Source of the DNA: Microbacterium limosum
GTDB taxonomy: Bacteria; Actinomycetota; Actinomycetes; Actinomycetales; Microbacteriaceae
Assembly (NCBI RefSeq): GCF_036324365.1
Contig: NZ_CP137080.1
Coordinates: forward strand, 1,178,001-1,242,000
Length of the DNA stretch: 64,000 nucleotides
Reading direction: 5' to 3'
Shown here one piece after another: positions 1 to 64,000 of this stretch (position 1 is the first letter of the stretch; every line of letters begins with the position of its first letter). The position numbers were made by a program, and so were the translations under genes. The notes under the pieces are model-generated. The model did not search any database. It was not told where the DNA came from and saw only the letters and a list, made by a program, of their open reading frames with translations.

Positions 1-2
1 CC

Positions 3-338
3 GAAGGCACACCGTTCGCCGGCGCGGGCACGACCGTGACGGTGCACGGGCGCGTGGCGGGCCTGCGGGCGGATGCCGAGCTGCGCGTCATCTCCGTGAC
101 CGAGGAGCCGCGGCGGATCGCCTTCACGATCGGCACCGTGAGCGGCTCCGTGGTCAGCGGTGAGGAGTGGTTCCTCATCGAGTGGCGGGGCAACGACGAG
201 GTGTGGTTCACGGTGCGCGCGTTCGACGCGCCGGTCGCGCTCGCGTACCGCCTCGTCCGCCCCCTCGTGCGACGCCGTCGGCGGGCGCTCTTCGACGGCT
301 ACGTCCGCGCGATCTCGCCGATGTACACGACCGGCTGA
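3..338 (+). CDS. DUF1990 family protein, C-terminal part (5' end outside window)
   Basis: The reading frame is open from the left edge, so only the last 111 residues are visible and the true start lies upstream. The visible part matches the pattern I know for DUF1990: a Gly-rich entry (GTPFAGAGTTVTVHGR), an EEPRRIAFTIGT strand, a GEEWFLIEW motif and a closing RLVRPLVRRRRRALFDGY segment. The function of DUF1990 is unknown; small members resemble ligand-binding beta-barrels. The stop is 2 bases before the GTG of hemW, so the two genes are probably co-transcribed. The ATG at 36 is internal to the domain and is not the start. Confidence 0.75.
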   Translation, partial: EGTPFAGAGTTVTVHGRVAGLRADAELRVISVTEEPRRIAFTIGTVSGSVVSGEEWFLIEWRGNDEVWFTVRAFDAPVALAYRLVRPLVRRRRRALFDGYVRAISPMYTTG

Positions 339-340
339 CC

Positions 341-1558
341 GTGGCCGGACCCCTCCCGCTCGGCGATCCCGCACCGGTCGACGGCGCCCTGCCGGGCGAC
401 CTCCCTCTCGACCCGACCCGCGCCCTCGGCGTGTACCTGCACGTCCCCTTCTGCCGGGTGCGGTGCGGCTACTGCGACTTCAACACGTACACCGCCGGCG
501 AGCTGCGCGGTGCCAGCGCCGAGGACTACCCCTCCGAAGCGGGGCGTGAGGTGCGCCTGGCGGCGCGCGTGCTCTCCGACGCCGGCGCGCTGCGTGCGGC
601 ATCCACCGTGTTCTTCGGCGGCGGCACGCCGACGCTGCTGCCCGCCGGATCGCTCACGCGGATGCTGGAGGACGTGCGCGCGCACATCGGCGTTCAGCCG
701 AACGCCGAGATCACGGTGGAGGCCAACCCCGACACCGTCACGCAGGTCGTCGCAGACGAGCTGGCCGCCGCGGGGGTCACGAGGCTCTCGATCGGCATGC
801 AGTCGGCCGTGCCGCACGTGCTCGCGGCGCTCGACCGCACGCACGACCCCGCCGCCGTCGCGCGCGCCGTGGGAGCCGCGCGCGGGGCGGGCCTGGCCGT
901 CAGCCTCGACCTCATCTACGGCGCGCCCGGGGAGAGCCTCGCGGACTGGGCGGCGTCGCTGTCGCAGGCGGTGGAGCTCACGCCCGACCACGTGTCGGCG
1001 TACGCCCTCATCGTCGAGGACGGGACGGCGCTGGCGCGGCGCATCCGCCGGGGCGAGCTCGCCGCCCCCGACGACGACCTGCAGGCCGACATGTACGAAC
1101 TGGCCGACCGCGTCCTGGCCGACGCGGGCTTCGGGTGGTACGAGGTGAGCAATTGGGCGCGGGACGACACCCACCGCTCGCGGCACAACCTCGCCTACTG
1201 GCGCGGCGATGACTGGTGGGGCGTGGGGCCCGGCGCCCACAGCCACGTGGCAGGACTGCGCTGGTGGAACGTCAAGCATCCCGCGGCCTACGCCCAGCGC
1301 CTGCAGTCCGGCGCCTCGCCGGCGGCCGGGCGGGAGAGGCCGGATGCCGCCGCCACACAGCTCGAGCGGGTGCTGCTCACCTCCCGCATCCGTGAGGGAC
1401 TTCCCCTCGAGATGCTGGATGCCGGCGCGCGTCGCTCCGTCGCGGGGCTCGTCGCCGACGGGCTCGTCTCCGGCGAGGACGCCGTGCGCGGGAGGGTCGT
1501 GCTGACCCTGCGCGGGCGGCTGCTGGCGGACGCCGTCGTGCACGCGCTGGCGGGCTGA
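341..1558 (+). CDS. hemW: Radical SAM heme chaperone HemW (coproporphyrinogen III oxidase-like)
   Basis: This is a cytosolic radical-SAM protein that binds heme and is thought to deliver it to membrane hemoproteins. The Fe-S binding loop CRVRCGYC sits in HVPFCRVRCGYCDFNTY near residue 45, followed by the GGGTP SAM-binding strand and the HemN-like C-terminal domain. I start at GTG 341 (405 aa). An in-frame ATG at 167 would overlap the DUF1990 gene by more than 170 bases and has no supporting homologous sequence. HemW differs from true HemN by lacking the extra N-terminal Cys that HemN needs for oxidase activity; I see only the three Cys of the cluster. It stands just upstream of hrcA, the usual actinobacterial order. 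Confidence 0.93.
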   Translation: MAGPLPLGDPAPVDGALPGDLPLDPTRALGVYLHVPFCRVRCGYCDFNTYTAGELRGASAEDYPSEAGREVRLAARVLSDAGALRAASTVFFGGGTPTLLPAGSLTRMLEDVRAHIGVQPNAEITVEANPDTVTQVVADELAAAGVTRLSIGMQSAVPHVLAALDRTHDPAAVARAVGAARGAGLAVSLDLIYGAPGESLADWAASLSQAVELTPDHVSAYALIVEDGTALARRIRRGELAAPDDDLQADMYELADRVLADAGFGWYEVSNWARDDTHRSRHNLAYWRGDDWWGVGPGAHSHVAGLRWWNVKHPAAYAQRLQSGASPAAGRERPDAAATQLERVLLTSRIREGLPLEMLDAGARRSVAGLVADGLVSGEDAVRGRVVLTLRGRLLADAVVHALAG

Positions 1559-1593
1559 GCGCCGCCTTCCGGAGCACACGCGCTGCGAACCGG

Positions 1594-1599
1594 TAGAAT
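1594..1599 (+). promoter_or_regulatory. Probable -10 element of the hrcA-dnaJ promoter
   Basis: TAGAAT lies immediately upstream of, and sharing its last base with, the CIRCE operator. No convincing -35 is seen at 17-18 bases. The placement means bound HrcA would cover the transcription start. Confidence 0.5.
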
Positions 1600-1625
1600 T
1601 GGCACTCGATCTGCCAGAGTGCCAG
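1599..1625 (+). promoter_or_regulatory. CIRCE operator (HrcA binding site)
   Basis: The inverted repeat TTGGCACTC - 9 bases - GAGTGCCAG matches the CIRCE consensus (TTAGCACTC-N9-GAGTGCTAA) with exact 9-base spacing and only small changes in the outer arms. It lies 17 bases before the hrcA start. HrcA should therefore repress its own gene and dnaJ, with release on heat shock through GroEL titration, as known for the family. Confidence 0.93.
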
Positions 1626-1641
1626 GACGGGAGGAGAGGCC

Positions 1642-2682
1642 ATGGTCTCGGAACGGGGGCTCCAGGTCCTGCGCGCCATCGTGCAGGACTACGTCGCCAC
1701 CCACGAACCGGTCGGCAGCAAGTCGATCGTCGAGCGTCACGCGTTCGGGGTCTCCGCCGCCACGATCCGCAACGACATGGCCCAGCTGGAGGACGAGGAG
1801 CTCATCGCGGCGCCTCACACCTCCTCCGGGCGGGTGCCGACGGACAAGGGCTACCGCGTCTTCGTCGACCACCTCGCCGACATCCGGCCGCTCTCTCCCG
1901 CGCAGCGCAGCGCCATCACGGACTTCCTCGGCGACCCGGGCGACCTCGACGACCTCCTGGCCCGCACGGTCCGGGTCCTCTCACAGCTCACCGGCCAGGT
2001 GGCCATCGTGCAGTATCCGTCCTTCGCACGCGCCAACGTCACCCACGTCGAGCTGGTGGCGATCGCGCCCGCGCGCATGCTCATCGTCCTCGTGACCGAC
2101 ACGGGCCGGGTGTCCCAGCGCATCGCCGCGCTCACGGCGCCCCTTGAGGACGAGGACCTGCCCGCGCTGCGGGCGCGCCTGGCGGCGCTGATCGTGGGTC
2201 ACTCCGTGCGTGAAGCGGCCGACCGGGTCGAGGCCTTCCGCGCCGCCGGGACGGCCGAGGCCGTCGGAGTGGACGCGGCCCTGCTCTCCCTCTGCCATGT
2301 GGTCGCCGAGGAGCTGGACGAGTTCCGCCAGGACCGCCTGCTCATGGCGGGAGCCGCCAACCTCGCTCGCCGCGAATCCGACTTCCGCGGCAGCATCTAC
2401 CCGCTCCTCGAGGCGATCGAGGAGCAGGTCACCCTCCTCCGGCTCATGGGGGAGATGGTGGCCGACACCCAGGGTCTCGCGGCCAGCATCGGCCGCGAGA
2501 ACGATCCGTGGGGGCTCGGCGAAGCATCGGTCGTGACGAGCGACTACGAGACATCGGGGGCGGTGGCACGCGTGGGCGTGCTCGGACCGACCCGAATGGA
2601 CTATCCCAGCAACCTCGCCTCGGCGCGGGCCGTCGCGCGATACCTCTCGCGTCTGCTCGACGAGGACGAGAACCGCCGCTGA
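1642..2682 (+). CDS. hrcA: Heat-inducible transcription repressor HrcA
   Basis: HrcA is the repressor of the CIRCE heat-shock regulon. The 346 residues show the N-terminal winged helix (SERGLQVLRAIVQDYVATHE, then SKSIVERHAFGVSAATIRND), the central GAF-like dimerisation region and the C-terminal GPTRMDYP motif typical of the family. The start ATG 1642 follows an AGGAGAGG ribosome site. A CIRCE element lies directly upstream, so autoregulation is expected. dnaJ follows 43 bases downstream in the same direction, forming the usual hrcA-dnaJ operon. Confidence 0.97.
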   Translation: MVSERGLQVLRAIVQDYVATHEPVGSKSIVERHAFGVSAATIRNDMAQLEDEELIAAPHTSSGRVPTDKGYRVFVDHLADIRPLSPAQRSAITDFLGDPGDLDDLLARTVRVLSQLTGQVAIVQYPSFARANVTHVELVAIAPARMLIVLVTDTGRVSQRIAALTAPLEDEDLPALRARLAALIVGHSVREAADRVEAFRAAGTAEAVGVDAALLSLCHVVAEELDEFRQDRLLMAGAANLARRESDFRGSIYPLLEAIEEQVTLLRLMGEMVADTQGLAASIGRENDPWGLGEASVVTSDYETSGAVARVGVLGPTRMDYPSNLASARAVARYLSRLLDEDENRR

Positions 2683-2725
2683 GGCGACCCCTGCCCCGCA
2701 CGACGGGGCGTGAAGAAAGGCGAAT

Positions 2726-3838
2726 GTGGCAGACCATTACGACGTCCTGGGCGTGGCGAGAGACGCGTCACCCGACGAGATCAAGAAGGCGTACCGACGC
2801 CTCGCGCGCGAGCTGCACCCGGATGTGAACCCGGGTGAGGAAGCCTCGGAGCGCTTCAAGCTCGTCACCCACGCATACGACGTGCTCAGCGATCCGGAGC
2901 AGCGCCAGCGCTACGACTCCGGCGGAGACGCGTTCGGCGGGGCCGGAGCGGGCTTCGGCGGTTTCAGCGACATCTTCGAGACGTTCTTCGGCGGGGGCGG
3001 CGGGGGCTCGCGCGCGGCGCGCCCGCGCTCGCGCCGGGAGCGCGGGCAGGACGCCCTCGTCCGAGTGAACCTCGACCTTCGGGATGTCGTCTTCGGCACG
3101 CACCGCGACCTCGAGGTCGACACGGCCGTGCTGTGCGAGACCTGCCAGGGCTCGTGCTGCCAGCCCGGCACGCAGCCCGTCACGTGCGACATCTGCCGCG
3201 GCGCGGGACACATCCAGCGTCAGGTGCGCAGTCTGCTCGGCAACGTCGTCACGAACGTGCCGTGCCCCACGTGCCAGGGGTACGGCACGACGATCCCGTA
3301 CCCCTGCTCGAGCTGCCAGGGTCAGGGCCGCGTGCGCTCCCGGCGCACCGTCTCGATCGACATCCCGGCGGGTGTGGAGACGGGGCTGCGCCTGCAGCTG
3401 CCTGGTTCCGGCGAGGTCGGCCCCGCGGGAGGGCCCAACGGTGATCTGTACATAGAGGTCAGCGTGGCCGCCGACGACGTCTTCAGCCGGGACGGCGACG
3501 ACCTGCTCGCGACGCTCGAGGTGTCGATGCCCGATGCGATCCTCGGCACCGAGACGACGATCGAGAGCCTCGACGGCCCGGTCGATCTGGAGATCCGCCC
3601 CGGTGTCCAGTCGGGCGACATCCTGACGATCAAGGGGCGCGGCATCACTCCGCTGCGCGGGAGCCAGCGCGGCGATCTGCGCGTCGGCGTGCAGGTCGTG
3701 ACGCCGTCGCGCCTCGACGCGAAGGAGCGGGCCCTCGTCGAGGAGCTGCGCAAGCGCACCAAGGCGCCCGCGCCGACGCTCTCCCACTTCCACCAGGGCG
3801 TCTTCGCGAAGCTGCGCGACAGGTTCCGGAACCACTGA
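2726..3838 (+). CDS. dnaJ: Chaperone protein DnaJ
   Basis: Hsp40 co-chaperone that stimulates DnaK ATPase and delivers unfolded clients. Domains in order: J domain with HPD (ELHPDVNPG, residues about 30-38), a Gly/Phe-rich linker (GGGGGG near 90), a zinc-binding region of four CxxC-type repeats (CETCQG, CDICRG, CPTCQG, CSSCQG) and the C-terminal substrate-binding domain. The start is GTG 2726, six bases after AGAAAGG; an ATG two bases upstream is out of frame. It is the second DnaJ type of actinobacteria (with hrcA, away from dnaK). The stop overlaps the rsmE ATG by one base. Confidence 0.96.
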
Positions 3839-4575
3839 TGCCGCTGCACTTCGTCGTCGACGCGGCCTCGACCGCGCATGTCGGCGACGTGGTCGCACTC
3901 ACGGGCGACGAGGCGCACCACGCGGCGGCTGTCCGCCGCGTGCGGGTGGGGGAGGAGGTCACCCTCGGCGACGGACGCGGAGCGTGGCTGACCGGCGTGT
4001 GCGAGGCGGTCGCGCCGCGGGAGGTGCGCGTGCGGGTCCGCGACCGCACCCTCGTGCCGGCCGCGGCACCGCGGATCGTGCTCGTGCAGGCGCTCGCGAA
4101 GGGCGACCGCGACGAGCTCGCCGTCCAGGCGGCCACCGAGCTCGGGGTCGATGAGATCGTCCCGTGGCAGGCGTCCCGCAGCGTGTCGCGGTGGCAGGGG
4201 CCGAAACTCGTCAAGGGCGTCGCCCGATGGAGCACCATCGCGCGCGAGGCCGCGAAACAGGCCCACCGCGCGTGGATACCGCCCGTCGCCACGCCGCTCG
4301 GGACCCCCGGCGTCATCGAGCGCGCCGCCGACGCCCGTGTCCTCCTGCTCGAGCCGACGGCCGAGCGAGCGCTGACGGCGCTTGACTGGCCGCGGGGCGA
4401 GGCACGCGACATCCTGCTGGTGGTCGGCCCGGAGGGCGGCATCGACGGCGCCGAAATCGATGCGTTCGAGGCGGCCGGCGCGGAGCCGGTGAGGATGGGG
4501 GCGAGCGTGCTACGCACGTCCACGGCCGGACCCGCGGCGATCGCGGTGCTGTCGGCCGCGCTGGGACGCTGGTGA
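3838..4575 (+). CDS. rsmE: 16S rRNA (uracil(1498)-N(3))-methyltransferase
   Basis: SPOUT-class methyltransferase that modifies U1498 of 16S rRNA. The 245-residue protein has the N-terminal PUA-like domain (GDEAHHAAAVRRVRVGEEV) and the C-terminal knotted SAM-binding domain with VVGPEGGIDGAEIDAF and GASVLRTSTAGPAA, which are the family signatures. The start overlaps the dnaJ stop (TGATG), implying translational coupling. It is the first of a run of RNA-maturation genes (phoH, ybeY, era). Confidence 0.96.
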   Translation: MPLHFVVDAASTAHVGDVVALTGDEAHHAAAVRRVRVGEEVTLGDGRGAWLTGVCEAVAPREVRVRVRDRTLVPAAAPRIVLVQALAKGDRDELAVQAATELGVDEIVPWQASRSVSRWQGPKLVKGVARWSTIAREAAKQAHRAWIPPVATPLGTPGVIERAADARVLLLEPTAERALTALDWPRGEARDILLVVGPEGGIDGAEIDAFEAAGAEPVRMGASVLRTSTAGPAAIAVLSAALGRW

Positions 4576-4598
4576 GGGGCCCTCGATACACTGGGACG

Positions 4599-4949
4599 GT
4601 GTCCGACGAACCCTCGATCTTCACCCGTATCCTGCGAGGCGAGATCCCCGCAGAGATCATCGCCGAGACCGAGGGCGCCTTCGCGATCCGCGACATCGCG
4701 CCGCAGGCGCCCGTGCACGTGCTCGTCATCCCGAAGTCGCAGGAGTACCGCAACGTCGTCGAGCTCGCAGCGGGCGATCCGCAGCTGCTCGCCGAGATCG
4801 TCGGGCTCGCGAACACGCTGGCGGCCGAGCTCACCGGTGGCGACTTCCGTCTGGTCTTCAACACGGGGGCGGATGCCGGGCAGACCGTCTTCCACGTCCA
4901 CGCCCACCTGCTCGGCGGCGGACTGACGGAGAAGAGCGTCGGTGCCTGA
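4599..4949 (+). CDS. HIT family (histidine triad) nucleotide-binding protein
   Basis: HINT-type nucleotide phosphoramidase/hydrolase. The C-terminal histidine triad HVHAHLL is present, and the N-terminal SIFTRILRGEIPAEIIAE segment is diagnostic of the HINT branch. I choose GTG 4599 (116 aa), which gives the usual length; an in-frame GTG at 4572 overlapping the rsmE stop would add nine residues without family character. The gene overlaps phoH by eight bases. Its cellular substrate cannot be told from sequence. Confidence 0.93.
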   Translation: MSDEPSIFTRILRGEIPAEIIAETEGAFAIRDIAPQAPVHVLVIPKSQEYRNVVELAAGDPQLLAEIVGLANTLAAELTGGDFRLVFNTGADAGQTVFHVHAHLLGGGLTEKSVGA

Positions 4950-6030
4950 CGAAGAGACCCCCGACACCACGACCGAGCGGGTCTACGCCGACGGTGTCGC
5001 GATGGTGCAGCTGCTCGGTCCGCAGGACCGCCTCCTCCGCGTGCTCGAGACGGAGCACCCGGAGGTCGACGTGCACGTGCGCGGCAACGAGATCACGCTC
5101 TCGGGCGCGTCCCGGGCCGTCGAGGCCGCACGAGACCTCGTCGACGAGCTTCTGGCCATGACGAAGGCCGGGCACGCCCTCGCGCCCGGAGACGTCTCCT
5201 CGTCGGCGCGCATCCTCGAGGGGGACGCCGGTCGACGTCCGTCGGAGGTGCTGGGTGAGGCGATCCTCTCCACCCGCGGCCGCGTGATCCGACCCAAGAC
5301 GCTGGGCCAGAAGGAGTACGTCGACGCGATCGAGGAGCACACGATCGTGTTCGGAATCGGTCCCGCCGGAACGGGGAAGACGTATCTCGCGATGGCAAAG
5401 GCCGTGCAGGCTCTCCAGCGCAAGGAGGTCTCGCGGATCATCCTGACCCGGCCCGCCGTCGAGGCCGGCGAGCGCCTGGGGTTCCTGCCCGGCACGCTGA
5501 ACGACAAGATCGACCCGTACCTGCGACCGCTCTACGACGCGCTCAACGAGATGATGGACCCCGAGCTCGTGCCCAAGCTCATGGCGACCGGGACGATCGA
5601 GGTCGCGCCCCTGGCGTACATGCGGGGCCGCACGCTCAACGACTCGTTCGTCGTGCTCGATGAGGCGCAGAACACGACGCCCGAGCAGATGAAGATGTTC
5701 CTCACGCGGCTCGGGTTCAACACCAGGATGGTCGTGACGGGCGACATCACGCAGGTCGACCTCCCGGGCGGCAGCTCGGGGCTGCGCCTCGTGACCCGCA
5801 TCCTGAACGACGTCGAGGACATCCACTTCGCGCGTCTGACCAGCGACGACGTCGTGCGTCACAGCCTCGTGGGGAAGATCGTCGACGCCTACAGCGCGTA
5901 CGACGAGCGCCGTACCGCCGCGCGCCACGAACGCGAGCAGGCGAGCGAGTTCGCCAATCGCGCCGAGCGCCACTCGTCGACCCGACCGCTCGGTCCCCGC
6001 GACCGCCAGCCGAAGCGAGGCAGCCGATGA
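4942..6030 (+). CDS. phoH: PhoH family ATPase
   Basis: Predicted RNA-associated P-loop ATPase. The Walker A motif GPAGTGKT is at residues 140-147 and the Walker B-like VVLDEAQNTTPEQ follows. The 362 residues include an N-terminal KH-like domain (about residues 10-80), as in the PhoH/YbeZ group. It starts at GTG 4942 inside the HIT gene and its stop overlaps the ybeY ATG (ATGA). PhoH-YbeY pairing is conserved in bacteria and points to a role in rRNA processing or decay. Confidence 0.95.
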   Translation: MPDEETPDTTTERVYADGVAMVQLLGPQDRLLRVLETEHPEVDVHVRGNEITLSGASRAVEAARDLVDELLAMTKAGHALAPGDVSSSARILEGDAGRRPSEVLGEAILSTRGRVIRPKTLGQKEYVDAIEEHTIVFGIGPAGTGKTYLAMAKAVQALQRKEVSRIILTRPAVEAGERLGFLPGTLNDKIDPYLRPLYDALNEMMDPELVPKLMATGTIEVAPLAYMRGRTLNDSFVVLDEAQNTTPEQMKMFLTRLGFNTRMVVTGDITQVDLPGGSSGLRLVTRILNDVEDIHFARLTSDDVVRHSLVGKIVDAYSAYDERRTAARHEREQASEFANRAERHSSTRPLGPRDRQPKRGSR

Positions 6031-6497
6031 CGATCGAGATCACGAACGAGTCGGGCGTCGCGGCCGACGAGACGAAGCTGCTGCGCCTGATGGAGCACCA
6101 CCTGGCCGAGCTGCACGTCAGCCCCGAGGCCGACGTCGCGATCATCCTCGTCGACGAGGGGGCGATGGAGGCCCTCCACGTGCAGTGGATGGACGAGCCC
6201 GGTCCGACCGACGTGCTGAGCTTCCCGATGGACGAGCTGCGCCCCGGGACCGAGGAGTCGCCCACCCCGCCGGGGCTCCTCGGTGACATCGTGCTCTGCC
6301 CGCAGGTGGCCGAGACGCAGGCCCGCGACAACGGCGTGTCGACCGAGGACGAGATGCTCATGCTGACCACGCACGGCCTTCTGCACCTGCTCGGGTTCGA
6401 CCACGCCGAGCCCGAGGAAGAGCGGGAGATGTTCGGCCTGCAGAGGGAGCTGCTCACGTCGTTCGCTCTGCGCGAGCGCCGACGGCGCCGTCCATGA
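6027..6497 (+). CDS. ybeY: Endoribonuclease YbeY (16S rRNA maturation)
   Basis: Zinc-dependent endoribonuclease for 16S rRNA 3'-end maturation and 70S quality control. The zinc ligands are in H-x3-H-x5-H form: H116, H120 and H126 of HGLLHLLGFDH. The DVLSFPMDE segment upstream is also conserved. Start and stop overlap phoH and the next gene by four bases each (ATGA), so the cluster is translationally coupled. Confidence 0.97.
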   Translation: MTIEITNESGVAADETKLLRLMEHHLAELHVSPEADVAIILVDEGAMEALHVQWMDEPGPTDVLSFPMDELRPGTEESPTPPGLLGDIVLCPQVAETQARDNGVSTEDEMLMLTTHGLLHLLGFDHAEPEEEREMFGLQRELLTSFALRERRRRRP

Positions 6498-7833
6498 CCG
6501 CCGTCCTGCTCCTGATCGGCGGCGGGGCGCTCGTCGCCTTCGCCGGCCTGATGGCGGCACTCGAAGCCGCGCTGGGGGTCACCTCCCGCGGTGATCTGCT
6601 GGACTGGTCGCTCACCGCCCGGGCCAAGAGGTCGCTGCGCGCCATCGCCGACGAGCCCGAGGCGCACACCAACGCCGTCGTCTTCGTCCGCATCCTCGCC
6701 GAGACCTCCGCCGCCGTGCTCGTCACGGTCGCCCTGACGATCCTTCTCGACTCGATCTGGTGGGCGATGCTCGCCGCCGCCGTGCTCATGACGGGGGTGT
6801 CGTTCGCCCTGGTGGGCGCGAGCCCCCGCACGGTCGGCCGTCAGCACGCGACCGGCCTGCTGCGGGCGTGCGCGCCGATCATCCGGTTCGTCCGCGTCCT
6901 CCTGGGGCCGTTCGCGAGCGCCCTCGTGCGCGCCGCCGCGCGTGCGACACCCGGGGGCGGCCGCGCGGCGCCGTTCGCGACAGAGGATCAGCTGCTGTCC
7001 ATGGTCGACGAGGCCGTGGAGGCCGACCTGATCGAGGACGAGGACCGCGAGCTCATCCACTCCGTGTTCGACTTCACCGACACGTACGTGCGCGCGGTCA
7101 TGGTGCCGCGCACCGACATGGTCACGATCGAGGCCGGGGCGACGACGGATGCCGCGATGGAGCTCTTCCTGCGCACCGGCGTATCCCGCGCTCCGGTCGT
7201 GGAGGGCGACGACGACGAGATCGTCGGGATGCTGTACCTCAAGGACCTCGCGCAGTTCGCGTTCGGTGCGCCCGAGGGCTGGCGCCAGGCCGGTGTCCGC
7301 GGCATCCTGCGCCCCGTCGTGTACGTGCCGGAGTCGATGATGGCGTCGGCGCTGCTGCAGCAGATGAAGGTCGACGCCGTGCACGTGTGCATCGTGGTCG
7401 ACGAATACGGCGGCGTCGCGGGCCTGGTCACCCTCGAGGACCTCATCGAGGAGCTCGTCGGCGACATCGCCGACGAGTACGACCTGCCTCAGTCGGAGGT
7501 CTCCGAGCTCGAGCCCGGGCGTTTCCGGGTCAGCGCGCGGCTCTCGCTCGACGACCTCGGCGACCTCTTCGGCATCGAGATCGAGGACGACGACGTCGAC
7601 ACCGTGGGCGGCCTGTTCGGCAAGGCGCTCGGCCGCGTGCCACAGCCCGGTGCGCACGCGGAGGTGTCCGGGATCGTCATGACCGGCGGCGCGTCGCGGG
7701 GCCGGGGCCGCGGTCTTGCGACCGTGTTCGTCGAGGCGAGCGAGGAGCTGCGCGCGGTGCAGGAGTCCTACGCCGCCGAGACGGGCGAGATCCCGGTCCA
7801 GGGCGAAGGCCGACGACGGAGAGTGGAGTCCTC

Positions 7834-7837
<4 letters not shown>
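6494..7837 (+). CDS. Hemolysin/CorC family membrane protein with CBS pair
   Basis: Member of the CNNM/CorC (HlyC) family, thought to act in Mg2+ or Co2+ efflux. The 447 residues begin with hydrophobic segments (about 1-25, 55-80, 85-110), then a CBS pair (VMVPRTDMVTIE, then VCIVVDEYGGVAGLVTLEDL) and the C-terminal CorC_HlyC domain ending near residue 420. It overlaps ybeY and era by four bases. This ybeY-corC-era order is common in actinobacteria. 'Hemolysin' is a historical label; no toxin activity is implied. Confidence 0.93.
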
Positions 7838-10694
<2,857 letters not shown>

Positions 10695-10725
10695 GCGCCG
10701 CCCCGCAAGAACCGGGGCAGGTTGC

Positions 10726-10761
10726 GTGCTGTGGGGCAGGTTCTGCCGTGCCCCACAGCAC
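10726..10761. terminator. Perfect 13-bp hairpin between convergent genes
   Basis: GTGCTGTGGGGCA (10726-10738) and TGCCCCACAGCAC (10749-10761) form a perfect 13-bp stem with a ten-base loop. It sits between the ends of leuA (+) and the TRIC-family gene (-), so it could terminate both strands. There is no T-run on either side. Confidence 0.5.
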
Positions 10762-10844
10762 CGCACGTGCCCCACTTCGGCCCGGAGCAGGCGCGCGGGA
10801 ATGATCTGTCCCCGCGTCGCCGTTCACCGACTTCGCGGGCGCCG

Positions 10845-11531
10845 CTACGGCTTCACGATCGGGAGGGCGCCCGTCTCGGCGGCGACGCGGCGGCGGTAGA
10901 GCATGCGCTGCTCCGGCAGCGAGAGGTCGAAGACGACGGCGAGCACGCGGATGACGGCCGTGACGGCGATCCCGGCGATGGCCGCGGGGACGAGCGGTGC
11001 GCCGAGCGTCGCGGCCACCGCGAGCACGGTGCAGCCGGCGCCCGCGGCGACGGCGTAGAGCGATCCGACGTGCATGATCGCGACGGGAAGACCCATGATG
11101 ACGTCGCGGAGCACGCTGCCGCCGACGGCGGCGCAGACGCCGACGAAGACGGCGGGCACGGGAGGCACGCCGAGGGTGAGCGCCTTCGAGGTGCCGAACG
11201 CCCCGAACATGCCGATGACCACGGCATCCAGCCCGACGATGAGCGCGTTCAGTCTCTGGAACACGCCCGCCAGCAGCATGCCCAGCAGCGCGGCGCCCGT
11301 CGCGGTCAGGAGGTACTCGTTGCGCTGGAGCGTCGCGGGGGCGACGCCCAGGAGCAGGTCGCGGATGAGACCGCCGCCCATCCCGATGAGGATGCCGATG
11401 ATCGCGACGCCGAGAAGATCCAGCCGGCGCTGGCCCCGGAACCCGGAGGCGAAGAGCGCGCCTTGGATGCCGCCGAGGCCGACGGCGGTGAGGTCGGCCC
11501 AGAGGGGGATGACGAAGGTCGGCACGTCCAC
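10845..11531 (-). CDS. Trimeric intracellular cation channel (TRIC/UPF0126, YadS-type) protein
   Basis: A 228-residue inner-membrane protein with about seven hydrophobic helices. Two similar halves carry the family's glycine/arginine pattern: GMGGGLIRDLL in the first half and AVGGSVLRDVIMG in the second. These repeats are the hallmark of UPF0126/TRIC proteins, monovalent cation channels whose bacterial role is unclear. The start GTG 11531 follows GGGAGA on the minus strand; a GTG two codons later is an alternative. It is divergent from recO, with 36 bases between the starts. Confidence 0.88.
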   Translation of the reverse strand: MDVPTFVIPLWADLTAVGLGGIQGALFASGFRGQRRLDLLGVAIIGILIGMGGGLIRDLLLGVAPATLQRNEYLLTATGAALLGMLLAGVFQRLNALIVGLDAVVIGMFGAFGTSKALTLGVPPVPAVFVGVCAAVGGSVLRDVIMGLPVAIMHVGSLYAVAAGAGCTVLAVAATLGAPLVPAAIAGIAVTAVIRVLAVVFDLSLPEQRMLYRRRVAAETGALPIVKP

Positions 11532-11567
11532 GCATCCATTCTCCCGTGACGCGTCGATAATGGACCG

Positions 11568-12296
11568 ATGCCCACCTACCGCGACGAGGTCGTGGTCCTG
11601 CGCACCCACAAGCTGGGCGAGGCCGACAGGATCCTGACGATGCTGAGCCGTCGGCACGGCAAGCTCCGCGCTGTGGCGAAGGGGGTGCGCCGCACGTCGT
11701 CGCGCTTCGGGTCGCGGCTGGAGCCCTTCATGGTCGCCGACGTGCAGCTGTACGCCGGGCGATCGCTGGACATCGTGCAGCAGGCCGAGAGCCTGGGGGC
11801 CTACGGCGCCGACATCGTCGTGCACTACGACCGCTACACCGCCGCCAACGCGATGGTCGAGACCGCCGACCGGTTGAGCGAGGCCGAGGCCACCCCCCAG
11901 CAGTACCTGCTGCTCGTGGGCGGCCTGCGGGCGCTGTCCCGCGGCGATCACGCATCGCGGGCGATCCTCGACTCCTACCTGCTGCGTGTCATGGCGCTCT
12001 CCGGCTGGGCGCCGAGCCTCTCCGAGTGCGCGCGCTGCGGCGCGCCGGGGCCGCACACGGCCTTCGTCGCCCAGCTGGGCGGGATGGTGTGCGGCTCGTG
12101 CGCACCGACCGGCAGCGCCCGCATCGGCGCGGGCGCGGTGCAGACGCTGGAGGCGCTCATGGCGGGGGAGTGGGCCGTCGTGGACTCCGCCCAGGCGGCC
12201 GACATCGCCGCGGCATCCGGTGTCATCGCCGCGTACACCCAATGGCACCTCGAGCGCGGCATCCGATCCCTGTCCCACCTGGAGGCCCCCCGGTGA
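11568..12296 (+). CDS. recO: DNA repair protein RecO
   Basis: RecF-pathway mediator that anneals ssDNA and loads RecA with RecR. The 242 residues have the N-terminal OB fold ([19 protein letters not shown]) and a four-Cys zinc site: CARCG in the middle and CGSCA about 30 residues later. The start ATG 11568 lies in a short divergent promoter region. The stop overlaps the GTG of uppS (GTGA). Confidence 0.96.
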
Positions 12297-13123
12297 CGCC
12301 CAAGCCCTACACCCACAAGGACGCCGTCGCGTACCGCCCCGTCGACTGGACGGGACAGTATCCCCCGGCATTGCCCGCGCGGGGCGTGCCGGAACACGTC
12401 GCGATCGTGATGGACGGCAACGGGCGGTGGGCCAACCGGCGCGGCCTGTCTCGCGTCGAGGGTCACCGCGCCGGGGAGGCCGCCCTGCTGGACGTCGTGG
12501 CGGGCGCCATCCAGGCGGGCGTGAAGCACCTCAGCGTCTACGCCTTCTCCACTGAGAACTGGACGCGCTCTCCCGACGAGGTGCGCTTCCTGATGGGCTT
12601 CAACCGCGACGTCCTCCACCGGCGCCGCGATCAGCTGAACGAATGGGGAGTGCGGGTGCGGTGGGCCGGTCGCAAGCCGCGACTGTGGGGGTCGGTGATC
12701 AAGGAGTTGCAGTTCGCCGAGCGGCTCACGGCCGACAACGACGTGTTGACGCTGACGATGTGCGTCAACTACGGCGGTCGCGTCGAGCTCGTCGACGCCA
12801 TGCGCTCGATCGCCGACGACGTCGCGGCGGGGCGGATGAAGCCCTCCGCCGTGTCGGAGAAGGCCATCCGCCGGCGGCTGTACGTGCCCGACATGCCCGA
12901 CGTGGATCTCTTCGTGCGCTCCAGCGGGGAGCAGCGCACGTCCAACTTCCTGCTCTGGGAGTCGGCGTACGCAGAGATGGTCTTCCTCGACACCCTGTGG
13001 CCGGACTTCTCCCGCGTCGACCTCTGGCGGGCCATCGAGCTCTACCACCAGCGCGACCGGCGCTTCGGCGGGGCGGTAGACCGCCCCGCCGAAGAAGCGC
13101 CCTCCCTCGCCGCGGAAGGATAG
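12293..13123 (+). CDS. uppS: Isoprenyl transferase (undecaprenyl diphosphate synthase family)
   Basis: cis-Prenyltransferase that makes the lipid carrier for peptidoglycan. The 276-residue protein contains the catalytic loop [13 protein letters not shown] (residues about 38-50), the [12 protein letters not shown] motif and the C-terminal [20 protein letters not shown]. It starts at GTG 12293, overlapping the recO stop. Product chain length (long or intermediate) cannot be decided by eye. The recO-uppS order is standard in actinobacteria. Confidence 0.96.
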
Positions 13124-13154
13124 CCGCACGGGAATACATCAGGAGCGACCGTCG

Positions 13155-13850
13155 TTGCGCACAGATGTGACGGATGCCATCAAGATCGACGTGTGGAGCG
13201 ATATCGCTTGCCCCTGGTGCTACATCGGCAAGCGCAACCTGGAGCGCGGGCTCGCGCAGACTGCAGCGGATGACGACGCGCCGAGGGTGGAGGTGGTCCT
13301 CCACTCGTACGAGCTGTCGCCGGACACCCCGGTCGACTTCGAGGGATCGGAGACCGACTTCCTCGCCGGGCACAAGGGGATGCCCGCCGAGCAGGTGCAG
13401 CAGATGCTGGACCGCGTCACGGGCATCGCGGCCCAGGCCGGCCTCAACTACCGCTTCGACCTGCTGCGTCACACGAACACCGTGAAGGCGCACGAGCTGC
13501 TGCACGCCGCGAAGGCCCAGGGGCGCCAGGCGGAGATGGCGGAGCGGCTCATGTCCGCGTACTTCGAGGAGGGCCGCCACGTCGGTCGCATTGACGACCT
13601 CGTCGAGCTCGCCGCCGAGGCGGGGCTCGACGCGGACGATGTCCGCGACGCCCTCGACACGCAGCGGTACCTCTCCGACGTGCGCCAGGACCAGGAGCAA
13701 GCCCGCGCCTACGGCATCACCGGCGTCCCGTTCTTCGTCATCGACGGAACCTACGGCGTCTCGGGCGCACAGCCCCCGGAGGCGTTCGCGCAGGTCGCGC
13801 GGCAGGTATGGGCCGAACGCCGCACGGCGGCGGCCGAACCATCGGCCTGA
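13155..13850 (+). CDS. DsbA family oxidoreductase (FrnE-like)
   Basis: A 231-residue thioredoxin-fold protein with the CPWC active site in SDIACPWCYIGKRNLE and the conserved cis-Pro segment GITGVPFFVIDG near the C-terminus. There is no signal peptide, which fits the cytosolic FrnE/2-hydroxychromene isomerase-like branch rather than periplasmic DsbA. The start is read as TTG 13155 because AGGAG (13141-13145) lies nine bases before it; GTG 13167 is an alternative. It is convergent with the glutathione peroxidase gene, with four bases between stops. Confidence 0.9.
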   Translation: MRTDVTDAIKIDVWSDIACPWCYIGKRNLERGLAQTAADDDAPRVEVVLHSYELSPDTPVDFEGSETDFLAGHKGMPAEQVQQMLDRVTGIAAQAGLNYRFDLLRHTNTVKAHELLHAAKAQGRQAEMAERLMSAYFEEGRHVGRIDDLVELAAEAGLDADDVRDALDTQRYLSDVRQDQEQARAYGITGVPFFVIDGTYGVSGAQPPEAFAQVARQVWAERRTAAAEPSA

Positions 13851-13854
13851 CGGG

Positions 13855-14358
13855 TCAGCCGGGCAGGTTCTCCTCGATCACCGCGACGATCTCCGGATCC
13901 TCGGGGATCACCGAGGGGCGGAAGCGGTGGGTGCGTCCGCCGGGCGTCAGCACGAACTTCTCGAAGTTCCAGAGCACGGGCCCGCGGGCGCCCTCCGCGT
14001 CGTCGGAACGCTTCAGCGCCTTGTACAGCGGCGCCGCGGATGCCCCGTTGACCTTCACCTTCTCGAAGATGGGGAAGCTCACGCCCCACGTCGTGGCGCA
14101 GTACTCGAGGATCTGCTCCATCGATCCGGGTTCCTGGCCGAGGAACTGATTGCACGGGAAGCCCAGCACAGTGAAGCCGCGATCGCCGTACCGTCGCTGC
14201 AGGTTCTCGAGCTGCTCGTACTGCGGGGTCAGGCCGCACTTCGAGGCGACGTTGACGATGAGGAGCACCGTGTCACCGAAGGCCCCGAGGGTCGTCTCCC
14301 CTCCCTCGGCGGTGCGGAACGGGATCTCGCGAAGGGACAGGCCGGCATCCGTCGTCAT
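13855..14358 (-). CDS. Glutathione peroxidase family protein
   Basis: A 167-residue thiol peroxidase. The peroxidatic Cys is in NVASKCGLTPQYEQL, at the position of selenocysteine in animal enzymes. The catalytic Gln/Trp partners lie in FPCNQFLGQEPGS and WNFEKF. Actinobacteria usually lack glutathione, so thioredoxin is the likely reductant. I start at ATG 14358; the upstream in-frame stretch shows no family resemblance. The divergent dusB begins 70 bases away. Confidence 0.95.
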   Translation of the reverse strand: MTTDAGLSLREIPFRTAEGGETTLGAFGDTVLLIVNVASKCGLTPQYEQLENLQRRYGDRGFTVLGFPCNQFLGQEPGSMEQILEYCATTWGVSFPIFEKVKVNGASAAPLYKALKRSDDAEGARGPVLWNFEKFVLTPGGRTHRFRPSVIPEDPEIVAVIEENLPG

Positions 14359-14428
14359 CCGTCCACCATAATTCGCCGCCATCGCGCGAGGGCGGCGCAG
14401 AGGCGATCGGGTCTGGGAGAATGGGGGA

Positions 14429-15583
14429 GTGCCTGCCCCGACCGCTCTCGCCCCCGCGCTCCGCATCGGGCCGCTCGACCTGCAGGTCCCGGTCGTCCTC
14501 GCCCCGATGGCGGGCATCACCAACACCGCGTTCCGTCGTCTCTGCCGCGAGTACGGCGCCGGCCTCTACGTGAGCGAGATGATCACCTCGCGTGCGCTCG
14601 TGGAACGCAACGAGACGACGATGCGCCTGGTCACGCACCACGAGTCGGAGACGCCTCGCTCGATCCAGCTCTACGGCGTGGACCCCGCGACGGTCGCCGA
14701 GGCGGTGCGGATCATCGTCGCGGAGGACCTGGCCGATCACGTCGACCTGAATTTCGGCTGCCCCGTGCCCAAGGTCACCCGCAAGGGCGGCGGTTCGGCC
14801 CTGCCCTGGAAGCTCGGGCTGTTCACCGAGATCGTGCGGCGGGCGGCGAGCGCCGCCGGCGACCTGCCGCTCACCGTCAAGATGCGCAAGGGCATCGACG
14901 ACGACCACCTGACGTACCTCGAGGCGGGGCGTGCGGCGGAGGACGCGGGCGCTGCGGCCGTGGCGCTGCACGCGCGCACCGCCGCGCAGTTCTACTCCGG
15001 GACGGCCGACTGGAGCGCGATAGCGCGCTTGAAGGAGACCGTCACGTCGGTGCCGGTGCTGGGAAACGGCGACATCTGGTCGGCCGACGACGCCGTCCGC
15101 ATGATGTCGGAGACGGGATGCGACGGGGTCGTCGTGGGGCGCGGATGCCTCGGGCGGCCCTGGCTGTTCGGCGAGCTGGCCGCGGCATTCGGCGCCGACG
15201 CCTCCCGCGTCGACCCGACCCTCGGTTTCGTCGCGGCCGCCTTCCGGCGCCACGCCGAGCTGCTCGTGGAGTTCTTCGATGACGAGGGTCGCGGGTGCCG
15301 GGACATCCGCAAGCACGTGGCCTGGTACTTCAAGGGATACCCCGTCGGCGGCGACGTGCGGGCGAGTCTCGCGACGGCATCCTCGCTCGCCGAGATCGAC
15401 GCGCTGCTGGCCCAGCTCGATCACGACGCACCCTACCCGGGGGCTGCGGCCGAGGGGCAGCGGGGCCGCGCCGGCACCCCCAAGCGCCCCGCGCTGCCGG
15501 AGGGCTGGCTCGAGCACCGGGAGCTGGATGCGACCTCCTCGGGCGATCTCGCGGCCGCCGAACTGGACCACAGCGGTGGGTGA
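14429..15583 (+). CDS. dusB: tRNA-dihydrouridine synthase DusB
   Basis: FMN-dependent reductase that forms dihydrouridine in tRNA D-loops. The 384-residue TIM barrel has the N-terminal APMAGITNTAFR, the catalytic Cys in NFGCPVPKVTRKGGGSAL, the KMRKGID phosphate strand and GRGCLGRPWLF near the FMN site. The start GTG 14429 follows GGGGGA. dgt follows with at most a small gap. Confidence 0.95.
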   Translation: MPAPTALAPALRIGPLDLQVPVVLAPMAGITNTAFRRLCREYGAGLYVSEMITSRALVERNETTMRLVTHHESETPRSIQLYGVDPATVAEAVRIIVAEDLADHVDLNFGCPVPKVTRKGGGSALPWKLGLFTEIVRRAASAAGDLPLTVKMRKGIDDDHLTYLEAGRAAEDAGAAAVALHARTAAQFYSGTADWSAIARLKETVTSVPVLGNGDIWSADDAVRMMSETGCDGVVVGRGCLGRPWLFGELAAAFGADASRVDPTLGFVAAAFRRHAELLVEFFDDEGRGCRDIRKHVAWYFKGYPVGGDVRASLATASSLAEIDALLAQLDHDAPYPGAAAEGQRGRAGTPKRPALPEGWLEHRELDATSSGDLAAAELDHSGG

Positions 15584-15590
15584 GGCCGCC

Positions 15591-16904
15591 GTGACCGCCG
15601 CAGGCTACGGCGCGGACGACGTGCAGCGTTTCCATCCGGAGCGCCACCGTTCCGAGAGGGACGACTTCGCGCGCGACCGCGCCCGCGTGCTGCACTCGGC
15701 GGCGCTTCGTCGGCTCGCCGCGAAGACGCAGGTGCTGAGCCCCGCGAGCCCGGCGGATTTCGCGCGCAACCGCCTCACGCACTCCCTCGAGGTCGCCCAG
15801 GTCGGACGCGAGCTCGCCACGCAGCTGAGCCTCGCCGCCGACGTCGTCGACACGGCATGCCTCAGCCACGACCTCGGGCATCCCCCCTTCGGCCACAACG
15901 GCGAGCGGGCGCTGAACGACTGGGCCGAGGGAATCGGCGGATTCGAGGGCAACGCGCAGACCCTGCGCATCCTCACCCGTCTCGAGCCCAAGGTCGTGGG
16001 ATCGGACGGCGAGACGTTCGGGCTCAACCTCACGCGCGCGAGCCTGGATGCCTCGTGCAAGTACCCCTGGACGTCGGATCGTCCCATGTCCGATCCCGGC
16101 GGGCGCCTGAAGTACGGCGTCTACGCCGACGACGGAGAGGTGTTCGCCTGGATGCGGCAGGGCGCCCCGGGGCGGGTGCGCTGCATCGAGGCCGAGGTGA
16201 TGGACCTCTCCGACGACATCGCCTACTCGGTCCACGACTTCGAGGACGCCGTCACGAACGGATACCTCGATCCCCGGCGGCTGTCGTCGGTCGCCGAGCA
16301 CGACGCGCTGGTCACCGCGATCCAGACGTGGGTGGGCTACGACTTCGCGCGCGACGAGCTGGATGACGCGCTGTACCGGCTCACCCGCATGGGCGAGTGG
16401 ATCCCGTCGTTCGACGGCTCGCGGGCCGACCTCGCGAGGCTGAAGAACCTCGCCAGCGACCTCATCGGCCGCTTCGCGCGCGCCGCGACGACGGCCACCC
16501 GCGAGGCGTATCCGTCCCGGTCGCTGACCAGATACGGCGCCCATGTCGTCGTCCCGCGCGTCGTCGAGGCCGAGGTCGCGGCGCTCAAGGGGATGGTCGG
16601 TGCCTTCGTCGTGTCGATCGAGGGCCGCAAGGAGCTCTACAAGGAGCAGCGCCGCATGCTCAAGCGGCTCGCGAGCGCCGTGTGGGAGGCGGGGCCGGGT
16701 CATCTCGCTCCGGTCTTCCGGCAGGACTTCGACGCCGCGACGGACGACGCGGCGCGTCGCCGTGTGGTGCTCGACCAGGTCGCGAGCCTGACCGACCAGG
16801 ACGCGATCGCGTGGCACATTCGTCTCGTGGGCGATCTCGATGTGGCGGGCCTCGGCATCTGGACGCCGAGGGCCTACGAACCGGTATCCGTCGAGGCCCG
16901 GTGA
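15591..16904 (+). CDS. dgt: Deoxyguanosinetriphosphate triphosphohydrolase family protein
   Basis: HD-domain dNTPase that releases tripolyphosphate from dNTPs. The metal-binding H...HD...D signature is in [10 protein letters not shown] and [16 protein letters not shown]; the upstream RRLAAKTQV and the mid-protein [16 protein letters not shown] are also typical. The start could be GTG 15591 (437 aa, chosen) or GTG 15576, which overlaps dusB by eight bases. The stop overlaps the dnaG ATG (TGATG); pairing a dNTPase with primase is a conserved actinobacterial arrangement. Confidence 0.93.
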
Positions 16905-18775
16905 TGGCCGGGCTCATCCGGCAGGCCGACGTCGAGGAGGTCAAGGCCCGCACGAACATCGCCGACATCGTCGGCGAGCGCGTCGCACTCAAGCCGGCGG
17001 GAGTCGGATCGCTCAAGGGCCTGTGCCCCTTCCACGACGAGCGCAGCCCGAGCTTCCACGTCCGCCCGCAGCTGGGCTACTACCACTGCTTCGGGTGCGG
17101 GGAGTCGGGCGACGCGTACACGTTCCTCCGCAAGATGGATCACATGTCCTTCGCCGAGGCCGTCGAGCGCCTGGCCGCGCGGATCGGCTTCACGCTGCAC
17201 TACGAGGAGGGCGGCGGTCCCTCACCGGCATCGAGCGGGCGTAGCCGCCTCTACGAGGCGAACGCGGCCGCGGCGGCGTACTTCCAGGGGCAGCTGACAT
17301 CGCCAGAGGCCGAGGCGGGGCGCCGCTTCCTCGGCGAGCGCGGCTTCGATGCCGCCGCCGCGGCGCACTTCGGCGTGGGCTACGCCCCGCGGGGGTGGGA
17401 GGGGCTGACCAAAGCGCTGGGCGCGCAGGGATTCACCCGCGAGGAGCTCACATCCGCGGGGCTCGTCTCGCAGGGGCAGCGCGGGGTGTACGACAGGTTC
17501 CGGGGCCGCGTGGTGTGGCCCATCCGCGACGTCACGGGGCAGACGATCGGCTTCGGCGCGCGGCGCCTCTACGACGACGACAACGGCCCCAAGTACCTGA
17601 ACACCCCCGAGACCCCGATCTACCGCAAGGCGCAGGTCCTCTACGGTCTCGATCTGGCCAAGCGGGACGTCTCGCGCGAGGACCGCGTCGTCGTCGTGGA
17701 GGGGTACACCGACGTGATGGCCTGCCACCTCGCGGGTGTCACGACGGCGATCGCGACGTGCGGCACCGCCTTCGGCACCGACCACATCTCGGTGCTGCGG
17801 CGCGTGATGGGGGACGACTCGGCCTCGGGTGAGGTGATCTTCACCTTCGACCCGGATGCCGCGGGCCAGAAGGCGGCGCTGCGCGCCTTCGCGGAGGAGA
17901 AGCGGTTCTCGGCCCAGACCTACGTGGCCGTCGCCCCCGACGGGCTGGATCCGTGCGACCTCCGCCTGGCGAAGGGGGACGGCGCCGTGCGCGCGCTCCT
18001 GAGCGGAAAGCAGCCGATGTTCGAGTTCGTCATCGACCAGCGGATCGCCAAGTTCGACCTGTCCTCGGTGGAGGGACGGGTCGGCGCGCTCCGCGCCGCG
18101 GCGCCCATCGTCGCCGAGATCCGCGACCCGTCACTGCGACCCGGCTACACCCGCGTCCTGGCCCGCAGGCTGGGGATGGACCTCTCCGAGGTGCGTCCGG
18201 CGGTCGAGCGCGCGGCGCGGGGGGAGGGGCGCGGGTCGTCCCGGTCCGAGCCTCCCCGCCGGGTCGGGGGGGCATCCGGCGGAGCGGAGGGAAATACCGC
18301 GCCGCCCGCGGTTCGGCTGCGCACGCTCCCGAACCACCCCGATGTCGCACTCGAGCGCGACGCGATCATGGCGCTGCTGCAGTACGGCCACTCGGTCCCC
18401 GAGGAGCTGCGGGCCCGTGCGCTCGGGATCGCGATGCGGCATCCGGCCCTCGACGCCATCCGCGAGGTGCTGCGGGATGCCGATCCGGCTCGACCCGGCT
18501 GGGCGCCGACGGCGGTCGACGCCGTGCGGGAGCCCTACCGGGCACTGGCGGCCGATCTCCTCGCGCAGCCCTTCCCCGCGATGGACGAGAGAGGAGCCCA
18601 CGCGTCCGCGGTGTCGTTGGCGCGCCGCCTCGTGCTGCGGGAGTTCGACCGGCAGAAGGCCGAGCTGCTGGGCGCCGTGCAGCGGGTCCCCGCCGATTCG
18701 CCCGAGGGCCGTACTCTGCGCGTGCGGCTGCGCGACGTCGACGCCGAGCGCCACGCCTGGGCCGTCGAGGAGTGA
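16904..18775 (+). CDS. dnaG: DNA primase
   Basis: Synthesises RNA primers at the replication fork. The 623 residues begin with the CHC2 zinc finger ([12 protein letters not shown]...[12 protein letters not shown], about residues 40-65), then the TOPRIM core with [11 protein letters not shown] and FDPDAAGQ, and a C-terminal helicase-binding region after a low-complexity Arg/Gly/Ser linker near residues 440-465. It starts at ATG 16904, overlapping the dgt stop. Confidence 0.97.
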
Positions 18776-18818
18776 CACCGCTCGCCGGGAGTGGCACGTC
18801 CCCCCGCGGGAGGGCATG

Positions 18819-19613
18819 ATGAAGAGTATGGTTCGTCGCCGCGAGACTCCGATGGCGGTCCTCGCCGATGATCTGTCCATCGACCACACCGACGGTTCGC
18901 GCCCGGGCGGGGGTCGCGCCGTCGACGGTGTCAGCTTCGCGCTGGAGCCCGGCGCATCGCTCGTGGTGCGCGGCGCGACCGGTTCGGGCAAGTCGAGCCT
19001 GCTCGCCGCCGTCGCGGGCCGGGGCGGTCCGGGGCTGAAGATCGTGGGCGGCGACGCCTGGGTGACCGGCATTTCCGTGCGTCGGCCGGGGCGGGCGCTG
19101 CGTCAGCTGACCTACTACACGGGATACCTCCCGCAGGGGGCCGGAGCCTCGCTGCCGCCGCGCCTGAGCGCCCGCGACATCATCGTGGATCCGCTCGTGA
19201 GCCGCGACAAGCGGGTGGCGCCGCGGGTGCTGGATCTGCGGGTCGCGACCCTTCTCGACGAGCTGCGGCTGCCGCTGGGCGCCGCGGATCGCTTCCCGTA
19301 CGAACTGAGCGCCGGCATGCGGCAGCGCGTGGCGATCGCCCGCGCGCTCGTGCTCGACCCCCGGATCCTCGTGGCCGACGAGCCGCTCGCCAACCTCGAC
19401 CTCGACGCGCGATCCGCCGTGCTCGGGGCGATCGAGCGCCGCCGCCGCGGTGCCGGCATGGCCTGCCTCGTCGCGACGAATGAGCCGGAGACCGCTGCGG
19501 CGCTGGATGCCGAGGTCCTCGTGCTGCGGCACGGGCACACGATCGCCCGCGGACTGCACACGGCGGTGAAGTGGTCGCCCCTCACCGATGCGGAGGCCGT
19601 GACCGTGTCGTGA
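18819..19613 (+). CDS. ABC transporter ATP-binding protein without a neighbouring permease
   Basis: A 264-residue ATPase subunit: Walker A GATGSGKSS, signature LSAGMRQRVAIARAL, Walker B ILVADEPLANLDLD. The ribosome site GGGAGGG precedes tandem ATGs at 18816 and 18819; ATG 18828 is a further option. No membrane subunit or substrate-binding protein lies nearby, so its partner must be elsewhere or it serves a non-transport role. The H-loop position reads ATNEPE rather than the usual TH, i.e. the switch His appears to be replaced by Asn. Substrate unknown. Confidence 0.85.
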   Translation: MKSMVRRRETPMAVLADDLSIDHTDGSRPGGGRAVDGVSFALEPGASLVVRGATGSGKSSLLAAVAGRGGPGLKIVGGDAWVTGISVRRPGRALRQLTYYTGYLPQGAGASLPPRLSARDIIVDPLVSRDKRVAPRVLDLRVATLLDELRLPLGAADRFPYELSAGMRQRVAIARALVLDPRILVADEPLANLDLDARSAVLGAIERRRRGAGMACLVATNEPETAAALDAEVLVLRHGHTIARGLHTAVKWSPLTDAEAVTVS

Positions 19614-19631
19614 GGTGTCCCCGGTCTTTGC

Positions 19632-19637
19632 TAAACT
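19632..19637 (+). promoter_or_regulatory. Probable -10 element for tRNA-Asn
   Basis: An extended -10 (TGC-TAAACT) is located about 32 bases before the mature tRNA-Asn 5' end, allowing a short 5' leader for RNase P. The -35 region is not clear. Confidence 0.4.
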
Positions 19638-19668
19638 AGTCGGGTTGCCCGGAGCGATCCGGGCATGA

Positions 19669-19741
19669 TCCTCCATAGCTCAATTGGCAGAGCAATCGGC
19701 TGTTAACCGATAGGTTCTTGGTTCGAGTCCAAGTGGGGGAG
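19669..19741 (+). tRNA. tRNA-Asn (anticodon GUU)
   Basis: 73 bases fold into a full cloverleaf: acceptor TCCTCCA/TGGGGGA with one T-G wobble, D-arm GCTCAATTGGCAGAGC, anticodon stem ATCGG/CCGAT with loop CTGTTAA (GTT at 19702-19704), T-loop GTTCGAGTC, discriminator G. CCA is not encoded. A T-rich tract (CTTTCTTCT) follows and may end transcription. Confidence 0.96.
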
Positions 19742-19842
19742 CTTTCTTCTCCGGTGGTTCGCGGCCCCTGCGGCGAGTACGCCGCACGTCGTACCGGATT
19801 CTCCCCGTGCGATACCGCGCCCTGGGACTGCTGCGCGCCGTC

Positions 19843-20172
19843 TCAACCCGCGGCGCGGCGTCCCTGCTGGGCGAGCGGGTCGTCGCCGATCATCCGCCAC
19901 ACCGTACGGGTGAGAGCGGGGTGCTCGATCGCGATCTGGCGCAGCACGCGGTAGTGGCGCACGTGGGAGGGCATCCGTCCCCCGTCGGCGATGATCGCGT
20001 CGGCCCTCAGCGTGTGGACGACCAGCTCGTCGACGGTCGGGATCTCCTCCATGAAGGCCCACGGATCCTGGCCTTGGCGCAGGCGCTCCTCGATCACGAC
20101 ACTGAGCTCCTCGGATGCCTCGGCGCGCAGCAGCTCGAGGCTGGCGCGTCGCTCGATCCGGATCTCGGTCAT
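19843..20172 (-). CDS. Hypothetical protein, 109 aa
   Basis: I do not recognise the family. The protein is soluble and charged, starts MTEIRIERRASLELLRAEASEEL, and is predicted mostly helical with no signal peptide, membrane segment or Cys cluster. It lies 37 bases downstream of def on the same strand and so is probably co-transcribed with it. An ATG start and GC-rich third positions support it as a real gene. It could be a small conserved Microbacteriaceae protein; no function can be inferred. Confidence 0.6.
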   Translation of the reverse strand: MTEIRIERRASLELLRAEASEELSVVIEERLRQGQDPWAFMEEIPTVDELVVHTLRADAIIADGGRMPSHVRHYRVLRQIAIEHPALTRTVWRMIGDDPLAQQGRRAAG

Positions 20173-20209
20173 CAGAAAATCCTACGTCGCGATCCGCACG
20201 GTCGCACCG

Positions 20210-20776
20210 TCACGCGTCCAGGTCGTCGATCCCCGGCATCCACGAGTTGCCCGGACGCCCCCAACCCCGTTTGCGGGCGATCTTCTGCGCGGACTTCCCG
20301 TCGGAGTCGCCGAGGCGGTCGACGTAGAGCACGCCGTCGAGGTGGTCGAACTCGTGCTGGAGGATCCGCGCCCGCCAGCCGTCGACCTCGATGCGCACGG
20401 CACGGCCCTCGAGGTCCTCGCCGAGAAGCAGGGCCCGGTCCGCGCGCCGCAGCGGGTATCGCTCGCCGGGGAACGACAGGCACCCCTCGCTCTCCGCGTC
20501 CGGGTCCGGGGCTCCCGGCTCAAGGGGAGAGATCCACAGGACGGGGTTGATCACCACGCCGCGCCAGGGCGCGCCCTCGTCGTCCTCGTAGCTGTAGACG
20601 AAGACGCGGGCGTCGACGCCGACCTGGGGCGCGGCGAGCCCGACGCCGGGCGCGGCATCCATCGTGTCGAACATGTCGTCGACGAGCCGGCGGATGTCGT
20701 CGTCGACGGTCGTGACGGGGGAAGCGGGGGAGTGCAGGACGGGGTCGCCCATGATCCGGATCGGGAGTACGGCCAC
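20210..20776 (-). CDS. def: Peptide deformylase
   Basis: Fe2+ metallohydrolase that removes the N-formyl group from new proteins. All three motifs are present in 188 residues: GVGLAAPQVG, EGCLSFPG (metal-binding Cys) and HEFDHLDG (two metal His and catalytic Glu). The start GTG 20776 gives MAVLPIRIMGDPVL, the usual N-terminus. It is divergent from the transporter gene at 20817 with a 40-base gap. Confidence 0.97.
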   Translation of the reverse strand: MAVLPIRIMGDPVLHSPASPVTTVDDDIRRLVDDMFDTMDAAPGVGLAAPQVGVDARVFVYSYEDDEGAPWRGVVINPVLWISPLEPGAPDPDAESEGCLSFPGERYPLRRADRALLLGEDLEGRAVRIEVDGWRARILQHEFDHLDGVLYVDRLGDSDGKSAQKIARKRGWGRPGNSWMPGIDDLDA

Positions 20777-20816
20777 GTCAGAAGCCTAACCGCCGCCCGC
20801 CAGGTAACCTCGTTCC

Positions 20817-21815
20817 GTGATGTGGGCGGGGTCGGTCGAGGACGTCGGAGAGCAGCTCGTCGGCGCTTTCCAGAACCCGGGCCTGCTGCTCGGCATCCCG
20901 CTCGCCCTCGCCGGAGCGGTCTTCATGTCCTTCGGCGCGCAGTACCAGCACCGCGGCGTGATGAAGGTCGAGCGCCTCTCGGGCCGGCCAGGCGCATCGG
21001 GTCTGACGATGCAGCAGCTGCGGCGCCTGCTGACCCGCCCCTCCTGGGTGGTCGGGAGCCTCATGCTCGGGATGGCGATCATCTGCCAGCTGGGTGCGCT
21101 CTCCGTCGCCCCGCTCATCGTCGTGCAGCCGCTCGGCGCGATCGCGCTCGTCGTCACGACCCTTCTCAACTGGCGCGTGAGCGGACACGCCCCCACCCGC
21201 CGGTCGCTCACCGCGATCATCGCGTGCGTGGGGGGCATCTTCGTCTTCGTCCTCATCGCCGCGATCTTCGCCACGGAGCGAACCCTCTCGCAGAGCGAGC
21301 TGGTCACGGTGCTCGTCATCCTCGGAGCCGTGACGCTCATGCTCCTGGTGCTGTGGCTGTGGCTGCGGCGCCGGATGCGTGCCCTCTTCTACATCCTCGC
21401 GGCGGGCGTGGTCTACGGCTTCGTCGCGACGCTGGCCAAGGTCGTCATCAAGCGTGTGCAGGCGGGTGACTTCGAGTGGCTCACGCTCCTGTGCCTGATC
21501 GCCCTTCTTGGCGCCACCGCCATCGGCGCGTACTTCGTGCAGACCGCGTATTCCGCGGGTCCGCCCGACCTCGTCATCGCCGGGCTCACCGTGATCGACC
21601 CCATGGTCGCCGTGCTGATCGGTCTTCTCGTGCTCGGCGAGGGAGCCGCGGCACCCCTGTGGGCGCTCATCGGCTTCGGGGTCGCTGGTGCCGTCGCGAC
21701 GTGGGGGGTCATCTCCCTGGCGCGATTCCACCCGCAGATCGTCAGCGACTCGCAGGAGCTCCCGCTGCTGCGCGGCGGCGCCTCGGACGCCGTCGACCGG
21801 GACCTGCCCGGCTAG
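20817..21815 (+). CDS. DMT/EamA-like multidrug-resistance-type transporter
   Basis: A 332-residue membrane protein with nine or ten hydrophobic helices arranged as two similar halves. The first half has GAVFMSFGAQYQHRG and PLIVVQPLGAIALVVTTL; the second has VIAGLTVIDPMVAVLIGLLVLGE, typical of the drug/metabolite transporter superfamily (NIPA-like branch). The start may be GTG 20817 or ATG 20820. Substrate unknown. Confidence 0.8.
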   Translation: MMWAGSVEDVGEQLVGAFQNPGLLLGIPLALAGAVFMSFGAQYQHRGVMKVERLSGRPGASGLTMQQLRRLLTRPSWVVGSLMLGMAIICQLGALSVAPLIVVQPLGAIALVVTTLLNWRVSGHAPTRRSLTAIIACVGGIFVFVLIAAIFATERTLSQSELVTVLVILGAVTLMLLVLWLWLRRRMRALFYILAAGVVYGFVATLAKVVIKRVQAGDFEWLTLLCLIALLGATAIGAYFVQTAYSAGPPDLVIAGLTVIDPMVAVLIGLLVLGEGAAAPLWALIGFGVAGAVATWGVISLARFHPQIVSDSQELPLLRGGASDAVDRDLPG

Positions 21816-21847
21816 CACCGGGAGACCCGCTCGGCCGGATGCGAGAA

Positions 21848-21879
21848 GGAGGCGGGCCGCTCTCCGGCGGCCCGCCTCC
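21848..21879. terminator. Perfect 13-bp hairpin, bidirectional terminator candidate
   Basis: GGAGGCGGGCCGC (21848-21860) pairs with GCGGCCCGCCTCC (21867-21879) around the loop TCTCCG. It lies between the transporter (+) and the tRNA (-), so it can end both transcripts. No T-run, as is common in high-GC actinobacteria. Confidence 0.65.
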
Positions 21880-21884
21880 CGTGG

Positions 21885-21958
21885 TGGGGCGGGTGGGACT
21901 TGAACCCACGATCGTCGGGTTATGAGCCCGCTGCCTTGACCAGCTTGGCCACCGCCCC
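21885..21958 (-). tRNA. tRNA with anticodon CAU (tRNA-Met, probably elongator)
   Basis: 74 bases on the minus strand: acceptor GGGGCGG/CCGCCCC, D-arm GGCCAAGCTGGTCAAGGC, anticodon loop CTCATAA (CAT complement at 21922-21924), T-arm GTGGG-TTCAAGT-CCCAC, discriminator A. The acceptor is fully paired at position 1-72, which argues against initiator tRNA. A tRNA-Ile with lysidine-modified C34 cannot be excluded. The outer anticodon-stem pair is mismatched (G-A). Confidence 0.87.
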
Positions 21959-22009
21959 GTTCGCGACACCGAGCCTACCCGGCGCGAGGGGAGGGCGTCG
22001 GCGGCACGA

Positions 22010-24010
22010 TCACATCGCCATGCCGATGTAGGAGTACTTCACGAAGACCTCCGGCTCGAGCCCCGCCTCCTCGAGCACACCCTGCACGGCGGTGAGCATG
22101 TACGTCGAATCCCACCCGAGGTAGAGGTGGTGATCGTCATCCAGCGCCTCCCACTCCCCGTTCCAGGCCTGAGCCGGATACACCGGGCCTCCCCGGCGCT
22201 GCGTGTAGTTCAGCACGTCCTCCCGCGCGTCGGCCCACAGGCGCGTGAAGACGCGGTGGAAGAGGGCACGGACGTCGTACACCTCCCAGTGCTCGCCGCA
22301 GTACTCCGTGTACTCGAACTCGCGCTGCCATCCGCGCGGCCATCCGCGGCGTCGCTGGGCGTCGAGGATCGGGGTGAGGTCGTCGTCGTCGATGGCGGCG
22401 TCGGTGGGTCGCGGCCACACCTCGACGAACCGCGCCGCGAGCGCCGCCGCCCGCTGCGAGATGGCGGCGGTGCCCCACGCCTCCTCCCGCGCCACGTCGA
22501 TCGTGAGGGGCACGCCGCTGCGGGCGTAGATCTTCCTCTTCTCCGGGAAGGACGCGTCGAAGGCCCGCTCCGCGAGGTCCTCCTCGAGGAGCGTGAGGTT
22601 GCCGAGCGTCGATGCGAGCGCCCGGTGGCTGTTCTGCTCGTCCTCCGTGTAGTCGGCCCAGCGACGCTGCCCGTCCCCGCTCCAGCCGTCGCCGGGGGAG
22701 AGCGGCACGATGTGATCGACCTGCAGGCTCGCTCCGGCCGCAGTGCCGGCCATCCGCGCCAAGACATAGGCCGCGTGGGGCAGGTCGGTGAACTTCAGGG
22801 CGACCCGCACACGCTGGTCGGACGGCGTGATGCGCGAGGCGGCGCGGCGCAGCGAGGCCTCGCCCTCCGCGCGTGCGCGGCACAGGCGTGCGACGAGCCG
22901 CCGGGAGTCCAGGCCGACCACCGCCCGGCGGATCAGCAGAGACTGCACGAGCTCGAGCGTGGAGAGCAGCGCCTGCCGCGACGTCACCCCCGCGTCCTCG
23001 TCGTGCAGCGCGCTCATCACCAGCGGCCGCATGGCCGGGCCGAGAGTCGCGAGCGCCGCGAGGTGGCGGCCCACCTCGGCATCCTTCGCCCTCTCGGGCT
23101 GCAGCAGCATCCCGTACATCCGGGAGTACTGCTGCCACTCGCCCACCACGCCCCGGAGCGTGACGACGTCGAGCCGCGGGAACACCTGCCGGAACGCGTC
23201 GTAGACGCTGTGCTCGCCGGGGACGCTGAACTCCCGGCCCGTCTTCATGACGAGATAGTCCCGCCAGAAAGCGCCGATCGACTCGCCCGTGTTGCGCTCG
23301 ATCTCCAGCCACGAGCCGTCCTCGATCTCGCTCTGCTCGGCATGGGAGAGTCCCATCAGCACGTAGTTGTGGATCAGCTCGTGATCGCGCAGCGGCTCTC
23401 CGGTGGAGTTCAGGCTCGCGAAGATCTGCTGCGCATTCGCGGCGGCGCCGAGGGTGATGGCGACGTGCTCGAGCTTGCGCAGCCCCTGCCAGATGCGCGG
23501 CACCTCTTCGGCGTTGATCTGACTGCGGAAGAAGGCGTAGTTGTCGGCGAAGCGCGACGCTCCGCCGTCTCCCTGCTCGCGTGCGAGCACGAGCGTCTCG
23601 AAAGCCTCCTGCCACGCGCGATGGGGCTGCAGCTTGGTGCGCCCGCGATCGCCGGCGTGCATCAGCACGCGCTCGAGCTCCCCCGCGAGGGCCGGGTCGT
23701 CGTCGCCGATCGTGTGACGCAGCGCGGCAACGAGGAGCATGAGCGTCGTCACGCGCTGCTGCCCGTCGATCAGAACGAGGTCGGATGCCGCGTCGGTGCC
23801 GTCCGTCGAGGAGAGGACCGACCCGATGAAGTGCATGTGCCGCTCATCGGTGTCGGACACCGCGCGGATGTCGGAGAGAAGCTGCTCGCAGCCGCCGATG
23901 TCCCAGCGGTACTGGCGCTGGTAGACGGGGACGACGATGCGGGCGGGAGTCTGCTGGAGCCACGCCACGGTGTTGACCGCCGTCGCGTGGATGTTCGTCG
24001 CCGATGCCAT
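22010..24010 (-). CDS. DUF262/DUF1524 protein (GmrSD-like, candidate type IV restriction)
   Basis: A 666-residue protein with both parts of the GmrS-GmrD arrangement fused. The N-terminal DUF262 domain has PVYQRQYRWDIGGC and IDGQQRVTTLML (about residues 80-90). The C-terminal DUF1524 domain is a His-Me finger nuclease with VDHIVPLSPGDG (H433) and the downstream LGNLTLL. Related GmrSD/BrxU enzymes use nucleotide-dependent sensing to cut modified phage DNA. The start ATG 24010 has GAGGA four bases upstream. No methylase or partner gene is adjacent; it stands alone in otherwise ordinary chromosome, outside the mobile element at 44 kb. Confidence 0.88.
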   Translation of the reverse strand: MASATNIHATAVNTVAWLQQTPARIVVPVYQRQYRWDIGGCEQLLSDIRAVSDTDERHMHFIGSVLSSTDGTDAASDLVLIDGQQRVTTLMLLVAALRHTIGDDDPALAGELERVLMHAGDRGRTKLQPHRAWQEAFETLVLAREQGDGGASRFADNYAFFRSQINAEEVPRIWQGLRKLEHVAITLGAAANAQQIFASLNSTGEPLRDHELIHNYVLMGLSHAEQSEIEDGSWLEIERNTGESIGAFWRDYLVMKTGREFSVPGEHSVYDAFRQVFPRLDVVTLRGVVGEWQQYSRMYGMLLQPERAKDAEVGRHLAALATLGPAMRPLVMSALHDEDAGVTSRQALLSTLELVQSLLIRRAVVGLDSRRLVARLCRARAEGEASLRRAASRITPSDQRVRVALKFTDLPHAAYVLARMAGTAAGASLQVDHIVPLSPGDGWSGDGQRRWADYTEDEQNSHRALASTLGNLTLLEEDLAERAFDASFPEKRKIYARSGVPLTIDVAREEAWGTAAISQRAAALAARFVEVWPRPTDAAIDDDDLTPILDAQRRRGWPRGWQREFEYTEYCGEHWEVYDVRALFHRVFTRLWADAREDVLNYTQRRGGPVYPAQAWNGEWEALDDDHHLYLGWDSTYMLTAVQGVLEEAGLEPEVFVKYSYIGMAM

Positions 24011-24203
24011 GTGTCCTCGCTCGCTCCTCGCGGCGCACCCGACCCGGGCGGACGCGGACGCGGGCCCGCGCATCTCGGCTGCGCGGAGGACCCAGGCCCC
24101 CGGCATCCGGGCACACCGCGCTCGATCTTAATCGACGGCGATCCGCGGACGCGGCAGCGGATATTCACGGCCCGGGCTCCGGGGGTCGTTCAGGCGCCGG
24201 AGG

Positions 24204-24216
24204 TAGGCTTGCCTAA
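24204..24216 (+). promoter_or_regulatory. Iron-box-like palindrome upstream of the putative oxygenase gene
   Basis: TAGGCTTGCCTAA resembles the right half and core of DtxR/IdeR iron boxes (TTAGGTTAGGCTAACCTAA type) but the left outer arm is poor. It lies 50 bases before the gene at 24267, in the divergent intergenic region. This is a weak call made because the downstream protein looks iron-dependent. Confidence 0.3.
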
Positions 24217-24266
24217 GTTGGGCCTGTTAAAACGTGCTGGCCCTCTGACGAAAGGCATGTCACCTC

Positions 24267-25040
24267 ATGGGTTACATCAAATCCGCCGCCCTCGAAGAGA
24301 CCGGCTATGTGGTGCTCGACTCCTACAACCAGGAACTCGACCCCAAAGAATGGCTCGATCTCGAGTACAACGATTGGAAGTCCTCCGGGGACACGCGTTT
24401 CGCGCCCCTCGCGAGCGCCTTCGGCGACATCGAGTGCAACGGGTTCTGGAACCACAAGCCGCCGCGCACCGACAAGGACGGCGTCTGGATCGACTCGCAG
24501 GTCGCCAAGGCTCCGAACCTCACCCGCCGCGCCCAGGAGCCGGGTGCCAACGTCGGCCGCTGCCGCGTGATCGAGCTGCAGCCCAACACCTACGCCGACT
24601 GCCTCTACAACCTGCACCAGGACGACAACAACCGCCTCAACCCCGACGGCACGGGCTGGGTCGTCCGAGGCTTCTTCAACCTCACCGACGACAAGGACAG
24701 TTACTTCGTGCTGCGCCACAACCGCACCGACCCCGAGGGCGAGGTGCGCATCGCACTGCCGGCCGGCGCGCAGCTGATCGTCGACACGCAGCGCCTGTGG
24801 CACGCGGCCACCCACCCCGGCACCGAGCCCCGCTACTGCCTCATCACGTCGTGGACGTCCGGCCCCGAGCTCGACGCTTACATCGAGAAGTACAACGGCC
24901 GCTCGCACGTGCCGAGCGTCGAGGTGCCGCAGGACGAGCTCGACGCAGGTCAGGCCGAGCAGGCCCGCCGCCTCGCCGCCCGCGCCGCGTACTACGCCGC
25001 GAAGGGACAGGCCGAGAAGGTCGCGATGAGCGAAGCCTGA
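24267..25040 (+). CDS. Putative Fe(II)/2-oxoglutarate-type dioxygenase (unassigned family)
   Basis: I do not recognise a named family. The 257 residues contain an H-x-D motif (LHQDD, H117 and D119) and a distal His in RLWHAATHPG (H179) followed by Arg 189 at +10. This H-x-D...H...R pattern is the facial triad plus 2-oxoglutarate salt bridge of phytanoyl-CoA-hydroxylase-like enzymes. The preceding strand RGFFNLTDDKDSYFVL and the turn LPAGAQLIVDTQ fit a jelly-roll core. There is no signal peptide, and the C-terminus is Ala-rich and helical. An iron-box-like palindrome lies upstream and a long hairpin downstream, so it is monocistronic. Substrate unknown; the triad is an inference. Confidence 0.55.
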   Translation: MGYIKSAALEETGYVVLDSYNQELDPKEWLDLEYNDWKSSGDTRFAPLASAFGDIECNGFWNHKPPRTDKDGVWIDSQVAKAPNLTRRAQEPGANVGRCRVIELQPNTYADCLYNLHQDDNNRLNPDGTGWVVRGFFNLTDDKDSYFVLRHNRTDPEGEVRIALPAGAQLIVDTQRLWHAATHPGTEPRYCLITSWTSGPELDAYIEKYNGRSHVPSVEVPQDELDAGQAEQARRLAARAAYYAAKGQAEKVAMSEA

Positions 25041-25053
25041 GCCGGCCGCTTCG

Positions 25054-25107
25054 AACGCCCCCGGTGCGACGGGTTCCCCGAGAGGGGCCTGTTGCGCCGG
25101 GGGCGTT
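25054..25107 (+). terminator. Long hairpin terminator after the putative oxygenase gene
   Basis: AACGCCCCCGG (25054-25064) pairs with CCGGGGGCGTT (25097-25107), and the pairing continues inward through TGCG/TGCG (G-T wobbles at both ends). A nested CCCC-GAGA-GGGG tetraloop lies inside. There is no T-run beyond the two in the stem. Confidence 0.6.
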
Positions 25108-25124
25108 GCGCTGTCGGCGTGGTG

Positions 25125-25154
25125 TTGTGATCACGCGCCCGCGCGGGGCATAAT
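25125..25154 (+). promoter_or_regulatory. Promoter of the DUF3145 gene
   Basis: TTGTGA (25125-25130) and CATAAT (25149-25154) are separated by 18 bases, a good vegetative-type promoter. The expected start is about 70 bases before the gene. Confidence 0.5.
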
Positions 25155-25234
25155 GGCGGCACAAACGCATATCCGTCGCTGATCCACATCCGCAGGTCGT
25201 AGGGGAAGACGCACCTGAAGGAACGGAAGTGGAA

Positions 25235-25738
25235 ATGGCGACATCATCGGCGCGCGGAGTGATCTTCATTCACTCGGCGCCACGCGCGTTGTGCCCGCAC
25301 CTCGAGTGGGCGATCGGCCGTGCCCTCGGACGAGCCGTGAATTTCGAGTGGGCGGAACAGCCGGTACTGCCCGGGGCCCGTCGTGCCGAGTTCTACTGGG
25401 AGGCCGCCGCCGGGACGGGCGCGGCCCTGGCCAGCGCGATCCGCGGGTGGGAGCATCTGCGCTTCGAGGTGACGGAAGACCCCACGCCGCGCTCCGACGG
25501 CGGGCGCTGGCTGCACACGCCCGACCTCGGCATCCACTTCGCCCAGACCGACTCGGCCGGCAACGTCGTCATCGGCGAGGATCGGTTGCGCTACGCCATG
25601 GAGATCGCGGCGGGGGACGCCCGGGAGCTCCAGCGGGAGCTGCAGGTCGCCCTCGGCTCCTCCTGGGACGAGGAACTCGAGCCCTTCCGCCACGCGAGCG
25701 ACGAAGCGCCCGTCGTGTGGCTCCACAAGGTCGGCTGA
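25235..25738 (+). CDS. DUF3145 family protein
   Basis: A 167-residue actinobacterial protein of unknown function. The N-terminus (RGVIFIHSAPRALCPHLEWA), the PVLPGARRAEFYWE segment and the C-terminal EELEPFRHASDEAPVVWLHKV are characteristic of DUF3145. It is soluble, with no cofactor motif visible. ATG 25235 is chosen; GTG 25229 two codons upstream has a slightly better-placed AAGGAA. It is convergent with fabF, with 39 bases between stops. Confidence 0.85.
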   Translation: MATSSARGVIFIHSAPRALCPHLEWAIGRALGRAVNFEWAEQPVLPGARRAEFYWEAAAGTGAALASAIRGWEHLRFEVTEDPTPRSDGGRWLHTPDLGIHFAQTDSAGNVVIGEDRLRYAMEIAAGDARELQRELQVALGSSWDEELEPFRHASDEAPVVWLHKVG

Positions 25739-25777
25739 GCGCACCCGCGGGCATCCCCGCGAACAGGCGGCACCGCC

Positions 25778-27016
25778 TCAGGCGGTCGCGAACGCCACGA
25801 CGGCGTTGTGTCCGCCGAAGCCGAACGAGTTGCTGATCGCCAGCTGATCGCCCGCACCGAGATCCTGCGGGGATCCGGAGATGCGGAACGGCACCTCGGG
25901 GTCCTGCGTGGTCAGGTTGATCGTCGGCGGCGCCTGGCGCTGCCCGATGGCGAGAATCGTGAAGATCGCCTCGAGCGCACCCGTGCCGCCCAGGAGGTGT
26001 CCGGTCGAGGCCTTCGTCGCCGACACCGGGATCTCGTCGATGCGGGCGCCGAAGACGGCCCTGAGGGCCTGGTACTCGTTGGGGTCGCCGACGGGTGTCG
26101 ACGTGGCGTGAGCGTTGATGTGCGTGACGTCGTCGGGCGACGCGCCCGCCATGTCGAGGGCGAGCCGCACCGCGCGAGCCGCTCCACGCCCCTCGGGGTC
26201 GTTCGCCGTGATGTGGTAGGAATCCGCCGTGACGCCACCGCCGACGACGTAGGCGTAGATCTTCGCGCCGCGCGCCTTGGCGTGCTCCTCGGTCTCGAGG
26301 ATCAGGGCTCCGGCGCCCTCGCCCATGACGAAGCCGTCGCGGTCGACGCTGCACGGTCGCGATGCCGTCGCGGGGTCGTCGTTGCGACGGGAGAGGGCCT
26401 GCATCGACGCGAAGGATGCGACCGTGATGGGGTGGATGGCCGATTCCGTGCCGCCCGCGATGACGATGTCGGCGAGGCCGTCCTGCAGGTGCTCGACCGC
26501 GTTGACGATCGATTCGGTGCTCGAGGCGCAGGCGCTGGCGACGGTGCGGGCGAAGGCGCGCGCGCCGAAGTGGAGCGAGAGGTTGCCGGCGGCGGCGTTC
26601 GGCATGAGCATCGGGACCGTCATCGGCATGACGCGCCGGGGTCCCTTCTCGCGAAGCGTGTCCCACGCGTCGAGGAGCGTCCACACGCCGCCGATCCCGG
26701 TGGCGAAGTCGACGCCCAGCCGCTCGGGCTCGACGTCGGGGGCGCCGGCATCCTCCCACGCCTCCATGGCGGCGATCATGGCGAACTGCGAAGCCGGATC
26801 GAGCCGCTTGGCCATGGGGCGAGCGAGGACCTCCTCCGGGCGCACCTTCGCCTCGGCGGCGAAGGTCACCGGAAGCTCATACTTGGCGACCCACTCGTGC
26901 TCGAGCGAGCGCGCGCCCGACTCTCCGGCGAGCAGGCCGCTCCAGCTCTCGGGTGCGGTTCCGCCCAGGGGCGAGCTCGCGCCGATACCGGTGACGACGA
27001 TGCGGGGGGTGGTCAT
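25778..27016 (-). CDS. fabF: Beta-ketoacyl-[acyl-carrier-protein] synthase II
   Basis: Condensing enzyme for chain elongation in type II fatty acid synthesis. In 412 residues the catalytic Cys is in ASACASSTESIVNA, the two His are in INAHATSTPVGD and STGHLLGGTGALEA, and the C-terminal NSFGFGGHNAV is present. The nucleophile loop reads CASS where most homologues have CA[ST]G. The start ATG 27016 is 60 bases after acpP, and that gap holds a strong hairpin (27044-27070). It is the last gene of the aceE-fasR-fabD-fabH-acpP-fabF run. Confidence 0.95.
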   Translation of the reverse strand: MTTPRIVVTGIGASSPLGGTAPESWSGLLAGESGARSLEHEWVAKYELPVTFAAEAKVRPEEVLARPMAKRLDPASQFAMIAAMEAWEDAGAPDVEPERLGVDFATGIGGVWTLLDAWDTLREKGPRRVMPMTVPMLMPNAAAGNLSLHFGARAFARTVASACASSTESIVNAVEHLQDGLADIVIAGGTESAIHPITVASFASMQALSRRNDDPATASRPCSVDRDGFVMGEGAGALILETEEHAKARGAKIYAYVVGGGVTADSYHITANDPEGRGAARAVRLALDMAGASPDDVTHINAHATSTPVGDPNEYQALRAVFGARIDEIPVSATKASTGHLLGGTGALEAIFTILAIGQRQAPPTINLTTQDPEVPFRISGSPQDLGAGDQLAISNSFGFGGHNAVVAFATA

Positions 27017-27043
27017 GACACGTAACCTCACGGGGAAAAGCGT

Positions 27044-27070
27044 TCTCCCGGGGGCGGGGCCCCCGGGAGA
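27044..27070 (-). terminator. Attenuator-like hairpin between acpP and fabF
   Basis: TCTCCCGGGGGC (27044-27055) and GCCCCCGGGAGA (27059-27070) form a 12-bp stem with a three-base loop. On the minus strand it is followed within six bases by TTTT. It lies inside the fab operon, after acpP and before fabF, so it may partly end transcription or protect the acpP message, raising ACP over FabF. Confidence 0.6.
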
Positions 27071-27076
27071 GACGAC

Positions 27077-27325
27077 TCAGGACTGGTTGCTCGTGATGAA
27101 GGTGACGGCGTCCCCGACGGTCTTGAGGTTCTTGACCTCGTCGTCGGGAATCGTGACGCCGAACTTCTCCTCGGCGTTGACGACGATCGTCATCATGGAG
27201 ATGGAGTCGATGTCGAGGTCGTCGGTGAACGACTTCTCGAGGGCGACCTCGTCGGCCGAGATGCCGGTCTCGTCGGTGATCAGCTCGGCGAGGCCCGCGA
27301 GGACCTCTTCCTGGGAAAGGGCCAT
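27077..27325 (-). CDS. acpP: Acyl carrier protein
   Basis: Acidic 82-residue carrier for growing acyl chains. The phosphopantetheine site is Ser41 in DLDIDSISMM (DSI instead of the usual DSL, a common actinobacterial variant). The ribosome site AGAAGGAG with an A-rich spacer before ATG 27325 is the strongest in the cluster, in keeping with high ACP demand. Confidence 0.97.
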   Translation of the reverse strand: MALSQEEVLAGLAELITDETGISADEVALEKSFTDDLDIDSISMMTIVVNAEEKFGVTIPDDEVKNLKTVGDAVTFITSNQS

Positions 27326-27385
27326 TGTTTCTCCTTCTTTCGGGGAATCTGTGGGGTTGTGGCGTGTCAGGAGCCGCAGATCAGC

Positions 27386-28411
27386 CTAGTGCTCCGGTGC
27401 GGCGGCACCCGGGAGCACCACGACCTGGGCGCCGAAGACGAGCCCGGCTCCGAATCCGATCTGCAGCGCGAGCCCCCCTGCTACGTCGGGGTGCTCGGCG
27501 AGCAGGCGGTGGGTGGCGAGCGGGATCGACGCGGCGGAGGTGTTGCCGGTCGTCTCGATGTCGCGCGCGACGACCACCGTCTCGGGAAGCCCGAGCTGCT
27601 TGGCGAACTCATCGATGATGCGCATGTTCGCCTGGTGCGGCACGAACGCCGCCAGGTCGGACGCCGTGACGCCTGCGGCATCGAGTGCCTGGCGTGCGAC
27701 CTTGACCATCTCCCAGACGGCCCAGCGGAAGACGGTGGGGCCCTCCTGGCGCAGCGTCGGCCACGGCGCGGACCCGTCGCGGAACTCGACGAGCGTGTGG
27801 TTCATGCCCACGGCATCCGCCTTGGAGCCGTCGGATCCCCACACGGTGGGCCCGATCCCGGGGAACTCGCTCGGGCCCACGACCACGGCGCCGGCACCGT
27901 CGCCCAGTAGGAACGAGATGCTGCGGTCGGCGGGGTCGACGATGTCGCTGAGCTTCTCGGCGCCGACGACGATCGCGTACCGGGCGGCGCCGGCACGGAT
28001 GAGAGCGTCGGCCTGCGCCACGCCGTACGCGAATCCCGCGCAGGCGGCGTTCAGGTCGTACGCGGCGGCGGGGTTCGCCCCCACGCGGTCGGCGACGATC
28101 GCCGAGACGGAGGGTGTCTGCTTCGGATTGCTGATCGTCGCCACGATGACGAGGTCCACGTCGGATGCGGGGATCCCGGCGCGCTCCACCGCTTCCGCGG
28201 CGGCGGCGGACGCGAGATCGATCGCGTCGGTCTCCGCCACCGCGCGCGTGCGCGTGACGATGCCGGTGCGCTGGCGGATCCACTCGTCGCTCGAGTCGAT
28301 CGGGCCGATCAGCGCCTCGTTGTCCACGACGTTCTCTCCGCGGGCGGCGCCGTAGGAGTAGATCCGCGTGTGGGCGGCGCCGGTGGGCTGGGTCAGGATG
28401 GGTGCGCTCAC
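27386..28411 (-). CDS. fabH: Beta-ketoacyl-[acyl-carrier-protein] synthase III
   Basis: Initiates fatty acid synthesis by condensing acyl-CoA with malonyl-ACP. The 341 residues show the catalytic Cys in DLNAACAGFAYG, His in FVPHQANMRII and Asn in ETTGNTSAASIP. It starts at GTG 28411, overlapping the fabD stop by four bases. In high-GC Gram-positives FabH usually prefers branched primers; specificity cannot be read here. Confidence 0.96.
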   Translation of the reverse strand: MSAPILTQPTGAAHTRIYSYGAARGENVVDNEALIGPIDSSDEWIRQRTGIVTRTRAVAETDAIDLASAAAAEAVERAGIPASDVDLVIVATISNPKQTPSVSAIVADRVGANPAAAYDLNAACAGFAYGVAQADALIRAGAARYAIVVGAEKLSDIVDPADRSISFLLGDGAGAVVVGPSEFPGIGPTVWGSDGSKADAVGMNHTLVEFRDGSAPWPTLRQEGPTVFRWAVWEMVKVARQALDAAGVTASDLAAFVPHQANMRIIDEFAKQLGLPETVVVARDIETTGNTSAASIPLATHRLLAEHPDVAGGLALQIGFGAGLVFGAQVVVLPGAAAPEH

Positions 28412-29340
28412 GCGGTCTCCTCCGCGAGCATCGCCACGGCGGGCTCGAGATCGTCGGGTGTCTTCACCGCGACGGCGGGGGTGCCGCGCAGTCCTCGCTT
28501 GGCCAGGCCGGTCAGCGTCCCCGCGGGTGCGAGTTCGATCATGCCGGTGATGCCGGCGGCGGCGAAGCCCGTCATGCACAGGTCCCAGCGCACGGGCGAG
28601 GCGACCTGCCCGACGAGGAGATCGAGGGCACCGCGGCCCGTGCTGACGGGCGCGCCGTCGCGGTTCGACCACAGCGTCATGGCGGGATCGGCGGGCTCGA
28701 CGGCGTCGGCGGCCGTGCGCAGCGCCGAGACGGCGGGCGCCATGTAGGCGGTGTGGAACGCGCCGGCGACCTGCAGAGGCACGACGCGCGCGCCGCGCGG
28801 TGCGGATGCCGCGAGCTCGGCGAGGGCGGCGAGCGCACCGGCGGCGACGATCTGACCCGACCCGTTGTAGTTGGCGGGCGTGAGCCCGAGGCTCGTGAGC
28901 AAGGCGAGGACCTCGTCCTCGTCGCCCCCGACGACGGCGCTCATCCCGGTGGGCTCGAGGGCGGCGGCATCCGCCATCGCGCGGCCGCGGACTCCGACGA
29001 GCGTCATCGCGTCACGCGGGGCGAGCACTCCGGCCACGACCAGGGCGGCGATCTCACCGACCGAGTGACCGGCGGCACCGGTCGGCCGGGCGGGCGCTTC
29101 GGCGCCGAGGCGGTCGCTGAGCGCGCTCCACGTCAGGATGCCGGCGGCGACGATGAGCGGCTGGGCGATCTTCGTGTCGCGGATCGCATCGGCATCCCAC
29201 TCGGTGCCGGCGGCCACGAGATCGACACCGGCGGCGTCGGAGAACGCCTCGACGTGCTCGCGCGCGCCGGGAAGGTCGAGCCAGGGGGAGAGGAAACCGG
29301 GGGTCTGTGAGCCCTGTCCCGGGCAGGCGATGACGATCAC
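28408..29340 (-). CDS. fabD: Malonyl-CoA:ACP S-malonyltransferase
   Basis: Transfers malonyl groups from CoA to ACP. The 310 residues begin with VIVIACPGQGSQTPGF, carry the catalytic Ser in AAGHSVGEIAAL, and the partner His lies in VAGAFHTAYM. The start is GTG 29340; the frame is open further upstream but only as a shadow of the regulator gene. It is tightly linked to fabH downstream and to fasR 41 bases upstream. Confidence 0.95.
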   Translation of the reverse strand: MIVIACPGQGSQTPGFLSPWLDLPGAREHVEAFSDAAGVDLVAAGTEWDADAIRDTKIAQPLIVAAGILTWSALSDRLGAEAPARPTGAAGHSVGEIAALVVAGVLAPRDAMTLVGVRGRAMADAAALEPTGMSAVVGGDEDEVLALLTSLGLTPANYNGSGQIVAAGALAALAELAASAPRGARVVPLQVAGAFHTAYMAPAVSALRTAADAVEPADPAMTLWSNRDGAPVSTGRGALDLLVGQVASPVRWDLCMTGFAAAGITGMIELAPAGTLTGLAKRGLRGTPAVAVKTPDDLEPAVAMLAEETA

Positions 29341-29381
29341 TGGTCCAGTCTGCCAATCGGTCGGAGGAGGATTATGGACAT

Positions 29382-30623
29382 CTACGACGAAGAAACGCCG
29401 GATCGCTTGTGGGATGCTGCAACCTGGGGCCTTCTGCGGGCCCCGTCGAGCGAGGTGACTTGACCGAGGATCAGGGCCGACTGCAGGATCAGCGCCTCCC
29501 TTGGACCGGTCGCGTCCCAGCCGATGACCTCGCTGACCCGCTTGAGGCGGTAGCGGACGGTGTTCGGGTGGACGAACAGTTCGCGCGCCGTCGCTTCCAG
29601 GGAGCGGCCGTTGTCGAGGTAGCTCCACAACGTCGTCACGAGATCCGCGGAGTGGGCCTGGAGGGGCCGGTAGATGCGCTCGACGAGCGTCTGCTTCGCC
29701 AGCGCGTCGCCCGCGAGGGCGCGCTCGGGAAGCAGGTCGTCCGCCTCGACGGGACGGGGGGCGTGCCGCCACGCGCGGGCCACGGCGAACCCGGCCAGGG
29801 CGGCGCGCGCGCTGGCGCTCGCATCCACGAGCGCGGGCACCGGGGGCCCCAGGACGAGGTGCCCGGGCCCGAAACCCGCCTCGAGCCGCGATGCGATATC
29901 GGGGAACGCGAGCTCCGCGGCGTGCTCCTCGCCGCGGTCATCCGGCTCAGATCTGCCCATGACCACGACGAGACGGGAGCCCTGCACCCCGATCAGCACG
30001 TCGACACCCAGCTTGCGGGCCGCGCGCCGGAGGTGGTCCACATCGAACTGCGGGGGAGTCGTGCCCACGAGCACGCATACCTCGCCGTGACCGTGCCAGC
30101 CCAGGGCCGCGATCCGGCTCGGCAGCTCGGCGTCGGCCTCGCCCGAGAGGATCGAGTCGACAACGAGCGCCTCGAGCCGCGCGTCCCACAGGCCACGGGC
30201 CTCCGCCGCGCGGGCGTAGACGTCGGCGGCGGCGAAGGCGACGTCGCGGGAGTACTTGAGGATCGCCTCGCGCACGCGCCCTCCTCGCCCCGCGACGCGC
30301 TCCTCCGTCACCTCGACCGTGACGCGGATCAGCTGCAGGGTCTGCTGCAGGCTCACGCTGCGCAGCAGCTCACGGGGAGCGGCCGCGAAGATGTCCGCGG
30401 CGATCCAGGGCGTGGCATCCGGGTCCTCGTACCACTGGATGAACGAGGAGATGCCCGCCTGGGCGACGAGGCCGACGGCCGATCGTCGCCCAGGCGGCAT
30501 CTCCCGATACCAGGGAAGCGTGTCCTCCAGCCGCTTGAGGGTCGCGGTGGCCAGATCCCCCGAGATGCGCCGCAGCCAGGCGAGCGTCTCGGCCTTCTGA
30601 TCGGGCTCCGCAGTTCCCGTCAC
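29382..30623 (-). CDS. fasR: PucR-family transcriptional activator of fatty acid synthesis (FasR-like)
   Basis: A 413-residue regulator with the PucR-type C-terminal helix-turn-helix (SLEATARELFVHPNTVRYRLKR) and a GGDEF-like/CdaR-type middle region. FasR of Streptomyces is a PucR-type activator encoded directly upstream of fabD-fabH-acpP-fabF, and this gene has the same position and architecture, so the name rests on synteny plus domain. It starts at GTG 30623, eight bases after the aceE stop. The C-terminal 20 residues after the HTH are Ser/Arg-rich and unlike the family core. Confidence 0.85.
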   Translation of the reverse strand: MTGTAEPDQKAETLAWLRRISGDLATATLKRLEDTLPWYREMPPGRRSAVGLVAQAGISSFIQWYEDPDATPWIAADIFAAAPRELLRSVSLQQTLQLIRVTVEVTEERVAGRGGRVREAILKYSRDVAFAAADVYARAAEARGLWDARLEALVVDSILSGEADAELPSRIAALGWHGHGEVCVLVGTTPPQFDVDHLRRAARKLGVDVLIGVQGSRLVVVMGRSEPDDRGEEHAAELAFPDIASRLEAGFGPGHLVLGPPVPALVDASASARAALAGFAVARAWRHAPRPVEADDLLPERALAGDALAKQTLVERIYRPLQAHSADLVTTLWSYLDNGRSLEATARELFVHPNTVRYRLKRVSEVIGWDATGPREALILQSALILGQVTSLDGARRRPQVAASHKRSGVSSS

Positions 30624-30631
30624 GATCGGGC

Positions 30632-33358
<2,727 letters not shown>

Positions 33359-33492
33359 GCGGTGACCTTTCTGCGTGCCGGCAGGTCATGCCGGGGAACC
33401 GGGTCGGTGGCGTGGGGACCTTCGTCGGCACCCCACAAAAAGCGCACCGCGAACAGCCTAGCCAGTTCCGAATGCCCCGGGGTGCACGGGCC

Positions 33493-33498
33493 TAGACT
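33493..33498 (+). promoter_or_regulatory. -10 element for tRNA-Val
   Basis: TAGACT ends eight bases before the mature tRNA-Val 5' end, so the primary transcript would have almost no 5' leader. The -35 is not clear. Confidence 0.5.
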
Positions 33499-33506
33499 GA
33501 ACGGAG

Positions 33507-33579
33507 GGGCCTTTAGCTCAGCTGGTAGAGCGCCACGTTTACACCGTGGATGTCGTCGGTTCGATCCCGGCAGGGCCCA
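33507..33579 (+). tRNA. tRNA-Val (anticodon UAC)
   Basis: 73 bases: acceptor GGGCCTT/AGGGCCC with one T-G pair, D-arm GCTCAGCTGGTAGAGC, anticodon stem CCACG/CGTGG with loop TTTACAC (TAC at 33540-33542), T-loop GTTCGATCC, discriminator A, no encoded CCA. The next gene begins two bases after the tRNA end. Confidence 0.96.
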
Positions 33580-33580
33580 C

Positions 33581-34312
33581 GTGAATGCCGCACCCGCCGA
33601 CCAGCGTCGCCTCCTCGAGATCGCCGACGCGGACGCCCGCACCCGGCAGGCCGAAGCCCTGCGTCGCACACCGCCGCAGGCGGCCCGTGTGCAGGAGCTC
33701 CTCGCCGCCCGCCAGACCCAGTCCCACGAGCTGGCGCTGCGCTCCGGTGCTCTCGACGACCTTCGCGCCGAGCTCGCGCGCGTCGAGAGCGACGTGCGCG
33801 TGGTCGATGCACGGCGCTCGCGGGACGCGGAGCTGCTTCGCACCGTCTCCAACCCGAAGGATGCCGCGGGGCTCGAGCATGAGCTCGCCTCTCTCACGAA
33901 GCGCAAGAGCGACCTCGAGGACGCCGAACTCGCACTCATGGAGCGTCTCGAGGCCGCCGAGTCGGCGGTCGCCGAGCAGGAGGCGCTCATCGCTGAGACC
34001 AACGCGGAGGGCGCGCGCCTCTCCGCGGAGGCGAAGGCCGTCGTGGCCGAGACGACCGCGCTCCTCGAGCAGCTCGCGCGGGACCGCGCCGCCGTCGCCG
34101 GCTCCGTTCCCGCCGCGTTGCTCGCCATGTACGAGCGGCTCGCGGCGCGTGGATCGGGCGCAGCCCTCCTGCGCGCCCGCACCTGCGGCGGCTGCCACAT
34201 GGTGCTCTCGGGCACCGACCTGCAGGCGATCCGCGCGATCCCGGTGGACGAGGTGGCGACCTGCCCCGAGTGCGGGTGCATCCTCGTGCGCACGGAGGAG
34301 TCGGGTCTGTGA
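33581..34312 (+). CDS. Coiled-coil zinc-ribbon protein (CT398-like)
   Basis: A 243-residue protein: a long helical hairpin/coiled coil over residues about 10-185 (Glu/Ala/Arg heptads) followed by a C-terminal zinc ribbon with CGGCH and CPECGC. This is the CT398-like/DUF164 architecture, thought to act in nucleic-acid or secretion-linked processes. GTG 33581 lies one base after tRNA-Val, so there is no room for a ribosome site outside the tRNA: either the start is leaderless after tRNA processing, or the tRNA 3' end serves as leader. The stop overlaps the RNase H gene. Confidence 0.85.
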   Translation: MNAAPADQRRLLEIADADARTRQAEALRRTPPQAARVQELLAARQTQSHELALRSGALDDLRAELARVESDVRVVDARRSRDAELLRTVSNPKDAAGLEHELASLTKRKSDLEDAELALMERLEAAESAVAEQEALIAETNAEGARLSAEAKAVVAETTALLEQLARDRAAVAGSVPAALLAMYERLAARGSGAALLRARTCGGCHMVLSGTDLQAIRAIPVDEVATCPECGCILVRTEESGL

Positions 34313-34794
34313 CCGACGCGTTTTCCGGCACGGACGGCGCTCCGGCGGCGGGATCGACCCCGGCCGAGCTGATCGTCGAGGCGGACGGCGGCTCGCGCGG
34401 CAATCCCGGTGTGGCCGCGGGCGGCGCCGTCGTGATCGACGCCGCGACAGGCGCGGTTCTGGCCGAGATCGGTGTCGACGTCGGCGTCGCCAGTAACAAC
34501 GTGGCCGAGTACAGCGGACTCATCGCGGGGCTGCGCGCGGCCTTCGAGATCGCCCCGGCGGCGCGCGTGCGCGCGCGGATGGACTCGAAGCTCGTCGTCG
34601 AGCAGTTGTCGGGGCGCTGGAAGATCAAGCACCCCGCGATGCAGCAGCTCGCCCGCGAGGCCCACGAGGTGATCGCGGGGCGACCGGTGCAGCTGGAGTG
34701 GGTGCCGCGTGCGGACAACGCGCGCGCGGATGCTCTGGCCAACGAGGCGATGGACCGGCGTGAGAGCTTCCGCCGTGACCTCGCGGTCGACTGA
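34309..34794 (+). CDS. rnhA: Ribonuclease HI family protein
   Basis: RNase H fold that degrades RNA in RNA-DNA hybrids. The 161 residues contain EADGGSRGNPGVA (first catalytic Asp), NNVAEYSGLIAGL (Glu), RMDSKLVVEQLSG (Asp) and PRADNARADALANEA (final Asp). It lacks the C-terminal CobC/phosphatase domain that some actinobacterial homologues carry. It starts at GTG 34309 overlapping the previous stop and runs into the polymerase gene. Confidence 0.92.
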   Translation: MTDAFSGTDGAPAAGSTPAELIVEADGGSRGNPGVAAGGAVVIDAATGAVLAEIGVDVGVASNNVAEYSGLIAGLRAAFEIAPAARVRARMDSKLVVEQLSGRWKIKHPAMQQLAREAHEVIAGRPVQLEWVPRADNARADALANEAMDRRESFRRDLAVD

Positions 34795-36511
34795 CGCCGC
34801 CCGATTCCTCGTCGTCGGACTCACGGGGCGCAACCTCGTCGCCCTCGTGTCCCTCGATGGGCGAGGGCGGGAGACCGGTCGGCGATCCGTCGCGCGTGAC
34901 GTCCTCGCCGACGTGCTCGGCGGCGCCGGATCGGGCGAGACGACGGCGCCCCGGATCGTCTGGGGGGACACGGCGCGCTGGTATCGCGACATCCTGGCCC
35001 GGGGGCGGCGCGTCGAGCGCTGCCACGATCTGCGGCTGTGCCACGCGATCCTCGCCGCGGCCGCGCACCGCCCCGGCGGCGTCCCCTTCGCCCCGGCTGC
35101 CGCCTGGAGCGTGGCGTCGCACGTGCCGCTGGAGGGCGCGCCCGACGCACTGTTCGAGATCGACGACGCGCCCGGGTCGGTGCCGCAGGGGATCGACGAC
35201 GCCCTGGCGGAGTTCGCGCGTCAGCTCGACGCGCTGTCGATGCCGGGCGCGGGCGGGCTGCGCCGCCTCGTCGCCGCCGAGTCCGCCGGCGCGCTGATCG
35301 GTGCCGAGATGACCGCGGCAGGTCTGCCCTGGGACGCGGTCGCACACGACGGCATCCTGCGCACCGTCCTCGGTCCGCGCCCTCCGGCCGGAGGCGTTCC
35401 CTCTATGCAGGCCGCGCTCGGCGCGCGCGTGCGTGAGCTGCTCGGCGACCCCGCCGTGAGCCTGGACTCCCAGCCGAAGCTCCTGCGTGCGCTGCATCGT
35501 GCGGGGGTTCCGGTGCAGTCCACCGGACGATGGGAGCTGCGTGAGCACCGGCATCCCGCGATCGAGCCGCTCATCGAGTACAAGAAGCTCGCCCGTCTCG
35601 CCTCGGCGAACGGGTGGGCGTGGCTGGACGAGTGGGTGCACGACGGGAGATTCCGACCCGCGTACGTGCCGGGAGGCGTCGTCACCGGGCGGTGGGCGTC
35701 GAGCGGGGGCGGCGCACTGCAGATCCCGCGATCGCTTCGGCCCGCCGTCCGTGCCGACGAGGGGTGGCTGCTGGTCTGCGCCGACGTCGCGCAGCTCGAG
35801 CCCCGCGTGCTGGCCGCGATGGCGGGCGATCGGGCCATGGCGGATGCCGCCCGGGGCGCCGATCTGTACGCGGGCATCGTCGAGCGGGGCGCCGTGACGA
35901 CGCGCGACGAGGCCAAGGTGGCGATGCTGGGAGCGATGTACGGGGCGACGAGCGGTGAGAGCGGGCGCCTCGTCCCCCGGCTGCGGCGAGTGTTCCCCCA
36001 TGCCATGGCGCTCGTCGACGCCGCGGCGGCGACGGGGGAGCGGGGCGGCGTCGTCACCACGTGGTGGGGTCGCACATCGCCGCCGCCCTCCCACGAGTGG
36101 CGTGCGTTGCAGTCTCACGCGCACTCCGCCGATGCGGACCCGGCCGAGGAGGCGATCGCGCGCCGCGCCGCGCGTGATCGCGGGCGGTTCACGCGCAACT
36201 TCGTCGTCCAGGGCACGGCTGCCGAGTGGGCGCTGGTGTGGCTGGCCGACCTGCGCGCGCGACTGCGACTGCTCACCGCGGCGCCCGGCACACCGTCCGC
36301 GAGCGCCTCCGGGCCGGCCTTCGCGCACGTTCCCCACCTCGTGTTCTGGCTCCACGACGAGGTCATCGTGCACACCCCGGAGGCGCTTGCGGAGCCCGTC
36401 GCCGGCGCGGTGAGAGAAGCCGCGGCATCCGCGGGTCGGCTGCTCTTCGGCGATTTCCCGATCGACTTCCCTCTCGATCTGCGGGTGTCACGCACGGCGG
36501 GCAAGGGGTGA
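34775..36511 (+). CDS. Bifunctional 3'-5' exonuclease/DNA polymerase, family A
   Basis: A 578-residue family A polymerase-like protein, distinct from full PolA: no N-terminal 5'-nuclease domain is present. The polymerase motifs are readable: the motif A region CADVAQLEPRVLAAMAG, motif B as AKVAMLGAMYGAT, and motif C FWLHDEVIVHT. The exonuclease-like N-terminal half is poorly conserved. The start is taken at GTG 34775 (GTG 34760 is possible); both overlap rnhA, so the two are coupled. Joint RNase H/gap-filling activity in RNA primer removal is plausible but inferred. Confidence 0.85.
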   Translation: MTSRSTDAARFLVVGLTGRNLVALVSLDGRGRETGRRSVARDVLADVLGGAGSGETTAPRIVWGDTARWYRDILARGRRVERCHDLRLCHAILAAAAHRPGGVPFAPAAAWSVASHVPLEGAPDALFEIDDAPGSVPQGIDDALAEFARQLDALSMPGAGGLRRLVAAESAGALIGAEMTAAGLPWDAVAHDGILRTVLGPRPPAGGVPSMQAALGARVRELLGDPAVSLDSQPKLLRALHRAGVPVQSTGRWELREHRHPAIEPLIEYKKLARLASANGWAWLDEWVHDGRFRPAYVPGGVVTGRWASSGGGALQIPRSLRPAVRADEGWLLVCADVAQLEPRVLAAMAGDRAMADAARGADLYAGIVERGAVTTRDEAKVAMLGAMYGATSGESGRLVPRLRRVFPHAMALVDAAAATGERGGVVTTWWGRTSPPPSHEWRALQSHAHSADADPAEEAIARRAARDRGRFTRNFVVQGTAAEWALVWLADLRARLRLLTAAPGTPSASASGPAFAHVPHLVFWLHDEVIVHTPEALAEPVAGAVREAAASAGRLLFGDFPIDFPLDLRVSRTAGKG

Positions 36512-36528
36512 CGACGACGGCGGGCGGC

Positions 36529-36534
36529 TAGACT
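36529..36534 (+). promoter_or_regulatory. -10 element of rnpB
   Basis: TAGACT ends seven bases before the predicted 5' end of the RNase P RNA, the right distance for a transcription start at about 36541. Confidence 0.55.
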
Positions 36535-36541
36535 CGCACCT

Positions 36542-36905
36542 GCGAATGGGTCGGCTGGACGGTCGCGTGGCGCGCGAGCGCACCGAGGAACGTCCGGGCT
36601 CCACAGGGCAGGGCGGTGGGTAACACCCACCCGGAGCGATCCGCGAGACAGTGCCACAGAGAGCAGACCGCCGGGGAGACCCCGGTAAGGGTGAAAGGGT
36701 GGTGTAAGAGACCACCGGGGCCGTGGTGACACGGCTCGCACGGTAAACCTCGCCCGGAGCAAGGCCATACAGGGGATGTTGACGCGGCCCGCCGAGTCCC
36801 CGGGTAGGCCGCTGGAGCGGCACGGCAACGTGTCGCCGAGAGAGATGACCGTCCACGGGGCGCGAGCCCCCGGACAGAACCCGGCGTACAGGCCGGCCCA
36901 TTCGC
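36542..36905 (+). ncRNA. rnpB: RNase P RNA (bacterial class A)
   Basis: The 364-base RNA opens with GCGAATGGGTCGGC and closes with GGCCGGCCCATTCGC, which pair as P1. Conserved internal signatures are present: GAGGAACGTCCGGGCTCCACAGGGCAG, read as GAGGAA.GUCC.GGC.C near 36583-36608, the GGTAAGGGTGAAA segment, and the 3' ACAGAACCCGGCGTACAGGC-type strand at about 36874-36894. It is the catalytic subunit that matures tRNA 5' ends. Confidence 0.95.
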
Positions 36906-36960
36906 CCGGCCTCATCGATCGGCCTCGGCGCGTCGGTACGGGCTGCTCGCCGCGCGAGCG

Positions 36961-37716
36961 TCAGTCTCCCGCGAGGGAGGCGGCGCCGATGATGCCGGCA
37001 CTGTTGCGGTGCACGGCCGGGACGATCGGGGTCGTCAGCTCCAGCAGCGGCAGGAAGCGATCGGGGTGCTTCGACACGCCTCCGCCGACGACCAGCAGGT
37101 CGGGGGAGAAGAGGAAATCCACGTGGTCGTAGAACTTCTGCAGCCGCTTCGCCCACTTCTCCCAGCTCAGCTCGTCGCGCTCCATAGCGGAGTACGCCGC
37201 GTACTTCTCGATCGAATCGCCCTTGTAGCTGAGGTGCCCGAGCTCGGTGTTGGGGATCAGCATCCCGTCGTAGATGAAGGCGGAGCCGATGCCGGTGCCG
37301 AGCGTCGTGAGGATCGTGAGCCCGTCCTGTCCGCGGGCGGCGCCGTAGCGCACCTCGGCGATGCCCGCGGCATCGGCGTCGTTGACGAAGTGGATGCCGC
37401 GGCCCAGACCCTTCTCGAAGAACTTCTCGGCCTCGAATCCGATCCACGAATCCGACACGTTGGCGGCGGACATCGTCGTGCCGCGCTTGACGATGGCGGG
37501 GAAGGCCACACCGAGGGGCAGGTCTCCCTCGACGCCGGGGAGACGCTCGAGCACCTCCTGGACGGCGGCGAGCACGTCGTCCGGGGTCGCGCCCTCGGGC
37601 GTGTCGACTCGGATGCGATCGCTCGTGAGCTCGCCCCGCTCGAGGTCGACGATGCCTGCCTTGATCCCGGTTCCGCCGATGTCGACGCCGACAGCGCGGC
37701 TCACCTTCTTGGCCAT
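36961..37716 (-). CDS. ppgK: Polyphosphate glucokinase
   Basis: ROK-family kinase that phosphorylates glucose with polyphosphate or ATP. The 251 residues begin MAKKVSRAVGVDIGGTGIKAGIV (phosphate loop DIGGTGIK), contain the NDADAAGIAEVRYGA and TLGTGIGSAF motifs, and end with a GGGVSKHP adenosine-binding segment. The start ATG 37716 is chosen over the upstream in-frame ATGs, which add a hydrophobic stretch not seen in the family. Confidence 0.95.
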   Translation of the reverse strand: MAKKVSRAVGVDIGGTGIKAGIVDLERGELTSDRIRVDTPEGATPDDVLAAVQEVLERLPGVEGDLPLGVAFPAIVKRGTTMSAANVSDSWIGFEAEKFFEKGLGRGIHFVNDADAAGIAEVRYGAARGQDGLTILTTLGTGIGSAFIYDGMLIPNTELGHLSYKGDSIEKYAAYSAMERDELSWEKWAKRLQKFYDHVDFLFSPDLLVVGGGVSKHPDRFLPLLELTTPIVPAVHRNSAGIIGAASLAGD

Positions 37717-37788
37717 GCGTTCCAGCCTATCGGGGGTCGCACGCGTGATCAGTAGGATCGAGACCATCACCGATCGAAGGGGAGCCGC

Positions 37789-38013
37789 GTGTCCGACAGC
37801 GATGAGAAGTACTGGTACAACCTCACCACGGGCCAGGTGGAGCGGGGATACGTCTCGCCCGCGGTCGATCGCGCGGGGCCGTTCGATTCGGCCGAGGAGG
37901 CTGCGAGGGCCCCCGAGCTGCTGAAGGAGCGCGCCCGCGCATGGGCCGAGGACGAAGCCCGCGACGACGCCTGGGGCTCCGGGTCGACGAACGAATCCGA
38001 CGCGCCCCGCTAG
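37789..38013 (+). CDS. Small SPOR-like protein
   Basis: A 74-residue acidic protein with KYWYNLTTGQVERGY followed by GPFDSAEEAARAPELLKERA, the pattern seen in short actinobacterial proteins annotated as SPOR-domain-like. There is no transmembrane segment, so it is cytosolic. A TAGGAT -10 lies at about 37752. It precedes glnA2 by 35 bases and may be co-transcribed. Function unknown. Confidence 0.75.
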   Translation: MSDSDEKYWYNLTTGQVERGYVSPAVDRAGPFDSAEEAARAPELLKERARAWAEDEARDDAWGSGSTNESDAPR

Positions 38014-38048
38014 GCTGGGAGCGGCATCCGGACGAGTAGTAGGGAAGC

Positions 38049-39386
38049 ATGGACAGGCAGCGCGATTTCGTCTTGCGGACGATCGAGGAGCGGGGCGTCA
38101 AGTTCGTCCGGCTGTGGTTCACCGACGTCATCGGCACCCTCAAGTCGGTGGCGATCGCGCCCGCCGAGGTCGAGGGCGCCTTCTCCGAAGGGCTCGGCTT
38201 CGACGGGTCGGCGATCGAGGGCCTGACCCGCACCTCGGAGTCGGACCTGCTCGCCCTGCCCGATCCCTCCACCTTCCAGATCCTTCCCTGGCGGGGCGAG
38301 ATCGATCCGACCGCCCGCATGTTCTGCGACATCGCGACGCCCGACGGACAGCCGGCCGTGGCCGATCCCCGCCATGTCCTCAAGCGCGCGCTCGCCCGGG
38401 CGGCCGAGCGCGGCTTCACCTTCTACACGCACCCCGAGATCGAGTTCTACCTCCTGAAGTCCTCGACCTACGGCCAGGGCGGGCCGGAGCCCGTCGATTC
38501 GGCCGGCTACTTCGACAACGTCCCGGGCGGCACCGCCCACGACTTCCGCCGCCGCAGCGTGCGCATGCTCGAGGATCTCGGCATCTCCGTCGAGTTCAGC
38601 CACCACGAGGGCGGCCCCGGCCAGAACGAGATCGATCTGCGCTATGCCGACGCGCTTGCGACAGCCGACAACATCATGACCTTCCGCACCGTCATCAAGG
38701 AGGTGGCGATCGAGCAGGGCGTGTACGCGACGTTCATGCCCAAGCCCCTCTCGGGGCAGCCCGGAAGCGGCATGCACACGCACATGTCCCTTTTCGAGGG
38801 CGATGTGAACGCTTTCTACGAGGAGGGCGCGGAATACCAGCTCTCGAAGGTGGGGAGGCAGTTCATCGCAGGCCTGCTGCGGCACGCCAACGAGATCTCC
38901 GCGGTCACGAACCAGTTCGTCAACTCCTACAAGCGCCTGTGGGGCGGTGACGAGGCGCCGAGCTTCATCTGCTGGGGCCACAACAACCGCTCCGCGCTCG
39001 TCCGTGTGCCCCTGTACAAGCCCAACAAGAGCCAGTCGTCGCGAGTGGAATACCGCGCCGTGGATTCGGCGGCGAACCCCTACCTCGCGTACGCGCTCAT
39101 GCTCGCCGCGGGCATGAAGGGGATCGAGGAGGAATACGAGCTGCCTCCCGAGGCCGAGGACAACGTCTGGTCGCTCACCGATGGCGAGCGTCGCGCGCTC
39201 GGCTACGCGCCGCTTCCCGCGAGCCTCGATCAGGCCCTGTCCTACATGGAGGAGAGCGAGCTCGTCGCCGAGACCCTCGGTGAGACGGTGTTCACCTATG
39301 TGCTGAAGAACAAGCGGCGCGAGTGGCAGCAGTACCGTGCGCAGGTGACGCCCTTCGAGCTGCAGAGCAACCTCGAGATGCTCTGA
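38049..39386 (+). CDS. glnA: Glutamine synthetase family protein (GlnA2-type)
   Basis: A 445-residue type I glutamine synthetase: GFDGSAIEGLTRTSESDL in the beta-Grasp region, EIEFYLL metal-binding Glu, HHEGGPGQNEIDLRY and the MHTHMSL ammonia/metal segment. The adenylylation loop has Tyr363 in EEEYELPPEAED, where the usual NLY is EEY. Placement next to glnE matches the glnA2-glnE pair of actinobacteria. Length is slightly shorter than GlnA1 (about 474), which also fits GlnA2. Confidence 0.93.
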   Translation: MDRQRDFVLRTIEERGVKFVRLWFTDVIGTLKSVAIAPAEVEGAFSEGLGFDGSAIEGLTRTSESDLLALPDPSTFQILPWRGEIDPTARMFCDIATPDGQPAVADPRHVLKRALARAAERGFTFYTHPEIEFYLLKSSTYGQGGPEPVDSAGYFDNVPGGTAHDFRRRSVRMLEDLGISVEFSHHEGGPGQNEIDLRYADALATADNIMTFRTVIKEVAIEQGVYATFMPKPLSGQPGSGMHTHMSLFEGDVNAFYEEGAEYQLSKVGRQFIAGLLRHANEISAVTNQFVNSYKRLWGGDEAPSFICWGHNNRSALVRVPLYKPNKSQSSRVEYRAVDSAANPYLAYALMLAAGMKGIEEEYELPPEAEDNVWSLTDGERRALGYAPLPASLDQALSYMEESELVAETLGETVFTYVLKNKRREWQQYRAQVTPFELQSNLEML

Positions 39387-39397
39387 CCCGCGGCACC

Positions 39398-42397
39398 ATG
39401 TCGCAGCTTGCGCGCTCGTCCGGCCTCACGCATCTCGCGCGGCTGGGGTTCAGCGATCTGTCGCGCGCGGACGAGGCCCTCGCCGAGCTCGAGGAGGCCA
39501 CGGGGGTCGACCGCTCGGTGTGGCTCGCGGACACGGCACGCGCCGCCGACCCCGACGAGGCCGTCGCCTGCCTGAGGGACGTCGCGCGGCGCGACGCGGG
39601 ACCGGTGCGTCGCGCTCTGTCCGATGACGCGCGGCGCCCGGCGGTGTGGGCGCTCTTCGGCGCCTCCCAGGGGTACGGCACGTTCTTCCTACGCCATCCG
39701 GCCGAGCTCGACGAGGTGCAGGCTCCCGGGCCGCTGCCGACGGCGGAGGAGATCACCGCCCAGATGCGCGAGGCGATCGGCTTCTCGGACGGCTTCGCCG
39801 CCGACGGCACGGAGAGCGCCTGGGTCGCGCTTCGCGTGCGCTATCGGCGCATCGTGGCGCGTGTCGCGGTGCACGACCTCCTCTCGCCCGACCCGGTCGA
39901 ATCCGTCCGGGCTGTCTCGGCGGTGCTGGCGGATGCCGCGGGCGCCGCCCTGGACGCGTCTCTCGCCGTCGCCCGCACGCGCATCAGCTCGCGCGGGACG
40001 GGGGCGGCGCTGTTCGCGCGGGAGGACGTCGCGGCGACGCGGCTCGCGATCATCGGGATGGGCAAGACCGGAGCGCGCGAGCTGAACTACGTCTCCGACG
40101 TCGACGTGATCTTCGTGGGCGGAGCCGAGGACGACGACCGCGAACGCCTCGGGGAGAGCCGCGTCGTCGACATCGCAACCCGCCTCGCCGTGCAGACGAT
40201 GCGCGGGATCTCGGAGGTCGAGATCGAGCCGCCCCTGTGGGAGGTCGACGCGAACCTGCGCCCCGAGGGTAAGCAGGGTGCTCTCGTGCGCACGCTCGAA
40301 TCCCACGTGTCGTACTACGAACGCTGGGCCAAGACCTGGGAGTTCCAGGCGCTGCTGAAGGCGCGGCCGATCGCGGGCGACGCGGAACTGGGTCGTGCGT
40401 ATGTGGATGCCGTGGGCCCCAAGGTATGGACCTCGGCCGCCCGCGAGAACTTCGTCGACTCGGTCCAGCGCATGCGTGAGCGCGTGACGGAGCATATCCC
40501 GCCCGGCGACGTGGCGTACCAGCTCAAGCTCGGGCCGGGAGGCATCCGCGACATCGAGTTCACCGTCCAGCTCCTGCAGCTCGTGCACGGACGGGACGAT
40601 GAGCTCATCCGGCAGCGGAGCACACTCGACGCGCTCGATGCCCTCGAGGCCGGCGGGTACATCGGCAGAAGCGACGCCACCGTCTTCGCCCATGACTACC
40701 GGCTGCTGCGTCTGCTCGAGCACCGGCTCCAGCTGGCCCGGCTCTCCCGCACCCACCTGATGCCGCGCGACGACGAGGCGCGGCGGGTGCTTGCGCGGGC
40801 AACGCGACTGGCGGACTCCGGGGAGGCGGTCTGGCAGCTCTGGGAGTCCGTCAAGCGCGAGGTGCGCGAGATCCACGTGCGGCTGTTCTACCGGCCGCTG
40901 CTGTCGGCGGTGGCGGCGCTCCCCGATGAGGAGCGGACGCTGTCGACGGCTCAGGCGCACGACCGGCTGGCCGCCATCGGCTTCCGCGACCCCGCCGGTG
41001 CGCTGCGCACGATCGGGACGCTCACGAGCGGCATAAGCCGCAAGGCGTCGATCCAGCGCCACCTCATGCCCGTCATGATCCGGTGGTTCGCCGACGGCGT
41101 CGATCCCGACTACGGGCTGCTCGCCTTCCGTCGGATCAGCGAACGACTCGGGGACACGCCCTGGTTCCTCGCGACGCTGCGCGACTCGGCCGGCGCCGCC
41201 GAGCGGTTGACCCGCGTGCTGTCGGGGTCGCGGTACATCGGCGAGCTGATGGAATGGATCCCCGAATCCGTCGCATGGCTCGACGACGACGCAGCTCTCG
41301 TCCCGCGCACCGGTGTCGCGCTGCAGCAGGAGGCCCGAGCGATCCAGACCCGGCACGCGACGATCGACGACGCGATGCGTGCCGTACGCGCCTTGAGGCG
41401 TCGCGAGCTGCTGCGCACGGCGATGGCCGCGGTGCTCGGAGTGCTGACGATCGAGCAGCTGGCGGCGAGTCTCACGACGATCACCGAGGTCACGATCCAA
41501 GCCACCCTCCGCGCGGTCCGGCGCGAGGTCGTGCCGCCCGAGGACGACGACCTCGACTTCGCGATCATCGCGATGGGGCGGCTCGGGGGAGCGGAGCTGG
41601 GGTTCGGCTCCGACGCCGACGTGATGTACGTGTACCGCCCCGAGTCCGTCGACCCCGAGCGGGCGAGCGCGCTGTCGCTCAAGATCGTCCACGAGCTGCG
41701 CCGCGTCTCGGAGGATCACCGGCTGCCGCTGGACCTCGACGCCGATCTGCGGCCCGAGGGGCGCAACGGCCCGCTGGTCCGCTCGCTCGAGGCCTACGCC
41801 GCCTACTACCGTCGCTGGTCGGTCTCGTGGGAGGCGCAGGCGCTGCTGCGCGCGCGCGGGATCGCGGGGTCGGTGAAGCTGATCCGCGCCTTCATGGATC
41901 TCGCCGACGAGGTCCGCTACCCCGAGCACGCCGATCCGCAGGGTATCCGCGAGATCAAGCGCATCAAGGCCCGCGTGGAGACCGAGCGGCTCCCGCAGGG
42001 CGCGGACCGGGCGCGGCACCTCAAGCTCGGACCGGGGACGCTGAGCGACGTCGAGTGGTTCGTGCAGGTGCTCCAGCTGCAGCACGCCCACGCGTACCCC
42101 GGCCTGCGCACGACCTCCACTCTCGCCGCCCTGAGCGCGGCGGTGGATGCCGGCCTCGTCCCGGCGTCCGCCGGGGAGCGGCTGGCCGAGGCCTGGCACC
42201 TCGCGACACGACTGCGCTCCGCCAACACGCTGCTGTCGGGGCAGACGAGCGACGTGCTCCCGACCGACCGACGCCAGCTGGACGGAATCGGACGGATCCT
42301 CGATTACCCGCCGAGGTCGGCGAGCGCGCTCGAAGAGGACTATTTCCGCGCGACCCGCCGTGCGCGTCGCGTCTTCGAGCGCCTGTTCTTCGGCTGA
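39398..42397 (+). CDS. glnE: Bifunctional glutamine-synthetase adenylyltransferase/deadenylase
   Basis: Controls glutamine synthetase by adding or removing AMP. The 999 residues hold two nucleotidyltransferase domains: the first with MGKTGARELNYVSDVDVIFV, the second with MGRLGGAELGFGSDADVMYVY, each followed by a helical regulatory domain (LKLGPGGIRDIEFTVQ and LKLGPGTLSDVEWFVQ). The start ATG 39398 lies 11 bases after glnA; an in-frame ATG within glnA is rejected. Confidence 0.96.
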   Translation: MSQLARSSGLTHLARLGFSDLSRADEALAELEEATGVDRSVWLADTARAADPDEAVACLRDVARRDAGPVRRALSDDARRPAVWALFGASQGYGTFFLRHPAELDEVQAPGPLPTAEEITAQMREAIGFSDGFAADGTESAWVALRVRYRRIVARVAVHDLLSPDPVESVRAVSAVLADAAGAALDASLAVARTRISSRGTGAALFAREDVAATRLAIIGMGKTGARELNYVSDVDVIFVGGAEDDDRERLGESRVVDIATRLAVQTMRGISEVEIEPPLWEVDANLRPEGKQGALVRTLESHVSYYERWAKTWEFQALLKARPIAGDAELGRAYVDAVGPKVWTSAARENFVDSVQRMRERVTEHIPPGDVAYQLKLGPGGIRDIEFTVQLLQLVHGRDDELIRQRSTLDALDALEAGGYIGRSDATVFAHDYRLLRLLEHRLQLARLSRTHLMPRDDEARRVLARATRLADSGEAVWQLWESVKREVREIHVRLFYRPLLSAVAALPDEERTLSTAQAHDRLAAIGFRDPAGALRTIGTLTSGISRKASIQRHLMPVMIRWFADGVDPDYGLLAFRRISERLGDTPWFLATLRDSAGAAERLTRVLSGSRYIGELMEWIPESVAWLDDDAALVPRTGVALQQEARAIQTRHATIDDAMRAVRALRRRELLRTAMAAVLGVLTIEQLAASLTTITEVTIQATLRAVRREVVPPEDDDLDFAIIAMGRLGGAELGFGSDADVMYVYRPESVDPERASALSLKIVHELRRVSEDHRLPLDLDADLRPEGRNGPLVRSLEAYAAYYRRWSVSWEAQALLRARGIAGSVKLIRAFMDLADEVRYPEHADPQGIREIKRIKARVETERLPQGADRARHLKLGPGTLSDVEWFVQVLQLQHAHAYPGLRTTSTLAALSAAVDAGLVPASAGERLAEAWHLATRLRSANTLLSGQTSDVLPTDRRQLDGIGRILDYPPRSASALEEDYFRATRRARRVFERLFFG

Positions 42398-42408
42398 GGC
42401 CGTCGCGC

Positions 42409-42443
42409 CTTCGCCGCGGACGGGTGCCTCGTTCGCGGCGAAG
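42409..42443 (+). terminator. Hairpin after glnE
   Basis: CTTCGCCGCG (42409-42418) and CGCGGCGAAG (42434-42443) form a 10-bp perfect stem with a 15-base loop, 11 bases after the glnE stop. It is likely to end the glnA-glnE transcript. No T-run. Confidence 0.5.
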
Positions 42444-42485
42444 ACGTGCACCTGCCATAGCGTGGGTGGAGACGAAAGGACGACG

Positions 42486-44183
42486 ATGTCTGCACACCCC
42501 CTGCCCTACCCGCTTCGCGCACCCCGCAGCACACCCGAATCACGCCATGGGGCACCGCCCGCCCCGCGGCAGGAGACCCGCCCCGGGATGCTGATAGATC
42601 GCGACATCGAGGTGCCCACACGGGCCGGGCGGACGGTGCAGATCGACGTCTACCGTCCCGAGACGGGGGATCCCGCCGGCGTGCTGATCGCCTGGTCGCC
42701 CTACGGCAAACACGACCCCGCGCCGATCGGCCAGATATACCCGACCAGCGGCGCGAAGCCGGAATGGATGAGCGATCTCACGACGTTCGAGGGCCCCGAC
42801 CCGGTCTTCTGGGTGCCGCGCGGCTATGCGGTCGTGATCGCGGACATCCCCGGCACCTGGTACGCGAAGGGTCCGGCGTCCTACGTCTCGCCGGAGGAGG
42901 CGGAGGACTTCGCCGACCTCATCGAGTGGGCTGGGATCCAGCCCTGGTCGAACGGCCGCGTGGGCCTGACGGGCGTCTCCTACCTGACGGTGGCGCAGTG
43001 GCGCGTCGCCGGCCTTAATCCGCCCCATCTGGCGGCCATCAACCCGTGGGAGGGCTGGTCGGACACCTACCGGGAGGTCGCGCGCCACGGCGGCATCCCC
43101 GAGACCTCGTTCTGGCCCTACATCTGGGAGCGGTGGGGAGCCTCGACCGGCCAGATCGAAGACCTGGAGAGGGAGGACCGCGAGCACCCCTTCTTCGACG
43201 ACTTCTGGGCGTCGAAGGCCGCCGACCTCGAGGCCGTGACGGTCCCCGCCTTCGTCGTCGCGTCGTGGACGGACCAGGGACTGCATACGCGGGGCACCCT
43301 CGAGGGGTTCCGCCGCATCTCCTCGCCGCAGAAGTGGCTGTACGTGCACGGCGCGAAAAAGTGGGCCGAGTACTACAGGCCCGAGATGGTGGAGATGCAG
43401 GCGGCGTTCTTCGACCACTTCCTCCTCGGCCGCTCGACCGAGGTCACCGACTGGCCTCCCGTGCGGCTCGAGTTGCGCGAGCGCTACGGGCGGGGCACGT
43501 TCGTCGAGGGGACGAGCTGGCCGCTGCCCGACGTGACGTATCGCACGTTCCACCTCGACGCCTCGACCGGGACGATGTCGACCCGACCCGTGGAGACCGA
43601 GTCGACCGCGACCTACCACGGCCTCGGTGATCCCTTCGTCCCGTCACGGGTGGTCTTCGAGCACCGATTCGAGGAGGCGACCGACATCGTCGGCCATGCG
43701 CGTCTCACCCTCTACGCCGAGGCTCCGGACGCCCCGGACATGGACGTGTTCGTCGGCCTGTTCAAGCGAGACGCGGCGGGAGAGATCGTGCCCTTCGCCT
43801 ACTACGCGCAGTTCGAGGACGGACCCGCCGCGCTCGGCTGGCTCCGCGCGTCGCACCGGGAACTCGATCCCGAGCGCTCCACCGACTATCTGCCCGTGCT
43901 CGCCCACCGGCGCAGTCTGCCGCTCGAGTCTGACGGGCCGACCCGGCTCGACATCGAGGTCCTACCCTCCGGAACGCGCTTCGCGGCGGGGGAGAGCCTC
44001 GTGCTCGTCGTGCAGGGTCACGACATCAAGCACTATCCGAAACCCCTCGTGTACGCCCGCCACGAGACCGACATCAACCGCGGCCCGCAGGTGCTGCATA
44101 CGGGAGGGCGTTTCGACGCGCGGCTGACTGTTCCGGAGCTGCCGGCGGACGCACCGGTCACACGGCGGCGCGACCGCGCCTGA
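42486..44183 (+). CDS. CocE/NonD family hydrolase (X-Pro dipeptidyl-peptidase-like)
   Basis: A 565-residue alpha/beta hydrolase with the CocE layout: N-terminal RDIEVPTRAGRTVQIDVYRP, the nucleophile elbow LTGVSYLTVAQW (Ser in G-x-S-Y), the catalytic-acid region after AFVVASWTDQG, and the C-terminal jelly-roll domain with GHARLTLYAEAPD. Family members cleave esters, amides or X-Pro peptides; substrate not predictable. GAAAGGA lies before ATG 42486. No signal peptide, so cytosolic. It is the last clearly chromosomal gene before the mobile element. Confidence 0.9.
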   Translation: MSAHPLPYPLRAPRSTPESRHGAPPAPRQETRPGMLIDRDIEVPTRAGRTVQIDVYRPETGDPAGVLIAWSPYGKHDPAPIGQIYPTSGAKPEWMSDLTTFEGPDPVFWVPRGYAVVIADIPGTWYAKGPASYVSPEEAEDFADLIEWAGIQPWSNGRVGLTGVSYLTVAQWRVAGLNPPHLAAINPWEGWSDTYREVARHGGIPETSFWPYIWERWGASTGQIEDLEREDREHPFFDDFWASKAADLEAVTVPAFVVASWTDQGLHTRGTLEGFRRISSPQKWLYVHGAKKWAEYYRPEMVEMQAAFFDHFLLGRSTEVTDWPPVRLELRERYGRGTFVEGTSWPLPDVTYRTFHLDASTGTMSTRPVETESTATYHGLGDPFVPSRVVFEHRFEEATDIVGHARLTLYAEAPDAPDMDVFVGLFKRDAAGEIVPFAYYAQFEDGPAALGWLRASHRELDPERSTDYLPVLAHRRSLPLESDGPTRLDIEVLPSGTRFAAGESLVLVVQGHDIKHYPKPLVYARHETDINRGPQVLHTGGRFDARLTVPELPADAPVTRRRDRA

Positions 44184-44196
44184 CCCTCACACGACG

Positions 44197-44231
44197 ACAG
44201 CCCCTCCGAACCGGCGGCTCGGAGGGGCTGT
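44197..44231 (+). terminator. Strong hairpin terminator after the CocE-family gene
   Basis: ACAGCCCCTCCGA (44197-44209) pairs perfectly with TCGGAGGGGCTGT (44219-44231) around a nine-base loop, 14 bases after the stop codon. It also marks the last chromosomal landmark before the integrase region. Confidence 0.75.
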
Positions 44232-44307
44232 GCGTTCTCGTCAGGTCAGACCCCGAAGTACAGCTCGGCTTGAGGATCTGAGAACCGGAGGGGGTTCCGC
44301 AGGCTCA

Positions 44308-44333
44308 CACTTCCCTGCAAACACAGGGAAGTG
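44308..44333. repeat. 10-bp inverted repeat upstream of the excisionase/integrase genes
   Basis: CACTTCCCTG (44308-44317) and CAGGGAAGTG (44324-44333) are perfect inverted arms around CAAACA. It lies about 120 bases before the HTH gene, at the element's left end. It could be an operator or recombinase-binding site; as a terminator it lacks a T-run. Confidence 0.5.
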
Positions 44334-44455
44334 CAATGGTGAGCATGAGTGGGGTCGCTGCTGCGGCTGTCCGAGAACCCGTCCGTTTACTCGATTCTTG
44401 GCCGTCCTACGGGGGTCGCTGGAGGTCTGCGGGTGGTGCCGCCTACCTCATTGGT

Positions 44456-44680
44456 ATGAGCGACGACCGCCCCCGCCTCTGGACTCCGCAGGAGCTTGCG
44501 GAGTACACGGGCATCCCGATCAGGACGCTCGCTGACTGGCGGACAGAGCGTGCGCGCAGCCGAGGTCTCGGGTTGCCGTTCGTCGCACTCTCGTCGCACA
44601 ACGTCCGTTACCGCGATGAGGATGTCGAGGCGTTCATCGCGCGGCGGATCGTGGCTCCGACGGATAGGGCGGGCGACTGA
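44456..44680 (+). CDS. Excisionase-like helix-turn-helix protein
   Basis: A 74-residue MerR/HTH_17-type DNA-binding protein: LWTPQELAEYTGIPIRTLADWRTER forms the winged HTH and VRYRDEDVEAFIARR closes it. The start ATG 44456 is chosen because the upstream in-frame stretch is unrelated low-complexity sequence. Its last base overlaps the first base of the integrase start (TGATG), so the two are coupled, as in Xis-Int pairs. Confidence 0.85.
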   Translation: MSDDRPRLWTPQELAEYTGIPIRTLADWRTERARSRGLGLPFVALSSHNVRYRDEDVEAFIARRIVAPTDRAGD

Positions 44681-46002
44681 TGGCGCGGCCGAAGCGCGCG
44701 CTCGGCGAACTCGGCAAGGTGACCTACACGGTCGAGCCGAACGGCTTGGTCATCGCGCGAGCGCGAGTCTATGACGGCAACGGGCAAGAACGTCGTCCCA
44801 GCGGCAGCGGAGCGACAGAGGCTGCGGCTCTGACCGCGTTGCAGGAGGCGGCTGATGTCGCCGTCGGTCGAGTCCTGGCGCAACGAACACAGCTCATGAC
44901 GGTCGCTGAGCTGGCGACGACGTGGCTGAAGACGGCGTACCACGACGACGATCCGCGGGTGCTGCGCCAGCGCCGCGAGCAGACCGTCGATGGCTACGCC
45001 ACGGTGGTGCGCGCGCATGTCATCCCGCGCGCCGGGGCCATCCCCATCGCCGACATCACCGCCGACCGTGCTGATGGGCTGCTCATGGACATCGCACGGG
45101 AGAAGTCGGTGACGACCGCGAACAAGGTTCGGAACGTGATGTCGCTCATGTTCGATTGGGCGATCCAGCAGGGGCACTTCTCGGCTGCCGGGTCGATCCA
45201 GAACACACGGTACGGAGCGGTCGTCGTGGCGAACCCGATCCGTGCGACCAGGCGAGCGGACGAGCCGGACACGGTGTACTTCGAACTCGACGCGGTGCAG
45301 GTCAAGTACATCCTCCACCTCATCCGCGAGGTGTGGCCCGAGCGGCACCGGAAGCGGTATCCGGTGGGCCGACGGCCCAACTACAAGCTGCTCGCCGACT
45401 ACATCCTCATCACGCTCGGCACCTCCGAGAGGACCGCGGAACCGATTGCAATCCGGTTCCAGGACGTGCGGTTCGAGGCGGTGGAACAACCGGATGGAAG
45501 CCTCACGATGGAGGCGCTCGTCTGGGTCGGCGGGACGATGGTTCGCACCAAGTCCCGCGGCCTGTTCCGCCAGGACTCACCCAAGGCGGAGCGGCAGAAG
45601 CGTTGGGTTCGCGTGCCGAAGTTCGCGGCGAAGGTTCTGAGCGAACTCGTGGCGAGCCACGTTCCCGACCCCGAACGCAATCCAGACGACGTGCTGTTCA
45701 CGTCCGAGCGCGGCCGTCCGCGCGACCCGAGCGCGGTCGGCGAGTTGCTCAGGATGTTCCGCCGCGAGTTCGAGCCGGAACTGCTGGCTATCGGGGTCGA
45801 CGCCGAGCATCTCACCTTCCGCAGTCTCCGCAAGGCGGTCGCTGCCGCGGTATCGGACACGGCTGGCGTCGAGGTCGCACGCGACCTGCTCGGGCACAGC
45901 AGTACCGACATCACGGAAGGGCACTACGCGAAGCGTCCCGACCTCATCGTCGAGATCGCGGCCGACGCGCTCGACGAGGCGTTCGCGGGCATCGACGCGT
46001 AG
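44680..46002 (+). CDS. Tyrosine-type site-specific integrase
   Basis: A 440-residue phage-type recombinase: N-terminal arm-binding domain (about 1-60), SAM-like core-binding domain (LATTWLKTAYH...GYATVVRAHVIP, 70-150) and catalytic domain. Catalytic residues visible are Arg in GTSERTAEPIAI, Arg in FRSLRKAVAA, His in LLGHSSTDIT and the nucleophile Tyr416 in EGHYAKR. The length and the LLGHSS-x-HY layout fit actinobacterial ICE/phage integrases. Confidence 0.95.
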   Translation: MARPKRALGELGKVTYTVEPNGLVIARARVYDGNGQERRPSGSGATEAAALTALQEAADVAVGRVLAQRTQLMTVAELATTWLKTAYHDDDPRVLRQRREQTVDGYATVVRAHVIPRAGAIPIADITADRADGLLMDIAREKSVTTANKVRNVMSLMFDWAIQQGHFSAAGSIQNTRYGAVVVANPIRATRRADEPDTVYFELDAVQVKYILHLIREVWPERHRKRYPVGRRPNYKLLADYILITLGTSERTAEPIAIRFQDVRFEAVEQPDGSLTMEALVWVGGTMVRTKSRGLFRQDSPKAERQKRWVRVPKFAAKVLSELVASHVPDPERNPDDVLFTSERGRPRDPSAVGELLRMFRREFEPELLAIGVDAEHLTFRSLRKAVAAAVSDTAGVEVARDLLGHSSTDITEGHYAKRPDLIVEIAADALDEAFAGIDA

Positions 46003-46042
46003 CTGTAAGGCTCAAGAAGGGGATGCCGTATGAACACTTGTA

Positions 46043-46072
46043 TTGTCCAGAGTGTGCAGGTGGAGGTAGGAT
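46043..46072 (+). promoter_or_regulatory. Promoter of the toxin-antitoxin operon (leaderless)
   Basis: TTGTCC (46043-46048), an 18-base spacer, and TAGGAT (46067-46072). The -10 ends six bases before ATG 46079, so transcription should begin at the start codon itself. Flanking CACT and AGTG around the -35 might be an autoregulatory site. Confidence 0.55.
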
Positions 46073-46078
46073 GGGGTC

Positions 46079-46435
46079 ATGACCATGACGAGCTTGACGA
46101 TCAACCCGGAGGATGTGCGCTCCAGCGCCGGGGCGCGCCCGGCTTGGCTGGAGCAGGTCGCCGCGTATGTGCAGCAGGCGGCAGCGGGTGGGGAGACGGT
46201 GACGCTGACGGCGAAGCGCCGCATGATGACCCCCGAGCAGGTCGCCGACGCGATGGGCGTGTCTCGTCCCACCATCTCGCGGAAGATCAAGGCGGGGGAG
46301 ATCCGTGCGGTCAAGGTCGGCAATCGCAATCGCATCCCCTACGAGGAGTTCGAGCGGTACTGGCGCAAGACGATGGGCGACCTCGTGGAGCTGACGCGCG
46401 ATGAACTCCGTGACGACCTCTTCGGCGATCAGTGA
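46079..46435 (+). CDS. HTH antitoxin (excisionase-type DNA-binding domain)
   Basis: A 118-residue protein with an N-terminal segment (about 1-45) and a helix-turn-helix MMTPEQVADAMGVSRPTISRKIKAGEIRAV, followed by an acidic tail (LTRDELRDDLFGD). This is the pattern of antitoxins paired with PIN toxins in actinobacteria: the DNA-binding domain autoregulates and the tail neutralises. The toxin start lies inside this gene (35-base overlap). No other ribosome site is needed if the mRNA is leaderless. Confidence 0.8.
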   Translation: MTMTSLTINPEDVRSSAGARPAWLEQVAAYVQQAAAGGETVTLTAKRRMMTPEQVADAMGVSRPTISRKIKAGEIRAVKVGNRNRIPYEEFERYWRKTMGDLVELTRDELRDDLFGDQ

Positions 46436-47081
46436 GCTGACGCGCGTTCTCCTGGACGCGAACATCATCGCTAAGCCCGTCACTCGGACTCTGTTGGTCG
46501 TCGGCGGGGTGCCGAGCGGCTTCCGCGCCTTCTGGAGCCGGGCTGCCGAGCGGGAGGCCCAGGTGCACATGCGCCCGAGGGCGCTCCCGCCGTCGAGTGT
46601 CCGGGAGCGATTCGACGTCTTGCTCGGGCCGACCGGCACGGGTGCGGAACGCTTCGTCGGGACGAAGGGCGCGGATCGGCAGATCCTTGCCGATGCTGCG
46701 GCCGCGGGCGCGCGCTTCCTGGTCACCGAGGATGTGGACGACTACGGGCTGGACGATCTTGCTAGCGTCGGTATCTCGGCGGCGAACTCCGATCTGTTCC
46801 TCGCCGCGCGGCTCACCCGCGATGCCTACTCGACGGTGATCGACCTGTTCGTCGAGCGTCAGCTCAACCCGCCGACCACGCCCGCGCAATTCCACGCCGC
46901 CATCGCCAAGAACCACCCGCGCCTGTTCGCCGCACACGCGGACCTCTACGAGGTCGAACCCGAACACGGCATCCACAGCGAACCGGAGGTGATCTTTCGC
47001 GGCGCGCGCTGCCTGCGCTGCGAGCAGATCATCGCCGACCCCGCCACGATCATCGACGGGCTCGGCCCGGAGTGCCGCTGA
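46401..47081 (+). CDS. PIN-domain toxin with C-terminal DUF6011-like zinc motif
   Basis: A 226-residue putative ribonuclease toxin. PIN acidic residues: D19 (VLLDANI), D92 (TKGADRQIL), E110/D111/D113 (VTEDVDD) and D131 (NSDLFL). The C-terminus adds CLRCEQIIADP...GLGPECR (C204, C207, C225), a short zinc-binding tail resembling DUF6011. VapC-like toxins are usually near 130 aa, so this is about 90 residues longer. It overlaps the antitoxin gene, a classic TA layout. Target RNA unknown. Confidence 0.8.
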   Translation: MNSVTTSSAISELTRVLLDANIIAKPVTRTLLVVGGVPSGFRAFWSRAAEREAQVHMRPRALPPSSVRERFDVLLGPTGTGAERFVGTKGADRQILADAAAAGARFLVTEDVDDYGLDDLASVGISAANSDLFLAARLTRDAYSTVIDLFVERQLNPPTTPAQFHAAIAKNHPRLFAAHADLYEVEPEHGIHSEPEVIFRGARCLRCEQIIADPATIIDGLGPECR

Positions 47082-47082
47082 G

Positions 47083-47727
47083 CTACAGCCGCGGGGCGTT
47101 GCCCGGCGGCGCGGCCGGAGGCGTCATGGGGACGAACGGGATCGCGGGCTCACGCCCCGCGCCCTCCCGTGATCCGAGGTTCGGTTGGTAGGCGCGGACG
47201 GTCTCGACTGTCAGCTCGACGCGCTCGGACTCTGACGCGGCGGGCTCAGGTGCCGGTTCGTCCTGCATCGCGGCGAGCTGGGACTCGACGCGGGCGAGGT
47301 CTTCCTCGGCGTCGGCGAGGGCCTGAGCGTGGCGGAAGGGCTGGCCGAGGCGCTGCTGGGTGTCGGCGACGGTCTGCTCTGCTTCTTCCAGGTCTTCGCG
47401 GGCCTGGTCGAGGAGGGAGGGGATGCCGCTGACGCGGTTCTCGATGCGCTGCACGAGTCCGAGCCCGGCCTCCAGGAACGACTCCTTCGGCATCGTGAAT
47501 CCCGAGCGGGGCACCTCGGGCAGGGATACGGTCACATCGAGGGCGGCGAGCCCGGAGCGGGCCTCGACGTGGATGTCGAAGCCGGAGATGCGGCCGATGA
47601 TCCCGAAGTCCTTGTGCCCGTACCGCGGCAGCCACTTCAGCCCGGAGTCGCCCATCCACGCGGCGAGGGCGTGGGCGGCTTCGGAGCGGGAGATCGTGCT
47701 GTTCGGATGGTCGATGGGTGCGGCCAT
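47083..47727 (-). CDS. C-terminal remnant of an ICE-type helicase/DNA-methylase protein
   Basis: The 214-residue frame looks like the tail of the very large (about 1,800-2,000 aa) helicase-methylase proteins of actinobacterial conjugative elements: RIENRVSGIPSLLDQAREDLEEAE, GQPFRHAQALADAEEDLARVE and a Pro-rich end. Residues 1-12 (MAAPIDHPNSTI) are an accidental extension across a recombination joint, because the same bases encode the alpha/beta hydrolase on the plus strand. The helicase and methylase motifs are missing, so it is probably non-functional. Its stop is two bases from the toxin stop (convergent). Confidence 0.65.
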   Translation of the reverse strand: MAAPIDHPNSTISRSEAAHALAAWMGDSGLKWLPRYGHKDFGIIGRISGFDIHVEARSGLAALDVTVSLPEVPRSGFTMPKESFLEAGLGLVQRIENRVSGIPSLLDQAREDLEEAEQTVADTQQRLGQPFRHAQALADAEEDLARVESQLAAMQDEPAPEPAASESERVELTVETVRAYQPNLGSREGAGREPAIPFVPMTPPAAPPGNAPRL

Positions 47728-48166
47728 CGCGCTCCAGCTCGCTCACCACCCGTCGTATCGGCGCAGCATCGCAGGTCTCGTGCTCGACTCGCCTGTGCTC
47801 GACTGGGCGGAAGTTATCAAAGCGAACTGTGCCCGCAGCGGACTCCCCGTAGCAGCGGGCAGCCTCGCGATCCCGTGGCTGACGCTCCGCCCGCTGGCCC
47901 ACATGGTCGGCCTGCCCGAGCGCATCCCACTCCGGTCCTTCGACTGGACGGTTCGTGCCGAGGAACTCACCGCGCCCACGCTCATCCTTCACGGCACCCA
48001 CGACGACTCCGTACCGATACGGCTCTCACAAGCACTCCGAGATGCTCGGCCTGGTCTTGTGTCACTGGAGGTCTTCGAAGCAGGACACACGCTCTCGTGG
48101 AACTCTGACCCCGACCGATGGCAGAGCGCGGTGATCGCCTGGCTCGCCGCGCACGTCCCGTCCTGA
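47687..48166 (+). pseudogene. Alpha/beta hydrolase, 5'-truncated
   Basis: The frame carries the second half of an alpha/beta hydrolase: nucleophile elbow FGWSMGAAIALQLA, catalytic Asp region ILHGTHDDSVP and His in EAGHTLSWN, ending properly at 48166. The N-terminal 100 or so residues with the oxyanion loop are absent; upstream bases belong to the opposite-strand remnant. An ATG at 47714 could start a 150-residue product but it would begin after the nucleophile Ser's strand, so a working enzyme is unlikely. Confidence 0.75.
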
Positions 48167-48313
48167 ATCCATCCAGGGCATCCGCTGGGGAGAACTTGGG
48201 CTGGAAGGTCGCACTGTGACTTCCACCGGCAACACCCGGTCAAACCCGGCTCAATCGGCCTACCTCGCCGGTAGTGTGTAGGGGAGCGGCGTAGGAGCGG
48301 AGGTGAGGAGCCG

Positions 48314-48523
48314 ATGGCGGAACCTTGGCTGTCTGCCGACGACATCGCGAACCATCTCGGCATCACGAAAGACACGGTGTACGCCTGGATCGCCGAGAAG
48401 GGCATGCCCGCGCACAAGATCGGTCGGCTGTGGAAGTTCCAGGTCAGCGAGGTCGACGAGTGGGTGCGGCGTGCGGGCGCGTCGGATACCGACAGTTCCG
48501 ACTCGACGCGGGGGCGGGGCTGA
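48314..48523 (+). CDS. HTH regulator of the defence operon (excisionase/MerR-type)
   Basis: A 69-residue winged HTH: WLSADDIANHLGITKDTVYAWIAEKG then HKIGRLWKFQVSEVDEWVR. Such HTH_17 proteins are common first genes of restriction or DISARM-like operons. GAGGTGAGGAG lies three bases before ATG 48314. Its stop is immediately followed by the GTG of the helicase gene (TGA-GTG), so translation is coupled. It is likely an autoregulator that delays expression after transfer, which is inference. Confidence 0.8.
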   Translation: MAEPWLSADDIANHLGITKDTVYAWIAEKGMPAHKIGRLWKFQVSEVDEWVRRAGASDTDSSDSTRGRG

Positions 48524-51500
48524 GTGCGAATCATCGACAACGTCAACGAGCTGCTCGGAGACGACCTGAAGGCCGAGATCAGGCCGGGATCGCGCCTGCG
48601 CATCGCGGCCTCGACGTTCTCGATCTTCGCGTTCGAGGCGCTAAAGAAGGAACTCTCGCAGATCAAGGAACTGGAGTTCATCTTCACCGCTCCTGCGTTC
48701 AATGCTGCGAAGGCGACGGACAAGCCCACGCCGGAGCGCCGTCAATTCGAGGTACGTCACGGCACCGAGTCGACCCTCTACGGGTCTGAGTTCGAGATCC
48801 GGCTGCGGAACAAGCTTACGCAGCGCGCCATTGCCCGCGAGTGCGCGGAGTGGGTACGTCAGAAGGTGACATTCCGCTCCAATCGCACGGGTGCGCCGAT
48901 GCAGCCACTCGCCGCCGTGGGTGACGCCGCGGCGTACTTCCCGATCCAGGGATTCACCACAGCGGACCTCGGCTACGAGCGCGGCCCAGCGACCTCGAAC
49001 TACGTCCCGAAGTTCGAGGGGGCGAACGAGACCCGCCAGTTCGTCCAGCTCTTCGATCAGATCTGGCACAACCCTGAGCAGCTCGACGACGTGACGCAGA
49101 CCGTCTACGACCACATCGCGTCGGTCTACGCCGAGAGTTCGCCGCAGCGGGTCTACTTCCTGATCCTCTACAACCTGTTCAGCGAGTTCCTCGACGACAT
49201 CAACGAGGACGTGCTGCCGAACGACCTCACCGGCTACCAGGACACCGCGGTCTGGAACGCCCTCTACAACTTCCAGAAGGACGCGGCGACCGGCGTCATC
49301 AACAAGCTGGAGACCTACAACGGCTGCATCCTCGCCGATAGCGTCGGGCTCGGGAAGACGTTCACCGCGCTCGCGGTCATCAAGTACTACGAGCTGCGGA
49401 ACAAATCGGTGCTCGTGCTCGCGCCGAAGAAGCTCGCGGAGAACTGGACGAACTACAACGCGAACCTGACGAGCAACATCTTCGCCAAGGATCGCTTCAA
49501 CTACGACGTGCTCGCCCACACCGACTTGTCGCGCGAGTCGGGGGAGTCGCTTGGCGTCCCCCTCGACCGCGTGAACTGGGGCAACTACGACCTGGTTGTG
49601 ATCGACGAGTCGCACAACTTCCGCAACGCCGACTTCACGAGCGAGAAGGAGACCCGCTACCAGCGTCTGATGCGCAAGGTGGTGCGCGAGGGCGTGAAGA
49701 CCAAGGTGCTGATGCTCTCGGCGACGCCGGTGAACAACCGCTTCAATGACCTGCGCAACCAGCTCGCCCTCGCCTACGAAGGCGATTCCGCCCAACTCGC
49801 GGCGAAGCTAAACATCTCCACGACCGTGGAGGAAGTCTTCCGTCAGGCGCAGCGCGCGTTCAACGAATGGTCCGACTTGCCGACGGAGGAACGCACCCCG
49901 GATGCAATCCTGTCTCGGCTCGACTTCGACTTCTTCGAGCTGCTCGACTCGGTGACCATCGCGCGCTCCCGCAAGCACATCCACGCCTTCTACGACACCG
50001 CGGACATCGGGGCCTTCCCTGAACGTCTCCCGCCGCAGTCCGTGCATGCCCCGCTGACAGACCTGCCCGATGCGCCGACGTTCAACGAGATCTTCGACCA
50101 GCTCCAGTCGCTCAAGCTCGCGGTCTACGCGCCGCTCGCCTACGTCTTCCCCAGCCGTGTAGAGAAGTACGAGCTGCTCTACGGGAACGTCGGGGGTGGG
50201 CGCAACCTCGCCGGAGGCGCGGTGGCGAATCTCGGCGCGGCCAGCCGCGAAAAGGGCATCCAGAAGCTGATGACCGTGAACCTCCTGAAGCGGCTGGAGA
50301 GCAGCGTGGAGGCGTTCCGGCTCACGCTCCAGCGGCTGGAGGGCACGGTCGCGGAGGCGCTGGAGGCGATTGACGACCATGCGAGCGCGGTGACCGATGT
50401 GGCCTCCAGCCTTACCGATCTGGACGCCGATGACGACGACTTCGACTTCCCGACCAGCGGCACGGTCGGCAAGAAGGTGCAGATCGACCTCGCCGACATG
50501 GATGTCGAGTCGTGGAACCGCGACCTGTCCCACGACGGCCTGGTCATCTCGCGCCTGCTCGCGTCCATCGAGGCGATCACCCCGGAGCACGATCTGAAGC
50601 TCCACCAGCTCAAGCGGCTGATCGAGGCGAAGTTCGCCGAACCGATCAACCCCGGCAACAGGAAGGTGCTGATCTTCTCGGCGTTCGCCGACACCGCGGG
50701 ATACCTCTATCGGGAGTTGAGCCCGGTGCTGAAGCAGCATGGATACGACTCGGCGCTCGTGACGGGGCAGGGCAACCCAAGCACCACGCTCGGCAAGGGG
50801 TATGGCTTTCAGCAGACCCTCACGCTGTTCTCCCCGCGCTCGAAGCAGCGGCATCTGGTGCTGCCGCGGGAGGCCGCCGAGCTGGACGTGCTCATCGGCA
50901 CGGACTGCATCAGCGAGGGCCAGAACCTCCAGGACTGCGACTACCTCGTCAACTACGACATCCACTGGAACCCGGTGCGGATCATCCAGCGATTCGGCCG
51001 TATCGACCGCATCGGCTCGACCAACGAGCGCATCCAGCTCGTCAGCTTCTGGCCCGACATCTCCCTGGACGAGTACATCAACCTGAAAGAGCGGGTCGAG
51101 AACCGCATGGTCATCGCCGACCTCGCGGCGACCGCCGACGACAACGTGCTCACCCAGGAGGCCAGCGACACTGCGTTCCGCAAAGAGCAGCTCCGCAAAC
51201 TCCAGGAGGAGGTCATCGAGCTGGAGGACGTGCGCACCGGCATCTCCATCACCGACCTCGGGCTCAACGATTTCCGTATGGACCTGCTCGGGTACATCAA
51301 GGAGTACGGCGACCTGGCAAACACCCCCAAGGGCCTGCACGCCGTCGTTCCCGCGCAGCCCGACAAGGGCCTGAAGCCGGGCGCGCTCTTCGCGCTGCGG
51401 AACATCAACGCCGACGAGATGCTCCACCGGGGCAACCGCCTGCACCCGCATTACCTCGTCTACCTCGACGACGAGGGCAAGGTCATCGCAGACCACACCG

Positions 51501-51796
51501 AGGTGAAATACCTGCTCGACCTGATCCGCGCCGGGTGCCGCAACCGGGACGAGCCCGCCTGGGAGGTCTGCCGAGTCTTTAACGCGGCGACCCGCGACGG
51601 CGCCGAGATGCGCAAGTACAGCGACCTGCTCACCGCAGCGATCCGCTCCATGATCGACGTGACCGAGGAACGCGACATCGACAGCCTGTTCAGCCCCGGC
51701 CACACCACCGCCCTCGTGCAGACCATCGCCGGTCTCGACGACTTCGAGCTGATCGCTTTCCTCGCCATCGTCGAGGAGGAGGCGCTCAGTGGTTGA
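48524..51796 (+). CDS. SNF2-family helicase (type III R-M-associated, PLD-like N-terminus)
   Basis: A 1,090-residue protein. The first 130 residues (SRLRIAASTFSIFAFEALKKEL...) resemble a phospholipase D-like fold, but I do not see the full HxK motif, so it may be inactive. The helicase core has Walker A DSVGLGKTFTA (about 268-278), DESH (IDESHNF, about 361), SATPVNNRFND and the C-lobe motif QRFGRIDRIGS (about 822). SNF2/RapA-type enzymes move along or remodel DNA. It starts at GTG 48524 right after the regulator stop and overlaps the DUF4391 gene by eight bases. Likely a DNA-translocating partner of the R-M core (inference). Confidence 0.85.
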   Translation: MRIIDNVNELLGDDLKAEIRPGSRLRIAASTFSIFAFEALKKELSQIKELEFIFTAPAFNAAKATDKPTPERRQFEVRHGTESTLYGSEFEIRLRNKLTQRAIARECAEWVRQKVTFRSNRTGAPMQPLAAVGDAAAYFPIQGFTTADLGYERGPATSNYVPKFEGANETRQFVQLFDQIWHNPEQLDDVTQTVYDHIASVYAESSPQRVYFLILYNLFSEFLDDINEDVLPNDLTGYQDTAVWNALYNFQKDAATGVINKLETYNGCILADSVGLGKTFTALAVIKYYELRNKSVLVLAPKKLAENWTNYNANLTSNIFAKDRFNYDVLAHTDLSRESGESLGVPLDRVNWGNYDLVVIDESHNFRNADFTSEKETRYQRLMRKVVREGVKTKVLMLSATPVNNRFNDLRNQLALAYEGDSAQLAAKLNISTTVEEVFRQAQRAFNEWSDLPTEERTPDAILSRLDFDFFELLDSVTIARSRKHIHAFYDTADIGAFPERLPPQSVHAPLTDLPDAPTFNEIFDQLQSLKLAVYAPLAYVFPSRVEKYELLYGNVGGGRNLAGGAVANLGAASREKGIQKLMTVNLLKRLESSVEAFRLTLQRLEGTVAEALEAIDDHASAVTDVASSLTDLDADDDDFDFPTSGTVGKKVQIDLADMDVESWNRDLSHDGLVISRLLASIEAITPEHDLKLHQLKRLIEAKFAEPINPGNRKVLIFSAFADTAGYLYRELSPVLKQHGYDSALVTGQGNPSTTLGKGYGFQQTLTLFSPRSKQRHLVLPREAAELDVLIGTDCISEGQNLQDCDYLVNYDIHWNPVRIIQRFGRIDRIGSTNERIQLVSFWPDISLDEYINLKERVENRMVIADLAATADDNVLTQEASDTAFRKEQLRKLQEEVIELEDVRTGISITDLGLNDFRMDLLGYIKEYGDLANTPKGLHAVVPAQPDKGLKPGALFALRNINADEMLHRGNRLHPHYLVYLDDEGKVIADHTEVKYLLDLIRAGCRNRDEPAWEVCRVFNAATRDGAEMRKYSDLLTAAIRSMIDVTEERDIDSLFSPGHTTALVQTIAGLDDFELIAFLAIVEEEALSG

Positions 51797-52460
51797 ACAT
51801 GTCGAAACCAGACCCGTGCTGTACCGGTGGCCGCCCGCCGCACAGTTCGGCCGCGTGGTGCCGAAGACGAAGTTCTACGAGCACGGCAACGTGCGCACCG
51901 CGCTGCGCGAGAAGTTCGTCGAGGATGTCCAGCGCATCACCTGGGCCTACAAGCTCGCGGAGTCCACTATCCGGCTGAAGGGCACGGAGGCAGTTCCGGA
52001 GATCCAGGTGTTCGCCGTCGAAACCAAAGGCGGCGAGGTCCCCGACGACGTGCTCGCCGCGATCGACAAGTCCGTGCACTTCCCGATCCTCTTCGAGATC
52101 AGCAAGGGCGAGGAGGTGCGCACGGTCGCCGCGCAGAAGACGCTCGGCGGCAGCACCCCGAAGCTCGGCACCTACTTCAGGACGGACTGGCTTCCCGCCG
52201 CCGCTGACCGCCAGCCGCTCCCGGCAGCCATCGACCTTCCTGCACTCTATGAGTCGCTGCTCACGTCGCTGCTCCCCGTGGCGACACGCCGAGGGGAGTC
52301 CGTGTCGGATGCCACCGGGAGAATGGACAGAGCCCGGACGCTCGAACGCGAGATTGCCGCACTGGAGCGGAAGCTCCGCAACGAGCCCCAGCTTAACCGC
52401 AAGGTCGAGCTACGCAAAGCACTGAAGGAACGCCAGGCCGCACTCGCAGGACTGGTGTGA
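51789..52460 (+). CDS. DUF4391 domain protein
   Basis: A 223-residue protein with PKTKFYEHGNVRTALREKFVEDVQRITWAYKL in two conserved blocks at the N-terminus, the core IQVFAVETKG...IDKSVHFPILFEI, and a C-terminal Glu/Lys/Arg coiled coil (about residues 185-220). DUF4391 proteins are regularly encoded between a SNF2 helicase and type III Mod/Res genes; their function is unknown. GTG 51789 lies within the helicase gene's end; Mod starts nine bases after the stop. Confidence 0.85.
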   Translation: MVEHVETRPVLYRWPPAAQFGRVVPKTKFYEHGNVRTALREKFVEDVQRITWAYKLAESTIRLKGTEAVPEIQVFAVETKGGEVPDDVLAAIDKSVHFPILFEISKGEEVRTVAAQKTLGGSTPKLGTYFRTDWLPAAADRQPLPAAIDLPALYESLLTSLLPVATRRGESVSDATGRMDRARTLEREIAALERKLRNEPQLNRKVELRKALKERQAALAGLV

Positions 52461-52469
52461 GAGGGAGAG

Positions 52470-54560
52470 ATGACGAAGCCGGACAAGCTGGAGCTGCAGT
52501 CAGCCGACGTGACGCGCAAGAACATCGAGGCGCTGGCGGCGCTGTTCCCACACATCGTCACCGAGGGCCTGGACGACTACGGCAACCTCGTTCACCAGGT
52601 CAACTTCGAGGCGCTTCGGCAGGAGCTGAGTGATTACGTCGTCGAGGGCAAGGAGGTCTACCAGATCGACTGGCCGGGCAAGCTTGCCGCCGAGTTCGCC
52701 TCGAACGCTCCCATCGAGAAGACGTTGCGCCCGAACCTCGCGGACTCCGTCGACTTCGACACCACGAAGAATCTCTTCATCGAGGGTGACAACCTCGAAG
52801 CGCTGAAGCTGCTCCAGGAGTCGTATCTTGGCAAGGTTCGCCTCATTTATATTGATCCGCCGTACAACACCGGAGGCGACCTCGTCTACCGTGACGACTT
52901 CTCCTCGTCGACGCAGGAGTTCCTCTGGAAGTCGAGGCAGGTCAACGAGGTCGGCGAGAAGCTCGTGTCGAACACGGAAGCGAACGGTCGCTTCCATTCG
53001 GACTGGCTGAGCATGATCTACCCGCGGCTGCGGCTGGCGAAGCGTTTCCTTGCCTCGGACGGCGTGATCCTGGTCAGCATCGACGATGCCGAGCAGGCAT
53101 CGCTCCGTCGCCTGATGGACGAGGTCTTCGGGGAGCAGAACTTCATCGCACAGCTTGTGTGGGAGAAGGGGCGCAAGAACGACGCGAAGTTCTTCTCCGT
53201 TGGACATGAGTACCTCGTGGTGTATGCGAAGTCGAAGTCCTCCTTGCGCGAGCAGAACACGTCGTGGCGCGAGGAGAAGCCGGGAGCGCGCGAGGTCTGG
53301 GACGAGTATCTGCTTCTCCGCGAGGCGCACGGCGCAGATGACGGGGCCGTCGAGCAGGCGTTGACGGAGTGGTACAAAGGACTCCCGAAGAGCCATCCGG
53401 CAAAGAAGCTCGCCCGAACAAGGCATATCGACGCGAACGGACCGTGGCGTGATGACAACATCTCGTGGCCCGGAGGCGGTGGGCCGCGTTACGACGTGAT
53501 CCACCCGGTCACAGGGCAACCGTGCGCCGTACCGGAAGCGGGTTGGCGCTATGGCGAGGACGAGATGAAGCGTCGCATCGCGCTGGGGCTCATCGTGTTC
53601 CGTGACGACCACACTCAGCCGCCCTTCCGAAAGTCGCACCTACGTCCGATCGCGGGCGAGGTGGACGACGTTGACGATGAGGGCGGCGAGGACACCGGGC
53701 TCGCCGTTCAAGTTCGCGGAAGCTACTTCTACAAGCAGTCCCAGGTTTCCGTTCGGCACCTTCGCAATCTCATGGGTGCGCAGGTCTTCAACAACCCTAA
53801 AGACCACGAAGTGCTGTCTCGCCTCTTCGAATACGTCCTTGGCGGCAAGGGCGGTGTCGTCATGGACTTCTTCGCAGGTTCGGCCACCACGGCCGAGGCC
53901 GTTTTCGATCTCTGTGCCCGCACCGGGCTCAACTGCCCGGTGATCCTCGTGCAGCTCCCGGAGCTGCTGGAGGACAACCTCAAGTCGGCGACCGGTTCGG
54001 CGAAGACAACGATCCAGAACGCGATCAAGCTCCTTCAGGAGCTCGACAAGCCGCTCAACATCGCCGAGCTGACCAAGATCCGCATCCAGAGGGCCGGTGC
54101 GCAGGTCCTGGCGGATCGCAAGCCCTCGGAATGGAACGGCGACATCGGGTTCCGCGCGTTCACCATCGACACGAGCAACTTCACGGACATCACCACCACC
54201 CCCGACGCCGCTGACCAGGAGACTCTGCTCGACCTCGTCGAGAGCGTCAAGACCGACCGCAGCGGTCTGGACGTCCTGTTCGAGGTGATGATCGCATGGG
54301 GGCTCAACCTCGCCGCGCCGATCAACATCGAGACCCTCGAGGGGCGCGAGGTCTACTCCGTCGAGGATGGCGCCCTGCTTGCCTGCTTCGATGACCGGCT
54401 CGATGAGGCGCTGATCCGGGCGCTCGCGCTGCGCGCCGCAGCGGACACCACGCAGAAGGTTGTCTTCAAGGACACCGGATTCGCCTCGGACGACGCGGCG
54501 ATCAACGCGCACCAGGTGTTCGAGCAGCTCTCGCCTGACACGACGGTCAAGGTGATCTGA
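52470..54560 (+). CDS. Type III restriction-modification DNA adenine methyltransferase (Mod)
   Basis: N6-adenine methyltransferase of the beta class with recognition function for the type III complex. In 696 residues the catalytic DPPYNTG motif is at 129-135 and precedes the SAM-binding DFFAGSATT (466-474), the beta order. SDWLSMIYPRLRLAK and VSIDDAEQASLR are further type III Mod signatures. The recognition domain lies between the motifs, so the site cannot be predicted. The start ATG 52470 follows GAGAGGGAGAG. Res starts four bases after its stop. Confidence 0.95.
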   Translation: MTKPDKLELQSADVTRKNIEALAALFPHIVTEGLDDYGNLVHQVNFEALRQELSDYVVEGKEVYQIDWPGKLAAEFASNAPIEKTLRPNLADSVDFDTTKNLFIEGDNLEALKLLQESYLGKVRLIYIDPPYNTGGDLVYRDDFSSSTQEFLWKSRQVNEVGEKLVSNTEANGRFHSDWLSMIYPRLRLAKRFLASDGVILVSIDDAEQASLRRLMDEVFGEQNFIAQLVWEKGRKNDAKFFSVGHEYLVVYAKSKSSLREQNTSWREEKPGAREVWDEYLLLREAHGADDGAVEQALTEWYKGLPKSHPAKKLARTRHIDANGPWRDDNISWPGGGGPRYDVIHPVTGQPCAVPEAGWRYGEDEMKRRIALGLIVFRDDHTQPPFRKSHLRPIAGEVDDVDDEGGEDTGLAVQVRGSYFYKQSQVSVRHLRNLMGAQVFNNPKDHEVLSRLFEYVLGGKGGVVMDFFAGSATTAEAVFDLCARTGLNCPVILVQLPELLEDNLKSATGSAKTTIQNAIKLLQELDKPLNIAELTKIRIQRAGAQVLADRKPSEWNGDIGFRAFTIDTSNFTDITTTPDAADQETLLDLVESVKTDRSGLDVLFEVMIAWGLNLAAPINIETLEGREVYSVEDGALLACFDDRLDEALIRALALRAAADTTQKVVFKDTGFASDDAAINAHQVFEQLSPDTTVKVI

Positions 54561-54564
54561 ACAG

Positions 54565-57500
54565 ATGAAACTGCACTTCAAGGTTCAGGAGTATCAGACC
54601 GCCGCCGTGCACGCCGTCGTGGACTGCTTCCGTGCCGTGCACCGACAGCCGTTCGCCGACAACATCACCTACAAGATCGACCCTGGTCGCACGACCGGCC
54701 GACGCGGCCTGCCCGAACTGGATCACCGCGTCGACGAGGCCGCCGCCGGGACGGGCTACGGCAACAGTGCCCTGCTCCTGAACCCGGCGCAGCTTCTCGA
54801 CAACATCCACGCGGTGCAGCGTCGCACGAGCGGGCTCCCGCTCTCAGGCGAGCTGATTGCGAGCCCGGCGGCTGGACTGAACCTCGATATCGAGATGGAG
54901 ACCGGCACAGGCAAGACCTACGTCTATATCAAGACGATCATGGAGCTTCACCGGCAGTTTGGCTGGTCGAAATTCGTCGTCGTCGTCCCGAGCGTTGCGA
55001 TTCGTGAGGGCGTGAAGAAGTCCTTCGAGATCACCGCCGACCATTTCCTCGCCGAGTACAAGACGCAGGCCAGGGCCTTCGTCTACGACTCCGAGCATCT
55101 CGAAGACGTTGAGACCTTCTCGTCCGACACCGGCATCCAGGTCATGATCATCAACGCGCAGAACTTCAACCGGGACGCGAAGAAGGCCGACCAGGATTCT
55201 GCCGAGAGCGGCAAGTCGTCGGGCCTGAAGATGTTCAAGGCACTCGACGGATTCAAGTCCCGTCGCCCCATCGACGTGATCGCCGCCAACCGGCCGATCC
55301 TCATCATCGACGAGCCGCAGCGTCTTGGCAGTAACCCGTCGAAGCCCAGCGAGACGCTGAAGGCGCTCGGACGGTTCAACGCACTCTTCGCGCTCCGGTA
55401 CTCCGCGACCCACGCCATCGAGCACAACAAGGTCCACAGGCTCGATGCCCTTGATGCCTACAACAAGAAGCTCGTCAAGAAGATTGCCGCACGCGGTATC
55501 AGCGTGAAGGGGCTCGCGGGGAGCAGCGCGTACTTGTACGTCGATGGTCTGGAACTCGGAAAGGGGGCCGACTTCCCGAAGGCTCGTATCGAGATTCAGC
55601 ACCAGCCGAAGAACGGGCCCATAACGGCGAAGACATTCAGGGTAAAGCAGGGCGACCGGCTCCACGACATCTCGGGCGGCATCGAAGCGTACAAGGGGCT
55701 CGTCATCGACGTTGTCGACGCGATCGCCAACACCGTCAGCCTCCTGGACGGGCAGGTGCTCCAGGGCGGTCAGGTCACCAACGATGTCACCGACGAACAG
55801 AAGCGACGGCTACAGATCCGCGAGGTCATCCGCGCCCACCTCGACAAGGAGCGACAGCTCTTCGGTCACGGCATCAAGGTGCTCTCGCTCTTCTTCATTG
55901 ACGAGGTGCTGAAATACCGCGACTATGACCAGCCCGACCGGCTGGGGGAGTACGCCCGCGTCTTCGAGCAGGAGTACGAAGCCCTCAAGGCCGAGCGGCT
56001 CAGCGAACTCGACCTTGACGAATCAGGAGCGGCATACCGCACGTTCCTGGAACGCGATGCGGTACGCGACATCCACAACGGCTACTTCTCCGTTGACAAG
56101 AAGACCGGGCGCTGGGTCGACAGCGATGCCTCTGACGCATCCGATGAGAAGGGCAAAGGGCTGTCGAAGGATGCCGAGGCATACGACGCCATCCTTCGGG
56201 ACAAGGAGAAGCTCCTCGACCGCGACTACCCGCTCCGCTTCATCTTCAGCCACTCCGCTCTCCGGGAGGGCTGGGACAACCCGAACGTGTTCACGCTCGG
56301 ATTCCTCAAGAAGGCCACCGCGGGCGACTCCCGCCGCCAAGAAGTCGGGCGCGGTCTCCGTCTAGCCGTCGACCACAATGGCGACCGAACCGACAACCCG
56401 GTGACCGTCCACGACATCAACGTTCTGACTGTCGTGACCGAGGAGTCCTACGTCGACTTCGTTGCAGGGTTCCAGAAGGAGACGCTGGGCCTCCTCAGCG
56501 CGCGGCCGCGGAAGGCGACGCCCGAGTTCTTCGTCGGGGCGGTCCTGCGCGACGCCATCGCTGGCACCGAGCACAAGATCACGCTCGATGAAGCGAAGCA
56601 GCTCCAGCACTGGCTCATCAAGCACGACTTCGTCGACCACGACCAGCACCTCACCGACCTGTGGCTCGGCCGCGCCGACCTCCCCGAGATCCCCGCGATG
56701 CCGCCCGCGCTCCAGCCGTACTTTTACCAGGTCGCAGAGCTGATCGACTCGCTGCATGTCCGCGCCCCAAAGATCGACGACGGACGCAAGGCGAAGGTCG
56801 TGCCGATGAACAAGGCCAACTTCAACAAGAAGGAGTTCCAGGAGCTCTGGGCGCGAATCAACCACCGCGTTGTGTACCAGGTCGCGTTCGACTCTCAGGA
56901 ACTCATCGACAACTGCACCCGAGTCCTCGACACGTCGCTCGAAGTAGCCCGACTCCAGTACGTCGTGACCGAAGGGGTTCAGCGTGATGTCATCGAGGCG
57001 GAGCACCTGGAGGCCGGAGAGAGCTTCAAGATGACCCGCACGAAGTCGTCGGAGTCGACACTCAGCGCAAGCTCCACGGTGTCCTACGACCTGATCGGCG
57101 AGATCGCTGAAAAGACGAAGCTCACCCGTCGCACCGTGGCGACCATCCTCCGCGGGGTCAGGCCCTATACGTTCGAGAAGTTCAGGCAAAACCCTGAGCA
57201 GTTCATCACCGAAGCGGCCCGCCTCATCCGCGAACAAGCCGCGGCAACGATGGTCGAGCACATCGAATACGACATTCTCGATGACCGCTACGACGCATCC
57301 ATCTTCACCGAGAACCAGACTGCTCAGGATCTGTCGAAGGCCGTGCATACGCCCAACAAGAACGTCTATGAGTACGTCCTCGACGATTCGCAGGTCGAGC
57401 GCGACTTCGGCGCAGCTCTCGACATCAGTCAAGAGGTGTCTGTCTTCACGAAGCTCCCACGCGGCTTCAAGATCCCGACCCCGCTCGATGACTACAACCC

Positions 57501-57723
57501 CGACTGGGCGATTGCCTTCCAGGAGGGCGCCGTCAAGCACGTCTATTTCGTCGCCGAGACCAAGTTCTCCCTCTCATCGTTGGAGCTGCGCGGCGCGGAG
57601 AAGGCGAAGATCGACTGCGCCAACAAGCTCTTCGAGAGGCTCGACCAGGTGGCCGGCACGCCGGGCATCAGGTACCACGGTGTGACCAGTTACGACCATC
57701 TGCTGCAACTCGTAGGGGCGTAG
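54565..57723 (+). CDS. Type III restriction enzyme, helicase/endonuclease subunit (Res)
   Basis: A 1,052-residue DEAD-type ATPase with nuclease tail. Walker A is ETGTGKT (112-118), motif II is DEPQ (249-252, in place of the common DEPH), and the helicase C-lobe has LREGWDNPNVF and RRQEVGRGLRLAV. The C-terminal PD-(D/E)XK site is NPDWAIAF (D980) and VAETK (E998, K1000). All catalytic parts look intact, so the enzyme should cut DNA with Mod. Stop and next start are five bases apart. Confidence 0.95.
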   Translation: MKLHFKVQEYQTAAVHAVVDCFRAVHRQPFADNITYKIDPGRTTGRRGLPELDHRVDEAAAGTGYGNSALLLNPAQLLDNIHAVQRRTSGLPLSGELIASPAAGLNLDIEMETGTGKTYVYIKTIMELHRQFGWSKFVVVVPSVAIREGVKKSFEITADHFLAEYKTQARAFVYDSEHLEDVETFSSDTGIQVMIINAQNFNRDAKKADQDSAESGKSSGLKMFKALDGFKSRRPIDVIAANRPILIIDEPQRLGSNPSKPSETLKALGRFNALFALRYSATHAIEHNKVHRLDALDAYNKKLVKKIAARGISVKGLAGSSAYLYVDGLELGKGADFPKARIEIQHQPKNGPITAKTFRVKQGDRLHDISGGIEAYKGLVIDVVDAIANTVSLLDGQVLQGGQVTNDVTDEQKRRLQIREVIRAHLDKERQLFGHGIKVLSLFFIDEVLKYRDYDQPDRLGEYARVFEQEYEALKAERLSELDLDESGAAYRTFLERDAVRDIHNGYFSVDKKTGRWVDSDASDASDEKGKGLSKDAEAYDAILRDKEKLLDRDYPLRFIFSHSALREGWDNPNVFTLGFLKKATAGDSRRQEVGRGLRLAVDHNGDRTDNPVTVHDINVLTVVTEESYVDFVAGFQKETLGLLSARPRKATPEFFVGAVLRDAIAGTEHKITLDEAKQLQHWLIKHDFVDHDQHLTDLWLGRADLPEIPAMPPALQPYFYQVAELIDSLHVRAPKIDDGRKAKVVPMNKANFNKKEFQELWARINHRVVYQVAFDSQELIDNCTRVLDTSLEVARLQYVVTEGVQRDVIEAEHLEAGESFKMTRTKSSESTLSASSTVSYDLIGEIAEKTKLTRRTVATILRGVRPYTFEKFRQNPEQFITEAARLIREQAAATMVEHIEYDILDDRYDASIFTENQTAQDLSKAVHTPNKNVYEYVLDDSQVERDFGAALDISQEVSVFTKLPRGFKIPTPLDDYNPDWAIAFQEGAVKHVYFVAETKFSLSSLELRGAEKAKIDCANKLFERLDQVAGTPGIRYHGVTSYDHLLQLVGA

Positions 57724-57728
57724 CCGGG

Positions 57729-59195
57729 ATGGTCATCGAGCTGTACTTCTCGCAGCATTTCGGGGTTTCGCCGAAGGTACTGCAGGACTACGGCGCGTTC
57801 GATGTCAGCCTCGCGTCCGATCTGCCGCTCTTTGTCGACCCTTTCCTGCTCTTCAACAGCAAGAAGCAGGAGTACCGCGATCTCCATGACGGAATGATTC
57901 GGTACCTCCTCTTCCTGCGCGACCGAGCCACTCCCGATCTCGATCTGGGGCTCATCAGGTCCTGGTACATGTTCCAGGAGGTTAAGCAGAACTGGCTCGG
58001 ATTCACCGTCCTCGGCAACTCGGGGACCGGACTCGGCAAGGAGTTCGCCCGCGCGCTCCACAGCTCCCTCGGTTCCATCCTGAAAGGGTTCGGCGAAGAA
58101 TCGATCACCAAGGGCGCCCACCTGGAGAAACTCGCGCTCATCAAGGAGGGTGTCGGACGTGACAACATCAGCGACTTCACCACGAACCTGATCAAGGGTT
58201 ACCTGCTGGAGTACACGCAGGCCTTCGCTCAGAAGCATCTGTCGGCCGATCAACGCGGGACGTTCTCGGTCACCCGCGCTGCTTTCAACTACGAGACCGA
58301 GACGTGGGAGTCGCGCCAGTACGAGCTTCCCGCGCTTCGTGGAGACTACGTCCTGCTCACCCCGGCTGACATGCTCACCAAGGATGACACCTGGATCAGC
58401 CGCTCGGACCTCGTGCGCGAGTTCAGCAGCATCCCCGACGCCATCGAAGATGATGAGCTTCGCGCACAGGTCAACAATTACCTCTTCAAGAAGCTGAGCG
58501 ACAGCCCCACGAAGAAGGAGTACTCGGACCTCGCGGCGGCGGCGATCCTCCAGTTCCCAGAGCTCATCGACTACTACATCCGTCAGAAGGAGAACACCGG
58601 GGAGCAGGCAGTCGGCCTGAGCGCACAACGGCGGCAGGAGGTCTTCGAGATTCTCGTGCAGATGGTGCAGAAGGTCGTCGAAGACATCCGCACCAACACC
58701 TCGCTGTACCTGACGCCGGTCACCAGCTACGACGAGGCGCTGACCCGCGCCAACGGATTCAAGAAGTACGTCGAGAACCAGGACGGCTACCGGCTCCTCA
58801 ACAAGCCCGGCCAGGAACGCCCCCTCGCCACGGAGAAGGAGGTCCAGCTCTTCTTCGGCCTCATCTTCTTCGGCAGCGAGTTCGACGTGAACCGCGAGGT
58901 CAACAACGGGCGCGGTCCCGTGGACTTCAAAGTGAGCAAAGGAGCCGTCGACAAGTCGCTGATCGAGATCAAGCTTGCCAGCAACAGCCAACTGAAGCGG
59001 AACCTCCAGAACCAGGTCGAGGTCTACGAGAAGGCGAACGGCACGCGCAACTCGGTCAAGATGATCGTCTGCTACACGGAGGCGGACGTGGCGAAGGTCG
59101 ATTCCGTCCTGAAGGAGCTGGATCTCGGCGGCGAGAAGTCCATCGTCGTCATCGACGCGCGCGCGGACAACAAGCCCTCGGGCTCGAAGGCATAA
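57729..59195 (+). CDS. Unrecognised protein with C-terminal PD-(D/E)XK nuclease-like domain
   Basis: I do not recognise a named family for this 488-residue protein. The N-terminal 350 residues are helical and mixed (starts MVIELYFSQHFGVSPKVLQDYG). The C-terminal third contains GRGPVDFKVSKG (D399), IEIK (E413, K415) and a following NQVEVYEKA helix, with an upstream EKEVQLFFGLIF helix: the alpha-beta-beta-beta-alpha-beta order of PD-(D/E)XK restriction folds. It is separated from Res by five bases and from the AAA gene by 15, so it is part of the operon. It may be a second DNA-cutting effector or a regulator of Res. Nuclease activity is inferred. Confidence 0.6.
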   Translation: MVIELYFSQHFGVSPKVLQDYGAFDVSLASDLPLFVDPFLLFNSKKQEYRDLHDGMIRYLLFLRDRATPDLDLGLIRSWYMFQEVKQNWLGFTVLGNSGTGLGKEFARALHSSLGSILKGFGEESITKGAHLEKLALIKEGVGRDNISDFTTNLIKGYLLEYTQAFAQKHLSADQRGTFSVTRAAFNYETETWESRQYELPALRGDYVLLTPADMLTKDDTWISRSDLVREFSSIPDAIEDDELRAQVNNYLFKKLSDSPTKKEYSDLAAAAILQFPELIDYYIRQKENTGEQAVGLSAQRRQEVFEILVQMVQKVVEDIRTNTSLYLTPVTSYDEALTRANGFKKYVENQDGYRLLNKPGQERPLATEKEVQLFFGLIFFGSEFDVNREVNNGRGPVDFKVSKGAVDKSLIEIKLASNSQLKRNLQNQVEVYEKANGTRNSVKMIVCYTEADVAKVDSVLKELDLGGEKSIVVIDARADNKPSGSKA

Positions 59196-59210
59196 GGCGG
59201 TTCAGCAGCG

Positions 59211-61493
59211 ATGCTTCAGTACCTTCGGCTGCGCGGTGCCCCCGCCTTCGACCCGGCATCCGGTACAGACATCGGCCCGCTCAAGCCGGTGAACTTCTTC
59301 TTCGGGTCCAACGGCTCCGGCAAGACGACGATCAGCCGCGCCTTGGCCGACTCGACGCGGTTCACGGGAACCACCTTGGAGTGGAACCCAGCGACCAGCG
59401 TGCTCGGCATCAAGGTCTACAACCGCGACTACGTCAATGCGACGCTCACGCCCGCAGGCCACCTGGCTGGCGTGTTCCTCCTGGGCGAGACGAACGCTGA
59501 GATCCAGACCGAGATCGAATCGCTGACAGGACCGAGTGGTTCCATCGCCGCTGCCAAAGAAGGCCTTGCGGGACTCCGCGCCTCGTTGGACGCAAAGAAC
59601 GGTGAGATCGATGGTGTCCGTACCGCGCTGAAGGAGGCGGCGTGGGCGAAGCGCAATGACGTCCCTGCAGAACTGCGTGAGATGTTCACGGGGTACAACA
59701 ACAGCAAAGATCGGCTTCTGGACCGACTGCTCGAAGTCGCGGCGGCGAACCTCTCCGCCTCCGAGGACTTCACGGCGCTTACCTCCGAGGCAGCAGCAGT
59801 TCTCGCGGAAGATGCGCAACCGCTCCTGGAGCTGCCGCTTGGACGCGACATCAGGATCGAAGACGCGCCGGGCCACTCTCTCTTGGGCGCGGCAGTCGTG
59901 GGTAGCGGGGATGTGCGCCTCGCGCCTCTTATCCAGCAGCTCGGCAACGCCGACTGGGTTCAGCATGGTCGTACCCATCTCGAACACGCGAACGGTGTCT
60001 GCCCGTTCTGCCAGCAGACCGTTCCATCCGACCTCGGTGAGCAATTGGAGGCGTACTTCGACCGGACCTACGTCGAGCAGATGGAACAACTGTCGGCCCT
60101 CAACCAGCACTTCGAGTCCTGGGCGCAGCAGTGGACGACCTATCTCGATGATCTGCCAGCGAAGCCGGGCGTCGCCGAGCACCTCAATGCCGAACGGCTA
60201 GCGACCGCGCGTGCTGCGTTGGAGCTGGTGATCGCTGAGACCCGAGCACAGCTGAGCGCAAAACTGTCCGGGCCGTCGAGCATCCTCTCGGTGCCCGATC
60301 CCTCGCCGCAGGCAGAAGGCGTCAACGCCGTTGTTCGGGAGGCCAACACGGCAATCCAGGGCTTCAACCTTCTCATCAGGAACCGATCAGCCGCGAGGAA
60401 GTCGCTTCTCGACCGCTGCTGGGTCGTGTTCGCCCGGGTGACCCTCGTCGCCGAACTCGCCCGCTATGAGGGAGCGATGCCTGGTCACCTGACGGGGAAG
60501 GAAAGCATCGAAGGGCAGATCGTGTCGGCGACGGCGGACATCCGCGCCAAAGAGTCGCGCCTCCGCGAGCTTCAGGCGAAGGTCACATCAAGCAAGCCGA
60601 TCATCGACCGCATCAACCGCCTCTTGGATTCCGTCGGCTTCCATTCCTTCTCACTGGCGGAGTCGACAGCAGTTCAGGACGGTTACACCCTCGTCCGCTC
60701 GAACGGCGACGTCGCAACGGAGACCCTCAGTGAAGGCGAGCGGACATTCATCACCTTCCTCTATTTCGCTCAGTCGCTACATGGCTCGCCGCAGGATGAA
60801 GCCGAGCCGAATGATCTCCTGGCGGTGATCGACGACCCGATATCAAGCCTCGACAGCGATGTGCTGTACGCCGTCTCCACCCTTGTCCGCAGGCTCGTCG
60901 AGGATGTCGCAGCAGGCACAGGCCGAGTGCGGCAGCTCCTGCTCATGACGCACAACGCTCACTTCCACAAGGACGTGACCTATCGCCCGCACGGCGGCCC
61001 GAAGCTCGGGTCTTGGAAGTACGGTGTCGTGCGGAAGCGAAGCGGGCAGTCGAGCGAAGTCGAGCTACGCGACGACAACCCGATCCAAACCGCCTACGGT
61101 GCCCTGTGGGACGAGGTCAAGAGGTCGGCCGAGCATCCCTCGGAGAGCGCAGTCGGCCTCCAGAACACCTTGCGTCGCATCCTGGAGACCTACTTCAAAG
61201 TGCTCGGCGGTGTCGACGATCCCGCCATCATTGCCAAGTTCGAGGGAGACGAGCAAGTCATCTGTCGCTCGCTCTTCACCTGGGTCAATGCTGGCTCCCA
61301 CTCGATCTTCGATGACCTCGACTACTCGCCGACGCCGAGCACCGTAGAGGCCAACCTCCGTGTGTTCCGCCGCATCTTCGAGGAGCACGGGCAGATCGGT
61401 CACTACCGCATGATGATGGGCGAGCCTGTAGAAGAAGTCTCTGCGGAGAATCAGGCGGTCGAGGTCGAGTCGGGGAGTGAAGCAATCGAATGA
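59211..61493 (+). CDS. RloC/PrrC-like ABC-type ATPase, candidate anticodon nuclease
   Basis: A 760-residue AAA_13-type protein. Walker A GSNGSGKTT (32-40), an ABC signature LSEGERTFITF, Walker B LLAVIDDPISSLDSD. A central coiled coil carries CPFC (264-267), the zinc-hook position of RloC. The C-terminal part has R655-x3-E659 in NTLRRILETYF and H697 in NAGSHS, the R...E...H pattern reported as the active site of PrrC/RloC tRNA anticodon nucleases. RloC genes are known to sit in R-M loci and act when DNA restriction fails. Start ATG 59211 is 15 bases after the previous stop. Confidence 0.75.
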   Translation: MLQYLRLRGAPAFDPASGTDIGPLKPVNFFFGSNGSGKTTISRALADSTRFTGTTLEWNPATSVLGIKVYNRDYVNATLTPAGHLAGVFLLGETNAEIQTEIESLTGPSGSIAAAKEGLAGLRASLDAKNGEIDGVRTALKEAAWAKRNDVPAELREMFTGYNNSKDRLLDRLLEVAAANLSASEDFTALTSEAAAVLAEDAQPLLELPLGRDIRIEDAPGHSLLGAAVVGSGDVRLAPLIQQLGNADWVQHGRTHLEHANGVCPFCQQTVPSDLGEQLEAYFDRTYVEQMEQLSALNQHFESWAQQWTTYLDDLPAKPGVAEHLNAERLATARAALELVIAETRAQLSAKLSGPSSILSVPDPSPQAEGVNAVVREANTAIQGFNLLIRNRSAARKSLLDRCWVVFARVTLVAELARYEGAMPGHLTGKESIEGQIVSATADIRAKESRLRELQAKVTSSKPIIDRINRLLDSVGFHSFSLAESTAVQDGYTLVRSNGDVATETLSEGERTFITFLYFAQSLHGSPQDEAEPNDLLAVIDDPISSLDSDVLYAVSTLVRRLVEDVAAGTGRVRQLLLMTHNAHFHKDVTYRPHGGPKLGSWKYGVVRKRSGQSSEVELRDDNPIQTAYGALWDEVKRSAEHPSESAVGLQNTLRRILETYFKVLGGVDDPAIIAKFEGDEQVICRSLFTWVNAGSHSIFDDLDYSPTPSTVEANLRVFRRIFEEHGQIGHYRMMMGEPVEEVSAENQAVEVESGSEAIE

Positions 61494-61693
61494 CCGACAT
61501 CCCCAGGGGGCTGACCTCACGCCAGGAGATCGTTGAAATCGACATCTTCGACAGGCTCAGCGGGTCGATCCGTGACGCACTCCTCGCAGAGTTGTCGCAC
61601 AAGCCGGAGCACAAGATCATCTCCCTGTCGATCACGTCCTACAGCGAGTTCGCCACGAGCTACCGTGCGGTCGCCGTCATCGAGTACCTGTAG
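61490..61693 (+). CDS. Small hypothetical protein, 67 aa
   Basis: I do not recognise it. It starts at ATG 61490 in ATGA overlap with the RloC-like gene, so translation is coupled and the two products may be made in fixed ratio. The sequence is slightly acidic with a helical first half (RQEIVEIDIFDRLSGSIRDAL) and a beta-like second half (KIISLSITSYSEF...YRAVAVIEYL). There is no membrane segment or Cys. It could be a partner or inhibitor of the ATPase, which is speculation based only on the overlap. Confidence 0.6.
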   Translation: MTDIPRGLTSRQEIVEIDIFDRLSGSIRDALLAELSHKPEHKIISLSITSYSEFATSYRAVAVIEYL

Positions 61694-61698
61694 GCATC

Positions 61699-62115
61699 GT
61701 GGGCAAGCGCGCCGACAGTGATGAGCACTACGTTCTCGACCTCTGCGACGAGGTGATCGGGGCCCGCGGGGAGCGACAGGCGACGTTCCTGTGGCTTGTC
61801 GGTGAGGTGTCGCCGACGACCGGACGGGCTCGCAGGCTCCCCGTCGACGGGTATTGGCCTGCGCTGGGGCTCGTCGTCGAGTTCCAGGAGAAGCAGCACA
61901 CCGCGGCCGTCCCGCTGTTCGACCGTCGCGCGACCGTCTCCGGCGTGCCCCGTGGCGAGCAGCGGCGGCTCTACGACCAGCGAAACGCGGAGATCCTGCC
62001 GCAGCAGGGTATCCGGCTCGTCGTGATCCACGAGTCGGAGTTCACGACCAAGACCGACAGGATCGTGCGCGATCATGAGCGCGACATCGCCGTCGTCCGC
62101 GCCCGCCTCGTCTGA
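61699..62115 (+). CDS. Vsr/PD-(D/E)XK-like small nuclease candidate
   Basis: A 138-residue protein. LPVDGYWPALGLVVEFQEKQH gives D50 and E61 with Q63/E64/K65, followed by GEQRRLYDQRNAEILPQQGIRLVVI; this order (Asp, Glu-x-x, R-x-x-YD-x-R, then GIRLVVI strand) resembles Vsr/DUF559-type endonucleases. The catalytic Lys is not certain. GTG 61699 is five bases after the preceding stop. It is the last gene of the operon before the relaxase, 105 bases on. Related small proteins occur singly in other genomes, so its link to the operon may be loose. Confidence 0.55.
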   Translation: MGKRADSDEHYVLDLCDEVIGARGERQATFLWLVGEVSPTTGRARRLPVDGYWPALGLVVEFQEKQHTAAVPLFDRRATVSGVPRGEQRRLYDQRNAEILPQQGIRLVVIHESEFTTKTDRIVRDHERDIAVVRARLV

Positions 62116-62220
62116 CCTCGGAAGCCCTCCAGAGACCAGTACACGTCTGGCACATCGAGGCTGACCCCGCCTGACGGCGTGCTCAGCGGCTCACCTCTTT
62201 GACGAGAGAGGCGGTGCCGG

Positions 62221-64000
62221 GTGTCGGTTTCGATGCGGGTCATGGGTGCGGGGGACGGCTACAGGTACCTGCTGCGCACCGTGGCATCCGCCGACGGCGA
62301 GCGGGCGCTCTCGACCCCGCTGACCCGTTACTACGCAGAGCAGGGCACTCCACCCGGCTGCTGGATGGGCGGCGGCCTTGCCGCGCTCGGGAACGGCGAG
62401 ATCCGCGAAGGTGCGCGGGTGTCCGAGGCGCAGCTCCAGCTCCTGCTGGGTATGGGCCTTGACCCGGTGACGGGCGATCCGCTGGGGAAGGCGTACCCGG
62501 TGTTCCCGGCCGTTGAGGATCGGATCGCCACGCGGCTCTCCCGGCTCGATCCGGCGCTGGGCGCGGCGGAGCGCGCCGAGGCAGTCGCGGTGATCGAGGC
62601 GGAGGAATCGGCGCGCAGGTCGCGGCGGGCGGTCGCGGGGTTTGACTTCACGTTCTCACTGCCGAAGTCCGCGTCGGTGCTGTGGGGTCTTGCGGACGCA
62701 GCGACTCAGGCGCAGATCGCAGGGGCGCACCATGCGGCCGTTGCAGAGGTCGTTGCGTTCATGGAGCGGGAGGTTGCGGCGACGCGCTCGGGCGCAACCA
62801 CTCGCGACGGCGCGGTTGCGCAGGTCGAGGTGACGGGGCTGATCGCCACGGCGTTCGATCATTTCGATTCGCGGGCGGGTGATCCGCAGTTGCACACGCA
62901 TGTGGTGGTGAGCAACAAGGTGCGCACCGTGTTCGACGGCAAGTGGCGGTCGCTGGACAGCCGGCCGCTGCACGCGGCGACCGTGGCGCTGAGCGAGCTG
63001 CACAACGCGGTCTTCGCCGACCACCTCAACCGCGCGCTCGGCGTCGGCTGGGAGCAGCGCGAGCGGGGAGCCGACCGCAATCCGGTGTGGGCGGTCGCCA
63101 CGGTGCCGGAAGGACTGGCTGCGGAGTTCTCATCCCGGTCGCGGCACATCGAGATCGAGAAGGATCGCCTGATCGCTGAGTACGAGGCGGCGCACGGGCA
63201 CGCACCATCGCGGGAGACGATCATCCGGCTGCGGCAGCAGGCGACGCTGGCAACCCGGCCCGACAAGGAAGTCCGCCCGCTCGCCGACCTCGCCCAGGAG
63301 TGGCGCACCCGAGCGAGCCGACTGCTGGGCCGGGACGCAACCGAATGGGCGCGAGAAGCCGTCGCGGTCGAGCCCGCGGAGCTCCTGCGCGCGGAGGATG
63401 TGCCGCTGGAGCGGATCGCCAGGCTCGGCGCGTCGGTGGTCGCCGCGGTTGCCGAAAAGCGCACGACGTGGAGCCTCTGGAACCTGTACGCCGAGGCCGC
63501 ACGGCAGACGATGGGCTGGCGCTTCACCGGCACGGAGGACCGCGAGGCGATCACTGGCATGATCGTCGATGCCGCGGAGCAGGCGTCCATCCGGCTCACC
63601 CCGCCCGAGCTTGCCTCCAGTCCCGCGGCGTTCCAGCGCGCGGACGGGACGAGCGTGTTCCGGCCTCGCAACGCCGCCCGCTACAGCGGTGCCGCGGTGC
63701 TCGCCGCCGAGGACCGGCTGCTTGCGCACTCCCGTGAGCAGGTTGCACCGCGCCTGGCCGACGCAACCATCGCGCACGCGTTGCAACCCCACCGTGGGCG
63801 CACGCTCGGCGACGACCAGCGCGCCGCACTCGCAGCGATTGCGTCGTCAGGGCGGATGCTCGACCTGCTCGTCGGCCCCGCAGGGGCGGGCAAGACCACC
63901 GCGCTGCGCGCGTTGCGGCGCGCATGGGAGGCCGAGCACGGGCACGGCTCAGTCATCGGCCTGGCACCGTCCGCGGTCTCGGCCGAAGTGCTGGCCGGTG
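62221..64000 (+). CDS. MobF-family conjugative relaxase (TraA/TrwC-like), truncated by window edge
   Basis: The frame is open to the end of the window (593 residues visible). The MobF signature is HFDSRAGDPQLHTHVVV with metal-binding His214, His225 and His227; GFDFTFSLPKSASVLWGLAD is the other conserved block. A helicase domain begins with the Walker A GPAGAGKTT (from residue 552). The start GTG 62221 follows GAGAGAGG by eight bases. MobF proteins nick at oriT and unwind DNA, so the element is mobilisable or conjugative. The catalytic Tyr is expected near the N-terminus (RYY, about residue 38). Confidence 0.93.
   Translation, partial: MSVSMRVMGAGDGYRYLLRTVASADGERALSTPLTRYYAEQGTPPGCWMGGGLAALGNGEIREGARVSEAQLQLLLGMGLDPVTGDPLGKAYPVFPAVEDRIATRLSRLDPALGAAERAEAVAVIEAEESARRSRRAVAGFDFTFSLPKSASVLWGLADAATQAQIAGAHHAAVAEVVAFMEREVAATRSGATTRDGAVAQVEVTGLIATAFDHFDSRAGDPQLHTHVVVSNKVRTVFDGKWRSLDSRPLHAATVALSELHNAVFADHLNRALGVGWEQRERGADRNPVWAVATVPEGLAAEFSSRSRHIEIEKDRLIAEYEAAHGHAPSRETIIRLRQQATLATRPDKEVRPLADLAQEWRTRASRLLGRDATEWAREAVAVEPAELLRAEDVPLERIARLGASVVAAVAEKRTTWSLWNLYAEAARQTMGWRFTGTEDREAITGMIVDAAEQASIRLTPPELASSPAAFQRADGTSVFRPRNAARYSGAAVLAAEDRLLAHSREQVAPRLADATIAHALQPHRGRTLGDDQRAALAAIASSGRMLDLLVGPAGAGKTTALRALRRAWEAEHGHGSVIGLAPSAVSAEVLAG

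Follow-up and report, generated by a model that had tools for sequence, protein, structure and literature searches.

A helicase- and DUF4391-extended type III restriction-modification operon in Microbacterium limosum with a probable slot for exchangeable second-line effectors

Introduction

When nine genes follow one another on a single strand with hardly a base between them, do they form one defence system, or a conserved core followed by genes that differ from strain to strain? The question is raised by the open reading frames A to I of Microbacterium limosum, at positions 48314-62115 of a window of 64,000 nucleotides, this being the whole stretch of DNA analysed (assembly GCF_036324365.1, contig NZ_CP137080.1, positions 1,178,001 to 1,242,000, forward strand). 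The initial annotation had read them as a single functional system in which restriction would be followed by tRNA cleavage. The reading preferred here, with a probability of about 0.65, is that an extended type III restriction-modification (R-M) core would carry, directly behind the stop codon of Res, a slot for exchangeable second-line effectors. Type III R-M enzymes require ATP and two inversely oriented unmethylated sites for cleavage.

Layout of the locus and loci compared

An ORF check bore out the nine frames and their tight spacing: all lie on the plus strand with intergenic gaps of 0 to 15 bases, and the pairs B/C and G/H overlap (Table 1). Third-position GC is 0.78-0.91 across all nine frames, H included. 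A scan for promoters and terminators returned 0 and 6, respectively, against 1.3 and 9.5 in shuffled sequences, and hence nothing above shuffles. The comparison set comprised 79 loci collected through DUF4391; tail genes were counted in the 62 loci that include the end of Res and extend 900 bases or more past it.

Table 1. Features of the operon and its neighbours (positions in the window).
Feature	Position	Strand	Assignment	Match or remark
Alpha/beta-hydrolase-like ORF	47360..48166	+	Neighbour outside the system	
A	48314..48523	+	Short HTH protein, probable core regulator	HTH_17, E 4.6e-15
B	48524..51796	+	SNF2-type helicase/translocase	SNF2-rel_dom, Helicase_C; PADLOC HKD+Snf2
C	51789..52460	+	DUF4391 protein	Pfam E 4.4e-48
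D	52470..54560	+	Mod, type III DNA methyltransferase	N6_N4_Mtase, E 1.9e-23
E	54565..57723	+	Res, type III restriction subunit	ResIII + RE_endonuc
F	57729..59195	+	Predicted nuclease, PD-(D/E)XK-like; exchangeable tail gene	PADLOC candidate PDC-M36A
G	59211..61493	+	RloC-type ABC ATPase (zinc hook, anticodon-nuclease triad); exchangeable tail gene	
H	61490..61693	+	Orphan ORF of 67 aa, overlaps the end of G	Membership not supported
I	61699..62115	+	138-aa protein	More likely a gene of the mobile element around it
MobF/TrwC relaxase gene	62221..63999	+	Neighbour outside the system	Runs past the window to about 64086

A conserved core of type III restriction-modification

To judge by their domains and order, A to E are the conserved core of an extended type III R-M system. 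D carries DPPY at residue 129 and FAGS at 468 and matches PADLOC MTase_III (E 3.6e-195), while E carries GTGKT, DEPQ and a C-terminal PD...E-T-K, matches REase_III (E 1.4e-280) and has EcoP15I Res as its sole match among PDB sequences (E 8.2e-64). The pair thus presents the sequence features of a type III enzyme, namely amino-methyltransferase motifs in D and an SF2 helicase with a C-terminal PD-(D/E)XK nuclease in E. B and C each occur in 79 of the 79 loci, C having been the selection criterion, D in 77 and E in 70; blastp recovered relatives of A in 40, a count that is too low because A is short. The A-E order recurs across phyla, and B to E were present in four of four further relatives. 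The labels first given to these genes are therefore upheld, HTH by the HTH_17 match and SNF2 helicase, DUF4391, Mod and Res by their Pfam matches, and the helicase-DUF4391-Mod-Res core is a genuine one that recurs in this order.

The core is itself a mosaic: in one locus (L085) the figures are 91% for Res and 71% for the helicase, in another (L092) 61% for Res and 84% for the helicase, and the trees of the two proteins conflict in their clades. Despite the PADLOC HKD+Snf2 match, the HxKx4D motif is absent from B. Among the open-access papers searched, DUF4391 appeared in one, as a table row (PMC7784981). Two known systems were considered and rejected. For MADS, A scored 73.4 bits against MAD1 (cut-off 80), mad2 did not match D, and mad3 and mad8 matched G only weakly; for DISARM, DrmD scored 139 against a cut-off of 610, and the other Drm models matched B alone, among many helicases.

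A variable tail behind the Res stop codon

Homologous operons whose last four genes are swapped or absent had been named beforehand as the observation that would speak against a single nine-gene system, and such operons were found among the 62 loci. A long F stands behind Res in five of them, G in two and H in none, and I appears as partial ORFs only, in two. The order F-G-H-I was sought in the other loci of the 79 and found in none, and the four further relatives of B to E held none of F to I in the stretches compared. Because the tail genes are exchanged or missing in this way, the proposal of a single system is not supported.

In 27 of the 62 loci a long gene begins next to the Res stop codon, at an offset between -3 and +22 in 26 of these 27 and at exactly -3 in seven, which suggests translational coupling to res and not a loose neighbourhood. 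The remaining 35 loci have no such gene, so that the slot is often empty. Of the 27 loci with a tail gene, all but three could be placed in families, which number eight: F-type nucleases, SIR2, two kinds of GmrSD, HEPN-like proteins (a weak label, the score lying under the Pfam cut-off), OLD/Gabija-like proteins, AAA_13/RloC-type proteins and RecD-like proteins. The GmrSD proteins are of the HEC-05 and HEC-06 kinds, HEC standing for 'Hma-embedded candidate'. A control with random positions gave 814 of 3100 (26%) against 27 of 62 (44%) at the Res stop and is non-discriminating, since start codons inside long ORFs were counted too; what speaks for the slot are the offsets and the families. Gene content, motifs, recurrence and exchange are direct observations, and on this comparison the tail is a set of predicted, interchangeable back-up effectors varying between strains, a mix-and-match arrangement and not a fixed nine-gene machine.

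The tail genes F and G

G matches AAA_13 (Pfam E 1.6e-142) and PADLOC PDC-S06. The hallmarks of RloC given in passages of Davidov and Kaufmann (2008; PMC2610378) are ABC motifs, a CXXC hook and a triad R-X3-E-X36-52-H. In G the ABC motifs G-x-N-G-x-G-K-T and LSEGE are kept in seven of seven aligned rows, and both the zinc hook C264-P-F-C267 and the triad R655, E659, S696-H697 (X37), located in the C-terminal part, are invariant in all seven. By these hallmarks G is of the RloC type and a putative tRNA anticodon nuclease, and the earlier RloC/PrrC-like label holds at the level of motifs. The triad pattern has one further chance match in G, at 254, which is not conserved.

F is a candidate PD-(D/E)XK nuclease. 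An E-x-K pair (E413, K415) is nearly invariant in ten aligned rows, of which one (L130) lacks the G-R-G-P-V-D stretch, whereas the Pfam match is sub-threshold (PDDEXK_9, E 0.036, 14.5 bits, cut-off 25.5); PDC-M36A is matched over residues 28-248 with 60.9 bits. Besides the five long copies, F occurs behind Res as a 135-aa fragment in one locus (L040). The idea that F is the toxin of an RmrA-type pair was rejected: an RmrA-type gene lies directly upstream of F in L128, and no relative of that gene came up by phmmer in the ten other F-context loci.

G is present directly behind Res in L034 and behind F in L041. Measured against the G and Res of the window, G is 88% identical in the former, where Res is at 61%, and 71% identical in the latter, where Res is at 89%. 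For F the values are 89% with Res at 57% (L062) and 71% with Res at 83% (L030); given this discordance, both genes move separately from Res. Relatives of both are found without the A-E core in many contexts. Among 296 genomes of the class, five besides the source genome gave weak partial matches to G.

H, I and the carrying mobile element

H overlaps G by 4 bases and I lies 5 bases from H, a spacing with which co-transcription with G is possible. H found no family in Pfam, PADLOC or NCBIfam profile searches and no relatives in plasmids or at the 62 Res ends; in 149 genomes it had one borderline match besides itself (E 0.046), and in L034 other DNA stands behind G in its place. For I, once labelled a Vsr-like nuclease, that label is not confirmed: no Vsr model in Pfam matches it, and across seven aligned relatives the ExK lysine is missing from the conserved acidic motif. 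It has no Pfam family at E 0.1 and no PADLOC family at E 0.01, and its one NCBIfam match is to a primosomal-protein model (20.6 bits, cut-off 921). The relaxase gene follows I, and relatives of I are found on plasmids in which the core was not seen; I and the relaxase gene more likely belong to the mobile element carrying the operon. One plasmid relative of I adjoins a DNA methyltransferase gene.

The whole operon is located in a shared cargo site of the element, and the C-terminal 159 residues of the alpha/beta-hydrolase-like ORF reappear immediately before the core in eight loci. A search for element ends found no exact direct repeats of at least 13 bases between 43.9-46.5 kb and 65.7-72.0 kb. 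The left flank (42500-44200) had no close match outside the source genome in 38 genomes, and therefore no empty site was found.

Proposed working and alternative explanations

From here we infer activities, their order and any control by the core. Mod would mark self DNA and Res would cut unmarked DNA, with the SNF2 translocase and the DUF4391 protein as their near-constant partners. The site just past the Res stop would be an exchange point receiving different second-line defence genes in each strain, in M. limosum the predicted nuclease F and the RloC-type G. Restriction would be the first line of defence; should a phage escape or block it, or DNA breaks accumulate, G might be switched on and cut tRNA, so that translation stops, and F may attack nucleic acid as a further predicted effector. 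Restriction first, with tRNA cleavage as back-up, is thus a plausible order.

Independent single-gene defences might simply have gathered behind res, at a spot where the mobile element tolerates insertion, without functional link. The tail genes do resemble stand-alone defence families, F and G have relatives in many contexts and the operon sits in a cargo site, but the narrow offsets, with their suggestion of coupling to res, make this explanation rather unlikely. It is more doubtful still that the core silences the tail effectors in the manner of EcoprrI and PrrC, with Mod-Res or SNF2-DUF4391 releasing the effector when restriction is blocked. PrrC offers a precedent in type I R-M (passages of PMC2610378 and PMC12707154) and the tail genes begin a few bases from the Res stop; however, a single core would need to keep eight unrelated families in check, F and G have relatives without A to E, RloC has a zinc-hook switch of its own (PMC2610378), and for RloC of Acinetobacter a response to DNA breaks has been reported (PMC12707154). 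One obligate machine with all nine products acting together is highly improbable: its ORFs are tightly spaced or overlapping, but the full set turned up a second time nowhere among the 79 loci, where F to I are for the most part missing or replaced, and relatives of F and G are found apart from the core.

Beyond the preferred reading of a core with an exchangeable slot, it could be speculated, with little confidence, that the extended core is a general surveillance platform that senses whether restriction has succeeded or failed and governs any effector in the res-coupled 3' slot. Its effectors would then, no less speculatively, include an anticodon nuclease, SIR2, a HEPN RNase, a modification-dependent nuclease and an OLD-type nuclease. 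If true, the EcoprrI-PrrC principle would be extended to an exchangeable-effector design.

Significance and comparison with known systems

These loci form a natural operon series in which one restriction core carries second-line genes of eight recognised families at one joint, or none, and therefore whether the R-M enzyme controls the effector or merely co-travels with it is directly testable by comparing tails. The operon also shows an RloC-type gene downstream of type III R-M within the cargo site of a mobile element, and DUF4391 gains a firm genomic context from the 79 loci.

With EcoP15I-like type III systems the operon shares the Mod-Res order, motifs and sequence; it differs in that an HTH gene, an SNF2 helicase and DUF4391 precede and exchangeable genes follow. 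According to excerpts of PMC2610378, eight of 72 RloC genes lie in type I or III R-M loci, and PrrC, an anticodon nuclease without zinc hook, is linked to EcoprrI, a type Ic system. G shares with RloC, as described there, the ABC motifs, CXXC hook, triad and size, but as a predicted nuclease it stands behind a helicase/DUF4391-extended type III core, where other strains have other effectors. With PrrC-EcoprrI it has in common an anticodon nuclease-type gene linked to R-M; PrrC lacks the hook and has a type I partner, whereas G has the hook and a type III partner.

The embedding of defence genes in other defence operons was reportedly treated in a 2024 preprint by Payne. Cases appearing in passages of PMC11411939 and PMC12255303 include TgvAB (PMC11411939) and DarTG2 (PMC12255303), each within a type I locus, BrxU with BREX, and HEC-05 and HEC-06 in Hma loci. 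As far as these passages go, the likeness consists in effectors inside a larger defence operon, GmrSD of the HEC-05/HEC-06 kind occupying the slot here too, and the difference in the host operon, an extended type III one with the slot at its 3' end. BREX loci, in passages of PMC12839542, link diverse auxiliary back-up nuclease effectors to one core; varied auxiliary effectors with a single core are thus common to both, the core itself being different.

Operon layout and gene labels

The nine ORFs (A, HTH protein; B, SNF2 helicase; C, DUF4391 protein; D, Mod; E, Res; F–I, the tail) all lie on the + strand at 48314–62115, as the initial annotation had it. The stop of A abuts the start of B (0 gap), B overlaps C by 8 bases, G overlaps H by 4, and the remaining distances are 9 (C–D), 4 (D–E), 5 (E–F), 15 (F–G) and 5 bases (H–I). 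Domain searches bore out the labels of A–E and G, lent weak support to the PD-(D/E)XK-like label of F, and gave none to the proposed Vsr-like nuclease I. The helicase, Mod and Res motifs are all intact in the window's proteins, and the sole PDB match to Res is EcoP15I Res. The PADLOC family of B is HKD+Snf2; the HxKx4D motif was not found in the window helicase, and a looser HxKx4[D/E/N] occurs within the first 240 residues of 1 of 70 helicase rows. Third-position GC is 0.78–0.91 across all nine ORFs, H included, so this 67-aa ORF may be coding.

A recurrent core

In a first survey the DUF4391 protein of the window was searched against 197 genomes of the class and matched in five, the window's own genome included. 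The four others all carry B–E, and three of them A; F–I are absent from the stretches fetched from these four, two of which are probably the same contigs as loci L072 and L086 of a wider scan. There, an alignment of five DUF4391 proteins was compared with 84,980 species, each represented by a single genome, and the best 80 of 90 matches gave 79 distinct loci, a sample selected by DUF4391. Judged by record title, Actinomycetota predominate; Deinococcota, Chloroflexi, Acidobacteria, Planctomycetes, Verrucomicrobia, Chlorobiota and Proteobacteria are also represented. In blastp with the window's proteins, helicase and DUF4391 were found in 79/79 of these loci, Mod in 77, Res in 70 and the HTH protein in 40, an undercount for so short a protein. 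In seven of the nine loci lacking Res the sequence stops at most ~750 bases past the last core gene; Res was not found in L087 and L103 although more sequence is present, so the core, real and widespread as it is, is not universal.

The tail does not fit the single nine-gene system that had been proposed: it is exchanged among loci, with F in 6/79, G in 2/79, I in 2 (partial) and H in 0/79 of the same sample. On a Mycolicibacterium vanbaalenii plasmid, A–E are followed 16 bases on by an 863-aa AAA ATPase (PDC-S06).

Two further features of the core were observed. Two long Mod genes stand in tandem in one operon in L029, L034, L040, L057, L060, L062, L069, L076, L077, L080 and L092, which suggests exchange of DNA specificity. 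A gene of ~550–581 aa lies between Mod and Res in L057, L060, L062, L069, L075, L076, L077, L080 and L086, making this interval a second insertion place.

The slot behind Res

Among the best 80 of 90 matches, 64 loci include the Res C-terminus, 62 of them with at least 900 bases past Res. A tail gene was defined as an ORF on the + strand, 250 aa or longer, with its start between −40 and +60 relative to the Res stop. Such a gene is present in 27 of the 62 loci, 26 times starting at −3 to +22 and seven times at exactly −3; in the other 35 no ORF of at least 250 aa adjoins the Res stop, with shorter or later genes in some, including a fragment of F in L040 and the caspase-domain gene of L042 and L044. 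Random positions gave 814/3100 (26%), a poorly discriminating control because start codons within long ORFs count, and the case is carried by the narrow offsets and the families (Table) rather than by this control. All these figures are loci, not events, since near-duplicates (L030/L031, L042/L044, L076/L077) are among them. The tail is a swap slot for predicted second-line genes. The position that G has in the window is taken by a HerA-like ATPase behind F in L030 and L031; nuclease–HerA pairs are known, and the combination in L030 recalls them.

Table. Features of the window and of compared loci (L-numbers denote homologous loci, plasmid stretches or, for L110, DNA right of the window). In slot families with a single scanned member, blastp placed the other.
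Feature	Locus	Coordinates	Remark
Tyrosine-recombinase-like integrase gene	window	44680-46002	
Split relaxase	window; L110	62221-64000; 1-2266	first ORF ends ~64086, second overlaps by 4 bases
Slot: F	L027, L030, L031, L041, L062		blastp; C-terminus of L027 copy diverges
Slot: GmrSD, HEC-06 kind	L035, L048, L051, L054		
Slot: GmrSD, HEC-05 kind	L047, L082		
Slot: HEPN-like	L055, L061, L067, L076, L077		Pfam Apea under cut-off in L055, L067; others by blastp clustering
Slot: SIR2	L029, L039		
Slot: G	L034		
Slot: AAA_13 (PDC-S06)	L056, L066		more distant than G
Slot: OLD/GajA-like	L088, L095		
Slot: RecD-like (PDC-S68)	L071		
Slot: unassigned	L075, L092, L100		SIR2 gene next in L100
F followed by HerA-like ATPase	L030	15903-19315	
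AbiEi-like gene after G	L034; L041	20156-20648; 19703-20431	antitoxin type
Caspase-domain gene	L042; L044	15833-16819; 16362-17348	third in tail; two near-identical mycobacterial-type loci
F relative after RmrA-type gene, Roseomonas plasmid	L128	7838-10470	9 bases 3' of RmrA-type regulator gene
Gene between Mod and Res	L057	14641-16386	Schlafen AlbA_2 and HATPase_c_4 domains
Fragmented core genes	L097	6686-15712	Ornithinimicrobium sp. INDO-MA30-4; several ORFs

Separate movement of modules

Identities to the window indicate that the modules move separately and that the core itself is mosaic. G is 88% identical in L034, where Res is 61%, and 71% in L041, where Res is 89%; F is 89% identical in L062 with Res at 57% (47–70% per 100 residues throughout), and 71% in L030 with Res at 83%. 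Across the 50 loci in which all four genes were of sufficient length, Spearman correlations of identity to the window are 0.72 for helicase–DUF4391, 0.59 for Mod–Res, 0.22 for helicase–Res and 0.40–0.47 for the other three pairs. In L085 Res (91%) is closer to the window than the helicase (71%); in L092 the reverse holds (84% for the helicase, 61% for Res). Quick trees were built from selected rows, 28 of Res and 29 of the helicase. The Res tree unites the window with L027, L085, L041, L030, L031 and L037 at support 100; this group was rejected when forced into the helicase tree (p-AU 6.7e-57), as was a helicase-based group forced into the Res tree (1.8e-65), values that overstate the conflict because the groups were picked after the identities were seen. 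The exchange joints are C|D and E|tail.

F relatives (tblastn) occur in 17 plasmid records, five neighbourhoods of which were read. Apart from the Roseomonas copy, F lies 3' of a type IIG-like methyltransferase, a helicase and a GIY-YIG gene (Paenarthrobacter), lacks an evident partner (Sinorhizobium), is divergent from a Septu-type ATPase (Janthinobacterium) or is partial (Bradyrhizobium). No RmrA-type gene turned up in any of the other 10 contexts of F, nor were A–E relatives present in six chromosomal stretches around F relatives. F is therefore a mobile unit whose partners change. G relatives were found in 154 plasmid records (tblastn), all at <60% identity; in the five neighbourhoods read, a type I R-M locus adjoins the G relative in one case, a type II pair is nearby in another, and the remaining three show neither.

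Genomic setting and genes H and I

The operon is flanked on the left by an alpha/beta-hydrolase-like ORF, found just 5' of the core in 8 loci, and on the right by a MobF relaxase gene, found 3' of the tail on the + strand in 6. GC per kilobase is 0.60–0.66 over 48–62 kb, against 0.67–0.75 per 2 kb in the rest of the window. The operon appears to be carried as cargo by an integrated mobile element, whose ends were not found and whose left part likely includes the integrase. The AAA_30 domain of the relaxase is divided between its two ORFs, whereas the L055 and L067 relatives are single ORFs, and the element may no longer be self-transferring. In L097, at the same site linked to the relaxase, the core is a decayed copy.

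Gene I is more likely part of this element. In L030 and L031 partial I ORFs directly precede the same relaxase; in L055, L061, L067 and L097 the relaxase is present downstream without I. Relatives of I occur in 12 plasmid records and in 3 other genomes among 198 searched. The A–E core is absent from the annotation of four plasmid neighbourhoods of I, one of which has mobF ~1.7 kb away; on plasmid L116 a DNA methyltransferase gene adjoins the I relative, which speaks mildly against this assignment. The DNA match between L034 and the window stops 23 bases past the G stop, and in L034, as in L041, an AbiEi-like gene takes the place of H and I.

Proposed mechanism and comparison with known systems

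Davidov and Kaufmann (PMC2610378) characterise RloC proteins, 658–897 aa long, by ABC-ATPase motifs, a zinc hook of the form CX2C and the triad Arg-X3-Glu-X36-52-His, in which Ser often precedes His. G, with 760 aa, has GSNGSGKT, CPFC, LSEGE and R655-x3-E659-x37-H697 with S696; 7/7 aligned rows share G-x-N-G-x-G-K-T, both cysteines, LSEGE and the whole triad without variation. At motif level the RloC/PrrC-like label stands, and by sequence G is an RloC.

Most likely, Mod–Res restricts unmodified DNA, with a putative helping role for SNF2–DUF4391. G would be kept inactive by its own ATPase and zinc-hook part until DNA breaks or failed restriction triggered it to cut tRNA, and F would contribute additional, predicted nuclease activity. 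Coupling of core and tail is favoured by the narrow joints, their independence by the stand-alone copies.

The nine genes do not form a fixed system, and the parts belong to known kinds; what makes the operon interesting is that a single extended type III core carries an exchangeable slot for second-line genes. No description of this arrangement was found in the open-access papers searched, which is weak evidence that it is new. The link between RloC and R-M is already documented, 8/72 RloC genes being counted within R-M loci of type I or III (PMC2610378). A HEPN survey (PMC3710099) describes RloC as unlinked to R-M systems but also places some RloC-like proteins near R-M genes, and proposes a multi-pronged defence of R-M and HEPN nucleases. 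As for the trigger, PMC2610378 proposes activation of RloC by DNA damage or by an altered associated restriction enzyme, and the Acinetobacter RloC is reported to be activated by double-strand breaks (PMC12707154).
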